Shown here piece after piece: positions 1 through 64,000 of a DNA stretch of 64,000 bases. The position numbers and the translations under genes are program-made. The DNA is taken from the NCBI GenBank assembly GCA_026874595.1, contig CM049316.1:38511195-38575194 (forward strand). Direction: 5' to 3'. Source of the stretch: Sipunculus nudus. Its lineage: Eukaryota > Annelida > Sipuncula > Golfingiida > Sipunculidae. Below the pieces are notes generated by a model that saw nothing but the letters and a program-made list of their open reading frames with translations, was not told the origin of the DNA and ran no database searches. How positions within the stretch are numbered: the first letter of the stretch is position 1; every line of letters begins with the position of its first letter.

Positions 1-137
1 AAAATGGGATATTTCGCATTTTTTTTTGTGTGCAAATCTCAAGCATGGGTCAAAACATGTGGAAAATGCCCTTATCTTCATGAATTGGGATGTGCACCAT
101 GTATATTTCTGATATTGGATATATGTGTATAAATGAA

Positions 138-138
<1 letters not shown>

Positions 139-174
<36 letters not shown>
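139..174. repeat. (AT)n microsatellite
   Basis: A run of about 36 bases of alternating A and T. It is one of many such tracts in the window and carries no gene. The surrounding stretch from 1 to about 330 is AT-rich with T-runs and shows nothing else. Confidence 0.9.
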
Positions 175-178
<4 letters not shown>

Positions 179-476
179 GTGTTATGCAAAGAACATCTTT
201 ATTCAGTATGTGATAAAAAATGGTGAATTGACGCTAATTTTTCTCTTTTTTTTCACTCTTTATTTCAAGGACGTCTACTTTTTTTCCGGAGCACTTACTT
301 TTTTTCGGTCATTTACCTTTGACAGGCCTTCCAGTATCAGGACAGGAAACCGTGGTGGGAGCACAGGGATCAAAAACATTTCTAGGATTAATTTTTTTTT
401 CTAATAACAATTTGTCACCATTCGGAAGTTTAAATTACTGGGCGTTCAGGGGTTTAGCTTTTCACTTTTTCCGCAG

Positions 477-688
477 GTGGAGACGCGCGCCTGATGCCAT
501 ACAACATGCAGAGCGCGTGTCAGAAGTGGACCTACAACGCCGAGGACCAGGCTTTGAGGAACCAGTGGAACTACATCAAAGTCCTGGACGTGGGCGGCTG
601 GTTCAAACTCAGCAAATCCAAAGTGATCGAGAAAAACTGGGAAGGCGGACAGAATCAGCGATGGGAACTTCGATACGTGGATCTGTGA
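477..688 (+). CDS. Terminal exon, ricin-type beta-trefoil-like protein (partial)
   Basis: The stretch follows a splice-acceptor-like site (TTTTTCCGCAG at 466-476) and stays open to a TGA at 686-688, with AATAAA at 692-697 directly after the stop. Read in that frame it gives about 69 residues ending WELRYVDL. Two QxW motifs are visible, CQKW near the start and NQRW near the end, separated by RNQWNYIKVLDVGGWF. Paired QxW motifs and an LDV segment are the hallmark of ricin-type beta-trefoil repeats, which usually bind sugars; the family call is an inference from this partial repeat. An ATG at 494 lies inside the exon and is probably not the true start. Upstream exons lie outside the window or were not recognised. 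The sequence on both sides is duplicated near 19.84-20.3 kb, but this exon is missing there. Confidence 0.45.
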
Positions 689-1224
689 AAAAATAAAAAC
701 TTCAGCCCTAATGTAAAGGCCTTAATTAGAACACATAACTGATGTCGTATACTGTTTGGTGACTTTTTGCATAAAAAAACAAGATATGACTGAATACTCA
801 ACTGCCATTCGTCAAATCCTCATCTGCCTCAAGGAGAAAGTGACCAGGTTTTTATTCTAGATACGGAAACTAACTCTTGAATAACATTAATGATCTGATC
901 ACTTATAATGGATCTAATATGTAACTCATTAATAATCAGAGCAACCTAACTCATTTAAGGCCTCAGAAAGATTTATCTCCTTATTTTAATCTGATCAGTT
1001 CAAATCATCATTAATTAGATATTCAATCAATATTTATCACATAGGCGGCGAAAACGGTGGGGGGGGGGGGGGGTCCCCCGAAGACACATTTAGGCCCCCC
1101 CCCCCCCTTAATATGGTGTAAAAACATAAGGAGTACCAGTATTCCTCAAAGTACTGTTACTATATTACCCTGTACAGGACTGTAATAGACTACCCCCTCC
1201 CCATATCAACATCACTATATTTCG

Positions 1225-1266
<42 letters not shown>

Positions 1267-1385
1267 AGTATATACACATATATAAGTATATATATATATA
1301 TATATATCTATTTGAAGGAATATATACATAGGCATATATGTGTGTGTGTGTGTATCTACTATTGCTCCCCCATTGAATATTTAGC
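689..1385. other. Gene-free spacer with G and C tracts and (CA)n
   Basis: I see no gene here. A run of about 15 G near 1060 is followed by a run of about 14 C near 1095, so the two can pair with each other. A (CA)n tract spans about 1227-1262 and (TA)n follows. The text from about 880 onward matches 19.90-20.34 kb, which also has a shorter G tract, so it is part of the large duplication. Confidence 0.7.
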
Positions 1386-1692
1386 TTCGCCGCCAATGTA
1401 TCATCAATATTGAAACAATATTGGAAAAGCGTTGTATTTAAAATTGCTTCAACCTTGAATCGTCAACATTCATTGATATTCCTCGTCAAATCAATTTTGA
1501 TTCGATATTAACAACTTTTTGAAAAATCAAGATTGAATTGCTAGTGGAAAATCAGCATTGATCCATTGTTGAAACCTAGTTGATCATCAACATTGAACCA
1601 TCAATGTCAAATCATCATTGATATAATGTTAGAAACGAGTTGAAAATATCTCAACCTCATTTCAATTTTTTTGGATATTGAAAAAATGTTGA
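1386..1692. repeat. Short palindromic TTGA/TCAA repeat cluster, copy 1
   Basis: About 300 bases dense in near-palindromes built from ATTGAA, TCAACATTGA and TTGATCATCAA. The same cluster occurs at 20338-20655 in the duplicated block with many substitutions. It resembles, without sharing the exact unit, the GGTTGAAATCAACC cluster at 41.4 kb. No open frame is present. Confidence 0.7.
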
Positions 1693-2779
1693 ATACCCAC
1701 TGGGAGTTTAATCCCAGTTTTGTAACATGGTCCCCGTCTCCCGCAATAACCACTTGCATCTAAGATGTAAAACGTATTTGGTAAGATGTAAAACAGGACT
1801 GTCTTACATTCCTGTTACTTCGTGCATTCAATACATTCGTAAAGATGACATATTTTTATGAAGCAGATTTTTAACCATCCTGGCCCGAATGCAGTGAAGC
1901 CCAAAATACCCCACCAAGCAGTCCCAAACAAGCATTTGGACAACATCTCTTTGATTGGCCATAGATTTTTAAAAAATTGACCAATACTGTCAATTTTATT
2001 GGAAATTATGCTTAACATACTTAAAAATCAAACAATGGGGTGTTTTTGATGCTCCAGCACATGATGGCTAGAGCCAACCAGAGAAAGTCAGGTTCAGGGC
2101 TTGGTGACCCCGAGTCTTGCAAACAAATGGGACCACGTGACCTACATGGTTGAGGATGTCCGGGTGTAATCAATGTTTTGGCGTCACAATATTTCGTGGT
2201 TTAAACATTGAAAGGTCCCTAACAACAGCGTCATAGGTGTTTGTTAATCCCCACCTGACGGCCCCGGAGAAAAGAAACCGCGGGCGGGAAAATGTTTAGA
2301 AATTGCGTCAGTCGCCCGTTTGCCTCCTAACACTAAACATCGGGGAAGGTCAGGTACCGTATTTTGTTCAGCTTTTTGCAACTAGAATTGGTTATATCGT
2401 TATGATTTACGCAAATTAAAAGCAGATATATATATAGATATATATATTTATTGTATTTATTGGTAAATTTGTGGCAAACGGGCGGCTCATTTGTATATAT
2501 TACTTGTAATAATTTTGTGATTAATCCCACCCACCCAGATCCCTGCTTATTGTTACGCTTCGGGTGATGGGTGATGGAGTGTAATTTTGGTGTAATAATT
2601 GAGGAACATGCTTAAATTTATTATTTGAGGAATATGTATAGCCTATGTTCTTCGGCTTCTGTAAAATTAATATACACACGGACACACTTGCACACACACT
2701 TATGCACAAGTCTTGTGAAATGTCGCCAAACATAGAATAAAATGTTTTCCGTAATTTTTGTCTTGATGTTTTCGCTCAA
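1693..2779. other. Gene-free spacer
   Basis: Nothing recognisable as a gene, RNA or element boundary. Short (TA) runs occur near 2430-2450 and a (CA)-like stretch near 2673-2700. Confidence 0.5.
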
Positions 2780-3160
2780 TTAGTTTCTCTATAGATATAT
2801 TGTGTCATAGACAGGGCAGACGGTTTCCCACTTAAGTTGATAGCTCCATTTAAGATGAGTATCGGTTTGAGCAAATCTTATGAGCGGGTCTGCGAACTCA
2901 GCGTTAGGTTCATGAAATAAACACTTAAGTTATCACTATATAATGAATGCCAAATAAAACGGTGTATAGTTTTACTCAATAATTTAAAACTGGTCTTAAT
3001 TTTGTTGCTTGTGTTGATGCCATATACAGTGTAAGCCCTGGCAAGTAAGTAGGTCTCAAATTTCATAACTTCCCTGAGGGCACCTCTCTGTCCACTTCCA
3101 TTAATTCCTGGAATTTAAAGGTTCAACATTATATGAATTTTATTTATTTAACATAGATTG
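2780..3160. repeat. Duplicated spacer, partner at about 21.29-21.55 kb
   Basis: The text around 2870-2960 (GAGCAAATCTTATG, GGGTCTGCGAA, CACTATATAATGAATGC) is repeated at 21430-21515 with scattered differences. It marks the large direct duplication. No gene is present. Confidence 0.75.
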
Positions 3161-3164
3161 TACA

Positions 3165-3405
3165 ACTAGTTATGTATAATAGCTTTTACAGGGCAATCTT
3201 CTCCATGGCTCGGATGTTGGCGTTTGGTAGTCGATAAGGTGGAGGAAACCGGAGGACACGCAGAAAACAACCGAACTTGGACAGGCTACTGCATCCCACT
3301 CACTAGCCACGCCAGAAATCGTACCTGGGCCACCAGCGGAGAGAGCCGAGCGTTTAACCATGCACTTAGCTATCTAGGCGACAGTTCCAACTGTAGTTGT
3401 AATAA
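3165..3405 (-). mobile_element. tRNA-derived SINE, minus strand
   Basis: On the minus strand a pol III B-box-like sequence (GGTACGATTTCT) follows a tRNA-like head with TCTCTCCGCTGGTGGCCC. It is followed by CTCCGGTTTCCTCC, a conserved central-domain sequence shared with the SINE at 37.6 kb. The same element occupies 21600-21780, where the B box is closer to consensus (GGGTTCGATATCC). An (AAT)n tract lies next to the 5' end in both places, as expected for one insertion copied by the duplication. Confidence 0.65.
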
Positions 3406-3445
3406 TAATAATGATGATTATAATAATAATAATAAAATAATTGAT
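3406..3445. repeat. (AAT)n microsatellite
   Basis: Degenerate AAT/ATT trinucleotide tract next to the SINE. The same arrangement is at 21766-21800. Confidence 0.8.
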
Positions 3446-3654
3446 AAAACTTATAACATAATAATAAAAATAATAACAATACGTCTATAAAGGGAGCTAA
3501 AACCTTATATTGAGTAAATTATATACGGCACCTCAAAAGTCGTAACGGACTCCTTGGGGCCCTCCTCATATTTTGCCACGAGACTTAAAATATTAACTAT
3601 ATAATCTAAAATATATAGTTTTTTTCACTATTTTTAAACTATCAGTTCAGATTT

Positions 3655-3819
3655 GCTTTATAAAAAGGATTTCCAGCACAACCTTCCCAGCGCAGGGTCT
3701 CTGTACCTCCTTATCAGTCTGGTCATGGTTCTGAGTATAAACACGGTCCACGTGTACCTTTTACCACAAAAAGCCGCATGACAGGAGGTCCGATTTTCCA
3801 AATGCGCGACGGATCCGTT

Positions 3820-3830
<11 letters not shown>
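3655..3830. repeat. Duplicated spacer, partner at 21.83-21.99 kb
   Basis: TTTCCAGCACAACC, GCGCAGGGTCTCTGT and GAGTATAAACAC recur in the same order at 21830-21990. No coding capacity was seen. Confidence 0.8.
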
Positions 3831-3893
<63 letters not shown>

Positions 3894-4027
3894 ATAATCG
3901 TAAGAAAAAAAATTGCAGATTTTGTTTGACGAAAAAGTAAAACTACACGACAATAGATCAGAAATATACTAACGGTTCTAAGCGACAAGCGATTGTATAA
4001 ATACCCACGTATGTGTGTGTATATAAA

Positions 4028-4080
<53 letters not shown>
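3830..4080. repeat. Two (TA)n tracts
   Basis: TA repeats at about 3833-3890 and 4038-4078 flank a 145-base spacer. The 140-residue open frame across them on the minus strand is mostly alternating Ile and Tyr and is a product of the repeat, not a gene. Confidence 0.9.
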
Positions 4081-4081
<1 letters not shown>

Positions 4082-5248
4082 TCCTTTATTATGTATATAA
4101 TATATGTGTGTGTAGAGATAACTCATAAATATATAATAGGAAGTGGCGATAGGCTTTAATTGGTTATCAATCTGTCCTCTCATCTATCTCAAGGTCACAT
4201 GATTGCCTTTAATAAATGAATCTGCATATGTTTTGATTTGACATCGCTTAAGTTGTTTGCACTTTCTCAAAAGTCACTGCTTGTTTTCGCAAAAGCATAT
4301 ACATAAGTAGCCACAATGCCAAAGCTGCAGTCTCACATCGACATTTGCTTACCTTTCATCAAGTACTCAGCTTATCCTGTGATGTTTATACCAAGGTTAT
4401 TTCAAGTTACACTTTGGCAAGGAATAAAAAAACTTTTGGTATGGCTAACTTCAGATCAAGAACAAGAAGTCTTAACAAAACCGAATCAAATACATCATGA
4501 GATATAAAACTACCCAGAAAATATCAAATAAACGTTTTATCGATCTCAAATTGTTAATTTTATATATACTAAAGAAATACCTTATTTTCTCGCGTGAATT
4601 TAACAATAACGTGCAGCCTGTATGCGATGGGATCTATGTTATCTGGTCTATTTAAATACAAAGGTTCAAGGTATAACCTTTCGTTAATAGACCTCAAAGT
4701 ATGCCCCTTAAAATTTAAAGGGGTATAAAGGTGGCATTCCAATTATTTCGATGTATGCAGTAAGTATGCGGTACGCATGTATGAGTATGCAATTAAGAAT
4801 CCAACACATCATATTTTGATACAATGATTCATTTATACGCATGGGTGTATTCGTATGCGTTAGCAGCATTCCTTTATTGATCACTTACTTTTGCGATTGA
4901 AAACGCATAGGTAGGGTGACGGACAGCAAAATTCCACAAAATGACGTCATTGATAGGGTATTCCCCTGGCAGACGACTTCTCTACTTTACTCTTCTTTTA
5001 CCGCATACGTATTAAAATTCAGCTATACTTAACTATTAAAAGACGAAGCTTACATAACATGCATTAAAACATTTACAATAGAGGCTACTTATGCCGATTA
5101 AAATTAAATTAAATCAGGTTTTAACATATAACAAATCAATAATACGTACAGTATACATGCTGATGATGACAATGATTGGGAATATATATGCAATGACAGA
5201 AACATTCAGCATGTATTATGATAAAGAGTTAGGTATTGTATTATTGTA
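4081..5248. other. Gene-free spacer
   Basis: A short + strand frame at 4316-4507 (63 residues) has no recognisable motif. The stretch around 4590-4760 is repeated at 22290-22470 (GGATAACCTTTCGTTAATA-like text), so it belongs to the duplication. Confidence 0.5.
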
Positions 5249-6435
5249 TTATTGTTTACATAAACCACATTTACATGTTGGGCCATTCCAGTTATTTAGA
5301 TATCTTTTGAATTCTTTTAAACTATCAGAGTATTTGCATCTATTTTATAATTCATTGCACAGCTTGCTACCAACATTTTTAATAGAATCGTTGCCATATT
5401 TTGAAGGGCGAACCTTTGCAAAGAGAGTGGATATAGTTTTCATGATCGGTTAGTTGAAAATTTAAACACAGTACAATATTTGGTGTACTATTTGTTAACA
5501 TTTTGCGTACAACTTTACACAGTGATGTTATAAGTTTTCTTAAACTCTGCGAATGGGACGTTGACATACCAGCTTTTGATGACAAAACGGATTCACATGT
5601 ATTTAAATCCTAATGTACAAAACGCAAACCTCTAATTTGTAACTTCTCCAAATTATGAGTGTTTCCTGTGCAACAGAAGTGCCATATAAGTGGACAGCAT
5701 GAAAAATGACATAAAATAAGAGCTTTTAAAATGTATATACGGCACTCAAGATCAATTAATCTCGCTAGGCGATGCAAGACATTTAACTGTCTTCTGGCTT
5801 TTGCATATACATGCTTAATGTGAGAATAAAAATTAAACTTTTTGTCAAACGTAATTCCACGGAGTTTTGCTTTGTTTTACCGATTTTTCACATTTAATGC
5901 TTCTTTGTTACCAGCTGATATAATACTAAGAACTTCAACATCACAATTGCCCATCACAAACGGTTGAAATTTGTCAGGATTTGTTTGCATATGATAAGAT
6001 TTGAAATAGTTTATGTCTATGTTTGACTCATCCTCAAGAACCTTTTAAGTTCTTCTTGTGATTTAATGTATAATACAAAATGTTATCATCAGCATAATAG
6101 TATATGACGGGTCTTTTCAGTACAAAGGAAATATCATTGATGAATATTTAAAAGAGGAAAGGTCCTAGCATGGATCCTTGTGATATTCCTTTATCAGTAT
6201 TAATCCAGATGCTATAACAGCCACCATTTTTAACCTTTTGTCTCCTTTTAGATAGATAGCCGCCTAACATCATGACTGCTTTGTCTGACCGTTTATATAG
6301 GAATTAAGTTTTGCTGTAAGGAGATCATGAGGCATTGAAACGAAAGCCCTGGATAGACCCACCAGATGGCCCTTATCCAAAGCTGAACGCCTGTCCTCCA
6401 TGCACCAATTTCATCTAGGAAGATAGTAAACGGAT
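5249..6435 (-). pseudogene. Fossil non-LTR retrotransposon (LINE) reverse transcriptase
   Basis: Reading the minus strand across several frames gives a decayed non-LTR reverse transcriptase. In order there are ALDKGHLVGLSRAF (about 6395-6355, the conserved RT entry motif), GISQGSMLGPFLF followed by a stop and IFINDISF (about 6190-6130), and YYADDN, the YADD form of the catalytic YxDD box (about 6105-6085). Past these come a segment like the C-terminal LINE domain (LEKLQIRGLRFV) and a cysteine-rich end, WNGPTCKCGLCKQ, then TAA at 5251-5249. Several frameshifts and stops separate these pieces, so it cannot encode an enzyme. Clade assignment (Jockey/CR1-like) is a guess from the C-terminal CxC motif. 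The + strand frame at 5091-5453 is its antisense shadow. Confidence 0.8.
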
Positions 6436-7035
6436 GACTGTGAATCTATATTATATATATTGTTTAGGATTCCTACTGTAAACCAAAGTTATTGCAATAA
6501 GGACTACATGCCTCATAAACTGGGAGTTGGCTCAATTTCAACTCTATCAGATTGCCCGGAATCCCTCCGGAAATTCCCGAACCTTCTATCTCGATGCATG
6601 CGAAATCTCCTCCTGGCCTGCAGTTATACAAGTCACCCCAGCTGTCATTCATCGTAAACCAAAACCTCTAAAATATGCATATCCGGTAGGTAATTAGCAA
6701 AATCGTGTCTACAATATAGAGTTGTATATGAGTAGAGAAGTTACCTGCCAAAGGGATACCCTATCAATGAAGCCAAATTATGTAAATTTTAGGCGTATAT
6801 GCTTTTTCAAACGATACAGTGCATGACTAATCGAAGCGCACTGCATACGTTTACGAAAATACGCATATATGGAACGGTTTGGAGTGTATTCTGTTATCAC
6901 TCAGGATGCCATTCTAATCCGGCTTTACACTTTGCTATCTGCTCTTTCACACCCGTTTAATCTTGTTTTTTTGTCAACTCCCTGGAGAGCATACAACCCA
7001 AGCTACCACAGTGAGTGCTAGAAAATTATTCTCCC
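6436..7035. other. Gene-free spacer
   Basis: No gene or element boundary recognised. A short + frame at 6460-6657 has no motif. Confidence 0.4.
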
Positions 7036-7575
7036 CCCGCCTCAGCAGAGCGGGAGATATAGTGATCTGTTCCGTCCGTGTTTCCGTCCGTCAGTCTATC
7101 CGTCGTGCCGTCCGCCTGTCCGTCCGTCCATTAACACTTTTATGCGACTCGATATCTCCATAAGTTTTACTCGGATCTACTTCAAATTGTGGTAGCAGGT
7201 GTATCCTATGGTCTCTAGAGCTGTTTTATGTTTTGGATTTTTATTTTTTTTTATACAATTTTTTTTACATTCCATAGGTGACTTTATTTAAAATAAATAC
7301 TGGGATCTACTTCTTATTAAAGTAGATGGTGTAGTCTCCAGAATTGATTAGATTTTTTATCACACTTGAATGATTTTTGGATGTTGTACGCCCGTCTAAG
7401 ACGGGACATGTAATGGTCACTCCGTCCATCCTTCTGTCCTACGTCCGTCCATTAACTTTTAGTGTCGCCTCGATCGCTTTCCAGGGCGCTGATGGATCTT
7501 CATAAAATTCACTATAATAACCATCACCATAACAACATATTATCTCACCCAAGTTCGATAATATACTGAAAACAT
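7036..7575 (+). repeat. Dispersed repeat with CCGTCCGTCC runs (family R3), copy 1
   Basis: Contains two CCGTCCGTCC-rich stretches (about 7073-7132 and 7422-7452), CGATATCTC and GCCCGTCTAAGACGGGA. A matching copy with the same order lies at 22490-23215. Related sequence is at 20690-20905 and around 9330-10205, where another element interrupts it. It is non-coding in all frames. Confidence 0.7.
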
Positions 7576-7584
7576 AGGGATGAC

Positions 7585-7708
7585 AATCTACAACTTTAGG
7601 GTTGTCAAATGGGTGTACCTAAAACAACAACCCAGGTTGTCAAAACCCTCTAGGGTTGTAAAAACGGTTGTCAAATGTTTGCTGTGACAACCTATGGGTT
7701 GTCATGGA
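7585..7708. repeat. Palindromic GGTTGTCA/TGACAACC cluster
   Basis: About 125 bases hold six or more copies of GGGTTGTCA or its complement TGACAACC in both orientations, spaced 15-30 bases apart. Adjacent copies can pair to form short hairpins. Confidence 0.7.
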
Positions 7709-7738
7709 CCTGTCAGATTCATCCGTATACACTCTTTT

Positions 7739-7740
<2 letters not shown>

Positions 7741-7818
<78 letters not shown>

Positions 7819-7835
7819 AATAATAATAATAACAA
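7741..7835. repeat. Compound (TC)n(TA)n(AAT)n microsatellite
   Basis: About 40 bases of TC, then about 35 of TA, then a short AAT run. The open frames that cross it on both strands are repeat artefacts. Confidence 0.95.
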
Positions 7836-8066
7836 ACATTTTCAAGTAAACGTATATTTATTAATACCAAGTGGTCGTGTAACTTGTGATACGTGTATTT
7901 GTCTGCAACAGTTTTACGACTGATTATTCCTTACAATGTGGACAGGGTTCTGTCTGAGTGTGTTTCAGTGTTCACAAAAAGAGTAAATGTGTAGCTTTAT
8001 TATATCGTCATCCACCTCGGCTTCCTCTCTAGCAAGTAGTTTACCACTCCAAAGTTGGGTTCACTG

Positions 8067-8925
8067 CTACCCGCGTGACGAGCATATAGCTCTCTTCATT
8101 TTCTGCTTCTGTACTTGAACAATAGACTTGGCCTGGTCCCTCCTACTCGGGGTTACAAATCTGTAACGAAGATGTTTTCTCCAGAGCCAGAGTGTCTGAA
8201 AATACAAAATAAAATGTAAAATTCCATGAAAAACACATTTTATATGACAGAGTTGTGTGCAGGATTTTGTATCACAGCTTATATGACTGAATATGTCATC
8301 CTGATAATTTTTATTTTAGATGCTACATTAGAGGTGTACTTTATATAATATTCATATTTGAGGGTTAGTTCCTGAAATTAAGGAGTCCTCGTCCCATTCA
8401 TCTCCCAAAATGTGTGCTTCAACAATGCAAATAAAAACTTAAACAACAGTGTCATGTGAAATGTTATCTGAAAATATTCATTATACATTTTTTATAAATG
8501 GGATTCATTGTAATAGAGTCACTTACCATATGTTTATTTGCAAACAATCCATCCACATGGCTCAACAGGGCCTGAGGTACGTCTGTGTACTAGTTGTCAG
8601 GTGTAGGGTAGCTGCAGGAGTAAAAGGATGTATTGACAACTTGTATAATCATGTTCACACACACACACACACATATATATAATATTACAAATTTGTTATC
8701 CTGTCATTTATCAGTCAGTGGCTTGAAGTAAATCCATGTGTTGGGCACATAATTGCAATTTGTTATTAATATAGGACTACTGGCAACTTAGAGCAATAAG
8801 CCAGGATGACAATAATATTAGTACTATACCAAACATTTACAACATATGAAATATTAGGTCTTCATTGAATTTACATTAAGTTTTTTTGTTTATATACTTG
8901 TCATATCCATAAATGTTCTATATAC

Positions 8926-8976
<51 letters not shown>

Positions 8977-9086
8977 CACAACACGTACAGCAAAATTAAT
9001 TAATAGTTACCTGGCAGGTTGGGTGATTCTCCAATGTCAGCTAGCTGTATTCTTCCTCTTCAGGCTCGTTGGTCCAGGAATAGACT
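8067..9086 (-). pseudogene. Spliced but non-coding or decayed gene, three putative exons
   Basis: Three minus-strand blocks have good splice borders: 9011-9086 (acceptor TTTGTAG, donor CAG|GTAAC), 8527-8611 (acceptor CTCCTGCAG, donor ATG|GTAAGTGA) and 8067-8195 (acceptor GTATTTTCAG). The last is open from ACACTCTGG to TAG as 42 basic residues ending KMKRAICSSRG. The first contains SWTNEPEEEEYS before a TAG, and the second has a stop in every frame. The set therefore looks like a long non-coding RNA, UTR exons or a pseudogene rather than a working gene. Both introns are short. No family was recognised. Confidence 0.3.
8930..8974. repeat. (TA)n microsatellite
   Basis: About 42 bases of TA lying between the putative exons described at 8067-9086. 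Confidence 0.95.
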
Positions 9087-9329
9087 CTACAAAATATTTG
9101 AAAAATACTTTTACTACACAGATGACCATGACCATTGAGAATTTATTTATTATTTATGAAAATTAAACCTTATATATTTATATGTGTGTGTGTGTGTACT
9201 GAACCTGCTGTATTATGTCACAATCACACTGTAAAGACTCAGGAGTACACATTACACCAAATTTTGATTGTTTTTTAATGAACATACATTTAGCTTTACT
9301 AATAGGTGTATAATAGGCAAATTCCACGC

Positions 9330-10205
9330 ATATTTATTGGGGTCAGAGGTCACAAGGCTACTTTGTGGTTCCACCGCGATTGCTTACGAGGAATTAGTCC
9401 GCCAAGTACTGACTCCATTTATCTGTGATATTGAGTCCGACCGTCTAGCGGTGAGAGTTCACCCTGCCGTACATTGAGGGACCTGTAACATGAATTATCA
9501 CTGCTTGTTGTGCTATAGAGAAACAATCTTGTATTTAAATATAGAAATAAACTTTTTATGTATCAAATTAAATCGATATATCACCTTTATGTGCGCCTGT
9601 TAATGTTTTGAACTGCCGGGATTCAGTTGTTTCATATGCCAACTGGACACCGCCGGAAAAGGAATCCCATGCAAATTAGGTGGGCAATCTATGCAAAAGA
9701 TGAATTCAGGGGGGCTTTTCCCAGGAATACCAGTGCCGTGCACTAGGATAGACCATATTTTCATAAGCATCCTTCCCATCATACATCGCGTGTTGTCAAT
9801 GATGCTCATTTCCTATTGGTTGTTCCAACCGGAAAGCGCCATCGGCCAGACGGAGACGAAGCAATATCTGACTTCCTCCAGAGTAAGTGCCCATACTTTA
9901 TTAATGCTGATCATCCAGCAAAAGTTTTGGTCCCAACGGAGTCTAAGCATCTGTGACAATTATAACATGTGGGGTTTGTTTGGTGTCCTCTCGCTTCACA
10001 AGGCATATACGTGTCTGAGGGTCTGTACGGATCCGTACAAACTTAGATAGTATAGACTCTCCCCGCTAGAGGCTGCAGCGCTTGTATTGTTTACTATATA
10101 TATGTCAGCGCTGCAAGACTGCAGCAAACGAGGAATACGATGGATTTAAATCAAACTCAGCAGAAATATTAATCAATATAAAATATCGCCTAATTTCGAT
10201 ACAAG
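9330..10205 (+). repeat. Repeat family R3 fragment, split by a later insertion
   Basis: The left part (about 9330-9394) matches 22990-23050 (ATATTTATTG, GTCAGAGGTCA, CCGCGAT, CTTAC). The match continues only after 10127 (GGAATAC, ATCAAACTCA, CAGAAAT), as at 23063-23100. The intervening 733 bases are the separate element annotated at 9395-10127. Confidence 0.65.
9395..10127. mobile_element. 733-bp non-autonomous element with 9-bp target duplication, copy A
   Basis: The element begins TAGTCCGCCAAG and ends GACTGCAGCAA. It is flanked by the direct repeat ACGAGGAAT at 9386-9394 and 10128-10136. A second copy with the same two ends lies at 52054-52787. The flanking R3 repeat is continuous across the insertion point in the copy at 23.05 kb, which confirms the borders. 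No terminal inverted repeats and no open frame of note are visible, so it must depend on a partner for movement. The two copies differ by scattered substitutions and small indels. Confidence 0.75.
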
Positions 10206-11429
10206 GCTAAATGATTATATCGACAAAGAAGTTGTGACTGGTATCATGAGTAAAGACCAAGTCTGTTTATTTGACTGTGAGTCATGTTGTCATGGCCATA
10301 CGCTCAATTGCTAGCTTTAGTCTAATATTATTGGAGACGGAAGATATTCCTTCCACGCTGACCCATTTTTGCTCATGCACAGGCGCATTTGCGTGTATTG
10401 TTCCCTTGCTGTGTTCCTGTCGAATGACCCAGTGTTGTAGTTTTAGTCAAAAGTAAGTTAGCGCTAGCAAGAATATTAATCAGATACATCTCCATTAAAG
10501 ATCTAATTAACATTTAATACATTTACACACCTGAGAGATAATTTTTTGTTGTGATATTACGGACTCGAACGCCTTATATGAATCGTCGTCGAAAGATGTC
10601 GCTAATCTGGTGTGAAGATCTACTGACCCTAAAAAGAAATGCGATTTGCCATCGGCCGCTAAAGAAAATTGGTTATTCATTCATGTGTGGTACAGACCTT
10701 GACCAGGGGTTTAACAATAAAGACTTGATAAACAGTTGAAAAAAACAAATGACCCGGGGCTACAGAGTCCCATCGTCATTACACGATTTTAGGTAAAAAA
10801 AAACTCAGATAAGTTTGTTTTCCTCCTAACAAATTAGATTGAATCATGCTGAAACCACAATGGTTTGCTTGTAATAACCGTGCATACCCTTATACGGTTA
10901 AAAAACACACATTATCGTATATCCGGCTATACCAGAAGTTATCAGATAAATAATTAGCCTTTGCCCTACAGCTGATAAGCAAAGTTGTGGATTCACATTC
11001 ATAACATTTGGGATTTCTGTTCTTAAGATTTGTTAACATATGGATGCAGCAGATATGTCTAAAAAATTAGAATTAAATGACAGTCATTTTGAAAGTACAG
11101 TTACGTCTACACTTTATCAATAAAGAAGTATTAAATATCTTAAATTTATACCATTGTTTTGTCTGTCTATTTGCAAGTTTATGCTTTAAAGGCACCCGTT
11201 AGATCTACATTGTGTGGTTATGGGTTTGTTTAGGGTACATACCCACCCCCACTTTAAAGCTTACTGAGACGATCAACGAAATCATCCCCTGGTATCCTGA
11301 AATAAGATTAATATATTGGAAATAAAATATGTATAAAATAATTAGAATGATTGTGACTTAGAATAACCTCATTTATGAGTTTACTGTAACACATTATATA
11401 ATTGGGCTTGGGGTTTAGAATTAACACAT

Positions 11430-11436
<7 letters not shown>
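10206..11436. repeat. Duplicated spacer, partner at 24.15-25.31 kb
   Basis: Long runs of near-identical text recur in the same order (GTGAGTCATGTTGTCATGG; GATACATCTCCATTAAAGAT; GCTGAAACCACAATGGTTTG; ACGATCAACG-like). A short frame at 10551-10739 is not conserved as a frame in the partner. No gene is supported. Confidence 0.85.
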
Positions 11437-11479
<43 letters not shown>

Positions 11480-11515
11480 TCACACACCCTCACACACACA
11501 CACACACATATATAT
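11436..11515. repeat. (TA)n and (CA)n microsatellite
   Basis: TA repeats at about 11440-11476 and CA repeats at about 11478-11508. The partner position in the second block is a longer TA tract at 25318-25387. Confidence 0.95.
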
Positions 11516-11516
11516 A

Positions 11517-11599
11517 GGTAAAGAGAAAGAGTGACGCCTTTTACATAGACTTACCTGTTTATTTATTCAATCTAAAAGGCTTAATTCTTTCTCTTTACC
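11517..11599. mobile_element. Short hairpin element (MITE-like), copy 1
   Basis: Two arms, GGTAAAGAGAAAGAGTGACG at the left and its near-complement at the right (ending CTTTCTCTTTACC), enclose about 30 bases. The partner at 25548-25629 has the same arms. It is non-coding and small enough to be a miniature transposable element or a stable hairpin. Confidence 0.65.
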
Positions 11600-12259
11600 A
11601 ACATTTCTACTACAGACTAACCCCCGCTATACCACTTATGTATGGGAAATATGAATTTTTAATGTTCGTAGATTTATTAAAAGAGGCGTCCCTACGTTTG
11701 ATTGCCCTTCCCCGCCTGCAAGTCCCCCCTCCCCTTGGATACAAGTCTACACCACTCCAGCTGCGATGCTTACAACAGATAACGAAACAATTCACATGCA
11801 AACATAAACGCAAGTAACATGAAAAACCTAAATTAAGATAAATAGAACAAGTGATGATAATGCAAATCAAGAGATCACGAAACGACATGCGGACCGATAA
11901 GAGTCACGGGTTACCAGATGGATAAACCGGATGCGCGGTTAAAGATAACCAGAAACAAAGGAACTATAACATGTTTATATATTTAAGCATTACATATGAA
12001 CCCTTATAATAACCGTTCAGGATTTACAGGAAGCAGTACACCGATCGATGTACTTTGGAACGGCCGCAGGAATATAGTTGCTGAATCATCAGATTAATTT
12101 GACATTCAGCGAACTGTTTACAGCCTAATTATAGTTTTCCGACTCTTGTTGTCCTTCAAACAGCGAACAGTCGTGGTAAATTGAGAGATACTGGAGCAAA
12201 TAGACGCCATAAACGGAAATATAGTAAATGAAAGACTTGGCTCGTGGAGTATAATAATC
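11600..12259 (+). promoter_or_regulatory. Upstream region of receptor pseudogene (conserved with intact copy)
   Basis: About 620 bases upstream of the pseudogene match 27715-28256 upstream of the intact gene. A conserved TTTATATATTTAAG at 11974-11987 lies at the same place as 27948-27961 and could be a TATA element. This is inference; the transcription start is not visible. Confidence 0.4.
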
Positions 12260-13896
12260 ATGGCTGAAAGAATTAGATTTGCGATGTTAATATTCTGGCC
12301 CCTTTGCCTTCAACCGACTTGGTCTACTGCTCTGCAAATCACTGGGACTGTTTATGCGAAAGACGGTTGGTCAGGGCTTGTGGCGAACATTACTGGAACA
12401 GATGGAGGTTTTCAATTGGATTATCTAACATTAGATTTTTCTTTTGGAAAATTGGACAAATGCAAAAAAATTGGAGCCATTAACATTCATTTTTCGTCAC
12501 AGAGATTCAACAGTCCGTTCCTCGTATCACCTGTTCAGATCTTTACCATCATGCAAAAATTAAAAATGTCCTCGGTCGAACATATTTTCCGATGCGGTGT
12601 TACAAAAGGCCCAGCACTTGCAGTTGTAGTAACATGACGATTATGCCATATTTAAAAATGCGATATCGGATATATATTGGATTTGATGGTTGTGAGGTCG
12701 GAATACCACTGGAGATGAAATACAGTTTTAGACTGACGCCCCTAAAATTTACATGCACGGTTCCCAATCCTGCTTTTCCATGTATCCATAAAGGTGTTGA
12801 GGGAAAGTACTTAAAAGACAATGGCTCTTTTGAGGGAGAAGCGCGTTTTCTAACTGATAATGATGTGCTCAATATTGTACATACAGCTGAGGAAATAACA
12901 TGTTACCTGTATATTGCAGAAATTGTTTGTCGAGTTAATTACCCAAACTGCCCAGGCGATAAATCAAATATCATCTGCCGGGAGGCATGTGAGGACGCTG
13001 CCCGAGCATGTCATACTGAATAATCGTCACTTGGCAGTTCGCCCTTCCTTGACGGACTGTGCACGTTGTTACCCTCACTAAGAAACGCCAGTGAATGTTG
13101 GTACAAAGCACCCGACTGCGGACCACCTCCAAATGTAAAACATGCGTACGCATGTTCATTGTCGGGAAAATGGAATGGGACCGCTCCAAAATGCATCAAG
13201 GAGAAAAAGCTACCCTTGACTGCAATAATTGTGTCCTCTTTGGTCACAGCATTCTTCAATCTCTCGGCTACATTGGTTGTGTATTACCGTAAAGAACTGG
13301 TAGCAATGGCTTATGTAAAAAAATTCGGATGTACAATTGGAAGACGCTTTTAGAAGCGGCGACGTTACGCTGCATACATCGTGTCAGAAGGGGATGACGC
13401 TGACGAGTTTGTGTCCGAAACTTTGCTGCCAGCCCTCGAAGATGACCATGGCTTATCGATACTTGCGAATGTAAGGGATGGACGTTTGGGAGCATACTTG
13501 CAAGAAGACTGCTTTATTGCAATGAAGGATTGTTCACGCGTTGTGTTTGTGTTCAACCAACCGTTTCTGGCGTCACCATCACTCCAACAACTGTTTCAGC
13601 AGGTTGAGGAATATGAGGAGGCTATCCCAGGATTCCGCGTTATCATACTCCTTGACAAGTCTTGTAGGAGACAGAAAACTAGAAACAAGTCTCTACAGGC
13701 CTACCTGAAGGCTGGTGTCTATCTGACTCCAGACAGACCCTGTTTCATTGAGAGACTGTTGTACCATCTACCGACTTACAAAGAAGACGAAAATGCTGCT
13801 ACTGAGGTCAAAAAGGAGACCCAGAAGTCGAGAAAGGATGTCTCTGTCGACCAAAATCCTGTTGAAAATATCCCATTACTGAGTGAATCATGTTAA
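12260..13896 (+). pseudogene. Frizzled-like/Sushi/TIR receptor pseudogene
   Basis: This is the degraded paralogue of the receptor at 28257-29978. The start ATG with the same signal peptide (MAERIRFAMLIFWPLCLQ) is intact. One T is missing from the T-run at 12490-12494 (five T against six), which shifts the frame. A TAA at 13021-13023 replaces a Leu codon in the Frizzled-like domain. An 87-nt in-frame deletion at about 13152/13153 removes 29 residues of the Sushi domain, including one of its four cysteines. A TAG at 13351-13353 replaces a Glu codon just before the TIR domain. A 3-nt insertion adds one Lys. From 13354 to 13896 the frame is open and holds a full TIR domain and the tail ending ENIPLLSESC. 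The lesions rule out the full receptor; a TIR-only product from a downstream start (GTG or internal ATG) cannot be excluded. Confidence 0.9.
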
Positions 13897-14237
13897 GTTA
13901 CACAGTAATCATATTTATGCTATTGCAACATGTACGTTCTCGTGACTGCATTGTATATTTATTTGCAATGGTTAGATATTTTTTATGCTTAATATCAATT
14001 CTTGCATTTTGGCATAAGCCACTTTTACATGCACATACATATACAATGTGACATTCAACAGAGAATAATAAAATTTCATATAAGAATTTATTTAATGTGT
14101 GCTTCTTCATATAAATTGGTGATCTTCTGGATAAGATACATATTGATAAGCACTGGTTTTCTTTTATAATCATTTCCTGTGTATGAATATATATTGTGAA
14201 GAAGAAAGTAACAATGTTACAGATGTCTTTTTTAATG
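13897..14237. other. 3' flank of the pseudogene
   Basis: Begins with text shared with the intact copy (CGTTCTCGTGACTGC, AAGCCACTTTT) and then diverges. AATAAA-like signals occur near 14066. The 182-residue minus-strand frame over 13898-14446 has no conservation and is rejected as a gene. Confidence 0.5.
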
Positions 14238-15003
14238 TGTGACACGGGCGTAACTCGTGTTGTAGCGGCCTCGCCCGAGTGTTGCACTCTCAGTTTAATC
14301 CGTACTGGTTGAACTCTCGCTGTCATGCAAGTCTGGGTCTTTCTCGGCTGGCCGAGCCGCGCCGGCTCACGTGTGAACCCTGACATGTATAGACACAACG
14401 TTCTATTGCTAGATGTTACCTGTAACGCGTGTTTACTGTGTATCATGTTAGATTATTTGGATTGTTCGAGAAATGGAAGGTTCTCGGCTGGAGGTGGGAA
14501 GTTATAAATAGGTTGCTGTGTTTTAGAGCCGAGAGAGAGGTGTGAGTATATTCCAGCGGACACAGAAGAGTGGGACCTTTTCTGATACATGCAGCAGTTA
14601 GAGATTTTCTTCAAATTTATGACGGATTTTATGTAGTCTTCAGTTTGCCTTTCGGATCACTGCAAGGATTTCAGTTTTGGATAACAGTAAATTGATTTTT
14701 TAATTACATTGGACTGTTATTCTCCGAGAAGATTTGTGTCATCCGGCTTATATATTTTAAATTACTTATCCCTGTGACAGTTGTTGAATCCAGGTACAGT
14801 GCACTTTCTTTATTTTACTGTGTGATTGTATTGATTATAGCTGTTATACTGTTGTTATACTGTATAATTGTATTGATTTAGTGTATTGTAATGTTAGGGT
14901 TGTTTTAAGAATCAATTTAAAAAATTAAAAAGAATAAATTAAATAAAAAAACACTGAATTCTTTATTCATTCCCCTAGACATTTCACGCTACCTAGTGTC
15001 ACA
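14238..15003 (+). mobile_element. LTR-like sequence (solo LTR candidate)
   Basis: Starts TGTGACAC and ends GTGTCACA, the short inverted termini typical of LTRs (TG...CA). It contains a TATA box (GTTATAAATAGG near 14503) upstream of TAGAGCCGAGAGAG. A related sequence lies on the minus strand at 19130-19789, sharing CCAGCGGACAC, GAGAAGATTT and TGTATTGATTTA in order. No clean target-site duplication and no gag or pol frame was found next to it, so it is called a solo LTR or a non-coding LTR-type fragment. Confidence 0.5.
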
Positions 15004-16960
15004 GAATCTGATTTTGTTTTTATCTCCATAAGCACATCTGTGCTCGTCACGACAACGTGATCTGTTGATATTAGGTTCCGTAACAACAAACATAAAAAGC
15101 AACAAATACCAGTCTCTGTGCAATGTATATAATGTTTGTATTAGTATAATATGATATCGTGGCTTCCACTATTCATGCATATACAGAGAATCGCTGTGTG
15201 TGTCTCTCGATAATGATCTTGTCAATAAAAGGTACCTTGTATATTCATGTTAGTTTATATATAAATCATATTATAAATCATATTGGAAAAAAAAATTATA
15301 TACAGCAAGTACTTAATAAACGAAATGGTTTTTGGTAGACTGCACCTGCAATCTGTTTGTGTTTAATTCCAATGTTTCACTGTGATCTTTCCATAAGGAA
15401 AGTAAAATAATGCATTATATAATAATTGATAAACTGATTCATTGATGTTAAGGACTTTTACTTGATTGGGCAATCACATAAAAACAAGATTATAATATAG
15501 CATCATAAAAGTCACATTGATAGCACCATGAATTTTAAGTCCATGTTTTCTAAAGAAAGTTGGATTATTCATTCATTTGTTTTCCATTCGTTGTTTTGAA
15601 GAATTTATCCAGGTACGCTAGGCCACTTAAAGGTTATCATTACGATTACAATATTCGTTGTTTTGAAGAATTTATCCAGGTACGCTAGGCCACTTAAAGG
15701 TTATCATTACGATTACAATATTCGGGAAAATTCAAGGGTATACTGAAACCATTATCTTACCCTCCTTTTGCAAAGCCATAAATGTTTTATATATTCAATT
15801 GATGGATCTAAGTTCTCTTTAGACGCACCATTGACAATAGATAGTTAATTAAAGGGCACATTAAACAATTTCCTTCCTAGTTTTCTTTCCCGGTACCACC
15901 CGGGGCCATATTTTGGGTATTATTTAGCAATGCACACATTTAAAGGCGTTTGTTTTTAATGCACCATCACAAGTTTCAAACACCTCAACCTGTCATTTAT
16001 TTGGAACCCTGAAATGGCACAGACCAGGGTACCAAGCAGATAAAACACCTTCTGTCCAAATGTCATAGCATTAAACCATTGTAATACAAAAAAAAATAAT
16101 TATGAAAAAGGCATAATTGTGTTAATGTTTGTTACGGTCTCTGTATGTATCACAACATCGCAAGATAGGATTTACAATGTTTAAGGCAAATAAAAAAAAA
16201 ATAATAAAAAAATAAATAAAATAAATAAAAGGTATGGTTTTCAGGCACCTTCTGCGTCAATTTGAGACCCACTCATTAATTTTATTTATTTTTTTTTTTA
16301 ATTTTTAATAAAACTTACCAATTTTGAGTTCCAGCCGCTCAGACATTTCTGTTAAGACGATAAAATAATACCATTTTGATAAAATTGCCTTTGTTTTGTG
16401 GTGCTTTTACTTCTTTAGCATACAAATCTGTTCTTATCATGCTTTTCCCTGATCATATGATATTTTTATCGAATTATTCAAAAAAGGGTAAACGGTATAA
16501 AAAATCGGCCGCCCGCATTGATATTTGAAATGAGCGCCTGGGAAACAAATTTTTTTTCTTGCCTAATGTTGTGTGAGTTACTCATCATCACCTTACTTCT
16601 TGTACATATACCGTTAATGGAGTAGTACTGTTTAATGCTGACAGGGGTCCTTATGTGTGTCACGCCATCACAAGGTAGAAGTTGTAATGTATGCATTGTG
16701 TGTAGTCGCCAGCAGACCTTCATATCTTTAAGTGCTTGGTCCTTTGACCAGTTATGTAACACTAACATTAAGTGTGTATCACAACTTTCCAAGATAGAAT
16801 TAACAATGTTTAATGCCGTGTGAGTTATTCATCACAACCATCCAACTTATACACATATGGTCCATTGAATCCTCCTGTTTAAACTCATATGGGTCTCTCT
16901 GTGTATCACAGAACCTCAAGATATGGCAAGGTAAGATTTGGGTGGTGAGTTACAACTAGT
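15004..16960. repeat. Duplicated spacer, partner at 30.65-32.18 kb
   Basis: From about 15290 on, the text matches 30640-32180 in order (ACAGCAAGTACT; TTTAAGTCCATG; CAGGTACGCTAGGCCACTT; GACAGGGGTCC). It is AT-rich and non-coding. Divergent internal repeats around GTATCACAAC occur at about 16120, 16560 and 16770. Confidence 0.8.
15585..15723 (+). repeat. 67-bp perfect tandem duplication
   Basis: The unit containing CGTTGTTTTGAAGAATTTAT starts at 15589 and again at 15656. The homologous place at about 30945 has only one unit, so the tandem copy arose in this block after the large duplication. Confidence 0.9.
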
Positions 16961-18416
16961 GGTATTCTTTTATTTCGGATATTTATGTACAGGTACAGAT
17001 ATTTAAACTGATGATAACAAGATTTGTTAATTCATCTAGATATGCAAATAATTTATAACAGAATGACAGAATATGGTGTTAGAAAGTATAAATGATTAGT
17101 CCTTATGTTTTCAGGGAAAAAATAAACCTTGCAAAAATCCAGGACTTTCTTTTGTGAAAATTATAAATATACGAAAATAAAAAAAATTGTTTAGCAGGAA
17201 AAATCATTCGGTCGAATTGAAAGTTTATCTGTTGGCTGATTCTTAGACATATGACATGTATTTTCGTCAGTTCCTTATTTACTCTTCACCTGTGTCCTTT
17301 ATTAACTAGACAACAAGTATCTATATAAGACATGCGAGGAACACTATTCATATTATTTGCTGGTTGCCTATGAATTTGTGCTGATAATAACATAATTACC
17401 TTCCTGTTTATGGACTAGAGATAAACCAAAATGTACTAGGTTCACCAGAAGATATACACACCGTATGGTGGACATATATATTATATATTCCATGAAATTC
17501 TTATAAAAGAAACACTCATGTTTATGTGATTTTCTTTGAGACAAAACTTATTCAATAAACTTGAAGAGACAACATTGTCTTCTACACTACATTTATGCCT
17601 ACGTCGTAGATTTATTTGTAAGCCGCAGTGCATTGTGGGGGTCAGATTTTTACTCAAACAATCCCTAATCAGCAAAGAGGTACTCTCAGCATTCAAAGTG
17701 CACTTAGTGTGCAAGTAACACAGTGCAATTTGTCTCCAACAGAGGTCGCTTCAGCCAATAACTAAGCTTTGCGAGCCTGTGTATTATTATGTCATAAAAG
17801 TTAAAAGTTTGGAAAACGCCACGGTTGCAGGCGTAGGTAAAATGAGATGAAAGCCTCTTGCCTTAACATCATTGGACTGATCTTAATCCAGTGTTTACAT
17901 ATACCTTTTTACCTTATAAATCCATTGTTTTCCATGTAATTTGTTTTTCCTGCATTGTGACTTATTATACGTCTTATAGTTGACGACAATTCAGAAAATG
18001 GTAACTAATGATGATTTTTTTTATTTCCTGAATTGTTAATTAAAATCACACTCAGAACATAGCGAGCGTTGAATCAATGGTCAATTTTGAGATTAATTTA
18101 CAATGGCTTTTATTTTTGAATTATAAAAGCCCATTTGACAAGTTTTTATGTTTAACTTCCTATTCACTTATCCAAAAACATGCTTGCATCTACCTTTCCA
18201 CTACTTATTTGCACTTGTTGTGCAACATTATCGAATGATTGACAAAATATATCTAATTTACTTTATCTCTGCTATATCCAGATATATAAAGGTTTTTGTT
18301 CTAATAAAATCGTTAATCAAATAATTAAATGAATAGGTAAATATATCATTCGAAGGTTACTGACCTTTTTAAAGGTAAACAATTGACTAACACTAGACTG
18401 TTAAACCATATTTATT
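16961..18416. other. Gene-free spacer
   Basis: I see no gene, RNA or clear element. Short frames at 17481-17714 and 17536-17718 overlap on opposite strands and have no motif. Confidence 0.5.
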
Positions 18417-19125
18417 TAGCTCAAATGACTTTCAGTCATCTATAGCGTTCACCCTTTGTCCATCGTTATTCTGCCGTTCTTGACTGCCGTTAACACGACA
18501 CAAACACTTGACCTAAAAACTTCTAACTAGACTTCCAGGGAGGTAAATAAGAATGTCCTTTGAAACCTGGAACTTTAGGTCACTGCAACTTATTTCTTCG
18601 TAGATATGGGCTCGTTTGTGAACTCCATTTGATTTAAACCTCCGGTTTCTCAATGAAAAAAATGCATGGAATGCCATTTTTGCTGTTATTATTAACAATA
18701 GAGAGTTTCATCAGCTGCTTAAGACTGGTGTATCTTTTTCTATTTCTTACGATATTATTGATATTGTTTACACCCTCACATGACAGCAACTGTGTCAGTT
18801 TTTTAATCAAGTGGCTTCATCTAATGTCCTGAATCCATGTATATCTATTGATCTTGACTAGTTTTATCATTTCCTGAACTCTGGTGGTGCCCCTATATTT
18901 TTCAATTTTTAAAACAATCCCCCACCCCTCTTTTTGAGACTATCAAATTACATAAATGGTATATATTTCTTAACTGTGGTTTCATCTTGTGTCCCAAAAC
19001 CTGGAGTGTTTATTGTTCAGGACTAGTTTTATCTGTTCCATTTGACTGGTGGCGCCCCCTGTTTTTTTTTTGTATTTTTACCCTTTTGAGACACATTACA
19101 CTGATGGTATCAGTTTGACCTTGGA
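18417..19125 (+). repeat. AGCTCA-type dispersed repeat with internal tandem pair
   Basis: Starts TTTAGCTCAAATGACTTTCA and CTATAGCG, close to the start of the repeats at 57182 and 58994. Two diverged direct repeats about 164 bases apart carry CTAGTTTTATC and GGTGGTGCCCC or GGTGGCGCCCC. It is non-coding. Confidence 0.55.
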
Positions 19126-19129
19126 TTTT

Positions 19130-19789
19130 ACTTAATACAATTCTTAGAACAATCCTAACATTACAATACAATAAATCAATACATTTACACAGTATAACAA
19201 CAACAAAAATGTACAGTACAAGAGTGTCCGGATCCTAGGCTTTGATTCCTGGATACCACCACTCTCACAGCTCAACAAGAGCCCTTGAATACAAATATTC
19301 TAGATGAACAGTTCATCTAAATCTTCTCAGAGAATAGTCCGATTTAATCGCGAAAACAATCGAAAAGTGAAGGTCTGGTAATAATCCCACAGGCGAACTG
19401 AATACAATCCGTATAAAATCTGTTATTAAGTCCGGAGAATATCTATAAGCTCTTCAATTACCTAAATAGTCCAAAAACTGACGAGAGAGCACACTCTTCC
19501 GTGTCCGCTGGTATTTTTCTCTCTGCCGGCTCTAAATACAGCCCCTATTTTACAGCTTTTTCACCCGAAGCCCAGAATTTTTCATTCTGGGACATTCCAA
19601 AGAGCATGACAATATGTGTGCGCCCACATCGCCTGAACAGACCAGAACACAATGAACGCTTTGTCGCCACGTTTCACACTTCATACCGAAGCCAGAGCCC
19701 AACTCGCGCGGCTCCCATAGCAACGAACAGGGCTAGCGCCAGACACGAATCAGAATGCCTGCGCATTATAACCAGATGCATGTGACACA
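19130..19789 (-). mobile_element. LTR-like sequence, second copy, opposite orientation
   Basis: The minus strand starts near TGTGTCACATG and shares with 14238-15003 the ordered blocks GAGCCG, CCAGCGGACAC, GAAGAGTG, GAGAAGATTT and TGTATTGATTTA. A TATA-like TAAAATAGGGG precedes GAGCCG. The 3' end seems truncated. The + strand frame 19501-19785 is antisense to it and is not a gene. Confidence 0.5.
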
Positions 19790-19837
19790 GTTCATATGCA
19801 AATCACTCAATTTTGAAACCATCCCAAGTACCAATAC

Positions 19838-20337
19838 AGGAAACCATGGTGGGAGCACAGGAATCCAAAATATTTCGGCGATTTATTTATTTTTTGATCA
19901 CTGATAATGAAACTGATCTGTATCTATAATTTATAATCAAAGCAACCTAACTCATTTAAGGCCACGGTCAGATTTATCTCATTATTTTGCTCTGAACAGT
20001 TCACTTATGACAGCCTAGTGGGCAAATTAACATTGATTAAATATTGAATCAATATAAATCAAATAGGCGGCGAAACCCGGGAGGGGGGGGGGGGTGCTCC
20101 AATTACACATTTAGGGGCTCATATACCCCAATAATATGATGGAAAAACACATGGAGTACCAGAATTTCTCAAGGTACTGTAAGTATCTTCGCCTGTACAG
20201 GACTGTAATAGACTACTCCCTCCCCATGTCAACCCCCTTAAGTGCGTACAAACAAACACACACATACATATATATAAAGGCATTTATATAGTATGTCTAA
20301 TACCCCCCCCCCCCCCCATGAATATTTATCTTCGCCG
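19838..20337. repeat. Duplicated spacer lacking the beta-trefoil exon
   Basis: Matches 338-400 (CAGGAAACC, TGGTGGGAGCACAGG) and then jumps to the text of about 880-1380 (AAAGCAACCTAACTCATT). The beta-trefoil-like exon at 477-688 and its surroundings are therefore absent in this copy. Confidence 0.8.
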
Positions 20338-20655
20338 CCAATGTATTATCAATATTGAAACAATATTGGAAAAACGTTTTATTTGGAAATTGCTTCAACC
20401 TTGAATCATCAACATTCATTTAGAGATTATTGTCAAATCATTTTGATTCAATATTGACATATTAAAAAATTAATAATGATTTGCTAGTAGAAAATAAAAA
20501 AAAAATGATTCAATTATGAAAGTTGAAATCTAGTTGATAATTAACATTGAATCATCAATGTCAAATCATCATTGATTAAATCATCATTGATTTAATGTTT
20601 GAAACGAGTTGAAAATATCTCAACCTCATTTCAATATGTTTTCAATATTGAAAAA
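20338..20655. repeat. Short palindromic TTGA/TCAA repeat cluster, copy 2
   Basis: Partner of the cluster at 1386-1692. It includes an extra direct repeat of TCATCATTGATT near 20565-20600. Confidence 0.7.
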
Positions 20656-20689
20656 TGCCGCGATAACTTGAAGGGGCTTTTCACAAAAC

Positions 20690-21175
20690 CCACCACCAAT
20701 GGTTAATATAAATTATTTCGCCCGGTTTCGATTAATTGCAAAATCAACGCATATAATATTTAATATCTGAGGTCACTGTGTCACTAAGTGTCACCGCGAT
20801 AACTTACCTGGAATATGATAGATTTTTTTATAAAAAAATACAACAGAAATATTAGCCAATGTAACGTCTCGTCCAAATTCATGCATATTTAAATGAGGTC
20901 AATAATAAGACCGCCAGGGGTCTCAGACCTCATGATAATAATAAAAGGTCTGTAGGGAGTCTGAGGCACCATGATATCATAAATTGGATCGTTAGAGCCC
21001 TCCAGCTACATGCTGAAAACAATAGTTCTGCAGGGTCCCATTATATCATATAAATAAGACGGCATGCATGGAGCCTTCGACTCCAAGATAATAAAATAAT
21101 AGGTCTGTAGGAGACCTAGCCTCGTTTTAGTTCTCTATATATAATATTTACTGCGATACGTATATATTTTGAGGA
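20690..21175 (+). repeat. R3 fragment followed by a degenerate 60-bp tandem repeat
   Basis: 20690-20905 carries the R3 text CCGCGATAACTT twice. 20910-21130 then has about four diverged units around AGGTCTGTAGG and ATGATATCATAAA. It is non-coding. Confidence 0.5.
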
Positions 21176-21188
21176 GTAATAATCATAA

Positions 21189-21260
21189 TACAGTGGAACC
21201 TCTCCTTGCGCGCACCTCTGTACTTAGAGCATCTCCTATTTACGGCAATTTCCGGCCATT
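21189..21260 (+). mobile_element. One end of a Tc1/mariner-pogo type element
   Basis: CAGTGGAACCTCTCCTTG follows ATA and resembles the terminal inverted repeat of pogo/Tigger elements. I could not find the opposite end, so it is a fragment at best. Confidence 0.3.
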
Positions 21261-21599
21261 GACCCTCTCTATGGTTTGAGTTGCTTTATTACCTCCTATT
21301 TTGTTTCTCTATTGTGTTTACGACAGGGCCGATGGTCCTCCTGATTGCTCCACTGAAGTTGATTAGCTCAACTTAAGCTGATGACAGATGTCTCGGTTTG
21401 AGCAAGAAGTTTGTTATTAACTGCTTGATTTGAGCAAATCTTATGCTCGGGTCTGCGAATTCAGCGATGGGTTCATACAATAAACAATTAAGTCATCACT
21501 ATATAATGAATGCGAAATTAAAACTCAGTATATATATTTTTTTAAACTCAGAATATATGTTTTTATGTTTTTTAAACTGGTGTAATTTTCTTGTGTTGA

Positions 21600-21800
21600 T
21601 GCCATTCATGGCCCAGGTGCTTAAAGTCGATGAGGTGTAGGAAACCTTCGACCTTGGAAGGGCTACTTCATCCTACTCTCTTTGCCACGCCGGATATCGA
21701 ACCCGGGTGGCCAGCGGAGAGGGCTGAGCGTTTGCCACTTACCTGTCCAGGCTATCGTTCAACTGTAGTTGTAATAATAATAATAATAATAATAATTTTG
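21600..21800 (-). mobile_element. tRNA-derived SINE, minus strand, duplicate copy
   Basis: On the minus strand there is a B box (GGGTTCGATATCC), a tRNA-like head (CCTCTCCGCTGGCC) and a weaker form of the central domain (AGGTTTCCTACACC). It is the partner of 3165-3405. Confidence 0.7.
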
Positions 21801-22002
21801 ATATAACAAATAAATAATAATAAAAAATAATTTCCAGCACAACCATCCAAGCGCAGGGTCTCTGTGCCTCCCCTTCAGCCTAGTCATGGTTTTGAGTATA
21901 AACACAGTCCACGTATATCTTCTTACCATAACAAAGCCGCATGGCTAGAGGTCCGATTTTGCCCATTCGCGACATATCCGTAAATATATAAGTTAGAGTG
22001 TA

Positions 22003-22058
22003 GGTGTAAAATCAGGCAATTAGTAAATTGACTGATTTTACACATTGATTGTTACACC

Positions 22059-22120
<62 letters not shown>
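22003..22120. repeat. Hairpin and (TA)n tract
   Basis: TGTAAAATCAG and CTGATTTTACA form an 11-bp perfect stem with a 16-base loop. It is followed by about 58 bases of TA. Confidence 0.8.
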
Positions 22121-22128
<8 letters not shown>

Positions 22129-22131
22129 AAT

Positions 22132-22258
22132 CTGAAGAAAAACAACACTGTAAATTCACAACAGTCTGTTTCACGGGATGCGACCCGATCATCAGGTGAA
22201 TGTGGTTAGAATGAAGCTAACGGCGTGGTTTGAAATTTACAGTGTTGTTTTTCTTCAG
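22132..22258 (-). mobile_element. Small inverted-repeat element carrying a hammerhead ribozyme
   Basis: A 127-base unit sits inside TA repeats. Its arms are perfectly complementary over about 24 bases (CTGAAGAAAAACAACACTGT and its complement, continuing to AAATT). The interior holds the ribozyme and a smaller hairpin (GTTAG...CTAAC). A left half of the same element lies at 25454-25535. Size and ribozyme content recall retrozymes or the terminal repeats of Penelope-like elements; which of these it is cannot be decided from the sequence. Confidence 0.75.
22154..22201 (-). ncRNA. Type I hammerhead ribozyme
   Basis: The minus strand reads stem I (AUUCAC), core CUGAUGA (22195-22189), stem II with a UCGCAU loop, GAAA (22172-22169), a 3-bp stem III with loop GAC, the triplet GUU, and the stem I partner GUGAAU. 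Stem I is 6 bp with no mismatch. Stem II has four GC pairs after one U-U mismatch next to the core, where the usual pair is G-C. All conserved core bases are present, and GUU fits the NUH cleavage rule; cutting is expected after the base at 22160. A very short stem III is typical of animal mobile-element hammerheads. Function is inferred, not shown. Confidence 0.8.
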
Positions 22259-22284
22259 TATATATATATAATAATATATAAATA

Positions 22285-22475
22285 GATAAATCGCCACGTG
22301 AATTTAAACAGCCTGTGTGAGATGGGATCAACGTTTACTGGCCTTTTTAAAGACAAAGTTACAAGGGATTATCTTTCGTTAATACACGTCGACTAAACTG
22401 TAGATGGAATAGGCCCCTTTATAGTTAAAGGGGTATTAAGGTGGTATTTTAATTATTTCGATGTATGCAAAGTTT
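22285..22475. repeat. Duplicated spacer, partner at 4590-4765
   Basis: Shares the order of CACGTGAATTTAA-like text, CAGCCTGT, GATGGGATC and AAAGGGGTAT with the first block. It is non-coding. Confidence 0.7.
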
Positions 22476-22489
22476 GAATAATTTCTGGA

Positions 22490-23215
22490 TTTATTTATGA
22501 TTATCTTATGCAAAATTTTAACATTTAATATGCGACGCGATATCTCGAATAGTTTCCTTCAGATATACGTATAATTGCAGTAGCATGTGCATCTTTTTAG
22601 TCTGTAGAGTTGAGTAGGTTTTGGTACCACTTGAACGATTTTTAGACTTTTTAATTAATTTTTTATTCAAAATTTTTATATTTCAGATGTGACTTTATTT
22701 CTTAAAAAGTTTCACTTGGATCTACTTATTAGAGTAACAGGTCCATTTTGAGAGTCTCCAGAGTTGATTAGGTTTTGGTCACACTTGAATGAATTTTGGA
22801 TTTGTTATAGGCCCGTCAAGAACGGGATATATAATGGTATACCCTAAATCCCTCCGTCCATCCATCTGTCCGTCCGTCCAATTACTTTTAGTGTCGCCGC
22901 GATCACTTACAAGGGCTTTGATGGATTTACATCAAATTTTATAATTGCCATCACCAAAACAATAGATTATCTCACCCGGGTTCAATTATAGGCAAAATCC
23001 CCGAATATTTATTGAGGTCAGAGGTCATAAAGGTAGTTTTTCGGGTCGCCGCGATAACTTACAAGGAATACTACAGATTTTGATCAAACTCAACAGAAAT
23101 AATAATGACACTCAATAAACATAATTACAAAAAGAGTTTCTCACCTGAATTACATTCTCATCAAAATTCACATATATTTAATGAGGTCAGAGGTGACTAG
23201 ATTCAAAACGGGCGT
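22490..23215 (+). repeat. Dispersed repeat R3, copy 2
   Basis: Contains GCGACGCGATATCTCG, CCCGTCAAGAACGGGATA, CCGTCCGTCC and CCGCGATAACTTACAAGG, in the same order as 7036-7575 and the halves at 9330-10205. It is non-coding. Confidence 0.7.
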
Positions 23216-24130
23216 ATTATGCACGTTTGCGGTGCTTTTGTTATGAATTGTTTATACAAATGTTTTACATTTTACTGGGACCAAATCAATTATAACAGTA
23301 GTTGAATCCTATAAGTTACTTTTCTTACTGGCAGCAGATTAGATTCTCTGATTAAGCCTGCATAAAGTGTTTTCAGTCCGGTCTTTGACTGTAACGGTGT
23401 GTGTGTGTGTGTGTGTGATGGTGTGTTTACACATTTCTCACATTCCCGTTTGGCGGGGGATACAATCCTCTGGACATTTTCTAGTTTTTTCTACATTTGC
23501 CTGCTGGCTGTGACCAGTACCCATTCACTCCTGGTTGTAGAGAGAGCACTCTTGTGGTTCAGATTTTTCTGTGAGTCTTAGCGCAGACGACAATCAAAAA
23601 GGGACAAGAGCCCGCAAGTCCACCACGCTTCATACGCTCCATAGCGGCAGCCTGTCACACGAACGTCGATCCTGTATTCTAGATAGGCCTACGTTTGGCA
23701 GCAGTGCACGCTATAGGGTTCGGATCAATTCTGGTTTAAGATGTACGCACTATCAATGATTCTATTTCGTTATGTCTTTCCGCCGGTCAAATTGTTTTAT
23801 ATAACAGTTTTGATAAAACAAGTTACAACCTCCTGTATCAAGAACTAAAACTTCTATCATCTCAAGTAAAATTACTCATCTTTATGCCGTGATATTTGAT
23901 AACAAATGCCTTTTCTCATACCCATATAACTGCCTATATAATTCTCCATTAAACAAATCCTCCAGGAAACGGTATGCAAGACTATCGGGGACTTACACCT
24001 AGCGCACATTTACCCGCGATACAGCCGACTAAGAATAAATTGTTTTTATAGCGCCAGATACAAGGCTGAGTATATTCTATTTGAAAATTATTTAATTTAT
24101 ATTTACCTAGCAAATATTTTGATCCTGCCT
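23216..24130. other. Gene-free spacer with short (GT)n
   Basis: A GT tract spans about 23396-23416. Two short frames there (23399-23581, 23571-23759) overlap and have no motif. Confidence 0.5.
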
Positions 24131-25314
24131 TTGGAACAGCTGTTCAACTGTGACTCGTATCATGGTTAAAGTCTCAGTCTGTTAATTTGAAATGAAAGGC
24201 CTGTGAGTCATGTTGTCATGGTTATACGCTCCATTGAATGCTTCTAGCTTCAGTCTGATATTATTAGAGACGGAAGATTTACCTTGCACGGTGACCTCTC
24301 TTTACTCATGCACATGCGCATTTGCGTTTGATGGTCCCCTCCTGTGTTCCTTTCTAATGACCCAGTGTCGTAGCTTTCGTCAAAAGGAATTAAGCGCTTT
24401 TTATCAAAAACTTTTATCAGATACATCTCCATTAAAGATTTAATTAACATTTAATATATTTCTACAACTGGGAGATGATTTTTGTTGCGATATAAAGGAC
24501 TCGAAAACTCAATGTGAGTCGTCGTGGAAAGATGTCGCTATTCTGATGTGACGATCAATTGTCCCTTCATTGTCATTCTTTTTGCCATCGGCCGCTTAAG
24601 AAAAGTGATTCATTCATGTGTGGTACAGACCTTGACCAAGGGTTTAAAAATAAAGACTTGATAAACAGACCAAGAAAAAAATGACTTGGGGCCTACAGAA
24701 TCCCATATCTATTACACGATTATAGGTCAACTCAGATAAGTTTATTTTTCTCCTTACAAAATAGATGGAATCATGCTGAAACCACAATGGTTTGCTTGTA
24801 ATAACCGTGCATACCCTGACACGGTCCAAAAATACCCATTATCATATATCCGGCTATGGCTGAATATATCAGATAAATCATTCGCATTTCCCCTCCAGCT
24901 GATATACAAAGTTGTGGATTCACCTTCATAACAGTTTGGATTTTTGTTCTAAAGATTTGTTAACATATGAATGCAACACATATATCTCAAAAAATAAGTA
25001 TTAAGTGACAGTCAATTTGAAAGTATACCACAGTTACGTCTACGGTTTATCAAGAAAGAAATATAAAATATCTTAACTTAATACCAGTGTTTTGTGGTGT
25101 TGTGTTTGATTAGGGTATATACCCACCCTCATTTTATAGCCAAGTGAGACGATCAAGGCAATCATCCCCTGGTATTCTGAAAATAAGATAAATATATTGG
25201 AAATAAAAATATATATATAATAATTAGAATGACTTTTGACTTAGAATAACCTCATTTATGAGTTTACTGTAACATTTTATATAATTCAGCTTTGGGTTTA
25301 GAATTAACGCACTC

Positions 25315-25316
<2 letters not shown>
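24130..25316. repeat. Duplicated spacer, partner at 10.21-11.44 kb
   Basis: Direct, gapped match to the first block. The 733-bp element and its R3 flank are not present upstream of it. Confidence 0.85.

Positions 25317-25317
<1 letters not shown>

Positions 25318-25387
<70 letters not shown>
25318..25387. repeat. (TA)n microsatellite
   Basis: About 70 bases of uninterrupted TA. Confidence 0.95.
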
Positions 25388-25390
<3 letters not shown>

Positions 25391-25453
25391 GTAGTGTTAC
25401 CCTCCGATGTAAAGTGCTCTATGGCCTACAGACTAGGCAAGAGCGGTATAACT

Positions 25454-25535
25454 CTGAAGAAAAACAACACTGTAAATTCACTACAGTCTGTTTCACGGGA
25501 TGCGACCCGATTATCAGGTGAATGTTGTTAGAATC
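25454..25535 (-). mobile_element. Truncated copy of the hammerhead element
   Basis: Left part of the 22132-22258 element, from CTGAAGAAAAAC to GTTAGAAT. The right arm is lost. Confidence 0.75.
25476..25523 (-). ncRNA. Hammerhead ribozyme copy with mutated core
   Basis: Same fold as 22154-22201, with stem I AUUCAC/GUGAAU, stem II and GAAA kept, and cleavage triplet GUA. The core reads CUGAUAA, so G8, a catalytic base of the hammerhead, is A. It is expected to be inactive. Confidence 0.7.
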
Positions 25536-25547
25536 TAAATATATAGA

Positions 25548-25629
25548 TAAGGAGAAAGAGTTACGCTTTTTAGGTGGTTTATCTTGTTATTTAGTCTTTC
25601 TAAAAGGCGTCACTCTTTCTCTTTACTTA
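25548..25629. mobile_element. Short hairpin element (MITE-like), copy 2
   Basis: Partner of 11517-11599; the right arm ends CTTTCTCTTTACTTA. Both copies sit just upstream of the same TTTCTACTACAGACTAAC sequence, so the element predates the duplication. Confidence 0.6.
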
Positions 25630-25658
25630 CATTTCTACTACAGACTAACACGCCTATA

Positions 25659-26255
25659 GGTAGTATCTCACATGGCTGCGACAGCTTGCGACTAGTTAGA
25701 GACACGACAATTGCGAGAAAATACGCGAATCAGCGACAATTTTCACTTGCAATCACACTGACTCGTATCTACGACATGTTTGCGAACATCGTACGAGTGT
25801 TTGGCCCAAAATTCGGCTGGAGTTCGTAAACCCGTCGTGCGAATGTCGTGCGATATTCACAAGACATTCGCACGACATTTGTGAAATATTCGCACGACAA
25901 TTCGCGACCAGAATGTCAGATTCTCGTTTTTATCTCCAAATATTCGCAAACCCCTCTCAAAGTTCTCTAGCAGTTCTCGCAATTCCTGACTCGCAGAAAC
26001 TTTCTTGAGAATAGTTCGAGACATGTTTGAGACGGGTTTGAGACACAAGCGACGCCTCTGCGACTATTTTGCGAGAAATTATGTTTTGCGAATTTTTGAA
26101 CATGTTCAAAATTTGGGCGACAAGTTGGTTACACTTTGCGAATCACGCGAAGAAATTGAGAACCGCCGCGAATGTTTTAAGACACTTTTGAGACTCTCTT
26201 GCGAATGAATTCGCAATATGTCGCAAAGCTGTCGCAACCCAGTGAGATACAGGCT
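25659..26255. mobile_element. 597-bp foldback element with TATA target duplication
   Basis: Ends are GGTAGTATCTCACATGG and the complement of AGCCTGTATCTCACTGG, continuing inward as GCGACAGCTTGCGAC against GCGACAGCTTTGCGAC. The flanks repeat TATA (25655-25658 and 26256-26259). The homologous place in the first block (near 11635) reads GCTATACCACTT without the insert, which fixes the borders. The interior is packed with GCGAAT/ATTCGC and GAGAC/GTCTC in both directions. The two open frames inside (25584-25829, 26005-26208) run across these motifs and are not genes. Confidence 0.85.
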
Positions 26256-26266
26256 TATACCTCTAA

Positions 26267-26307
<41 letters not shown>

Positions 26308-26312
<5 letters not shown>

Positions 26313-26462
26313 CGGTGTATTGCAAAAAGGTGATTCGCATACTGCGTATTGCGATAGAGTCTTCAAATATCGATATTTTTTTATGTTTTGTTAAACTTGC
26401 CTAATTTTTTTTTATTTATGATACACTTACAGTGAAAGCCGCTACCGTGTCTTGATATAGAC

Positions 26463-26509
<47 letters not shown>

Positions 26510-26659
26510 CGGTGTATTGCAAAACGGTGATTCGCATACTGCGTATTGCGATAGAGTCTTCAAATATCGATATTTTTTTATGTTTTGTTAAACTTGCCTA
26601 ATTTTTTTTTATTTATGATACACTTACAGTGAAAGCCGCTACCGTGTCTTGATATAGAC

Positions 26660-26706
<47 letters not shown>

Positions 26707-26858
26707 CGGTGTATTGCAAAACGGTGATTCGCATACTGCGTATTGCGATAGAGTCTTCAAATATCGATATTTTTTTATGTTTTGTTAAACTTGCCTAATT
26801 TTTTTTTTTATTTATGATACACTTACAGTGAAAGCCGCTACCGTGTCTTGATATAGAC

Positions 26859-26903
<45 letters not shown>
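26308..26903 (+). repeat. 197-bp tandem repeat, three near-identical units
   Basis: GGTGTATTGC starts at 26314, 26511 and 26708, giving a period of exactly 197. Each unit includes about 160 bases of unique text, with GATTCGCATACTGCG and CAGTGAAAGCCGC, and about 38 bases of TA. Units differ at only a few bases. The repeated 60-residue minus-strand frames (26381-26563, 26578-26760) are artefacts. Confidence 0.95.
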
Positions 26904-26905
<2 letters not shown>

Positions 26906-27702
26906 GTAGTGCGCCGTATTTCCGAATGCCGAATTTCCGAAGATTCTTTTTTTCGAAAATTAAAATTTGGAACCCAAAATTAATTTGTATTTTCGAATTA
27001 TATTTCAAGTATATAGATACCTTAAATGAACATTTGATTTACGAGTCACAAGGCCTGCAGTCATGTGTTAAGCCCAGTGGTGACCCTAATTAATTAGTTC
27101 TGGGCCAATGTTGTCGCCGGGGCAAAGGCGTGAAAACTGCAGCTAGCCCCCAACGCTCGGCCTCCTGTACCCCTAGCAAGCGACTGAGCAGTTTATCTAA
27201 GAGCACTTGTGTGTTATCAACCACATCTGGTTTGTACTCAAGCAAGCATAGTTCGTGGTCTTCGGACAGGATGTCAAGCCAAATAACTGAGCATCAGCAT
27301 TGGTGAGGTATAATTCATTAAACGATTGTGCTCTAACAGCTTTAATATGTCCGAGTCTTCAATTACGTAGATCGATAAGATACACCGTGTTCCTTGGTGA
27401 TGTCATTTGACCTTTCTCTCCGATGAATTTGATGAATAAAAGAGCACGCACGTATCCTGAAAGCATGTTAGACTGATCTTTGCCAATTATGCTCAGCCAT
27501 AATCCAATATCTTTTATATCTCCTGGTCGTCAATTACGAATATCGAAAAGAAACACCGTGTTCCTCGGGTAAAATGGCATTCATTTAATCACTAACTATC
27601 GTACTAACTTGCCGCTAGACCCTTGTCTGCATTTCCGAATGTTTGTTTTTACGAACAAAATGCTTGTCCCCCGACGCTTTCGAAAAAAATGGCGCTCTAC
27701 TG
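26904..27702. mobile_element. 799-bp non-autonomous pogo-like element
   Basis: Left end CAGTAGTGCGCCGTATTTCC and right end the complement of CAGTAGAGCGCCATTTTTTT form terminal inverted repeats. TA or TG dinucleotides flank it, fitting the TA target of the Tc1/mariner-pogo superfamily. Subterminal TTTCCGAA/TTCGAA motifs repeat at both ends. No transposase frame is present. It is missing from the matching place in the first block. Confidence 0.65.
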
Positions 27703-27714
27703 TATATACATTAC

Positions 27715-28256
27715 TGGGAAATATGATTTTTAATGTTCGTAGAATTATTGAAAGAGGCGTCACTACGTTTGATTACCCTTCCCGCCTGCAAGTCCCCCAC
27801 CCCCTTGGATATAAGTCTACACAACTCCAGCTGCGATGCTTACAAGAGATAACGAAACAACATGCGGACCGATAAGAATCACATGTTTCCAGATTGATAA
27901 ACCGGATGCGCGGTTTAAGATAACCAGGCAGAAGGAACAATAACATCTTTATATATTTAAGCATTGCATATGAACCCTAATAATAACCGTTAAGGATTTA
28001 CAGGAAGCAGTACACCGACAGATATACTTTTGAAACATAAGGAGTGGCTGCAGGATTATAGATGCTGAATCATCAGAATAATTTGACATTCAGCGAATTG
28101 TGTGTTACAGACTGATTATAGTTTTACGATTCTTGTTGTCCACCAAACGGCGAATAGTCGTGGTAAATTGAGAGATATTGGAGCAAATAGACGCCAAAAA
28201 AATTGATAAGTGGTAATATAGTAAATGAAAGACATGACCCGTGGAGTATGAAAATC
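27715..28256 (+). promoter_or_regulatory. Upstream region of the receptor gene
   Basis: Conserved with 11635-12259. A putative TATA element TTTATATATTTAAG lies at 27948-27961, about 300 bases before the start codon. Nothing else recognisable. The mobile insertions at 25659-27702 lie directly upstream and could have replaced more distal control sequence. Confidence 0.4.
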
Positions 28257-29978
28257 ATGGCTGAAAGAATTCGATTGGTGATGTTAATATTCTGGCCCCT
28301 TTGCCTTCAACTGACATGGTCTACTGCTGAGCGAATCACTGGGACTGTTTATGCGAAAGACGGTTGGTCAGGGCCCGTGGCGAATATAACCGAAACAGAT
28401 GGAAGTTTTCAATTGGATGGTCTTTCAGTGGATTTTCCGTTTGGAAAATTGGACGAATGCAAAAAAATTGGAACCATTAACATTCATTTTTTCGTAACAG
28501 AAATTCAACAGTCCTTTCCTCGTATCACATGTTCTGATCTTTACCAACATGCAAAAATTAAAAATGTCCTCGGTCGAACATATTTTCCGATGTGGTGTAA
28601 CAAATTGCACAGCACGTGCAGTTGTAGTACACGCGTGGTTATGCCATATTTTAAAATGCGATTTCGGACATATATTGGATTTGATGCTTGTGAGGTCGGA
28701 AAACCTCTGGATATGAAATACAGCTTTAAACTGACGTCCCTCAAATTTACATGCACGGTTCCCCATCCAGCTTTCCCGTGTATCAGTAAAGGTGTGGTTG
28801 GAAAGTTCTTAAAAGACAATGGCTCTTTCGAGGGAGTAACAACATTTCTAACTGAAAATGATGTGTACATTATTGTACACGCAGCTAAGGAAATAACATG
28901 TTACCAGCATATTGCAGAAATTGTGTGTCGAGTTAAATACCCAAATTGTCCAGGCGATAAAACAAATATCGTCTGCCGTGAGGCATGTGAGGACGGAGCT
29001 CGAGCATGTCATACTGAGTTGTCGTCAATTGGGGGTTCACCCTACCTTGACGGACTGTGCCCGTTGTTACCCTCACTACGAAATACGAGAGAATGTTGGT
29101 ACAAAGCGCCCGACTGCGGAGAACCGCCAAATGTCACACATGCGTACGCAAAAATTGTCCGCTATGCTTACAATGCTTATTCTGTATTATATTCATGCCG
29201 GGACAGTTACACATTGGTTGGCGCTAGTCGTATCAACTGTTCATTGTCGGGAAAATGGAACGGGACCGCTCCAAAGTGCGTTAAGGAGAAAAAGCTGCCC
29301 TTGACTACAATAATTGTTTCCTCCGTGGTCGCAGTCATCTTCAATCTCTCGGCTGCACTGGTTGTGTATTTCCGTAAAGAACTGCTAGCATTGGGCTATG
29401 TAAAATTTGGGTGTACTATTGGAAGACGCTTTGAGAAGCGGCGACGTTACGCTGCATACATAGTGTCAGAAGGGGATGACGCTGACGGGTTTGTAATCGA
29501 AAGTTTGCTGCCTGCTCTAGAAGGTAAACATGGCTTATCGGTACTTGCAAATGTAAGGGATGGACTTTTGGGAACACCCTTGCAAGAAGACTGCTTTATT
29601 TCAATGAAAGAATGTTCCCGCGCCGTGTTTGTGATCAACCAACCGTTTTTGGAGTCATCATCACTCCAACAACTGTTTCGGCAGGTTGAGGAATATGAGG
29701 AGGCTATCCCAGGATTCCGCGTTATCATACTCCTTGACAAGTCTTGTAGGAGACAGAAAACAAGAAACAAGTCTCTACAGGCCTACCTGAAGGCTGGTGT
29801 CTATCTAACTCCAGACAGACCCTGTTTCATTGAGAGACTGTTGTACCATCTACCGACCTACAAAGAAGAAGAACCTGCTGCTGCTGAGGAAGAAAAGGAG
29901 ACACAGAAGTCGAAAAATGATGTCTTTGTCGACGCAGAATCTGATGAAAATACCCCATTACTGAAAGAACAATGTTGA
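28257..29978 (+). CDS. Frizzled-like/Sushi/TIR single-pass receptor
   Basis: Intact 573-residue intronless gene. The ATG at 28257 (A at -3, G at +4) is chosen because it is conserved in the pseudogene; an ATG three codons earlier is not, and the frame runs upstream only to a TTG. Residues 1-24 form a signal peptide. Residues 25-200 are an unrecognised cysteine-containing module. About 207-285 match the C-terminal part of a Frizzled cysteine-rich domain: IAEIVCRVKYPNC, then VCREACEDGARACHTEL, a Gly-containing segment, LCPLLP and a final Cys. Residues 287-341 are a Sushi/CCP domain (Cys 287, 314, 328, 341; Trp 334). A transmembrane helix spans about 347-372. About 397-533 is a TIR domain (box 1 YAAYIVSEGDDADGFV; box 2 RDGLLG; box 3 CFIERLLYHL). 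The acidic tail ends ENTPLLKEQC, a [DE]xxxL[LI] sorting motif. By family knowledge TIR domains recruit adaptors in innate immunity; ligand and pathway are unknown. AATAAA at 30311. Confidence 0.93.
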   Translation: MAERIRLVMLIFWPLCLQLTWSTAERITGTVYAKDGWSGPVANITETDGSFQLDGLSVDFPFGKLDECKKIGTINIHFFVTEIQQSFPRITCSDLYQHAKIKNVLGRTYFPMWCNKLHSTCSCSTRVVMPYFKMRFRTYIGFDACEVGKPLDMKYSFKLTSLKFTCTVPHPAFPCISKGVVGKFLKDNGSFEGVTTFLTENDVYIIVHAAKEITCYQHIAEIVCRVKYPNCPGDKTNIVCREACEDGARACHTELSSIGGSPYLDGLCPLLPSLRNTRECWYKAPDCGEPPNVTHAYAKIVRYAYNAYSVLYSCRDSYTLVGASRINCSLSGKWNGTAPKCVKEKKLPLTTIIVSSVVAVIFNLSAALVVYFRKELLALGYVKFGCTIGRRFEKRRRYAAYIVSEGDDADGFVIESLLPALEGKHGLSVLANVRDGLLGTPLQEDCFISMKECSRAVFVINQPFLESSSLQQLFRQVEEYEEAIPGFRVIILLDKSCRRQKTRNKSLQAYLKAGVYLTPDRPCFIERLLYHLPTYKEEEPAAAEEEKETQKSKNDVFVDAESDENTPLLKEQC

Positions 29979-30650
29979 CTTATTCAGTAATGATATTTAT
30001 GCTATATCAACATATACGTTCTCGTGACTGCCCTGTATATTGTGTTGCATGCAATGGTTATATATTTCAATGTTTAAAATCAACTCTTGCTTATTCATTT
30101 TGGCGTAAGCCACTTTTGTCATATTATCATTGTTCATTGTATTTTACCGAAAGGGCTATACGTTTAATTAAATACATGTACATTATCGCGTTTAACAGGG
30201 ATTCATAAGGAATTATATTGGGTTTCAGTTTTATTTTGCTATAGGACTCTGTCCGAGGACATCATGTGTAAAGGTGTTACAACTACTAGTCCTACTGTTT
30301 GAAAGAGTATAATAAAGCGGTGGTCCTGGAGCTGTGTTTTTGAAAGCAATCACGTCATGCTAATGATCTAATCGACTCTTGTCCTCGTATTGTGCTGCTT
30401 TAAAACTGAAATGATAATTACAAAAGTTGATTTCTTAATTCAATGTTTGTATAAGGCATCGGATTGACGTCATTGTTTTGTGTCCTTGACTGAGAGCATA
30501 TGTATTCTGGATACTGAATATATATTAATATATTTTTTTTATAATTTAATATTTCTACATTGTGTGAAGGCTGTAAGGCCCATTGTGCGACTTTTAAAAG
30601 TGATATCCTAATTTCAATGTTTGTTAATGTAACTTAAGTTAACATAATTA
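29979..30650 (+). terminator. 3' flank with polyadenylation signals
   Basis: AATAAA occurs at 30311-30316 and again at about 30664-30670. The first is about 330 bases after the stop codon. The stretch otherwise shows no gene; a short frame at 29972-30208 is 3' UTR. Confidence 0.4.
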
Positions 30651-32180
30651 TAAACAGCAAGTACTAAATAAACGAAATTGTTTTTGGTAAGACTTTGCAC
30701 ATGCAATCTGCTCGTTTTTAATTCCAACGTGTCACTGTGATCTTTCCATAAGAAAGGCGACATAATGCATTATATAATCATAGATAAACATTTTCTTTGA
30801 TGTAAAGGAGTTTTACATGATTAAGGAATCACATAAAAAATTACTATAATATACCATCGTAAAAGTCACATAGACAGCGCCATAAATTTTAAGTCCATGT
30901 TTTCAAAAAAAAGTTGTATTATTCATTCATTTGTTTTCCATTCATTGTTTGGAAGAATTAATCCAGGTACGCTAGGCCACTTCAAGGTCTTCATTAAGAT
31001 TACAACCTTTGGGAAAATTCAAGGGTATCCTGAGTCAACTATTTTACTCTTCTTTTGTAAACCATAAATGTTTTATATATTCATTTGATTGATCTAAGTT
31101 ATCTTCAGACGCACCATTTACAATAGGTAGTTAATATAAGGGCACATTTAACAACTGCCTTACCAGTTTCCTTTCCCGGTACCATCCAGAGCCATATTTT
31201 AGGCATTATTTAGCTATATACACATGTAATAGCGTTAGTATGTGATGCATCACACCATCAAAGGTTCTAAACAGACTGCTCGACCCAGACATCTCCCATT
31301 TATTTGGAACCTAGAAATTGCACAGACCAGTGTACCAAGGCAGATAAAACACCCTCTGTCCAAATATCATAGTATTTAACCATTGTAATACCAAAAAAAA
31401 ATGTATGGAAAAGGCATACATCTGTTTAATGTTCATTTCGGTCTCTGTACATATAACATCACATGATAGGATTTACAATGTATAAAGCCAAAAAAATAAA
31501 TAAATAAATAAAAGGTATGGTTCTCAGGAACCTTCCGCATTAATTTGAAACCCACCCATCATTTTTTTTATTAATATTTATTTTCAATAAAACATACCAA
31601 TATTGAGCTCCAGCCTCTCGGTCATATCTTTCAAAAAAAGATACAATTTGAAAAAAAAAATCCCTTTGTTTTGTGGTACTTTTAATTGTTTAGCAAACAA
31701 ATCTGTTAATAACCTGCTTTTCCCATTATGTGATATTTTTATCGAAACATACAAAAAAGATAAACGGTATAAAAAATCGCCCGCCCGCATCGATATATGA
31801 AAAAAAGTGCCTCAGAACCAAATTTTATTTTTGGCCTTATGCTGTGAGCGTAGCTCATCAAAACCTTACTCCTTGTACATATATGTTCATGGACTAGTAC
31901 TGTTTAATGCTGACAGGGGTCCCTGTGTGTGTCAAACCATCACAAGGTAGAAGTTGTAATGTATGAATTGTGTGTAGTTGCCAGCAGATCTTCATATCTT
32001 TTAGTGGTTGGTCCTTTGACCAGTTATGACACACTGACATAATGTGTATGTCACAACTTCACAAGGTAGAATTATTAATGTATAACGCTGTGTGAGTTAT
32101 TCGTCACAACCATACAGCTTTTACACATATGGTCCATTGATTCGTTTTGTTTAAACTCATATCGATCTCTCTGTGTATTA
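30651..32180. repeat. Duplicated spacer, partner at 15.29-16.96 kb
   Basis: Direct match to the first block; it ends near CTCTCTGTGTATTAAAT, where the two blocks part. It is non-coding. Confidence 0.8.
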
Positions 32181-32870
32181 AATATGTTGGGTGCTTGCCA
32201 AAATGATCCAAATACCTTCAAATACTTATCCAAAAACCCCTAGCAAACTAGCAATCTTTCAACTGTATAATGTATATGTACCTGTACCTATTGTTACGAG
32301 CTATTACCAGAGAAGCCAGCAGCGCTGATAAAAATGCGATGTTAATTTTAATTTTATGAAAAAACAAGGTCTTAGTGACAAAGTTTCAGAAAAAAATGGT
32401 GTTACCTTCCTGTAGAGCAATACTCTTATAAAATAAAACAATGGCTCTGGTTTAGAATAATATAAGTAGACATACGATTTCAATCCGGTAAATTTATGTG
32501 TATTGCCAAAACAGGAAAGTGGTGGTAAATTCTGCAAATATAAGTCAAAGACAAAAAGATAATATGTACGACAGAGTCGTATCTGCTTAATTTCCATGAC
32601 AAAATTAATTCCAATGAAATATCGGAGATTTTACGAGCAAATGATACCAAGAGACCATTGTGACTGGACCATGAGTGCAGAGGTGACTCATTTCCCGGTT
32701 TAATGCAAACTGAGCGTTCACAAGGCAATTGAAGCGTTTTGACAATATTTTGAATGCGAATCATTTTATCCACTTTAATTGTTAAAGTATCGTATGAACG
32801 CTGTAGAACGGTTTGAACATAGTTTTCAAGCAGCAATACTTGCTTCGGCATGTTGTTAGATTATTCCACA
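32181..32870. other. Gene-free spacer with two unrecognised minus-strand frames
   Basis: Frames at 32304-32597 (97 aa) and 32480-32851 (123 aa) overlap on the minus strand. The second has part of its text (around 32600-32670) in common with 35100-35170, which suggests a dispersed repeat rather than a gene. No motif is visible. Confidence 0.35.
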
Positions 32871-32879
32871 TGAGAAATG

Positions 32880-33020
32880 CACACCTCATGCATTGGGTCC
32901 TTCACAGCGGAGCGCTTAAACGTTCGGCCTTCTCCGCTGAAGCTAGGGCATAAAGGCCACCCGCGGAAGAGCAAAAAAAAAAAAAAAAAAAAAAGAAGAA
33001 AAGAGGGAGAAAAGAGGCTA
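32880..33020 (+). mobile_element. SINE-like fragment with poly(A)
   Basis: A head similar to the SINE heads elsewhere (GCGCTTAAACGTTCGGCC, TTCTCCGCTGAAGC) ends in a run of about 23 A at 32973-32995, followed by an A/G-rich stretch. This looks like a truncated retroposed SINE. Confidence 0.4.
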
Positions 33021-33169
33021 AAAGGAGGAAGGAAAAGGAAGAAAACAAGTTGTTTACTTATAATAGGTATAGAAATTAAAAGAGGTATAACAACTCCCGT
33101 ATTACTTCATTAGTAAAGGTTATTTTGCAAATGCAAAACCAAACAAAGAGCCGGTGAACACATACGCTG

Positions 33170-33385
33170 TTCCAAGAGTTCCAAGTTGCTCCACGTTTGA
33201 AAGTGGCTTGGTGGCCGGGAGCCAAAAGCCACCAAGCTTGGCCGGGGGCGACCCGGGTTCGATCCCAGGTGCTGCCATGAGAGTGGATTGTCGTTCTCTA
33301 CTCTCTGGGTTCTCTGGCTTCCTTCTCAACTCTCACTACGATCTTCATCTCTATCAGTATCTCCTATTTTCGCCATAAATATCTA
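33170..33385 (+). mobile_element. tRNA-derived SINE
   Basis: An A box (TGGCTTGGTGG) and a B box (GGTTCGATCCC) are about 45 bases apart, as in tRNA genes, followed by GGTGCTGCCA. The sequence lacks the pairing 5' acceptor arm, so it is not a working tRNA. The minus-strand frame over it with APGIEPGSPP is a familiar artefact of the SINE's tRNA head. Confidence 0.7.
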
Positions 33386-35455
33386 ACTGTATACATAATC
33401 AATTTGTTAAACTTTGTCATTGCTGAGGGAGCCAGTGTGGTTAGGAATTTATGGAGACCTGTGACTGACTCGAGCGCCGAATTAACACTCAGCCAGTCAT
33501 GCGTTGCTGCTAGGAGCCCGTTGAATGCACAATACGTTTTCAACCGATTTGGTCAAAACGATTTGCCCAAAATGTTTTGAAAACTTTTTTTGTGTTCAAG
33601 GGATGTTTTACTGGTCATTATCAGCACTTTGTTATATGAAGATATAATGGAAAGTCCCTACTGCAAGATCCAATGTTACTTGCGAAATCAGATAAGAACA
33701 TTCCACCTCGGTTTGAAACTCGACTCGTGTGGCTGCTGGCGCTAGGACACTGCCAGGACTCACTGCCGAGGGGCTGAGTAGTGCCACCGTGTGATTGTGT
33801 GAGGAACTAGGGTACTGCTCCTCTTATCTAGTTGATTACAGCGAGACTACCGCGAGACTGCGTCGGAATTCTTGACAACTGATGATATCGTTGATTTTAT
33901 TGCTAATTTCTATGAACAGCTACTCTTAGACGCTGGGCTTTAAGAATCAGTTAACAGATAATGAAATGGTATAAGAAAATTGATAAGAAAATATGTATGA
34001 CATGTAATAAATTTTGTTAAAGAATTCCAAATTTATATAATAAATGGAAAATAATGAAAGGAAAATAAATGTCCTTGTTCTTAAACACGGACTGACAACA
34101 AGTACTTACATATTGAGTACGCCTAAGCGCACTGTTTTAGTTATGTTGACATAATTTGTTCAAATAAAATGGCAAAATGTCAGCGTTAATTGTTAACTAG
34201 CAATATGAACCTGACTTCTAGTCGGCGAACGATAGTAAAGGAAACCATGTACACGACCCCCGTTTTCACTGACCTCGGGGCCTCAAGTGCCATTTCTAGT
34301 TTGTTAGACAAGATACTTGCTTTTTCAAACAGCAATCGCACCCGAATGGCATTCCCTTTAAGAAAAAATAAAAAAAATATGAATGCCTGTATCTCCGTTG
34401 CCACTCATATCTCAGTCATGCGTCTCGCCCAGTACGCCTTACTGGGATGTGATCATCCGAAGATGCTATTATGCGCATTAATGTGTTTTTTAATTACTCA
34501 ATCCGCAGAATATGAAATATTGAATTCTGATAATTCTATGTTAACAGTATGTTAAATCCAAGGAGTGTTACTCAAACGAGCGCATACCTCATTAGGCCGT
34601 TCAATTCGCCGTCGAGGCTTAATTACAATATAGTTATCAAATTACCTGGGGAGCGGAGTACTACATTAGCCGCCCAGCCAATGACCTGGATAAGAGAATG
34701 CACCTTTATAAAGTTTAGGGAAAGCTAAGGATTTTGATATCCGAATTCTTACTCCTTTCCATTATAAATCCTTGGTTATATCATGGAGTTCTAATTGTAT
34801 TTCCATGGTAATATGAACGTACATTTCACAGAAAACAAATCTCTTTGGTGTACTTCTACTTGTTATTAGCGCAAATAGCTCTCATAGTATTATATTGGTG
34901 ACCCAGTTTTAGGACAAAACTCAGTCATAGTGACCCAGTTGTGTTAACTTCTTTTTGTTTTATACTTACATTAAAAAAATTACCTGGTAGTCAAAGATAT
35001 CCCTTAAATAGCATTTCAGTAAAATTAGCCACTGGTCAAGCAAAAACGTGCTAAAAATATTCACTAATATAGGTCAAGCCGTTACTTTTCTGTAAATTAG
35101 AACAAATCGAAATGAAACTTCGAGAGCGCTAGAGAGCAAATGATGCCACGAGATAATTGCGAATTGACTTTGAGATAGACGCAGAACGAAGACATGGCTG
35201 AAGGGGAGGTACTGAGATGGTTTTGTTGGGGGAGGTACTAAGATGGTTTTGCTGGAGAACGTTTTTTTTTTATAAAGCAAAACGGAACTGATATTGTGAA
35301 TGAATAGGCTTCTGATTAAGTCTCTTTCAGATTGTATCGTAAACAATTTTGGCGAGGTTCGGAAGTTGGGGAGTGTCCCATAGGACAAAGGGGGACCAAA
35401 AGGAGTCCGCTATGCCTTTTGAAGTGTTAGTTAATAATTAAATCAATAAATAGCG
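33386..35455. other. Gene-free spacer
   Basis: A 121-residue + frame (34190-34555) and a 104-residue minus frame (35074-35388) have no recognisable domain. Text at 35215-35330 (GGTACTAAGATGGTTTTGCT, AAAGCAAAACGGAACTGATA) recurs at 53370-53490, so at least that part is a dispersed repeat. Confidence 0.4.
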
Positions 35456-35457
35456 TT

Positions 35458-35464
35458 ATTATAC

Positions 35465-35496
<32 letters not shown>

Positions 35497-35550
35497 ATTG
35501 ACATGCATGTTTATATATATGTATGTGTATATAGGTAAATGTAAATAAAT

Positions 35551-35597
<47 letters not shown>

Positions 35598-35900
35598 GTG
35601 TGTGCACATATGTGTGTATATATATATATACATAAATATGTGTGTATATATGTATTTATACACATATATTCATATATATTTATATATATATGTGTGTTTG
35701 TATACACATATCTTTATATATATATGAGTATAAATATATCTATATATCTATATATATATATATATTTATCGGTTTATCTATATCTCATTATCTATATGTT
35801 TATATATCTATATATTGATATCTATATTTTATATATATTCATATCTATGATATAAATATTTATATATACACGCATATATACATGAAAATACCTGATAAAA
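35458..35900. repeat. Large TA/TG microsatellite cluster
   Basis: About 440 bases of almost pure TA, TG and TATC-type repeats. Ile/Tyr-rich open frames on both strands come from it. Confidence 0.95.
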
Positions 35901-37625
35901 ACATACATAGATATGTCATATATGCATATGTTTACATTATGCACACACATACATCTGCAACAATGTTTTCAATGCTTGGGTTAATTGTTTGTGTATATTC
36001 AGCTTTGTTTATTTGTCATAACACTTTGTAAACCTTTCCACAAAATGGGTTTCATAATGAAAATAATCATTTTTTGCAGAGAAAAAAAGATTATAAATAT
36101 CAGATAATAAAATGATTATAAAGTGTACAAACATTCCTTTTTTGTGAGCTGTTTTTGTCTCTATTAATTTTGAACTGTTGTACAATTAAGTGGCGTAATA
36201 TAAAAAACTACACAATTCCAGTTCTAATACAATATGGGCATTATTATTCCGTTGCAGTTAATTAAATCTATTAGCTTTTCTGCAGTTCCTGGATTAATTT
36301 ATGTGCTAAAACGGGTTGTCAAAATGCCTCTGTCACAGAAAGAATGTATGCCACATGGGGCGCTTCATGTATTTGTTCACAAATGCAAAGTCATCTAGTT
36401 ATTATTATTTTTATTATCATTACATTATTATTATAATTATTTTATGATTATTTATCATTGTATAATGATTATTACTGCCCAGGCTCCCAAAAAGTATATT
36501 CACATGGAGTTAATATTAGATAGCGAACTAAAACAACGCTCTAATGTGTCCCACAGACGTATTGTTATTATCTCTAGTACGTCAAATTAAGGCTTCCTAC
36601 AGTCCTATTTATGAGATCCGAACCAAAGGCATTCTACAGATGAAAGTCTCGTCATCCGTGCCTCATCCATGCGAATGCTAGGGTTCAAATTATCAGTTCT
36701 CTTTAGTTATCGCTTAATTTGAAATATGTTTGGAGCAACTTCAAATCGTGTCGCATTAAAAACCTTTGTCTTTATATTGCCAAGCTTAAGCTAAGTCAGA
36801 CCGGAACATTAACTGTAACTGTATCCTTGAAAGATTGTGTCCTCAAACTGTGCAGCACTCTCAAGGAGTATGACCCCGCTGAGTAGGGTTTCTGGGCTTC
36901 GAAATGTACGGCCCACAATGAACCAGGCTACTGAAGAGACCTGCGTTGTTAGTATAAATGTAATGAATAGGGTTGTGTAGTCGAATAAACACGTTGGATA
37001 AGAACTGTTTTGCAAGGACTCCATGGTTAATTCTGTAAGTTATATTCTGTTAGCATGCGCCAGTGAAATGTACACAGAAGGTGTTTCCTAAAAATGTAAC
37101 ACATTTTTATCGTAAAGTTTGACAGTTCAGACAAGTAGTTCAGACAAGACCGCCCCACAGTGTCCAATTGGATGAGGTTCGATTTGAATATAAACGGCCT
37201 CTGGCGGAAGGGTGAATGTGTCCTGCTAGCTGGTGGCCGGTTGATTGTTATAGCTTAGATAACCCTCAATATGTTGAGCCAGAATTATAAGGCATTCAAG
37301 ATAACAATGATAGGTAGATTCTTATAAAGGAACCTGCCGTGCATTTCAGTAATTCCCAAAACACATATGGACCGAGGAATTGTATCCGCTTTGCACAAGC
37401 ACGCCAACTGTTATACCCAACAAAAATGTTAGCCAGTACGCTCCACTATACATAGATTGCAGCAGTGTGTTTGTAAACAGATGGCACTTTTTTATGTTCG
37501 AGGCTGATCATTCAGTTTCAGGATGAACCGTTTATTCTGTATGCAGTTAAACAATGCATTTCGTAAACCATTACATCTTGCATTATACATATAATTTTAT
37601 CAAATAAAAGGGGTCTTCAGATTCG
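35901..37625. other. Gene-free spacer
   Basis: A hydrophobic 71-residue minus-strand frame at 36809-37024 is the only notable one; there is no supporting signal. ATT-rich trinucleotide text lies around 36398-36470. Confidence 0.45.
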
Positions 37626-37629
37626 AGTG

Positions 37630-37780
37630 ATAAAACGGTCGGCACTCTCCCCTAAATTGCGACCCTGTTCGATCGGTTGCCTGGCTGTGTATGGGCGTTT
37701 TCTCCGATGGTTTTCTCCGGGTCTTGCGGTTTCCTCCATCCCTACGAAATATCTAACGCTACCACCCGAGCCATGTAAAT
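37630..37780 (+). mobile_element. tRNA-derived SINE with conserved central domain
   Basis: A degenerate B box (CTGTTCGATCGG) precedes GGTTTTCTCCGGGT and CGGTTTCCTCCATCC. The latter pair is a conserved SINE core also present in the SINE at 3165-3405. It resembles the MetaSINE-type core of invertebrate SINEs; this name is from memory and unverified. Confidence 0.6.
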
Positions 37781-37859
37781 AGAGTGCCTATACTTTACTA
37801 ATGATACCTATAGTTTTACTATCCATGTAAAATAAACAAAGCATATTTATTATCGATTT

Positions 37860-39228
37860 CTCTGTTTACAATGCTTCTACCGGTTGATGCGGAGGCTTAT
37901 ATATGGGGCACTGAATTCATTTCTATAACAATACTTTTGTAGAAATGAATTTTTGGTGGACTTTATAGGTCCGAACAGGGCAAAACCCTCGATCGCACCC
38001 CCCCCCCCCCCCTTTGCGACCATGTTTGCGCTAGATCCAAAATATTTTTCAGTTACAAAAACTCACCTTTGGACCTTTGGTGATATTTACAGATGACAGA
38101 ATTGCCCCGACATTAATTTTTATTTTATTTTGACTTAAATTCCACGGTCGAACACTTAATATATAGCGTGCTGACATCATCGACCAGTTCTGCATGGTCA
38201 CCGCTGATTAAAAAAAAAAACAAGGGACCCATGGGTCACGGCGCTCAGCTGATCGTGATTGGACTATAAATGTTTCTCCACTGTGATACTATATCAAGTT
38301 GATAAAGCTTATGAATATCATGAACATGTTGGGCTATTATAAAGGAATGTAATGTAATATGTGAGTAAATGATAAATGAAATTACCTGACTGATGGATTA
38401 ATAGAGTCAAATATAGTGGTTTATTTTTTATTTATTTAGGAGGGGTTGAAAATTGTGATATATTTGAGCAAATATGAATGCAATGACAGCAGTCATAAAC
38501 AGTAGTAGTATGATGATAAGGCTATTTGTTGAAGGATTTAAAGTGTATGGTAGTCTGCAAGCTTTCAATTTGACAGATATGATGTTATGATTAACTATGC
38601 TGATGAAGTGATTTATGAATTTGTGACTGTATGACACAATATCTCTTTAGTCTTGACAAGGTACATTATTGTGATGCCCACTATGTCTACATATTACACA
38701 ATATTGACATAATTTCTGGCATGTACATAGGTACCTATGGACGAATAGTTATACAAAATATTAAAGTATGAATATATCTGATTCATCTTGTTCTTGCTTA
38801 CTGAGGCTGACTTTGGGATGGGGTTCGGAGAAGGGAAAAGTGAGGGCAGTACGAAGGTGGATGTAGAAATATTCTATTGTAATGTTTTTCATTTATATAA
38901 GAATATGAAAAGCTAAGAGGAAAGGGGCCCTCCTACTTGGTTATAGTAAAGTTCTAAATATATGATTGCAAACTAATACTCTGACAAGACTGTCATAAAG
39001 AAAAACAGTAAAAGTTTTGAGATACTGTGATGCATATGAAAATTTACAGATGGACAGGCAAGTGGACAGAATGAACTGATACCTTTATTTCACTTTCAAG
39101 GGAATAATGCATTTAAGTTTATATATAATCCCTTTTTTTAAGCATATCCACTTTTTCCATTAAGAAGTTTTTATCTGAATCATTTTTTTACTAACAGGTT
39201 TTATAAATTTTTAATAAAAAAACCTGAA
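37860..39228. other. Gene-free spacer
   Basis: A C tract of about 16 lies near 37998. ACAAGGGACCCATGGGTCAC at 38220-38239 is the complement of the terminus of the repeat at 58994-59505. No gene. Confidence 0.5.
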
Positions 39229-39231
39229 AAT

Positions 39232-39370
39232 ATAAGTTAAAATATTAGAATTGTTGCAAAAGTTGCAATCATTATATATACAGAGTAAAAAACTGAAACT
39301 ATAAGTTAAAATATTAGAATTGTTGCAAAAGTTGCAATCATCATATATCCAGAGGGTAGCTCATATTGGG
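39232..39370 (+). repeat. 69-bp tandem duplication
   Basis: ATAAGTTAAAATATTAGAAT begins at 39232 and 39301, followed by GTTGCAAAAGTTGCAATCAT in both. Only about three bases differ. Confidence 0.9.
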
Positions 39371-40083
39371 TCATATTATGCATACACATATATTTTATTA
39401 TTTTTAAATCATAAATGTTTAAACTGAATTTAAAAGAAATAATGCCACAACATGGCATCTACAAGAATATTCCTTGAATCATTATTAAAAAGTTTTGCAC
39501 ATTGGAGTTTTCAGTACATGCTTAATTTTATTCACCAAAATAAAATAAAAGATTCAGTAAATTTGATAAAATAAAACATCTTTTCAAATAAAGTATACAC
39601 ACTGTTGGTTGATTGAGGGACAAACAATATCATTGTGCTAATTACTATCCCAGTTTTAATTTATTACTGGAATTAATAGTCAATTTCACACCTGGTGAAG
39701 TTTTTACTCTTCTGAAGTAAGAAATTACTTATCTCATGAACATCCACACTTTCATAGCAATACACCACTTTGTGGACACAATTAAATGTACACTTTAATC
39801 ATTGTAACCCTGGTGGTACAATACAAAATCTAAAATGTAGCATAGCCTAGAATAAGAATGAATCAAATACAGAAAATAATAACATTTATCTAGTTTATGC
39901 ACCATCGGGGGGGGGGGGTGCAGGGCAGAGGGGAAGCCTGCTGGTAGTGGCCAAGCTGACCCAAGGCAAGCTGCCATGGGTGGGTTACATTATGCAAGTG
40001 AAGGCTGTACTACTAGGTGGGCAAGATGTAAACAACACTTGACATGGTGTATGAAAACATGAATGAAAGCTTTTTTTTTTCAA
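39371..40083. other. Gene-free spacer with G tract
   Basis: A run of 11 G lies at about 39908-39918. Frame 39795-39977 has no motif. Confidence 0.5.
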
Positions 40084-41140
40084 TCAATTTCTTTGAAATT
40101 TCATATTTCAAAAAATTAAATCCTTATGTATATATGATGTGAAAATTAAAACAACAGTGCCAAAGTTGGACAAAATTTAAGGTATTGATTTTTTATTTAT
40201 GCTAATAACTTTTTGGGTAAACAATTGAATCTTGATTAAATATTCCTGAAAAAAGTATCTAGGTTCAGCAATTCTCATGTTAGGTGAATAAATATATTTA
40301 CTGAGTTTTAAAAAAGATTGCATTATGTTTTGGCCCATAACTTTACTTCAAAATAATACCCAATACTGACCTAATTTTTGGTATGTTCATAGAAAATGTA
40401 TGAAAGAATGTGAAATACTAAATACGATCAAAAACAGATCAGTGATTTTGATATTAGGCAGCCTTGAAGTGTAACAATGGCTTTTTTTTATGGAAAACGG
40501 AGTTTTTTCCTTAATACCTCGAAGGAACGAAGGAAGGAATTTTCGGTATGGTATAGGAGATTTTGGGGACATCTAAAATTATGCCAACAGCCTGGGGAGC
40601 ATAGAGATGTGCATTGAATGACCTACAGTCATCAAAGTGAACTGCTTGACAATGTAAGGGAATACAACAAGAGCCTCCAAAACAATTCAATAACTAGCCT
40701 AATTTTGCAGCTTTTATTTTCAAATTTCAGATTTTAAAATCCTTATGCATACATGCTGTGAAAATTAAATCCACAGTACTTACAGGAAAAAAACGTGCCG
40801 TGGCCAAAGTTGGGCAAAATTTAAGGTACCAATTTTATATTTTTGCCAATATTTAAAAAAATTTAACAGATTTTTATCTAATTTTTGGTATACAATTAAA
40901 TTTTGATTAATTAAAGTTGTATTACTGGAAAAAAGTCCCTACCTTTAAAACTTTTGGTCTTAAGTGACCAAATATCTTCCTGATTTTTTACAAAGTCCAT
41001 TATGTTTGGGCCCATAACTTTTTTAAGTTATATAATACTGACTTAATATCTGGCATGTACATAGGAACTATATAGAGAAATATTTATGGTAAATATGAAG
41101 AAAACCAGATGAGTGGTTTTGTATGTATGTATATATAAAC
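40084..41140 (+). repeat. AGCTCA repeat family R1, two copies in tandem
   Basis: Two copies (about 40084-40590 and 40700-41140) share CAAAATTTAAGGTA, GCCCATAACTTT and GGAGATTTTGGGGACATCTA-type text with 46620-47290 and, inverted, with 55553-56900. They are non-coding. Confidence 0.65.
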
Positions 41141-41428
41141 CATTAAAAAAATAATCTCAAAATTGACCGTTGATTTATAGCTTGCTTTGTATTTGACCAG
41201 GGTTCGGTTTTAATTAACACAGCTGAAGACTTCATAATCGGTGACTATTTATATATAATTGCCATCTTAAATACGTAAATAATAAGTCACCATGGACAAA
41301 AGCAAGATGCGTGGAAAACTTTGTAAAGTGTACAGGTACATGTGAACGCTGGCTTAATATCAGTCACACAATGTTTAGGCAAATCCTTTCAACTCATGTT
41401 AATTAATGCCTGCAGTCTAAAAATGGAT

Positions 41429-41693
41429 CGGTTAAATTCAACCATAAAAATAGTTGAAATCAACCAGTCTTCTCGGTTGTTATGTGTCCAACCAATTAAC
41501 CGGTTGATTTCAACCGATCCCTATTGGTTGATTTTTCACCCAATTTTATTGGTTGAAATCAACCATGTGACTGGTTGAAATCAACCATGTGATTGGCTGA
41601 AATCAACAAACAATAATGGTTGAAAACAACCGATACTGAATCAACCAATTTGATTCAGGTGACCATATTGGTTAAAATCAACCAAGAAAATTT
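41429..41693. repeat. Palindromic GGTTGAAATCAACC tandem cluster
   Basis: About ten copies of TTGGTTGAAATCAACCA or close variants in 265 bases. The unit is a near-perfect palindrome, so each copy and each pair of copies can fold. A 78-residue frame across it is accidental. Confidence 0.85.
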
Positions 41694-42628
41694 GTTAAGA
41701 AGCAACCAACTGAATACCCTTGCAATATGAAATGGTTACAAAATGCAGTTGAATTTATCCACAATTGCCTGAAAACATCTCACATAAAAAAATTTGCATA
41801 AAATGGTGATGCAGTTTGTTCAGATATCATGGTGAAAAAGAATAATATATACCTTTGTACCAAGTAATGTCAAGGAATATTCCTCAGCCAGTCAAATGAA
41901 CAAAATAAAACACAATTTTCACTTTGCATGATACTGCTGTTCCTGTTATTGTAGAAATGTAAGGAAATATCACTTTGTGTGGCAGTACAAGTGCTCTGAT
42001 TACCAGCTTGCATTTATACATCAACCTTTTGTCTGAAACGGTAGACACAAAACAAGGGCATTATATTTATAAAAATAATTGTTTAATAAGTCCAGAAAAA
42101 TAACAATGTAACATGTAATTCAATCATGCATGCAGTACACACCTTGTAACTGCACAACTGGTGACACAAGCCTCCATTTAAAAAAAAATATATATATACA
42201 AGTAAGATATTCTAGAGTCCAATGCTAAAAATTGAATTGCAGGAAATAAAATTCACAATTACTGATTATTTAAATATGGACAGATAGACAGGTAGACAAA
42301 CAGAGTTAATCACTTTATCTCCCTTTCTGCCGAAGCTGGAAAATGATTAACATATGTTTGAAGTACTCTGGAAGTGCAGTGTCATGGATACCTGACTCAT
42401 AAAACGATGAAACAAGATTCTACAGTCAATACTGTTGCCTGATGACTGTCTTCATTCCAAATGCCTGCAAGCATCATGGTGTCTGAGAAACACAGCAACA
42501 CTGAACTCAGTCACTGTTGATCTTCATCAAACATTTAGAAACTGAATTTCTAGACCTGAAAATACATCAAATTTCACATTAATAATAAAAGATGAAAATA
42601 TAATGTGTTGGTGTTAATACTGTTCTAG

Positions 42629-42630
<2 letters not shown>
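41694..42630. other. Gene-free spacer
   Basis: Nothing recognisable. Confidence 0.5.
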
Positions 42631-42694
<64 letters not shown>

Positions 42695-42695
42695 A
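42630..42695. repeat. (TA)n microsatellite
   Basis: About 65 bases of TA with one phase slip. Confidence 0.95.
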
Positions 42696-43249
42696 TTATA
42701 CACAATTTTAATCCAACCCCTTGTAACTGCTTGTGATATAGGCATACTTCATGCACAAGGAAGTACAAGAGGGCAAGACCTAAACAGTGACAAAACATGC
42801 GTTTACATGTTAACAGTTTGTCATGATGACGATAGACTACCTATCGTCAATGGATATTAAATTATTGTGAACAAGGTAGGCCTACATGTATTAATGTACT
42901 CATTATTGATTAAATATGTACTGTAACAGAATTTAGACTTCGTGCATATCTTGCAATTGTACAATAATAGAGAAGATATACAAACAGAATATGGGTCATC
43001 ATAACATGATTTCAGGTAATGAAGGAGATTTGCCAAATTTCCAAAATTTCATAGTGAGAAAGTTCCAAACATATTTGTTTTGCTTATCTGAATTTCAATG
43101 CTGAAACCATGTACTTTCTTAAAGTTCACAGAACATTAGTCATAGTGATTGAACTTCAGGATTCAAAGGAGACCTCCCTTGATATTGAGTATGAATGGCC
43201 TAATAGTTTAACATATGCCCTGTCAGTCTTTCAGGCTGCTCAAAATCAT
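42696..43249. other. Gene-free spacer
   Basis: Nothing recognisable beyond a short inverted pair, GATAGAC and GACGATAG-type text, near 42830. Confidence 0.45.
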
Positions 43250-43985
43250 GTTTTTGGCCCGTAGCTCACAGAATATAGTTCACTATGTCCTACAGTTTTT
43301 GACAAATTGCCATCGACTTTTCATATTATAATAGTTTTAATCTTTGCATTTTGTACATGCAAAATGTCAACAGTGCTGACAGGAAAGCAAATGTGCAATG
43401 GTCAAGGTTGGACAAAATTTAATGGTCTGATTTTACCTTTATGACAAAAACTTAAAAAGATGATAAAAATCTGTTATATGCTTGAACAAAATTAAAAAAA
43501 AAATTGTTATATGCTCAAAATTTTTTTGTATAAAAAATCTGTTATATGCTTGAAAATTTTTTTTATAAAAAAATCTGTTATACGCTTGAAAACGATTCTC
43601 TATCTTCAACATCTATCAAGTAAAGTAAGTCGATATCTTTCCTGATGTTTTCACAAGATACATTTTATTTGGGTCAATAACTGCTACAAATTGTGCAATT
43701 TTGACCCAATTTCTGACACTAAAGTGCAACAATTGGCTTTTACTGAAAAATGGAGGTTTCTCCTTAATTTCTCATAAAAAGTGTAGTCACAGTGACCAAT
43801 ATTCAGGTTTGTTAGAAAATAAGGACATCTTCCTGGATGTCAAATTTTGGATTCATGGGTCCAGCGGTTTTGAAACGTGGCATGTAAACGGAGATCGAGC
43901 TGACAACCGGACCGATTATGGACAAATGACCATAGCTATATCTGACATAACGTATGTACAGGTAGACATCTGAGCTAAAAATGGT
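43250..43985 (+). repeat. AGCTCA repeat family R1, diverged copy
   Basis: Ends with TGGACAAATGACCATAGCTA, ACATAACGTATG and ATCTGAGCTAAAAA, as at 47230-47290. A local repeat of AAAATCTGTTATATGCTTGA occurs three or four times near 43465-43595. Confidence 0.6.
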
Positions 43986-44980
43986 GCTATATAAATATTC
44001 CCTCAAACACAATATCAATTATTCTCAATTGAATGATAGCTCTTATTTCTAGAACTGTATGAAATTTAAAAGCCTAAATCAGTATATACCTTCTGAACAT
44101 CAATAAATGCTGCCTTTGCTTCTGCTATGGTGGGCTTGACATTTCTTCCTCTGTGCTGGAATCAGTTTTGGCAGTAAACAAAGCATCATAGCACTAATGG
44201 CACCTAAAAGAAACCAGGATGAACAGAATGTCAACTTGTAGGACAATAACTGATTTACAACAAAAAATTTAGTTTCTCAACCAATAAACAAATTTCATGG
44301 AATGAAAATAATGATCCTGTTAATCATGCAGTGGTCAAGATTTTGAAGCAAAATGGTTTGATAACCTTCCTTGCAGATATATATACCATAACACATGAGT
44401 GGCCATATGGAGTGATTGATACAGGGACTATTTAAAAGTTAAATGTGTCCATTAGTCATTTTTCTCCATGGAATGCATTTAAAACTGTTTAAATTGTTAA
44501 TGATGAGCTGGAAACAGGTTTAAAAGAGACCATTACATCAGCTTTGTTATACATATAAAGATGTATGAGGGCATATTTATAAAAAGTCACATACATGTCA
44601 CTCTCAAAATCCATCTGGAACCTCTGTATAAACAACAAGGAATCCAATAGTCACAGTGTTCAGCTGAAGTTGACCTTGAGGTAAAAATCTGAAAATGAAG
44701 GTAATGTCTGATAAGAAGAGATAATATAGACCATGGCTGGAAGATATGATTGGTTTGTATTGATAAGTAAGAAATTGTTGCAAATAATATTTTGTGACCT
44801 GACCATGTGTTTTCAAATGTTAAAATTTAAGCATGTGAGCAGTTTGTGAACATATGATGTATATTATTACCATAATCATTGGTTGGCTTTTTGATAAATT
44901 GATGACAGTACAGTAGTTTTCACATTTGTTCAATTGGGTTTATTTTTTATAATAAATATATTATTAAATATATGTATTTT

Positions 44981-45225
44981 TATAGTCGCCAGCCTAGGTC
45001 TGGCGACTATAGGCTAATCGTCGTGTCTGTTTGTTTGTTTGTGGGTCTGTTTGTCCGCACTCTACACGTCGCAGTTTTGCAGCAGTTGATCTGAAACTTA
45101 CAGGAAAAGTGTAAAATCGGTAACTGTCCAAGCCTATTCTTTTTGGCCATGATCGGTTCACGGACAAGGTCACGGTTCTTGGCAAACGCTGGCGACTATG
45201 TCATGATTACATCTTGCACTTGTTT
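44981..45225. mobile_element. Small element with GTCGCCAG hairpin ends
   Basis: Starts with a perfect hairpin, ATAGTCGCCAG and CTGGCGACTAT (44982-45010). Near the far end it repeats CTGGCGACTAT (45189-45199), followed by TTGCACTTGTTT. The interior has TGTTTGTTTGTTTG and CTGTTTGTCCGCAC. It is non-coding. Confidence 0.6.
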
Positions 45226-45826
45226 ATTTTATAAAATGTATACAGTTGAAATATAACTCATGTTCCCAGTCCACAGGTGTAAGGACTTGGTGGTGGTGTA
45301 GGGGTGGTATGACTGGAGTCACAACATCTCTGTATTATCAAAGTGTATATACATAGGATTTTCACTTGATTCAACAAAGCTAACAGAATAAAAAAGTTCA
45401 TTCACAATTACTTATATTTAAAAAAAAGGACAGACAGACTGGTAGGCAAACAAAGCGGATAATATATGTTTCAATTATTTCTTAATTTTTTTTATTATAT
45501 CATTTTTTTTTTAAAGTTTAACATCTGCAATATTACACAACTGAGTATACAAGTTGCTTTCAAATTTTAGACTTTAATAGCTTAAATCCATACACATACA
45601 GGATATGAAAGTTTTTTTCAACAGTGCTTATAGGAAAAATATCATAATTAATATATATTTAATGATAACAGAGAGATGGTGGACAGACAGAGCTGATCAC
45701 TTTATGTTCCATTCTCCTGAAGCAAGAATGTGTTTCAATTTGAATTAGATCTTAATTTTTTCTAATCCAATTGATTCTTAAATGAAATAAATTTTACACA
45801 CTTTCACAGGTGAAAAGGAATCAATG

Positions 45827-45860
45827 GCGGGGGGTGGGGGGGTGGGGGGGGGGGGGGTGG
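45827..45860. repeat. G-rich tract
   Basis: GGGGGGTGGGGGGGTGGGGG-type text with at least four G runs, able in principle to form a G-quadruplex. Confidence 0.85.
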
Positions 45861-46619
45861 AAGGGGATCACCAACACTTCTGCATATACATTCAGGGCAA
45901 ACAAAGCCTGATCTCCGATTCTGCTGAGGCAGGAAAATAATGAACAAATGTTTGTATTAGATCCTCATTTTTTTATCTCATAAAAGTTAATTCATGATTC
46001 TAAATTGCATCATCATATATCTCAATCTTGTTAGATAACCCCACATCATGCATACAAATGTATATTTATTTTTTTACCACACAAATATATCTTTTAAATT
46101 TGCAAAACAAAAAATATCTAAATATAATACTTGATTCAGATTTCACAATTTTTAATTGTGCCTTTATTAATCTGTAATTTGCTTCATATTTAATAAATTA
46201 ATGCATACTGATGGGTTTAATTTTAATATTTTAAAATCATTTAAAAGGAAATTAATTTCTTTAAAATGCTACTTTAACCCAAAGGACATCTTCTGGATTA
46301 CTCAATGAATAACCCATTCAAGGAAAGTTTTGTATATTGGAGTGAAAACAGCATTACAGTTGAAGAAAAACAGGGCAAACAATAACAATTACTGCATAAC
46401 ACTTGGTGGGTAGGGTTGGCAGGGGTGGGGAGGGTGGATTTGATATGAGAATAACTGTACACCTGTCACAGCATGGGATCTCCCCCAGTGACCAGTAACA
46501 AATCAGGAACCCTGGCATAGATAACTTAACTTCCAGTGACCAGGAGTGGACTGCCTGCATCTGGACAAAGCAAGTGACTATTACAGAGCCTCAACAACAA
46601 AAAATCAATTATTAGCATA

Positions 46620-47290
46620 ATTTTTTAGCTTTTATTTTCTAATTTCAGATTTAAACAAATTAAATACTTAAGTTTACATGCTGTGAAAATTTAATCAACA
46701 GTACTCACAGGAAAAAAAGTGCTATGGTCAAAATTTAAGGTACTGATTTTATTCATATGCGGATAACTTAAAAAATTTAATAATTCAGATCTAATCTTGG
46801 GTATACAATTGAATCTTAATTTAAACAGAGTTATATACTTGAACGAAAGGTCTCTAGCTTCCAAAACGTTCATGTTAGGTGAGTAAATTTCCTGAATTTT
46901 TACAAAGTTCATTATATTTGGGCCCACAACTTGAAGAAACAGACTTAATTTCAAGCATGTATAAAGAAAATATATAGGAGAATACCGGTACTTCTGGTAA
47001 ATATTAAGAAAGAAAAACAGACAGATCAGTGGTTTTGATATTAGACAGTCCTGAAGTGTGATAATAGGTTTTTAATGGAAACTTGAGGTTTTTCCTTAAT
47101 TTTTTCGAAGGAATAAGGTCGCAGTGACCCAGTTTCCGGTTTGGTAGGAGATTTTGGGGACATCTAACAGTATGCCGAATTTTGGATTCATAGGTCTAAT
47201 GATTTCAAAACGTGCCAATCTAACGGACCGACAGACGACGGACAATGAGTATAGCTCAGATAACGTATGGTCAGCTGAGCTAAAAAATTC
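46620..47290 (+). repeat. AGCTCA repeat family R1
   Basis: Near-complete copy ending GGTCAGCTGAGCTAAAAA. The other end has CTTTTATTTTCTAATTTCAG. Inverted relative to 55553-56240. It lies within the decayed minus-strand gene. Confidence 0.7.
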
Positions 47291-49511
47291 AGGCAACTTC
47301 TGACGTCTAACAGGTAGAACACATGATTTATACCTGAGAGGTGGAAAGTTAAAATCATAGCCTAGAAGTAGTGTGTTTGTCTTGGACAGCCCATGAAAGC
47401 CATGATTGTTACAGAAGATGGACAAGGTATTGAAACTTGTACCACCCTACTCAACTGATTAGCAGACAGATTAAAATCATGTACATTGTTTCAAAAAGAA
47501 ATATAGAGCTACATATAAGGTGGTCCAAAATTACCTGCTGATGGCTCAGATGAATTCAAACCAGCTAACATCTTCTTGCTGTCTGGGTATTTTACTGCCA
47601 CCTGGTTCTTATCCTTCAGGATGGCTGCCATGTCATCTCATTTAGCCATCAACTCCATCATGCCTCCTCATCCAGATATATTCCAAAGAAGTCTCCCTGT
47701 ACCTATGAATGTCAAATTAGCCAAATCAAGAATCAGTTTGCTTGGAATAGTTTACTGATAGATCAGGTACTATATAAAACCTTGAATTCACCTACACAAA
47801 GTATATAATGAAATCATTTACATGATGAAAAAGATTGGGTGCCTCTGGCTTCTCATATTATTATTGTAGGAGACTTGTTTTTCTCAGGCTGAAGAATCTG
47901 TACATTGTAAACAGGATCATGCATGCAACACGTCACTAGTAACTTTTTTACCTTTAGCCTATAGATCCATTGGGATTACAGTATCATCTGAAAGAATATT
48001 TTCACTGGTAGGACTAGTGATTGTAATATAGATTTTTTAATAGAAAATCAGGAAGTAATTACCCATATACACGGGCGGATCCAGGATTTAGGAAATGTGT
48101 CATACAGACCCTTATGTGTGTGTCTGTGAGTCCCCCCCCCTCCCTAGTCCTGGAACTTAAAGATAAATTGACGCCACTGGCTGTCAGGATCAGCAAACCT
48201 TGGATATCTCATTTACATTATATCCAAACATGGGCCTTCTTCTCCACAAATCCAGGGTAACCTCGACACCCTTGTCTCTGCCATGTACTCGTGCATCCTC
48301 TCTCTCAGTTCCTGATATTAATGCTTGAGCCACTTGGTCTCACGCTTGGTGGAGGCAGTGTCTGGATCTGTAACATAAAATTACCGGTACTCAGAATTGA
48401 GAAATACTATATATACCGTCTGCATCTGTATTAAGCAGGCCCCAGGCAGAGCGGATTCATTGGGATTCAATTTGCATATTTTTTTTTGCAGGAAAACAAG
48501 TCATAATAGAATTACATCTTATTAAAACTACTACTACTAAATGATAGTTTCCACTTTACCAGTGAAATGTTCTGTTTTAATACTTACTACCAAGAGTTAT
48601 TCCATTTTTCAAGAACTAGGACATTTTTTCTTTAAAGGGGAAAACAATTTTGTACTGATTAATAGAAGAAGGGGAACCTTTATTTTTGAACATATTGTGC
48701 ACACATGGAAAACAACTTGGCTTAATGTCATATTGCACCAACTTGTAAATTGAGTAATTATTTACACACACATATATATATATATATATATATGTGATAT
48801 ATATATAATAAACACGCAAACACATATATGTATATTAAACACACATATATTTTTTAATACCGTTTAAGTTTCCTTATTTGAATTGCCCTAACTTTGTTTG
48901 ATAATTTATGAAAAAAACATGACGGTGCATGCATGTCCAGCACTTCAGCCCCTGCTCAGTAATGTCCAGCACTTCAACCCCTGCTCAGTAATGCGTGACA
49001 TGCTCTCTCAGACCAAACATGTACGCTCGCACTTGGTATTCTCTGCACCAAAGGTGTGTTAGCCCATGTAACTATTTAACAGGTCTTATGCCACTGCAAT
49101 GATGTTCAAGTTCCACTGATAAAGAATGAAAGGAATACATGGTATGGCATTTGGAAGCAGACAGGTTGATATTCTCACTGGAATTGGATTAAATCCTGTT
49201 GGGTCTCCAAAAAATATAGGCAAAACCTTCCTCCTCTTACCTTGATCATGTTCTAGGTAAGTAATTCATTATTATTGTAAGTCGTTTGAGTCAGGTTTAC
49301 ATTTGCACTGAAAAAGACATGATTTGGGTTTTATCCGACACCTGACTTCTTAGCCTTGACCCTTTTATTCCAAGCGGCCTGGGTCTTCCTGCACACAGAA
49401 CACAGGGTGACCCGAAAGAAATGAACATGCTGTGTAAAATGATGAAACTTAAATTGGACCACACCAACAATTAATAAGAAAGCCTGTGAAAAGACTATAT
49501 ATGACAATATA

Positions 49512-49522
49512 AACATATATAA

Positions 49523-49559
<37 letters not shown>

Positions 49560-49855
49560 CATATATTTTATAATATATTATATTATAATATATATGTATA
49601 TATATAATATATAATTATTAAGTATATACTTATAAAGCATATATATATAAATATATATTCATTTAAAATATCTTTTGATTGTGTTACTGTTTTAATGTTA
49701 TTTTATAAAGAAATATATTTGTTTTATATTCCTGTGACGTCACACAAACATGTTTTTAATATTTCATTTTATTTGTACATAATTTCTATTCATATTACAT
49801 ATTTAAATATTTATTGGAAGGGGCATATGACATATTGAAGGCATTGGAACCGAAG

Positions 49856-49886
<31 letters not shown>

Positions 49887-49949
49887 CCCCCACACACATA
49901 TTGAAAGTTGGGGTGGGAGCAATTTAATGGAATAGTTTTGCCCATATGC

Positions 49950-49985
<36 letters not shown>

Positions 49986-50126
49986 TCCTAAATTTTAATT
50001 GTGTAAAATTACCTGAAATCTCTATATTTTTTCTTTAACATTTTGTATGGGCTAAGCCCCAACTTGGCCCAAGGTTAGTGTCCTTCTGTAATGATTTCCT
50101 ATAGGATTTTTGTCAGCAATATATAT

Positions 50127-50179
<53 letters not shown>

Positions 50180-50190
50180 ATATATATTTT
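49512..50190. repeat. Microsatellite-rich region
   Basis: (CA)n and (TA)n at about 49524-49660, a C tract with CA repeats at about 49857-49905, and TA tracts at 49955-49982 and 50120-50185. No gene. Confidence 0.9.
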
Positions 50191-50727
50191 TTCAAAGAAA
50201 TGGATGTTCCCACGGGCCACGCCTATGTATCTTCTAACATCTTCTGTCAAACAAATAAATTTAGTCTGCGCATGCGCACTTTTTGACAGCATGCATGGTT
50301 TCCCTTCGTATCGTGCTCCCTGTGGCAGAACAGTCAGCCATTAATTTTTATTTACACCAAAACACTGCTTCATATTCATAAAAAAATTAAGAAAGGTACA
50401 AAAGAAAGAACATTTTCTCTCTGGAATATGAACATTTTTAGAATCGGATGACTTAGAATATGCAAGATGTTATTGGATTCTAATGAAATGATCTAATGTT
50501 TTTTACATCATCAATCGATCATGACGGCAATGAATTTAGCGTGTCCGTTTTAAACTAAATACACTGGTTAAAGTCAGTTCTAAAAATACTTTACAGCCAA
50601 TTTAAATACTAAAGCCAGTGAAATCTAACTAGAAAAATAAGCCTTACCCTTTATATGACCTGTGAAGAACACCCAGGTCCCTTGCTCCTGCTTCAACTTC
50701 AAGCATCTTCTTCACAAATTCGTCCAT

Positions 50728-51347
50728 GTTGAACTAGAAGACGCTACAAAACACGTGGACAAACACGCAGCTCCTATGCAGCGAGAGAATGGGGCAGACT
50801 GTGTCTGCCCAAATACGGAGTGTCACGTGATAAACGTCACAATATTTCGCCGTTGATTTTCACAAACATGCAGGCCTAGACTGATACCCAGCCCAACCAT
50901 ACCAGCCCACCAAGACACCTTTCTGCAGAAATCACAGCTTTGATTATCCGTTCAGTGCTGATGCTGATCAAACAGACCCAGTAGGAATAAAGCAATTTGG
51001 ATAGGACAAGCAGACACCTACACAGGCCGGCTCTTTTCGCGACATTGTGAGTGGTGCCAGTCTGTAGTAGTGTAGGAATCCGCTTCGGTCACTAGCCCGT
51101 GATCAACAAAACTGGTTAAAATCCTATCAATTTGATTGGATATTTAGCTGTTAATCTCATGATGAGATTAGAAGCAGCTACACAAACCGTCATTGAGACC
51201 ATACCAGGTGGGTAACCAATAATTCCAACTATAATTTGGATCAAGAACGTAGGCTGTTTGTGAACGTAAAACCCGGATCCAACGGCCCCGGATGCCGGAC
51301 CGCAAGAAAAATGGTAAAAATACGCTTATAGTTATACAGTATCAGGG
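50728..51347. other. Spacer upstream of the decayed minus-strand gene
   Basis: No second gene seen. A short + frame at 50662-50856 is antisense to the putative first exon. Confidence 0.4.
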
Positions 51348-51432
51348 TTGGCAGTTTTATCCACAGTTGGTTTAATCCACTGGATAAATCCGGATTAATC
51401 CGGATCGGATAAAACAGATTTTATCCAGTTTT
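51348..51432. repeat. Palindromic TTTATCCA/TGGATAAA cluster
   Basis: CAGGGTTGGCAG is followed by four or five copies of TTTATCCA in both orientations and by the palindrome CCGGATTAATCCGG. The start resembles a hAT-type terminal repeat; the other end was not found. Confidence 0.5.
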
Positions 51433-52048
51433 ATCCAAAGTATGGGTGTATACTGTCTGTGAAGTAGACATTTTATATTAAATTTATCTTTCTGTAAAAA
51501 AACTGTAAAAAATACAGTTCTTATTTATAAGGAACATTTATGTCTAGTTAACTGAATTATTATGTTACCATATATTTATACATAAAACTCATTGTTTTTG
51601 TCACAGGTAGTCATACCATGATTTGAATAATTTTGAAACTTGAAATTACTGCTCTTCTTTAGCAAGGTCAGTTAGAGTATGACTTTTTAAAAAATTACCA
51701 ATTTTGTACATCACACTATTAAAAAGCTAAATAACTGCAATTAACACGTTCAGTTAAACCCCACAATCAGTGGTACTGTAGAATATCATATATTTACAGA
51801 TAAGCATTTATTCTTACATCTGAGAGATTTGTACATAATCGAGTCATTTATTGCATTAATGACTTTAGATATACAGTGACATCAGTCACTATGTCAACAA
51901 TTTTGTGGGGGTAACCTTTCTAGACGCAAATGATATAATACTTGAAAAGCTATCATGCCCAAGTAGGTTTCTCTGAATGTAGGGTAATAGTGTGATTCGA
52001 TTCTGGACTCTTTTGCCACTAGAAAGGCAGGGACCTGTAACATGAACT
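51433..52048. other. Gene-free spacer
   Basis: Nothing recognisable. Confidence 0.5.
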
Positions 52049-52053
52049 ACATG

Positions 52054-52787
52054 TAGTCCGCCACGTACGGACTCCATTTATGTGATATGGAATCCGATCG
52101 TCTGGCGGTGAGAGTTCACCCTGAGGTACATGGAGGGACCTGTAACATGAATTACCACTGCTTGTTGTGCGAAAGAGAAGCAATCTTGTATTTATATATA
52201 GAAATAAATTTATTATGTATCAAATTAAATCGATATATCACCTTTATGTGGGCCTGTCAATGTTTTTTATCCTTTGAACTGCCGGGGTTCAGTTGTTGCA
52301 TGCGCAACAGGACACCACCGGAAAAGGAATTCCATGCAAATTAGGTGGGCAATCTATGCAAAAGAGGAATTCAGGGGGGCTTTTCCCAGGAATGCCAGTG
52401 CCATGCACTAGGACAGACTATATTTTCATAAGCATCCTTCCCATCATACATCGCGCGTTGTCAATGATGCTAATTTCCTATTGGCTGTTCCAACTTGAAG
52501 TGGCGAGCGGCCCGACGGAGATGAAGTAATATCTGTAAAAGCCCATACTTTATTATATACTGATCTTTCAGCAAAAGTTTTGGTCCCGACGGAGTTCAAG
52601 CATCTGTAACAATAATAATATGTGGGGTTTAACTGGTGTCCTCACGTTACAAAAGTCATATATATATATATCTCAGGGTTTGTACGATCCGTACAACCTT
52701 AGATTGTAAAGACTCTCCCCGCCAGAGGCTGCAGCGCTTGATCAGTGTTTACTATAATGTATATGTCAGCGCTGCAAGACTGCAGCA
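52054..52787. mobile_element. 733-bp non-autonomous element, copy B (734 bp)
   Basis: Same ends as 9395-10127 (TAGTCCGCCA and GACTGCAGCA). Flanked by ACATG at 52049-52053 and 52788-52792, a shorter target repeat than in copy A. It lies directly against the long-inverted-repeat element that follows. Confidence 0.7.
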
Positions 52788-54753
52788 ACATGTCCGGTAT
52801 AGGGCGATTTCGGCCGTCGCCCATATTGGCCGCCTGCTTCAATTCGACCATATCGGCCGCAGGCACCTAACGTGCAACCATTTAGGCCACAACCCCGACT
52901 GAGGCACTGCTGGGCGCCCTGACTCTGGCCAGTCAACCATATCGGACGCAGCTTGGGCGGCGGGGCACAATTTAAAGGGGCCAAATCGCCTATAAAGCAT
53001 GTTGAAATAACACAAAAAATAGCTTCTTCTCTTTAAAATAAATCTGTACCTGCCAAAATATTGCCTTGAAACCGTTTGCTTACTCCTGTAAACAAGTTTT
53101 AAAAACAGTGGACCAGGCGCGATCAAAGGTGTCAACATAAACACAGCGCGTGGGACGTACTGTGCATCCCTGAGCCACAACACCTGCGAATCATGAGATG
53201 CCCTGACTGCCTTGACCCCAAAAATGTATAACATGTTCACACTGGCTGAAAATTTGTGTGTTGCTGCTCACAATTGGACCTTCAGTTACGCGGCCTTGTT
53301 ATGGTAAATAAACACACAATTGGACTGTGTTTACAAACACGCAGAGCCATAACAAGGTGTTAAATAGGCGTATGAGAGGTACTGAGACTGTGTACTGGTA
53401 TGGTTTTGCTGGGAAACTTTTGTATAAAGCAAAACTGAACTGATAGTGTAAAAGAATAGGCATAATATTGCTCCTGATTGTGTCCCTTTAATTTTGGCAG
53501 CCAGGCTACCTCATTACTAGCAGTCAATCGTTCTTCTGGGCTACCTAATTACAACATACACAACTACATATTAAGTCCTTAAGCGTGCATATATACCAGT
53601 AAACTCATCTACACAAACACCTTCAAACAAAACATATACGCAATAAATCAACATCTAACAGAAATAAATAAACAAATAACACTGTATTATAACACTCATT
53701 TAATGCACACAAAATCTAAATATACTGCAAGGAATCTAACTATAAATCATAACAATATATGTACATAGGTCCCAAAAAAAACTTTCTATCCTGAAATATA
53801 TAGGTTACAACTGCATGTCTTATAAAAAAATAAAAACTTTTGTATACCAATTCAGGGGTTCCTTGTTTACCACACCTACACCTTTACTTCCATTAATTAC
53901 TACTCGCGCTGCTTGCCGATTGCTCGAATTATAACAGTCGAGTATATAAATTGAACAAGCAGGGAAAGGCACAGCGCCAAAAGTAAGTTTAAATGTGACT
54001 GACAGAAGATGTTGAGCAACCATGAAATGCTATAAGCAATTACGAAGGCCTTGGACCTTAGGGCCAGGTGATTCTTGGGTATAATTTTGAAGTGAAGTTT
54101 ACTGTATTTCATGTGACTTCGAATAGCACAGTTAATTAACTGAATACTTATGGATGTACTTTTTACCATACAGTATAACTATGATACATAATAAGAACAA
54201 TATGTACCATATAAACATTAGGATTGAACTTAGTGACAAATATAATATGATCACAATTAATCGTACATATCAGAGGATATTAAACATTTTTTATACACCT
54301 GCATCTGTACACACATTGCTAAAATGTAGCAATTATACACACATATATATATATATTGTCAATTGATGTTTATATAATTTCAAGTGACAGAATATTGGTT
54401 TTGATTTTGTTATTAAAATATATGATTAAGATTAAGAGAATGCTGTTAGCAAATATGTGACACGTACATCGCAATATTCTGGATCATACTTTAAATAAAT
54501 ATATATTTTTTATTAAGCCTATCATATTTCCGGATGAATAAGCTATTTCTAATTATGATGTAACTGTGTTGTTATGAGGTAGCCCGGCGGCTGAAATGGT
54601 GCCCCGGCGCCCAAACTGCGGCCGATATGGTTGACTGTAATGACTGGCCAGAGTCGGGGCCCAGCGGTGGCTCAGTCAGGGTTGCGGCCAAAAAGGTTAA
54701 TTTTAGGCCGGCGGCAGATATCGACCGAAATCGCCCTAATTCGATCTACATGT
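52788..54753. mobile_element. Long-terminal-inverted-repeat element, 1.97 kb
   Basis: About 190 GC-rich bases at the left (52788-52985) match the complement of 54570-54753: AGGGCGATTTCGG near the tip, then CCTTTTTGGCCGC-like text, CTCTGGCCAGTCA, CAACCATATCGG and GGGGCAC. Both tips carry ACATGT. The AT-rich interior holds a hairpin (CCTTGTTATGG and CCATAACAAGG, about 53291-53361) and a piece shared with 35215-35330. No transposase was seen. Confidence 0.65.
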
Positions 54754-55552
54754 CTGCTCAGTCAAAATGGGTGTCGCAAAAATTGTTGTTTCCATACAAA
54801 GCCAATACATCATATGTTCCTTAGAAATTCCTGTATTTGATTTTACTCATACTGGAATTTATTAGATTAGAGGAGAGGGGCCCGTTTCCCCATCAAAGCA
54901 GGCTGTGCCCCACCTTACGCTAAATTAAGCTGTTCAGGTACAAAAATGTTTCCCATTATCCAGTGTTCTCCACTAGCGGTTTTGTCCGGGGGCGCCGGCT
55001 GTACAAAATATGCCAAACTACTTTAGCGTCAGGACAAAAAATTGTGCCCGAACAGAAAATTCACCCACCCCGTTAAAAAGCTGTCTGTACATGCAATCAC
55101 AAACAGCACTAGGGACATTTGCAAAACTTGCTGACTCGGTCAGACCGTCCGAGTCAAAAATTAAAGTAGCATTTAATTGATTCACAACTTCCCCATTGTT
55201 ACTAGCATTAGTAATCCCTGGCCTCCACATGGAGATTCGTACAGGCCACTTAATCCTTGCCTTAACAATTACTTTGTAACATATTTATTTTCTTTCCAGC
55301 AAACGAACATTGATAGAAAACACATGTATTCACATCTTTTTTCTAAATATTCGCACATGAGGTGGGGGACATACGATTACTAGATCTGTTCCACAGATCA
55401 ACTTTGCCCTTGTCATATTTATACTTCTCCATGTAAACATTAATATTATTGCTCTTGGTTAAAACGTATTGCTCTTGGTTAAAATTACGTATGTATTGGG
55501 CAGCTGAGCAGTACATTGATGCTAAATTTTGCAATGTTTAGCTCAGCTGACT
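54754..55552. other. Gene-free spacer
   Basis: A direct repeat of ATTGCTCTTGGTTAAAA occurs twice near 55450-55480. Short frames have no motif. Confidence 0.5.
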
Positions 55553-56900
55553 ATAAGTCATCTGAGCTATAGTCGTGGTCCATTGTCCGTCGTCCGTCCG
55601 TCTGTCTGTCTGTCCGTCCGTCCTTCTGTCCGGATGTCCGTCCGTAAGACTGGCACGTTTGTACACAATTGGACCCACGAATCTGAAATTCACCATACAG
55701 TTAGATGTCCCAAAAATCTCCTACCATGCCGAAAATTGGGTCAATAGGACTTTGTTCCTTTGAGATATTAAGGAAAAACCTCAATTTTTTATTAGAAATC
55801 TATTTTCACACTTCATGACTGCCTTTTATCAAAACTACTCATCAGGTTTTCTTCATATTTACCATAAATTTTTCTCTATATAGTTTCTATGTGCATGCCA
55901 GAAATTAAGTCAGTATTATTTAATTTAAAAAAGTTATGGGCCCAAACATAATGGACCTTGTAAAAAAATCAGGTAAGATATTTGGTCACTTAAGACCAAA
56001 AGTGTTAAAGGTAGAGACTTTTTTTTCAGTAATACAACTTAAATTGATTAAAATTTAATTGTATACCAAAAATTAGATCAAAATCTTTTGATTTTTTATA
56101 AATATTGGCAAAAATATAAAATTGGTACCTTAAATTTTGCCCAAGTTTGACCATGTCACGTTTTTTTCCTGTAAGTACTGTGGATTTAATTTTCACAGGA
56201 TGTTTTTGTTAGCATTTTGTCTGTTAACTCCAACAATTTGGAACCAGTTGATCAAAAACTGTAGATTTTATTCAAGTTTTCAAGCACCATGTCACATCAA
56301 ATTTACATCAAGCTAGTGTTATGCAGTGTGCTAGAGCTCAGCTCAGCTTCAGCTCTAAGTTCCTTAAATTTAGCATACAGTTAGATGTCTCCAAAATCCC
56401 CTACCATGCCAAGAATTTGATCACTAGGACTTAATTCCTTCAAAATATTAATGAAAAACTTCATTTTTCCATTTAAAACCCATTGTTACACTGTAAGACT
56501 GCCTAATATCAAAATCACTGATCTGACTTTGATCATATATAATATACATATTTTTTCTATACATTCGCTATGCACATGCCAGAAATGATGTCAGTATTGC
56601 GTAATTGTTTTAAATTATGGGCCCAAACATGATGCACTTTTTAAAAAATCAAGAAATATATTTACTCCCTTAACCAGAGGATTGCTGAAGCAAGAGATTT
56701 TTTGTCAGAGATGTAACATTATTTAATCAAGATTCAATTGAATACCAAAAATTAGTTCTGAATTTTTCAAATTTTATAAGTTATTTGTAATAATATAAAA
56801 TAAGTACCTTAACATTTTGCCAAACTTTGACCATGGCACGTTTGTTTCCTGAGAGCACTGTTGATTTAATTTTCATATCATGCACACATAAGGATTTCAT
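55553..56900 (-). repeat. AGCTCA repeat family R1, two inverted copies
   Basis: Starts TTAGCTCAGCTGACT, then CCGTCGTCCGTCCGTC (about 55590-55650). It runs in the reverse sense to 46620-47290. A second partial copy begins near 56330 with AGCTCAGCTCAGC. They are non-coding; frames at 55529-55763 come from the CCGTC runs. Confidence 0.75.
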
Positions 56901-57181
56901 CTTTGTAGTTTAAAAAGCTGAAAGAAATTGGCTAAATATTATTGCTTTTATTAAAGTTTTTATGAGACCATGTCACACCCAGGCTTAATCCAGCCCCTCT
57001 TCAGTCACCTGTATGTTGACCTTACATAAGATTATGCATGCTTGAGCGAAGCATACACTGGCGCAGCCAGGCAGCTAATGCCCAGCCACAGTTGATCCAG
57101 GTGTCCAACCCAACTCATCTAGTAGTTGTTTTGAAAATCAACATAACAATAAACAATATATTAATAATTTTGTATTGGTTT

Positions 57182-58140
57182 TTAGCTCGGCTGACTTTCA
57201 GTCATGCTGGGCTATAGCGATGGGTCTTTTTCCGTCGTCCTTCCGTCTGTCCGGCCGACCGTCGGTTAGCAGGGCACAAATCATAACCGTAGGGGCTAGG
57301 GCCATGAACCCTATGCAGTCTTAGAGGTTCTAAAAAGATCTCCTTGCAAACCTGAAATTAGGTCACTGCGACCTATATTCTCGAAGTTATGGGATGTGTT
57401 TGCACCCCCCAGAAATATTTCTTTTAGCCAAAATTTTCATTCCAAACCTTCCATCTTTCACATACAGCTCACCTACCAACAGGGGAACAACCATAATTAT
57501 TTTGAGGTCACAAGGTCAAAGGTCAAGGTCACAGAACCAAATTCTTTGAAAAGCCTGTGGATGCATTTTAAGCCAAACCTTTCATCCCAATTCTTTAAAC
57601 TTTCACATGTAGCTCACCTACTAAGTGGGAGAAGAAGTCTATAGATGTTGAGGTCACAAGGTCAGGGTCACAGGATCCACTTCTTTGAAAAGGTTGTGGA
57701 CACATTTCAAGCTAGACCTTTCATTCCAAACCTTTCAGCACTGATATCACCTCTCTGCCAACAGGGGAAAAGATCTGTTGATTTTGAGGCCAAAGGTCAA
57801 GTTCACAGCACCCTTTTCTTGCGTGGAGTCATTTTCAGGCAAACTTTTCAATCTATACTTTCCATCTGTCATATATGGCTTACCTACCAATAGGGGAAGA
57901 AGCCTATTGTTGTTGAGTTCAAAAGGTCAAAGGTCAAGGTCACAATATTGTTCTAAATGTTTGTGAACATATTTCAAGTGAAACTTTCAACCCAAACCTT
58001 CTTTTACATATGCCACATCTATGCATCACTGAATGTGATTCAAACTTCATATTTATGGGTCTTTTTGCATGAAGAAATAACTCATTGATTTTGAGGTCAG
58101 CTGGTCAGGAGGTTAAAGGTTGCAGGTCTAAGTTATTCAC
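57182..58140 (+). repeat. AGCTC repeat family R2 with internal AGGTCA tandem array
   Basis: Begins TTTTAGCTCGGCTGACTTTC and CCGTCGTCCTTCCGTCTGTC. The inner part has four units of about 135-145 bases, each with AGGTCAAAGGTCAAGGTCAC or a close variant (near 57505, 57650, 57786, 57920). Frames at 57396-57966 follow this periodicity and are not genes. Confidence 0.75.
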
Positions 58141-58712
58141 TCATTGGTTGCCAAGTAATTACACCCGGCCAGATGTAAGTGGTTAGTAGTTACCCATCAT
58201 TTAGAAAGAATCCAGTTGATATGTGCCCAAAAGGCCAAGGTCATGGTCAGGGATGTTTACAATAACTTATTTTGTAGACCATCTCTATTTTTCTTGTACA
58301 TATAACCATTTTTATGGTACATCTAACTGTGTGGCTGTAATTGTGAGTGATGCTGGTGACATATGACTCTCTTTTGTATCTGCCTGTTAAGTGATGAAGC
58401 TGAGTGATAAATAATTCGTTACTGCATAATAAAAACATAGTTGCCGGAATGCTTCAGCCAAGCATTAAGACTGTGAGAGTATAGTATTAAGGTTTAACTG
58501 CTGATTTATAAGATGATGGGAACATTTTGCAGTTTATTTTATGGAATCATAGCAACAAACTTAGTTTTCTTGATATCTGAATATTTTTATATAAATCACC
58601 AGATAAAAAAGCAAATGTTTGTTCTCATAATATGTGGATGTGTACCTGGATTTAGGATGGCTTTTATTTTACAAGACCTTTAGTCATGATTTCTGCATTT
58701 CTTTTCTTTCAG

Positions 58713-58805
58713 GTTTTGCAGTTAACCTACCCTGCTGATCCCATTGAAAAGCAGAGTGAAAATAAAAATATTGGACTTACACTTTTTACATTTGCATATC
58801 TATAA
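58713..58805 (+). CDS. Possible terminal exon, + strand
   Basis: Follows a strong pyrimidine-rich acceptor (TTTCTTTTCTTTCAG, ending 58712) and stays open for 30 residues to TAA at 58803-58805. It reads VLQLTYPADPIEKQSENKN, then IGLTLFTFAYL. No other exon of the gene and no family was recognised; upstream sequence is repeat. It could be chance. Confidence 0.3.
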   Translation, partial: VLQLTYPADPIEKQSENKNIGLTLFTFAYL

Positions 58806-58993
58806 ATCTAATATGAGGGCCTGAAAATGCCTTTTGAACTGTTTTGGACATTCATTACTGTAACATCCTTTGGAGAATTTGCTTCAAGTTTGGTCTCTTA
58901 TTGGAGGCTGTGTGATATCAAATGTCAGACTTGTCAGAAATCCATTGTGTCTGCCAGTCAGCCACCTTAGAAATCCAGTGCAGTTTCAGTGAT

Positions 58994-59505
58994 TTTTAGC
59001 TCAGCTGAATTTTAGTCATGCTGTGCTATAGCGATGGGTCTTTGTGCGTCGTCCTTCCGTCTGTCCGTCCGGCCAGCCAGCCGTCCGGCCGTTAGCAGGG
59101 CACCAATTGTAACTGTAAGGGCTAGATACATGAACCCTATGCAGTATTAGAGGTTCTAAAAAGATCTCCTTGCAGATCTGAAATTAGGTCCCTGTGACCT
59201 ATATTCTCTGAGTTACGGGGTGTGTTGTCACCTCCCAGAATTAATTCTTATAGCTAAAATAATCATCCCAAACCTTACATGTCAATAGAGGAACAAGCCT
59301 TTTGATATTTAGGTCTTAGGGTCAAAGGTCAATGTCACAGGACCAGCTTCTTGAAAAAAGTTGTGTATGCGTTTCAAGTCAGACTTTTCATCCCAAACCT
59401 TCCATCTTCCAAGTATGGTCAGATACCATATGATATACCATCAGGCTTTAAATACAAGTCATGCTTGTCAGCTGAGCGTCATGACCCATGGGTCACTTGT
59501 TTTTA
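58994..59505 (+). repeat. AGCTC repeat family R2, shorter copy
   Basis: Shares with 57182 the first 240 bases (TTAGCTCAGCTGA, CTATAGCGATGGGTCTTT, CTATGCAGTATTAGAGG). It carries one GGGTCAAAGGTCA and ends CATGACCCATGGGTCACTTG. The same terminus occurs at 60468-60480 and, inverted, at 38220. Confidence 0.75.
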
Positions 59506-60555
59506 TAACAAATTAAAGAAAAATTAAGAGAAAAGGAATTTATTAGTTGATGAGTAACAGAAAATTAACTTGCAGTTACTGATGATGTAAGAATCTTGTA
59601 TGGATGGATAGAATGTCAATGTTATTCCAAATAACACCATGCAGTCACCTATGGTATTTTTCAGTGAAATTTTAATGACAAAAAAATCAATCATATTATT
59701 CATTACTAATCCTTAGGGATCATATGAAGGAAATTAATGATAGATGCAGTTGATAATATTAATCTAGATTCCTACTGTGTCTAGTGTGTAGATTGATGTG
59801 AAACTAGTCCAAAGTGAATATATTACATTTATTTTTTTTAATATAAATAAAAGCCATTAAACCAGGTACTTATGATCATTATTTAAATTTGTGAATTTTG
59901 TATATTTTGGATTCTCAACATCTTTGTTTGGCTAAAACTGTATAAATACTAGACATGGTGCGAATGCTTTGCAAATGTATTTGAATACGAATATGAATAT
60001 GTACTGCATTAAAAAAATATTGCATAAGAATGGGAATTCAGGTAAAATGAAAGTATTTGAATACCAGTGCAGATACTTTCAAAATGTATTCATGAATGCA
60101 TTCATGGATATATTCTATAATATTATTTCAATAATCATTTCAGTTATATTTTATTTTTAAAACATCATATGATGTCCTTATTTTTATTCGCACAATATTT
60201 GTTATTAAATTTTAATAAATAGTTAAACTCTTTTATTATATGTGCTGCTTATAAGTTATATAGCCAAGTCAAAATCTGTGTGACAATAGCACTCCATTTG
60301 TTAATAAAATAAATGAAATCAATCCTCTTTCCTGTCTCCAAAGATACTATCAAAATCATACATAAGCTAAACACCAACAACTCATAATAAGGCTTATATT
60401 TATTACCACACAAAACAAGCATGTGCCTCTTTCCCAAATCATATTTTTTATCATATATAACAGCTACCATGGGTCCCTTGTTTTTTTAGGTTAACTGCTT
60501 TTTCTTAAATTTTATAGGGAAAAAGCAAAAAGCCTTAAAGAAAAACATGTAACAT
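59506..60555. other. Gene-free spacer
   Basis: AT-rich; no motif in the short frames at 59969-60160 and 60249-60470. A repeat terminus (CATGGGTCCCTTGTTTTT) lies at about 60468-60486. Confidence 0.5.
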
Positions 60556-60560
60556 ACAGT

Positions 60561-61811
60561 GAAGGCTGCAGCAGTTCCTAAGATATTTGGTAACAGACAA
60601 TACATCATGTATGGAATCACATCAAGTTGCCAAATTTCGCGATCTACACAATTTGAAGTTCTGTAGAGACGCCATCTTGAAAATGACTTGACTCAAATTT
60701 ATTCCTCTTCCTCTAAGGAATTGTGACTATGATATGAAATCCAAAATATTCATACTTTATGACATATTTTGGAAAAAAACAGAAAAGACCATTACAATCT
60801 GCAGAAAATAGGTCACCATAGTTGGCTCCACCTGGAGGTGAAAAATCATTTAGCAGTCACATGATCAATATTCCTGTGAAATTTGAAACTGAAGGCTGCG
60901 GCATTTCCTAAGAAATTGAGTAACAGACATTACATCATGTATGGAAACACATCAAGTTGCCAAATTTTGTGAAAGACACAATTCAAAGTTCTGTAGAAAA
61001 GCCATTCTGAAAATGACTTAACTGAATTTATACTCAAATTATTCCTCTTTCTCTAAGGAACTTATGACTATGATCTGAAGGCAAAAATAATAATACTTTA
61101 TGACTTATCTCAGGAAAACCAGAAAAGACCATTCCAACCTGCAGAAAATAGGTCAACATAGGTGGCGCCACCTGGAGGTCAAAATCATTTAGCAGTCAAA
61201 TGATCAATATTCCCTTGAAATTTGAAATGAAGGCTGCAGCAGTTCCTAAGATATTTTGTACCAAACAATTCATCATGTATGGAAACACATAGAGAAGCCA
61301 TCTTGAAAATGAATTAACTGAATTTGTACTCAAATTATTTCCCTTCCTCTTAGGAACTGTTGAATATGATATGAAATCCACAATATTTATATTTTTATTA
61401 CTTATCTTGGAAAAAGATGAAAAGACCAATACAAACAGCAGAAAGTAGGTCAACACAGGTGGTGCCACCTGGAGTTCATTATCATTTAGCAGTCACATGA
61501 TCAATATTCTTGTGAAATTTGAAACTGAAGGCTGCAGCAGCTCCTAATGACTTGACTCAATTTATACCCAAATTATTCCAATTCCTCTAAAGAACTTTCG
61601 CCTATGATATGAAGGCCATGATATAGTGGTAAGACCATTTTGGTCCGCAGAAACTAGATCAACATAGGTGGCACCACCAAAAGCTTATTTTTGCATATTC
61701 ATCCCATGACCAGTAATTCTGCAAAGTTTCATGAAGGCAGCTGCTGTGGCTGTTGAGATATTTGGTAACAGACGGTGGACGGTGGACAGTGGACAGTGGA
61801 CGATGGACAGT
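60561..61811 (+). repeat. About 330-bp tandem repeat, nearly four units, with a 9-bp minisatellite end
   Basis: GAAGGCTGC starts at 60561, 60891, 61229 and 61527. Each unit has CATCATGTATGGAA (most units), TTCCTCT, AAAAGACCATT, GGTCAACATAGGTGG-type text, CCACCTGGAGGT and ATTTAGCAGTCA. The last unit is shortened and ends in GGTGGACGGTGGACAGTGGA-type repeats (61768-61815). It is non-coding. Confidence 0.85.
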
Positions 61812-61933
61812 GGACGCTGCGCCAGGGCGTAAGTTCACAGAGTGTACTAAAGAGTATAAAAAGAATTCTTGAATGACAAAAAATTTGGAAAAAGTATGGA
61901 GTTGTAGCTTTGATAATTACTGGTGTAACTTAC

Positions 61934-62038
61934 CTGCGGTATATCTGACATTAAAACTGGAGCCTGAAGTGTGTACAAGACAACAGTAGTATGCTTTGTC
62001 TTCTTTCCATCCGGAAATGCATTGTTTACCCAACCAAG
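61934..62038 (-). CDS. Internal exon, minus strand, unrecognised gene
   Basis: The acceptor TTTTTGTAG precedes 62038 and the donor CAG|GTAAGT follows 61934. The 105 bases are open as 35 codons starting LGWVNNAFPDGKKTKHTTV and ending VLMSDIPQ. Both borders are in phase 0, compatible with the exon at 62827-63030 directly upstream. No domain was recognised. Further exons toward lower coordinates were not found; a tandem repeat occupies that side. Confidence 0.5.
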
Positions 62039-62826
62039 CTACAAAAAGGATTAAAACAACATTAAATATTTCTCAGTGTCATTCAAGCATATAAACAATT
62101 GATTAATATAATTGTTACGAATGAGAGGAATCAAATGACCCCAAGTTTATGGAGATAGGACCAGTATTGACAAAGAAGGAAAATAAAATTTTGACATGTT
62201 TTGATGACCTGGATATTTAAATTTGACCGACCAAAAATACACAGCTTCAAGAAATCACACCAATATATGATATGTTTGATTTGAAAAGTAATTCCTGCAT
62301 GTAGATAGCTACATGTCACAGGCAAGAACAGGCTAACATAAAAAATTTAGGACAACTAACAAACAGACAGACATAATGTCAAAGTGGCACAAAGTGGAAG
62401 CAAGATGACCAGACCATGTCATGGAGAACACAAAGAGGAAGATAATGAACCATAGTTTGTAGTTTTATGAAGTTATGACGAAATGAAATTGACTTTGACT
62501 TTTTATGACTTTGACCTTTATTGACCAAAAACAAGAGGCTTCCAAGACTTTTGATTGTCAATCAACTTTGTAAGCTTAAAAGCAACTGCTGCAAAATTGT
62601 GGCCGGTAGAGTGCAGGGGGAAAACAGACAGACATATGGGACAGATTTCTGGCAAACAGTAAACATTTCAGTGTTCCATTAAATATTAAAGGGAAAAAGA
62701 CTGGAGCAATGAAGTCACAAGATCATCTCCTGACAAATTATATATGTCATAATATGTCAAATATAATATATATGTCAATGATAAATCATCACAACAGCTT
62801 TCAAACTTGCTTAAAATATAACTTAC

Positions 62827-63030
62827 TACACAGTCACAATCTGTGTCATGTATTTCCGGGATAAATTCTGGTCCTACAAGACACCCTTTGTCTCTTGGTC
62901 CACAGGAATCATCATTGATGGAATCTCTTTGTTTTACAGATCTGTTTAGATTTGGATCATCAATAGACTTTGGTTTGTGGGTGCTGACACAAGGAAACTT
63001 CCACTGTCCAGTCATATTATCAAATACACT
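62827..63030 (-). CDS. Internal exon, minus strand, same gene
   Basis: The acceptor TTTTTTTCACTTTTAG ends at 63031 and the donor GTA|GTAAGT follows 62827. The 204 bases are open as 68 codons, from SVFDNMTGQWKFPCVSTHKP through DSCGPRDKGCLVGPEFIP to DTDCDCV. Five Cys in the second part suggest an extracellular segment, which is inference. Phase 0 at both ends fits the exon at 61934-62038. The first exon is probably beyond or within the unresolved 63.0-64.0 kb. Confidence 0.5.
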
Positions 63031-64000
63031 CTAAAAGTGAAAAAAAGCATCAAAAGTAAATCGATAAATATAATCGAGATAAACACATGGTGTTCTTCCT
63101 ATCAAGATCAGTAGTCTCAATTCATGTTTCATGTATTTTGTCTCAGAAAGATCAAACTCAAGGCAATAGACATTTAAACTTGCCTTGAAAATGCCCAACA
63201 GATTTTAAACTTGCCTAGCCGAGATTTCGATACGCTCTTTACACAGCGCTTTACCTATAGGGCTACTACCTATATCGTAAGGCGCTGTTTGTTATTACCT
63301 CGTATCCTGAATTGCAACACCAGAGGGGAGCACTGTAATTTTGTCAAATCAGATGAGACCTTGTGCTGGAAGACAAAGCCAAGCGAGGAATACACAGAGC
63401 CAATCATATTAATTTCTTTTTGAGTGACAGCTCATCCCCCAGCGTAACCGTCTGAACAGGCCACAGGCTCAGAGAGAATTGCCCCTGACGTGGTTTGCTT
63501 AGGGCCTTGGGCACATAGGATGCTCGGCCGGTAAGCTGTAATTCAAACGAAACGTAACAACAAAGGCTGCGTGCACACCTCGCTTGCTGGTTTCAGTTCT
63601 GCAGACAACAGATACATGGCTACGTAACACAGTCATAATGTCATAATCGAATCGGTCGATGATGCGAGAATGCAGAGGGAGCAATTTAAATTCGACCGGA
63701 AACTTAATAAGCGGCGCTTGAAGCGCAGCTATGGGCGGAGCCAGGATGCCTATCGAGTGTTTGTTTATTGGCATCTGATTGGCTGATTGTCACATCATAC
63801 GCACGTTTATTTCAGTGGAAAACGAACCGCCATCTGGTGTCTTAATATATCATAAACGGTCAAAGCTGGCAGCGTGAAAATCGGTTGCTTCTTTAGAAGC
63901 GCAAGATTTCCGCTGCCTCGGGAGCGTAAGATTTCGATTGCAATCTTGTCTAGTCGAGTTTAAAATCCGTCCAGGAAAGATAACAATCGCAATCTCGCCT
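63031..64000. other. Spacer with promoter-like elements
   Basis: A GC box-like GGGCGGAGCC (about 63732) and an inverted CCAAT-type pair (GATTGGCTGATTG, about 63777-63789) lie near CGGCGCTTGAAGCGC. They may mark a promoter for the minus-strand gene or for a gene off the right edge. The last 120 bases repeat GCAAGATTTCCG, GTAAGATTTCG and CAATCGCAATCTCG. A 91-residue minus frame (63499-63774) is unsupported. Confidence 0.3.

Follow-up and report, generated by a model that had tools for sequence, protein, structure and literature searches.

To our knowledge, animal surface receptors with a TIR domain have nearly always been described with ectodomains of leucine-rich repeats (LRRs) or immunoglobulin (Ig) domains. 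According to a survey of TIR proteins, few members of the Toll/TLR group deviate from the LRR form, the exceptions named there being sea anemone proteins in which Ig-like domains replace the LRRs and a Hydra protein that lacks a ligand-binding domain; neither “frizzled” nor “sushi” occurs in its main text (PMC7075850). The Aplysia immunome lists ARM-TIR, EGF-TIR, IG-TIR and orphan TIR proteins (PMC9334734), and a review of mollusc TLRs reports that TIR proteins other than TLRs have expanded in particular lineages (PMC12521104), with no occurrence of “frizzled” in the main text of either. In a paper on sponges, the word stands in a figure legend (PMC8242945). Across the available text of these four sources and of the Mercenaria genome paper (PMC8905726), TIR domains are given with other partners (LRR, Ig, ARM, EGF, COR) or in expansions separate from those of Sushi, and not together with a Frizzled (Fz) domain.

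Here, we describe a gene in a 64,000-nucleotide stretch of Sipunculus nudus DNA (the window), the product of which, as predicted from sequence and model, is a single-pass cell-surface receptor whose extracellular part has a Frizzled-like and a Sushi domain and whose intracellular part has a TIR domain. We found no Fz-TIR receptor described in the open-access literature; in the present architecture a Frizzled-type cysteine-rich domain (CRD) stands in place of LRR or Ig, and we do not claim that it is the first of its kind. A collection of 5.8 billion proteins, searched with a tool that needs shared five-letter words, returned no homologues at E 10 for either the whole protein or its TIR region. 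With a profile of the sister clade described below, the same collection gave 16 matches at E 1, comprising 11 LRR-TIR proteins (those named being from a caecilian and loaches) and five further proteins with TIR (one of them labelled Chloroflexi). None of these 16 matched Pfam Fz or Sushi, and no invertebrate is named among them, so that absence of the architecture from other animals does not follow. Having a Frizzled CRD where LRR or Ig domains are usual, this multigene family offers a well-defined case, open to experiment, in which a different ligand module is coupled to TIR; its canonical and divergent clades, both in one genome, allow adaptor use and BB-loop function to be compared.

Gene architecture and its broken tandem duplicate

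The gene is a 573-aa frame on the + strand, with an ATG at 28257 and a stop at 29976-29978; a further in-frame ATG lies at 28248. Its features are as follows:

28257..29978, + strand: coding region in one exon (573 aa and the stop codon), aligned with 30 other open frames of the genome
28257..28328, + strand: predicted signal peptide, residues 1-24 (hydrophobic N-terminus; helix 2-20 in the model)
28329..28736, + strand: N-terminal beta-sandwich domain, residues 25-160, with cysteines 68, 92, 114, 121, 123 and 145 (model and conservation)
28737..29105, + strand: Frizzled-type CRD, residues 161-283, ten cysteines (166-280) (Pfam Fz; profile-profile comparison)
29109..29285, + strand: Sushi/CCP domain, residues 285-343, four cysteines (from 287 to 341) (Pfam Sushi)
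29295..29369, + strand: transmembrane helix, residues 347-371 (hydropathy peak; model helix 349-371)
29370..29441, + strand: basic juxtamembrane helix, residues 372-395 (strong conservation in the window gene's clade)
29442..29861, + strand: TIR domain, residues 396-535 (predicted fold)
29862..29975, + strand: acidic C-terminal tail of low confidence, residues 536-573 (pLDDT <50 at 537-573)
30311..30316, + strand: AATAAA, a possible polyadenylation signal read from the sequence

This frame is not a chance ORF, because its ectodomain carries 20 ordered cysteines, residues 352-370 form the sole hydrophobic segment past the N-terminus (no other exceeds 1.6 in hydropathy), and 30 other open frames in the genome align with it along its length. 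The single hydrophobic segment also bears out the single-pass receptor proposed by the first-pass annotation; seven transmembrane helices are not present. No LRR, Ig, kinase or Kringle domain is found among the Pfam matches to the whole protein up to E 10, in agreement with the earlier description of an ectodomain free of LRRs and Ig folds. The gene had further been called intronless, which holds for the coding region as one coding exon, untranslated exons being outside that statement.

Pfam places the one Sushi domain that had been proposed well above the cut-off (E 2.9e-9, 37.6 bits, cut-off 20.7; four cysteines). For the Frizzled-like domain, the Pfam Fz score is 27.6 bits in the whole protein (E 4.6e-6) and 32.3 bits when cropped (E 1.6e-7), with a cut-off of 32.1, and 32.3 bits, again borderline, in the genome scan of the window gene with its neighbours. 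A profile of 12 family Fz domains matched a set of five Frizzled-type CRDs taken from this genome (L052-L056, which by eye comprise three Frizzled receptors, one SFRP-like and one Smoothened-like protein) with prob 97.3 and E 2.4e-11; by this comparison the two groups of domains are homologous. A single Fz sequence as query gave no PDB matches by sequence. Genome-wide, the Fz scan returned 57 matches, ordinary Frizzleds included, with scores above the cut-off at L030, L032, L033, L034, L035, L036, L039, L040 and L041, and the RECK Fz model was also touched by nine of 23 members of the window gene's clade (Pfam, E 0.1). Each of the Frizzled receptors L052, L053 and L054 is likewise encoded by one long frame; the Fz scan gave lengths of 574, 607 and 594 aa, respectively, with the frames cut by the ends of the retrieved stretches. 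The CRD cysteines stand, in order, at 166, 175, 215, 224, 231, 240, 244, 251, 268 and 280, and 26 of the 31 members in the alignment keep all ten; the remaining five form one sub-clade that lacks exactly 215 and 251. We take these two to be C3 and C8 of the CRD, forming one disulfide; their joint loss, a single event, fits such a bond between them without being strong evidence for one.

The first-pass annotation overlooked a separate N-terminal beta-sandwich domain, as it did the dead neighbouring duplicate and the divergent TIR branch treated below. Modelled alone, residues 25-160 reach a pLDDT of 85.8 and a pTM of 0.80, and their six cysteines are kept in all 24 members of the window clade. 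Foldseek returned no match to this model at E 1e-3 or better, with Wntless among the matches (E 3.1e-3), and a PDB search by sequence gave four matches at E 0.32-0.56, all to unrelated proteins, and none with the sister-clade profile. In the sister clade, the domain resembles TMEM145_N in five of nine members tested (best E 2.4e-5, below the Pfam cut-off). From these sub-cut-off matches, the beta sandwich is possibly GOLD-like. An APP_N heparin-binding domain was considered for the N-terminus and dropped (E 0.08, in one of 18 members).

For the TIR domain, the Pfam TIR_2 scores of the window protein lie below the cut-off of 28 bits, both whole (E 0.12) and cropped (E 0.0097, 16.8 bits), but the predicted fold of the whole domain is that of a TIR. 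In this model-based comparison, the highest fold match by Z is IL-18R-beta, tied with TLR15, and the match list of a fold search with the whole-protein model was filled by TIR structures. By sequence, SIGIRR was the best PDB match (E 9e-4) at the top of seven weak TIR matches. Under a Pfam and fold test of Fz and TIR set beforehand, neither domain is absent: Fz is borderline by profile, and the significance of TIR comes through fold and family. Matches to AbrB, PhyR_sigma2 and sigma factors over the transmembrane and TIR regions were far under their cut-offs and were taken as composition.

The window contains a tandem duplication of which the upstream copy died, since ordered blocks between 10233-16906 and 24149-32178 share 80-88% identity:

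10233..16906, + strand: upstream half of the tandem segmental duplication, with the pseudogene (collinear blocks, 80-88% identity to 24149-32178)
12260..13896, + strand: pseudogene, broken duplicate of the receptor gene (88.3% identity; interrupted by two deletions and two stops in register)
24149..32178, + strand: downstream half of the duplication, with the intact gene (collinear blocks with 10233-16906)

The pseudogene matches the window gene at 1443 of 1634 aligned bases, and its lesions are deletions of 1 nt (near 12489) and 87 nt (near 13152) and the stop codons TAA at 13021 and TAG at 13351. Weaker blocks (72-84%) pair 1367-7563 with 20313-22990. Thus, the earlier statement that the gene is duplicated stands for a multigene family with open copies outside the window, but the copy within it is a pseudogene.

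Elsewhere in the window, a 197-nt unit is repeated three times head-to-tail at 26271-26861 (relative to the first copy, identity is 99% for the second and 82% for the third; each has an AT run), and a dispersed repeat occurs in both orientations at 40040-41121, 46561-47233 and 55635-56977, with aligned pieces approximately 65-93% alike. A second duplicated stretch of approximately 740 bases at 85.5% identity (9395-10127 and 52054-52788) is separate from the receptor duplication, and an 88-codon frame on the minus strand at 5613-5876 looks by eye like a LINE reverse transcriptase fragment, with no Pfam match. Ten other frames of the window gave one Pfam match (E 0.21); no Rfam match at the gathering threshold and no tRNA were found in the window.

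A multigene family with two clades

A protein search of the genome (1,426,538,692 bases in 153 contigs, the window lying on contig 11) found at least 77 matching stretches, a lower bound as the search scores the best candidates only. At least one of them is an ordinary LRR-TIR gene matched through its TIR (L037); this Toll-like frame occupies 1486-4482 of its stretch on the minus strand and encodes 999 aa. Since 32 of the 77 stretches were listed with stops (two of which, L020 and L023, proved open on fetching, with 536 and 537 aa), family turnover looks like birth-and-death. For alignment and tree building, 31 open frames including that of the window were used, which split at 100/100 support into a window clade (24) and a sister clade (7); as the sample was collected with a window-clade query, these clade sizes are biased. 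The 31 frames, of one coding exon each, are located on nine contigs (2, 3, 4, 7, 8, 9, 11, 12 and 14), and local clusters were seen on contig 11 (~38.5-38.64 Mb, the window), contig 2 (~85.2-85.33 and 2.64-2.68 Mb), contig 3 (~24.3 Mb), contig 4 (~41.3 Mb) and contig 12 (~73.9-74.3 Mb). Of two further open frames outside the tree, L049 matches all three of TIR, Fz and Sushi, and L020 matches Sushi and TIR without Fz (Pfam, E 0.1). On contig 9, three sets of Fz-like and TIR-like fragments (L042, L043 and L044, at ~17.945, 17.969 and 17.992 Mb) are spaced ~23 kb apart and score equally or almost so; a family remnant may have been triplicated there recently.

In the sister clade, TIR, TIR_2, Fz and Sushi were each found in seven of seven members at a Pfam E of 0.1 (best E 1.8e-14, 5e-15, 6e-12 and 4.7e-10, respectively); L030, the one of these seven with scores shown, exceeds all four cut-offs (54.3 bits for TIR_2, 53.5 for TIR). 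At the same threshold, 23 members of the window clade gave Sushi in all 23, Fz in 18 (not seen in the other five), TIR_2 in 15 and TIR in 12. The ectodomain cysteines hold across both clades, with 17 of the 20 invariant over 31 members. Mean pairwise identity in the window clade (24 members) is 28.7% for the N-terminal domain, 36.2% for Fz, 41.5% for Sushi and 51.5% for TIR; the sister clade gives 32.5%, 38.8%, 40.8% and 53.9%, TIR again being highest. Judged by identity, the ectodomain evolves faster than the TIR domain.

The most conserved stretch of the window clade is juxtamembrane (residues 373-395, 23 aa), at 58.4% versus 51.5% for TIR, and is not conserved in the sister clade (24.4%). 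The helix at 29370-29441 is of the type RKELxAxLYVRxGxTIGRRFE, with conservation above that of TIR in the window gene's clade. Whole-protein dN/dS was below 1 in 14 of 14 pairs (0.22-0.62). Per-domain values are noisy: they reach 1.01 for the N-terminal domain (L010/L012), 1.02 for Fz (L017/L018), and 1.30 (L003/L005) and 1.21 (L035/L036) for the short membrane stretch, and those of TIR (0.14-0.68, the latter in L017/L018) are not uniformly lowest.

Proposed function and alternatives

We favour, with a probability of roughly 0.6, the reading that the window gene belongs to a family of type I transmembrane receptors, expanded in this lineage, that bind a ligand through a three-domain ectodomain and signal through TIR, likely in immunity. 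The N-terminal beta domain, Frizzled CRD and Sushi domain would together bind the ligand; binding, or clustering of receptors, would bring TIR domains together, and the gathered TIRs could then nucleate TIR-TIR assembly with an adaptor or another receptor, in a pathway that is most likely innate immunity. All steps beyond the architecture we infer from TIR biology. An immune role is the most likely one considering the TIR domain, the expansion and the faster ectodomain, features that fit other receptor families as well.

The two clades may differ in how they signal. The BB-loop motif RDxxPG is a variable rather than universal feature among TIRs; several TLRs need its proline to engage their adaptor, and the proline is missing from TLR3, which signals through a different one. 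All seven sister-clade members have RDF-x-PG in the BB loop together with W-C-x-x-E-F. The window gene reads RDGLLG, and the proline, kept in seven of seven sister-clade members, has been replaced by Leu or Ile in all 24 members of its own clade. By alignment, the window gene has SLQQL opposite the WCVQE of L030, with Leu for Glu, and Trp or Glu occurs at the WCxxEF places in none of the 24. The TIR of the window gene belongs to a divergent branch, and its sister branch has textbook TIRs. The BB-loop change points to altered partners in the window clade, because the proline has been replaced and TLR3, with its other adaptor, is without it too. The sister clade, with its canonical loop, would recruit an adaptor directly. 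For the window clade, a receptor of altered specificity or a partner receptor would be more likely than a NADase, since the proline is replaced throughout and no Glu stands at the catalytic position.

The same loss of the proline in one clade and its retention in the other could instead mean that the window-clade TIR has lost adaptor recruitment and damps signalling by its canonical sisters or by TLRs, as an inhibitory or decoy receptor of the SIGIRR kind. SIGIRR is indeed the best PDB sequence match, although it is the top of seven weak ones, and a TIR identity that stays at 51.5% as the ectodomain diverges would be odd for a pure decoy; we consider such a role rather unlikely.

Another reading turns on the ectodomain: the CRD, perhaps with a GOLD-like domain, would bind a Wnt-type or lipidated protein, and TIR would serve development or tissue repair rather than immunity. 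The homology of the family Fz domain to the genome's Frizzled-type CRDs agrees with this, as do the TMEM145_N resemblance in the sister clade and the Foldseek match to Wntless, TMEM145 and the Wnt chaperone WLS both being GOLD-domain (GOST) proteins (PMC9711517). We nevertheless hold it to be improbable. Equally doubtful, and put forward as a tentative idea, is a broader combination, in which the family would be an undescribed large receptor class with a GOLD-like domain and Frizzled CRD fused to a Toll-type TIR, triggered by lipidated or acylated ligands of host or microbial origin into innate immunity, with a diversified ectodomain repertoire.

That the window gene is itself a duplicate turning pseudogene, still open by chance, is suggested by its dead tandem neighbour and by the stops listed in the family, but 573 codons are open, all 20 ectodomain cysteines are kept, and dN/dS is 0.40 (dN 0.046, dS 0.115) against L002, the closest open copy in sequence (outside the window, 91% identical), which makes this very unlikely. 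NADase activity is unlikely in the window clade, since the window gene has Leu in place of the catalytic glutamate and none of the 24 members has Glu there; as metazoan receptor TIRs that carry the catalytic Glu are mostly not NADases either, a SARM1-like receptor is the least credible reading of all.

Comparison with known receptor systems

The favoured reading, a lineage-expanded receptor family signalling through TIR, shares its lineage expansion with the non-TLR TIR proteins (PMC12521104, PMC9334734), unlike which it carries a domain that the main texts there never name, the Frizzled. With the GOST proteins (TMEM145, GPR180, WLS) the family has in common a possibly GOLD-like N-terminal beta sandwich, but not their 7TM region. 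A ten-cysteine CRD links it to the Frizzled receptors and other CRD_FZ proteins (ROR, MuSK, SFRP, RECK), although the window protein has one transmembrane helix and a TIR domain instead of 7TM, and no kinase or Kringle match. The IL-1R/SIGIRR family (Ig-TM-TIR) is near in its TIR, both by predicted fold (IL-18R-beta, tied with TLR15) and by sequence (SIGIRR), but has the Ig domains for which the window protein gives no match. Toll-like receptors (LRR-TM-TIR) are likewise single-pass proteins with a cytoplasmic TIR, and the sister clade has the TLR-type RDF-x-PG and WCxxEF motifs; in the place of their LRRs, for which the window protein has no match, the ectodomain consists of a beta domain, a Frizzled CRD and a Sushi domain.
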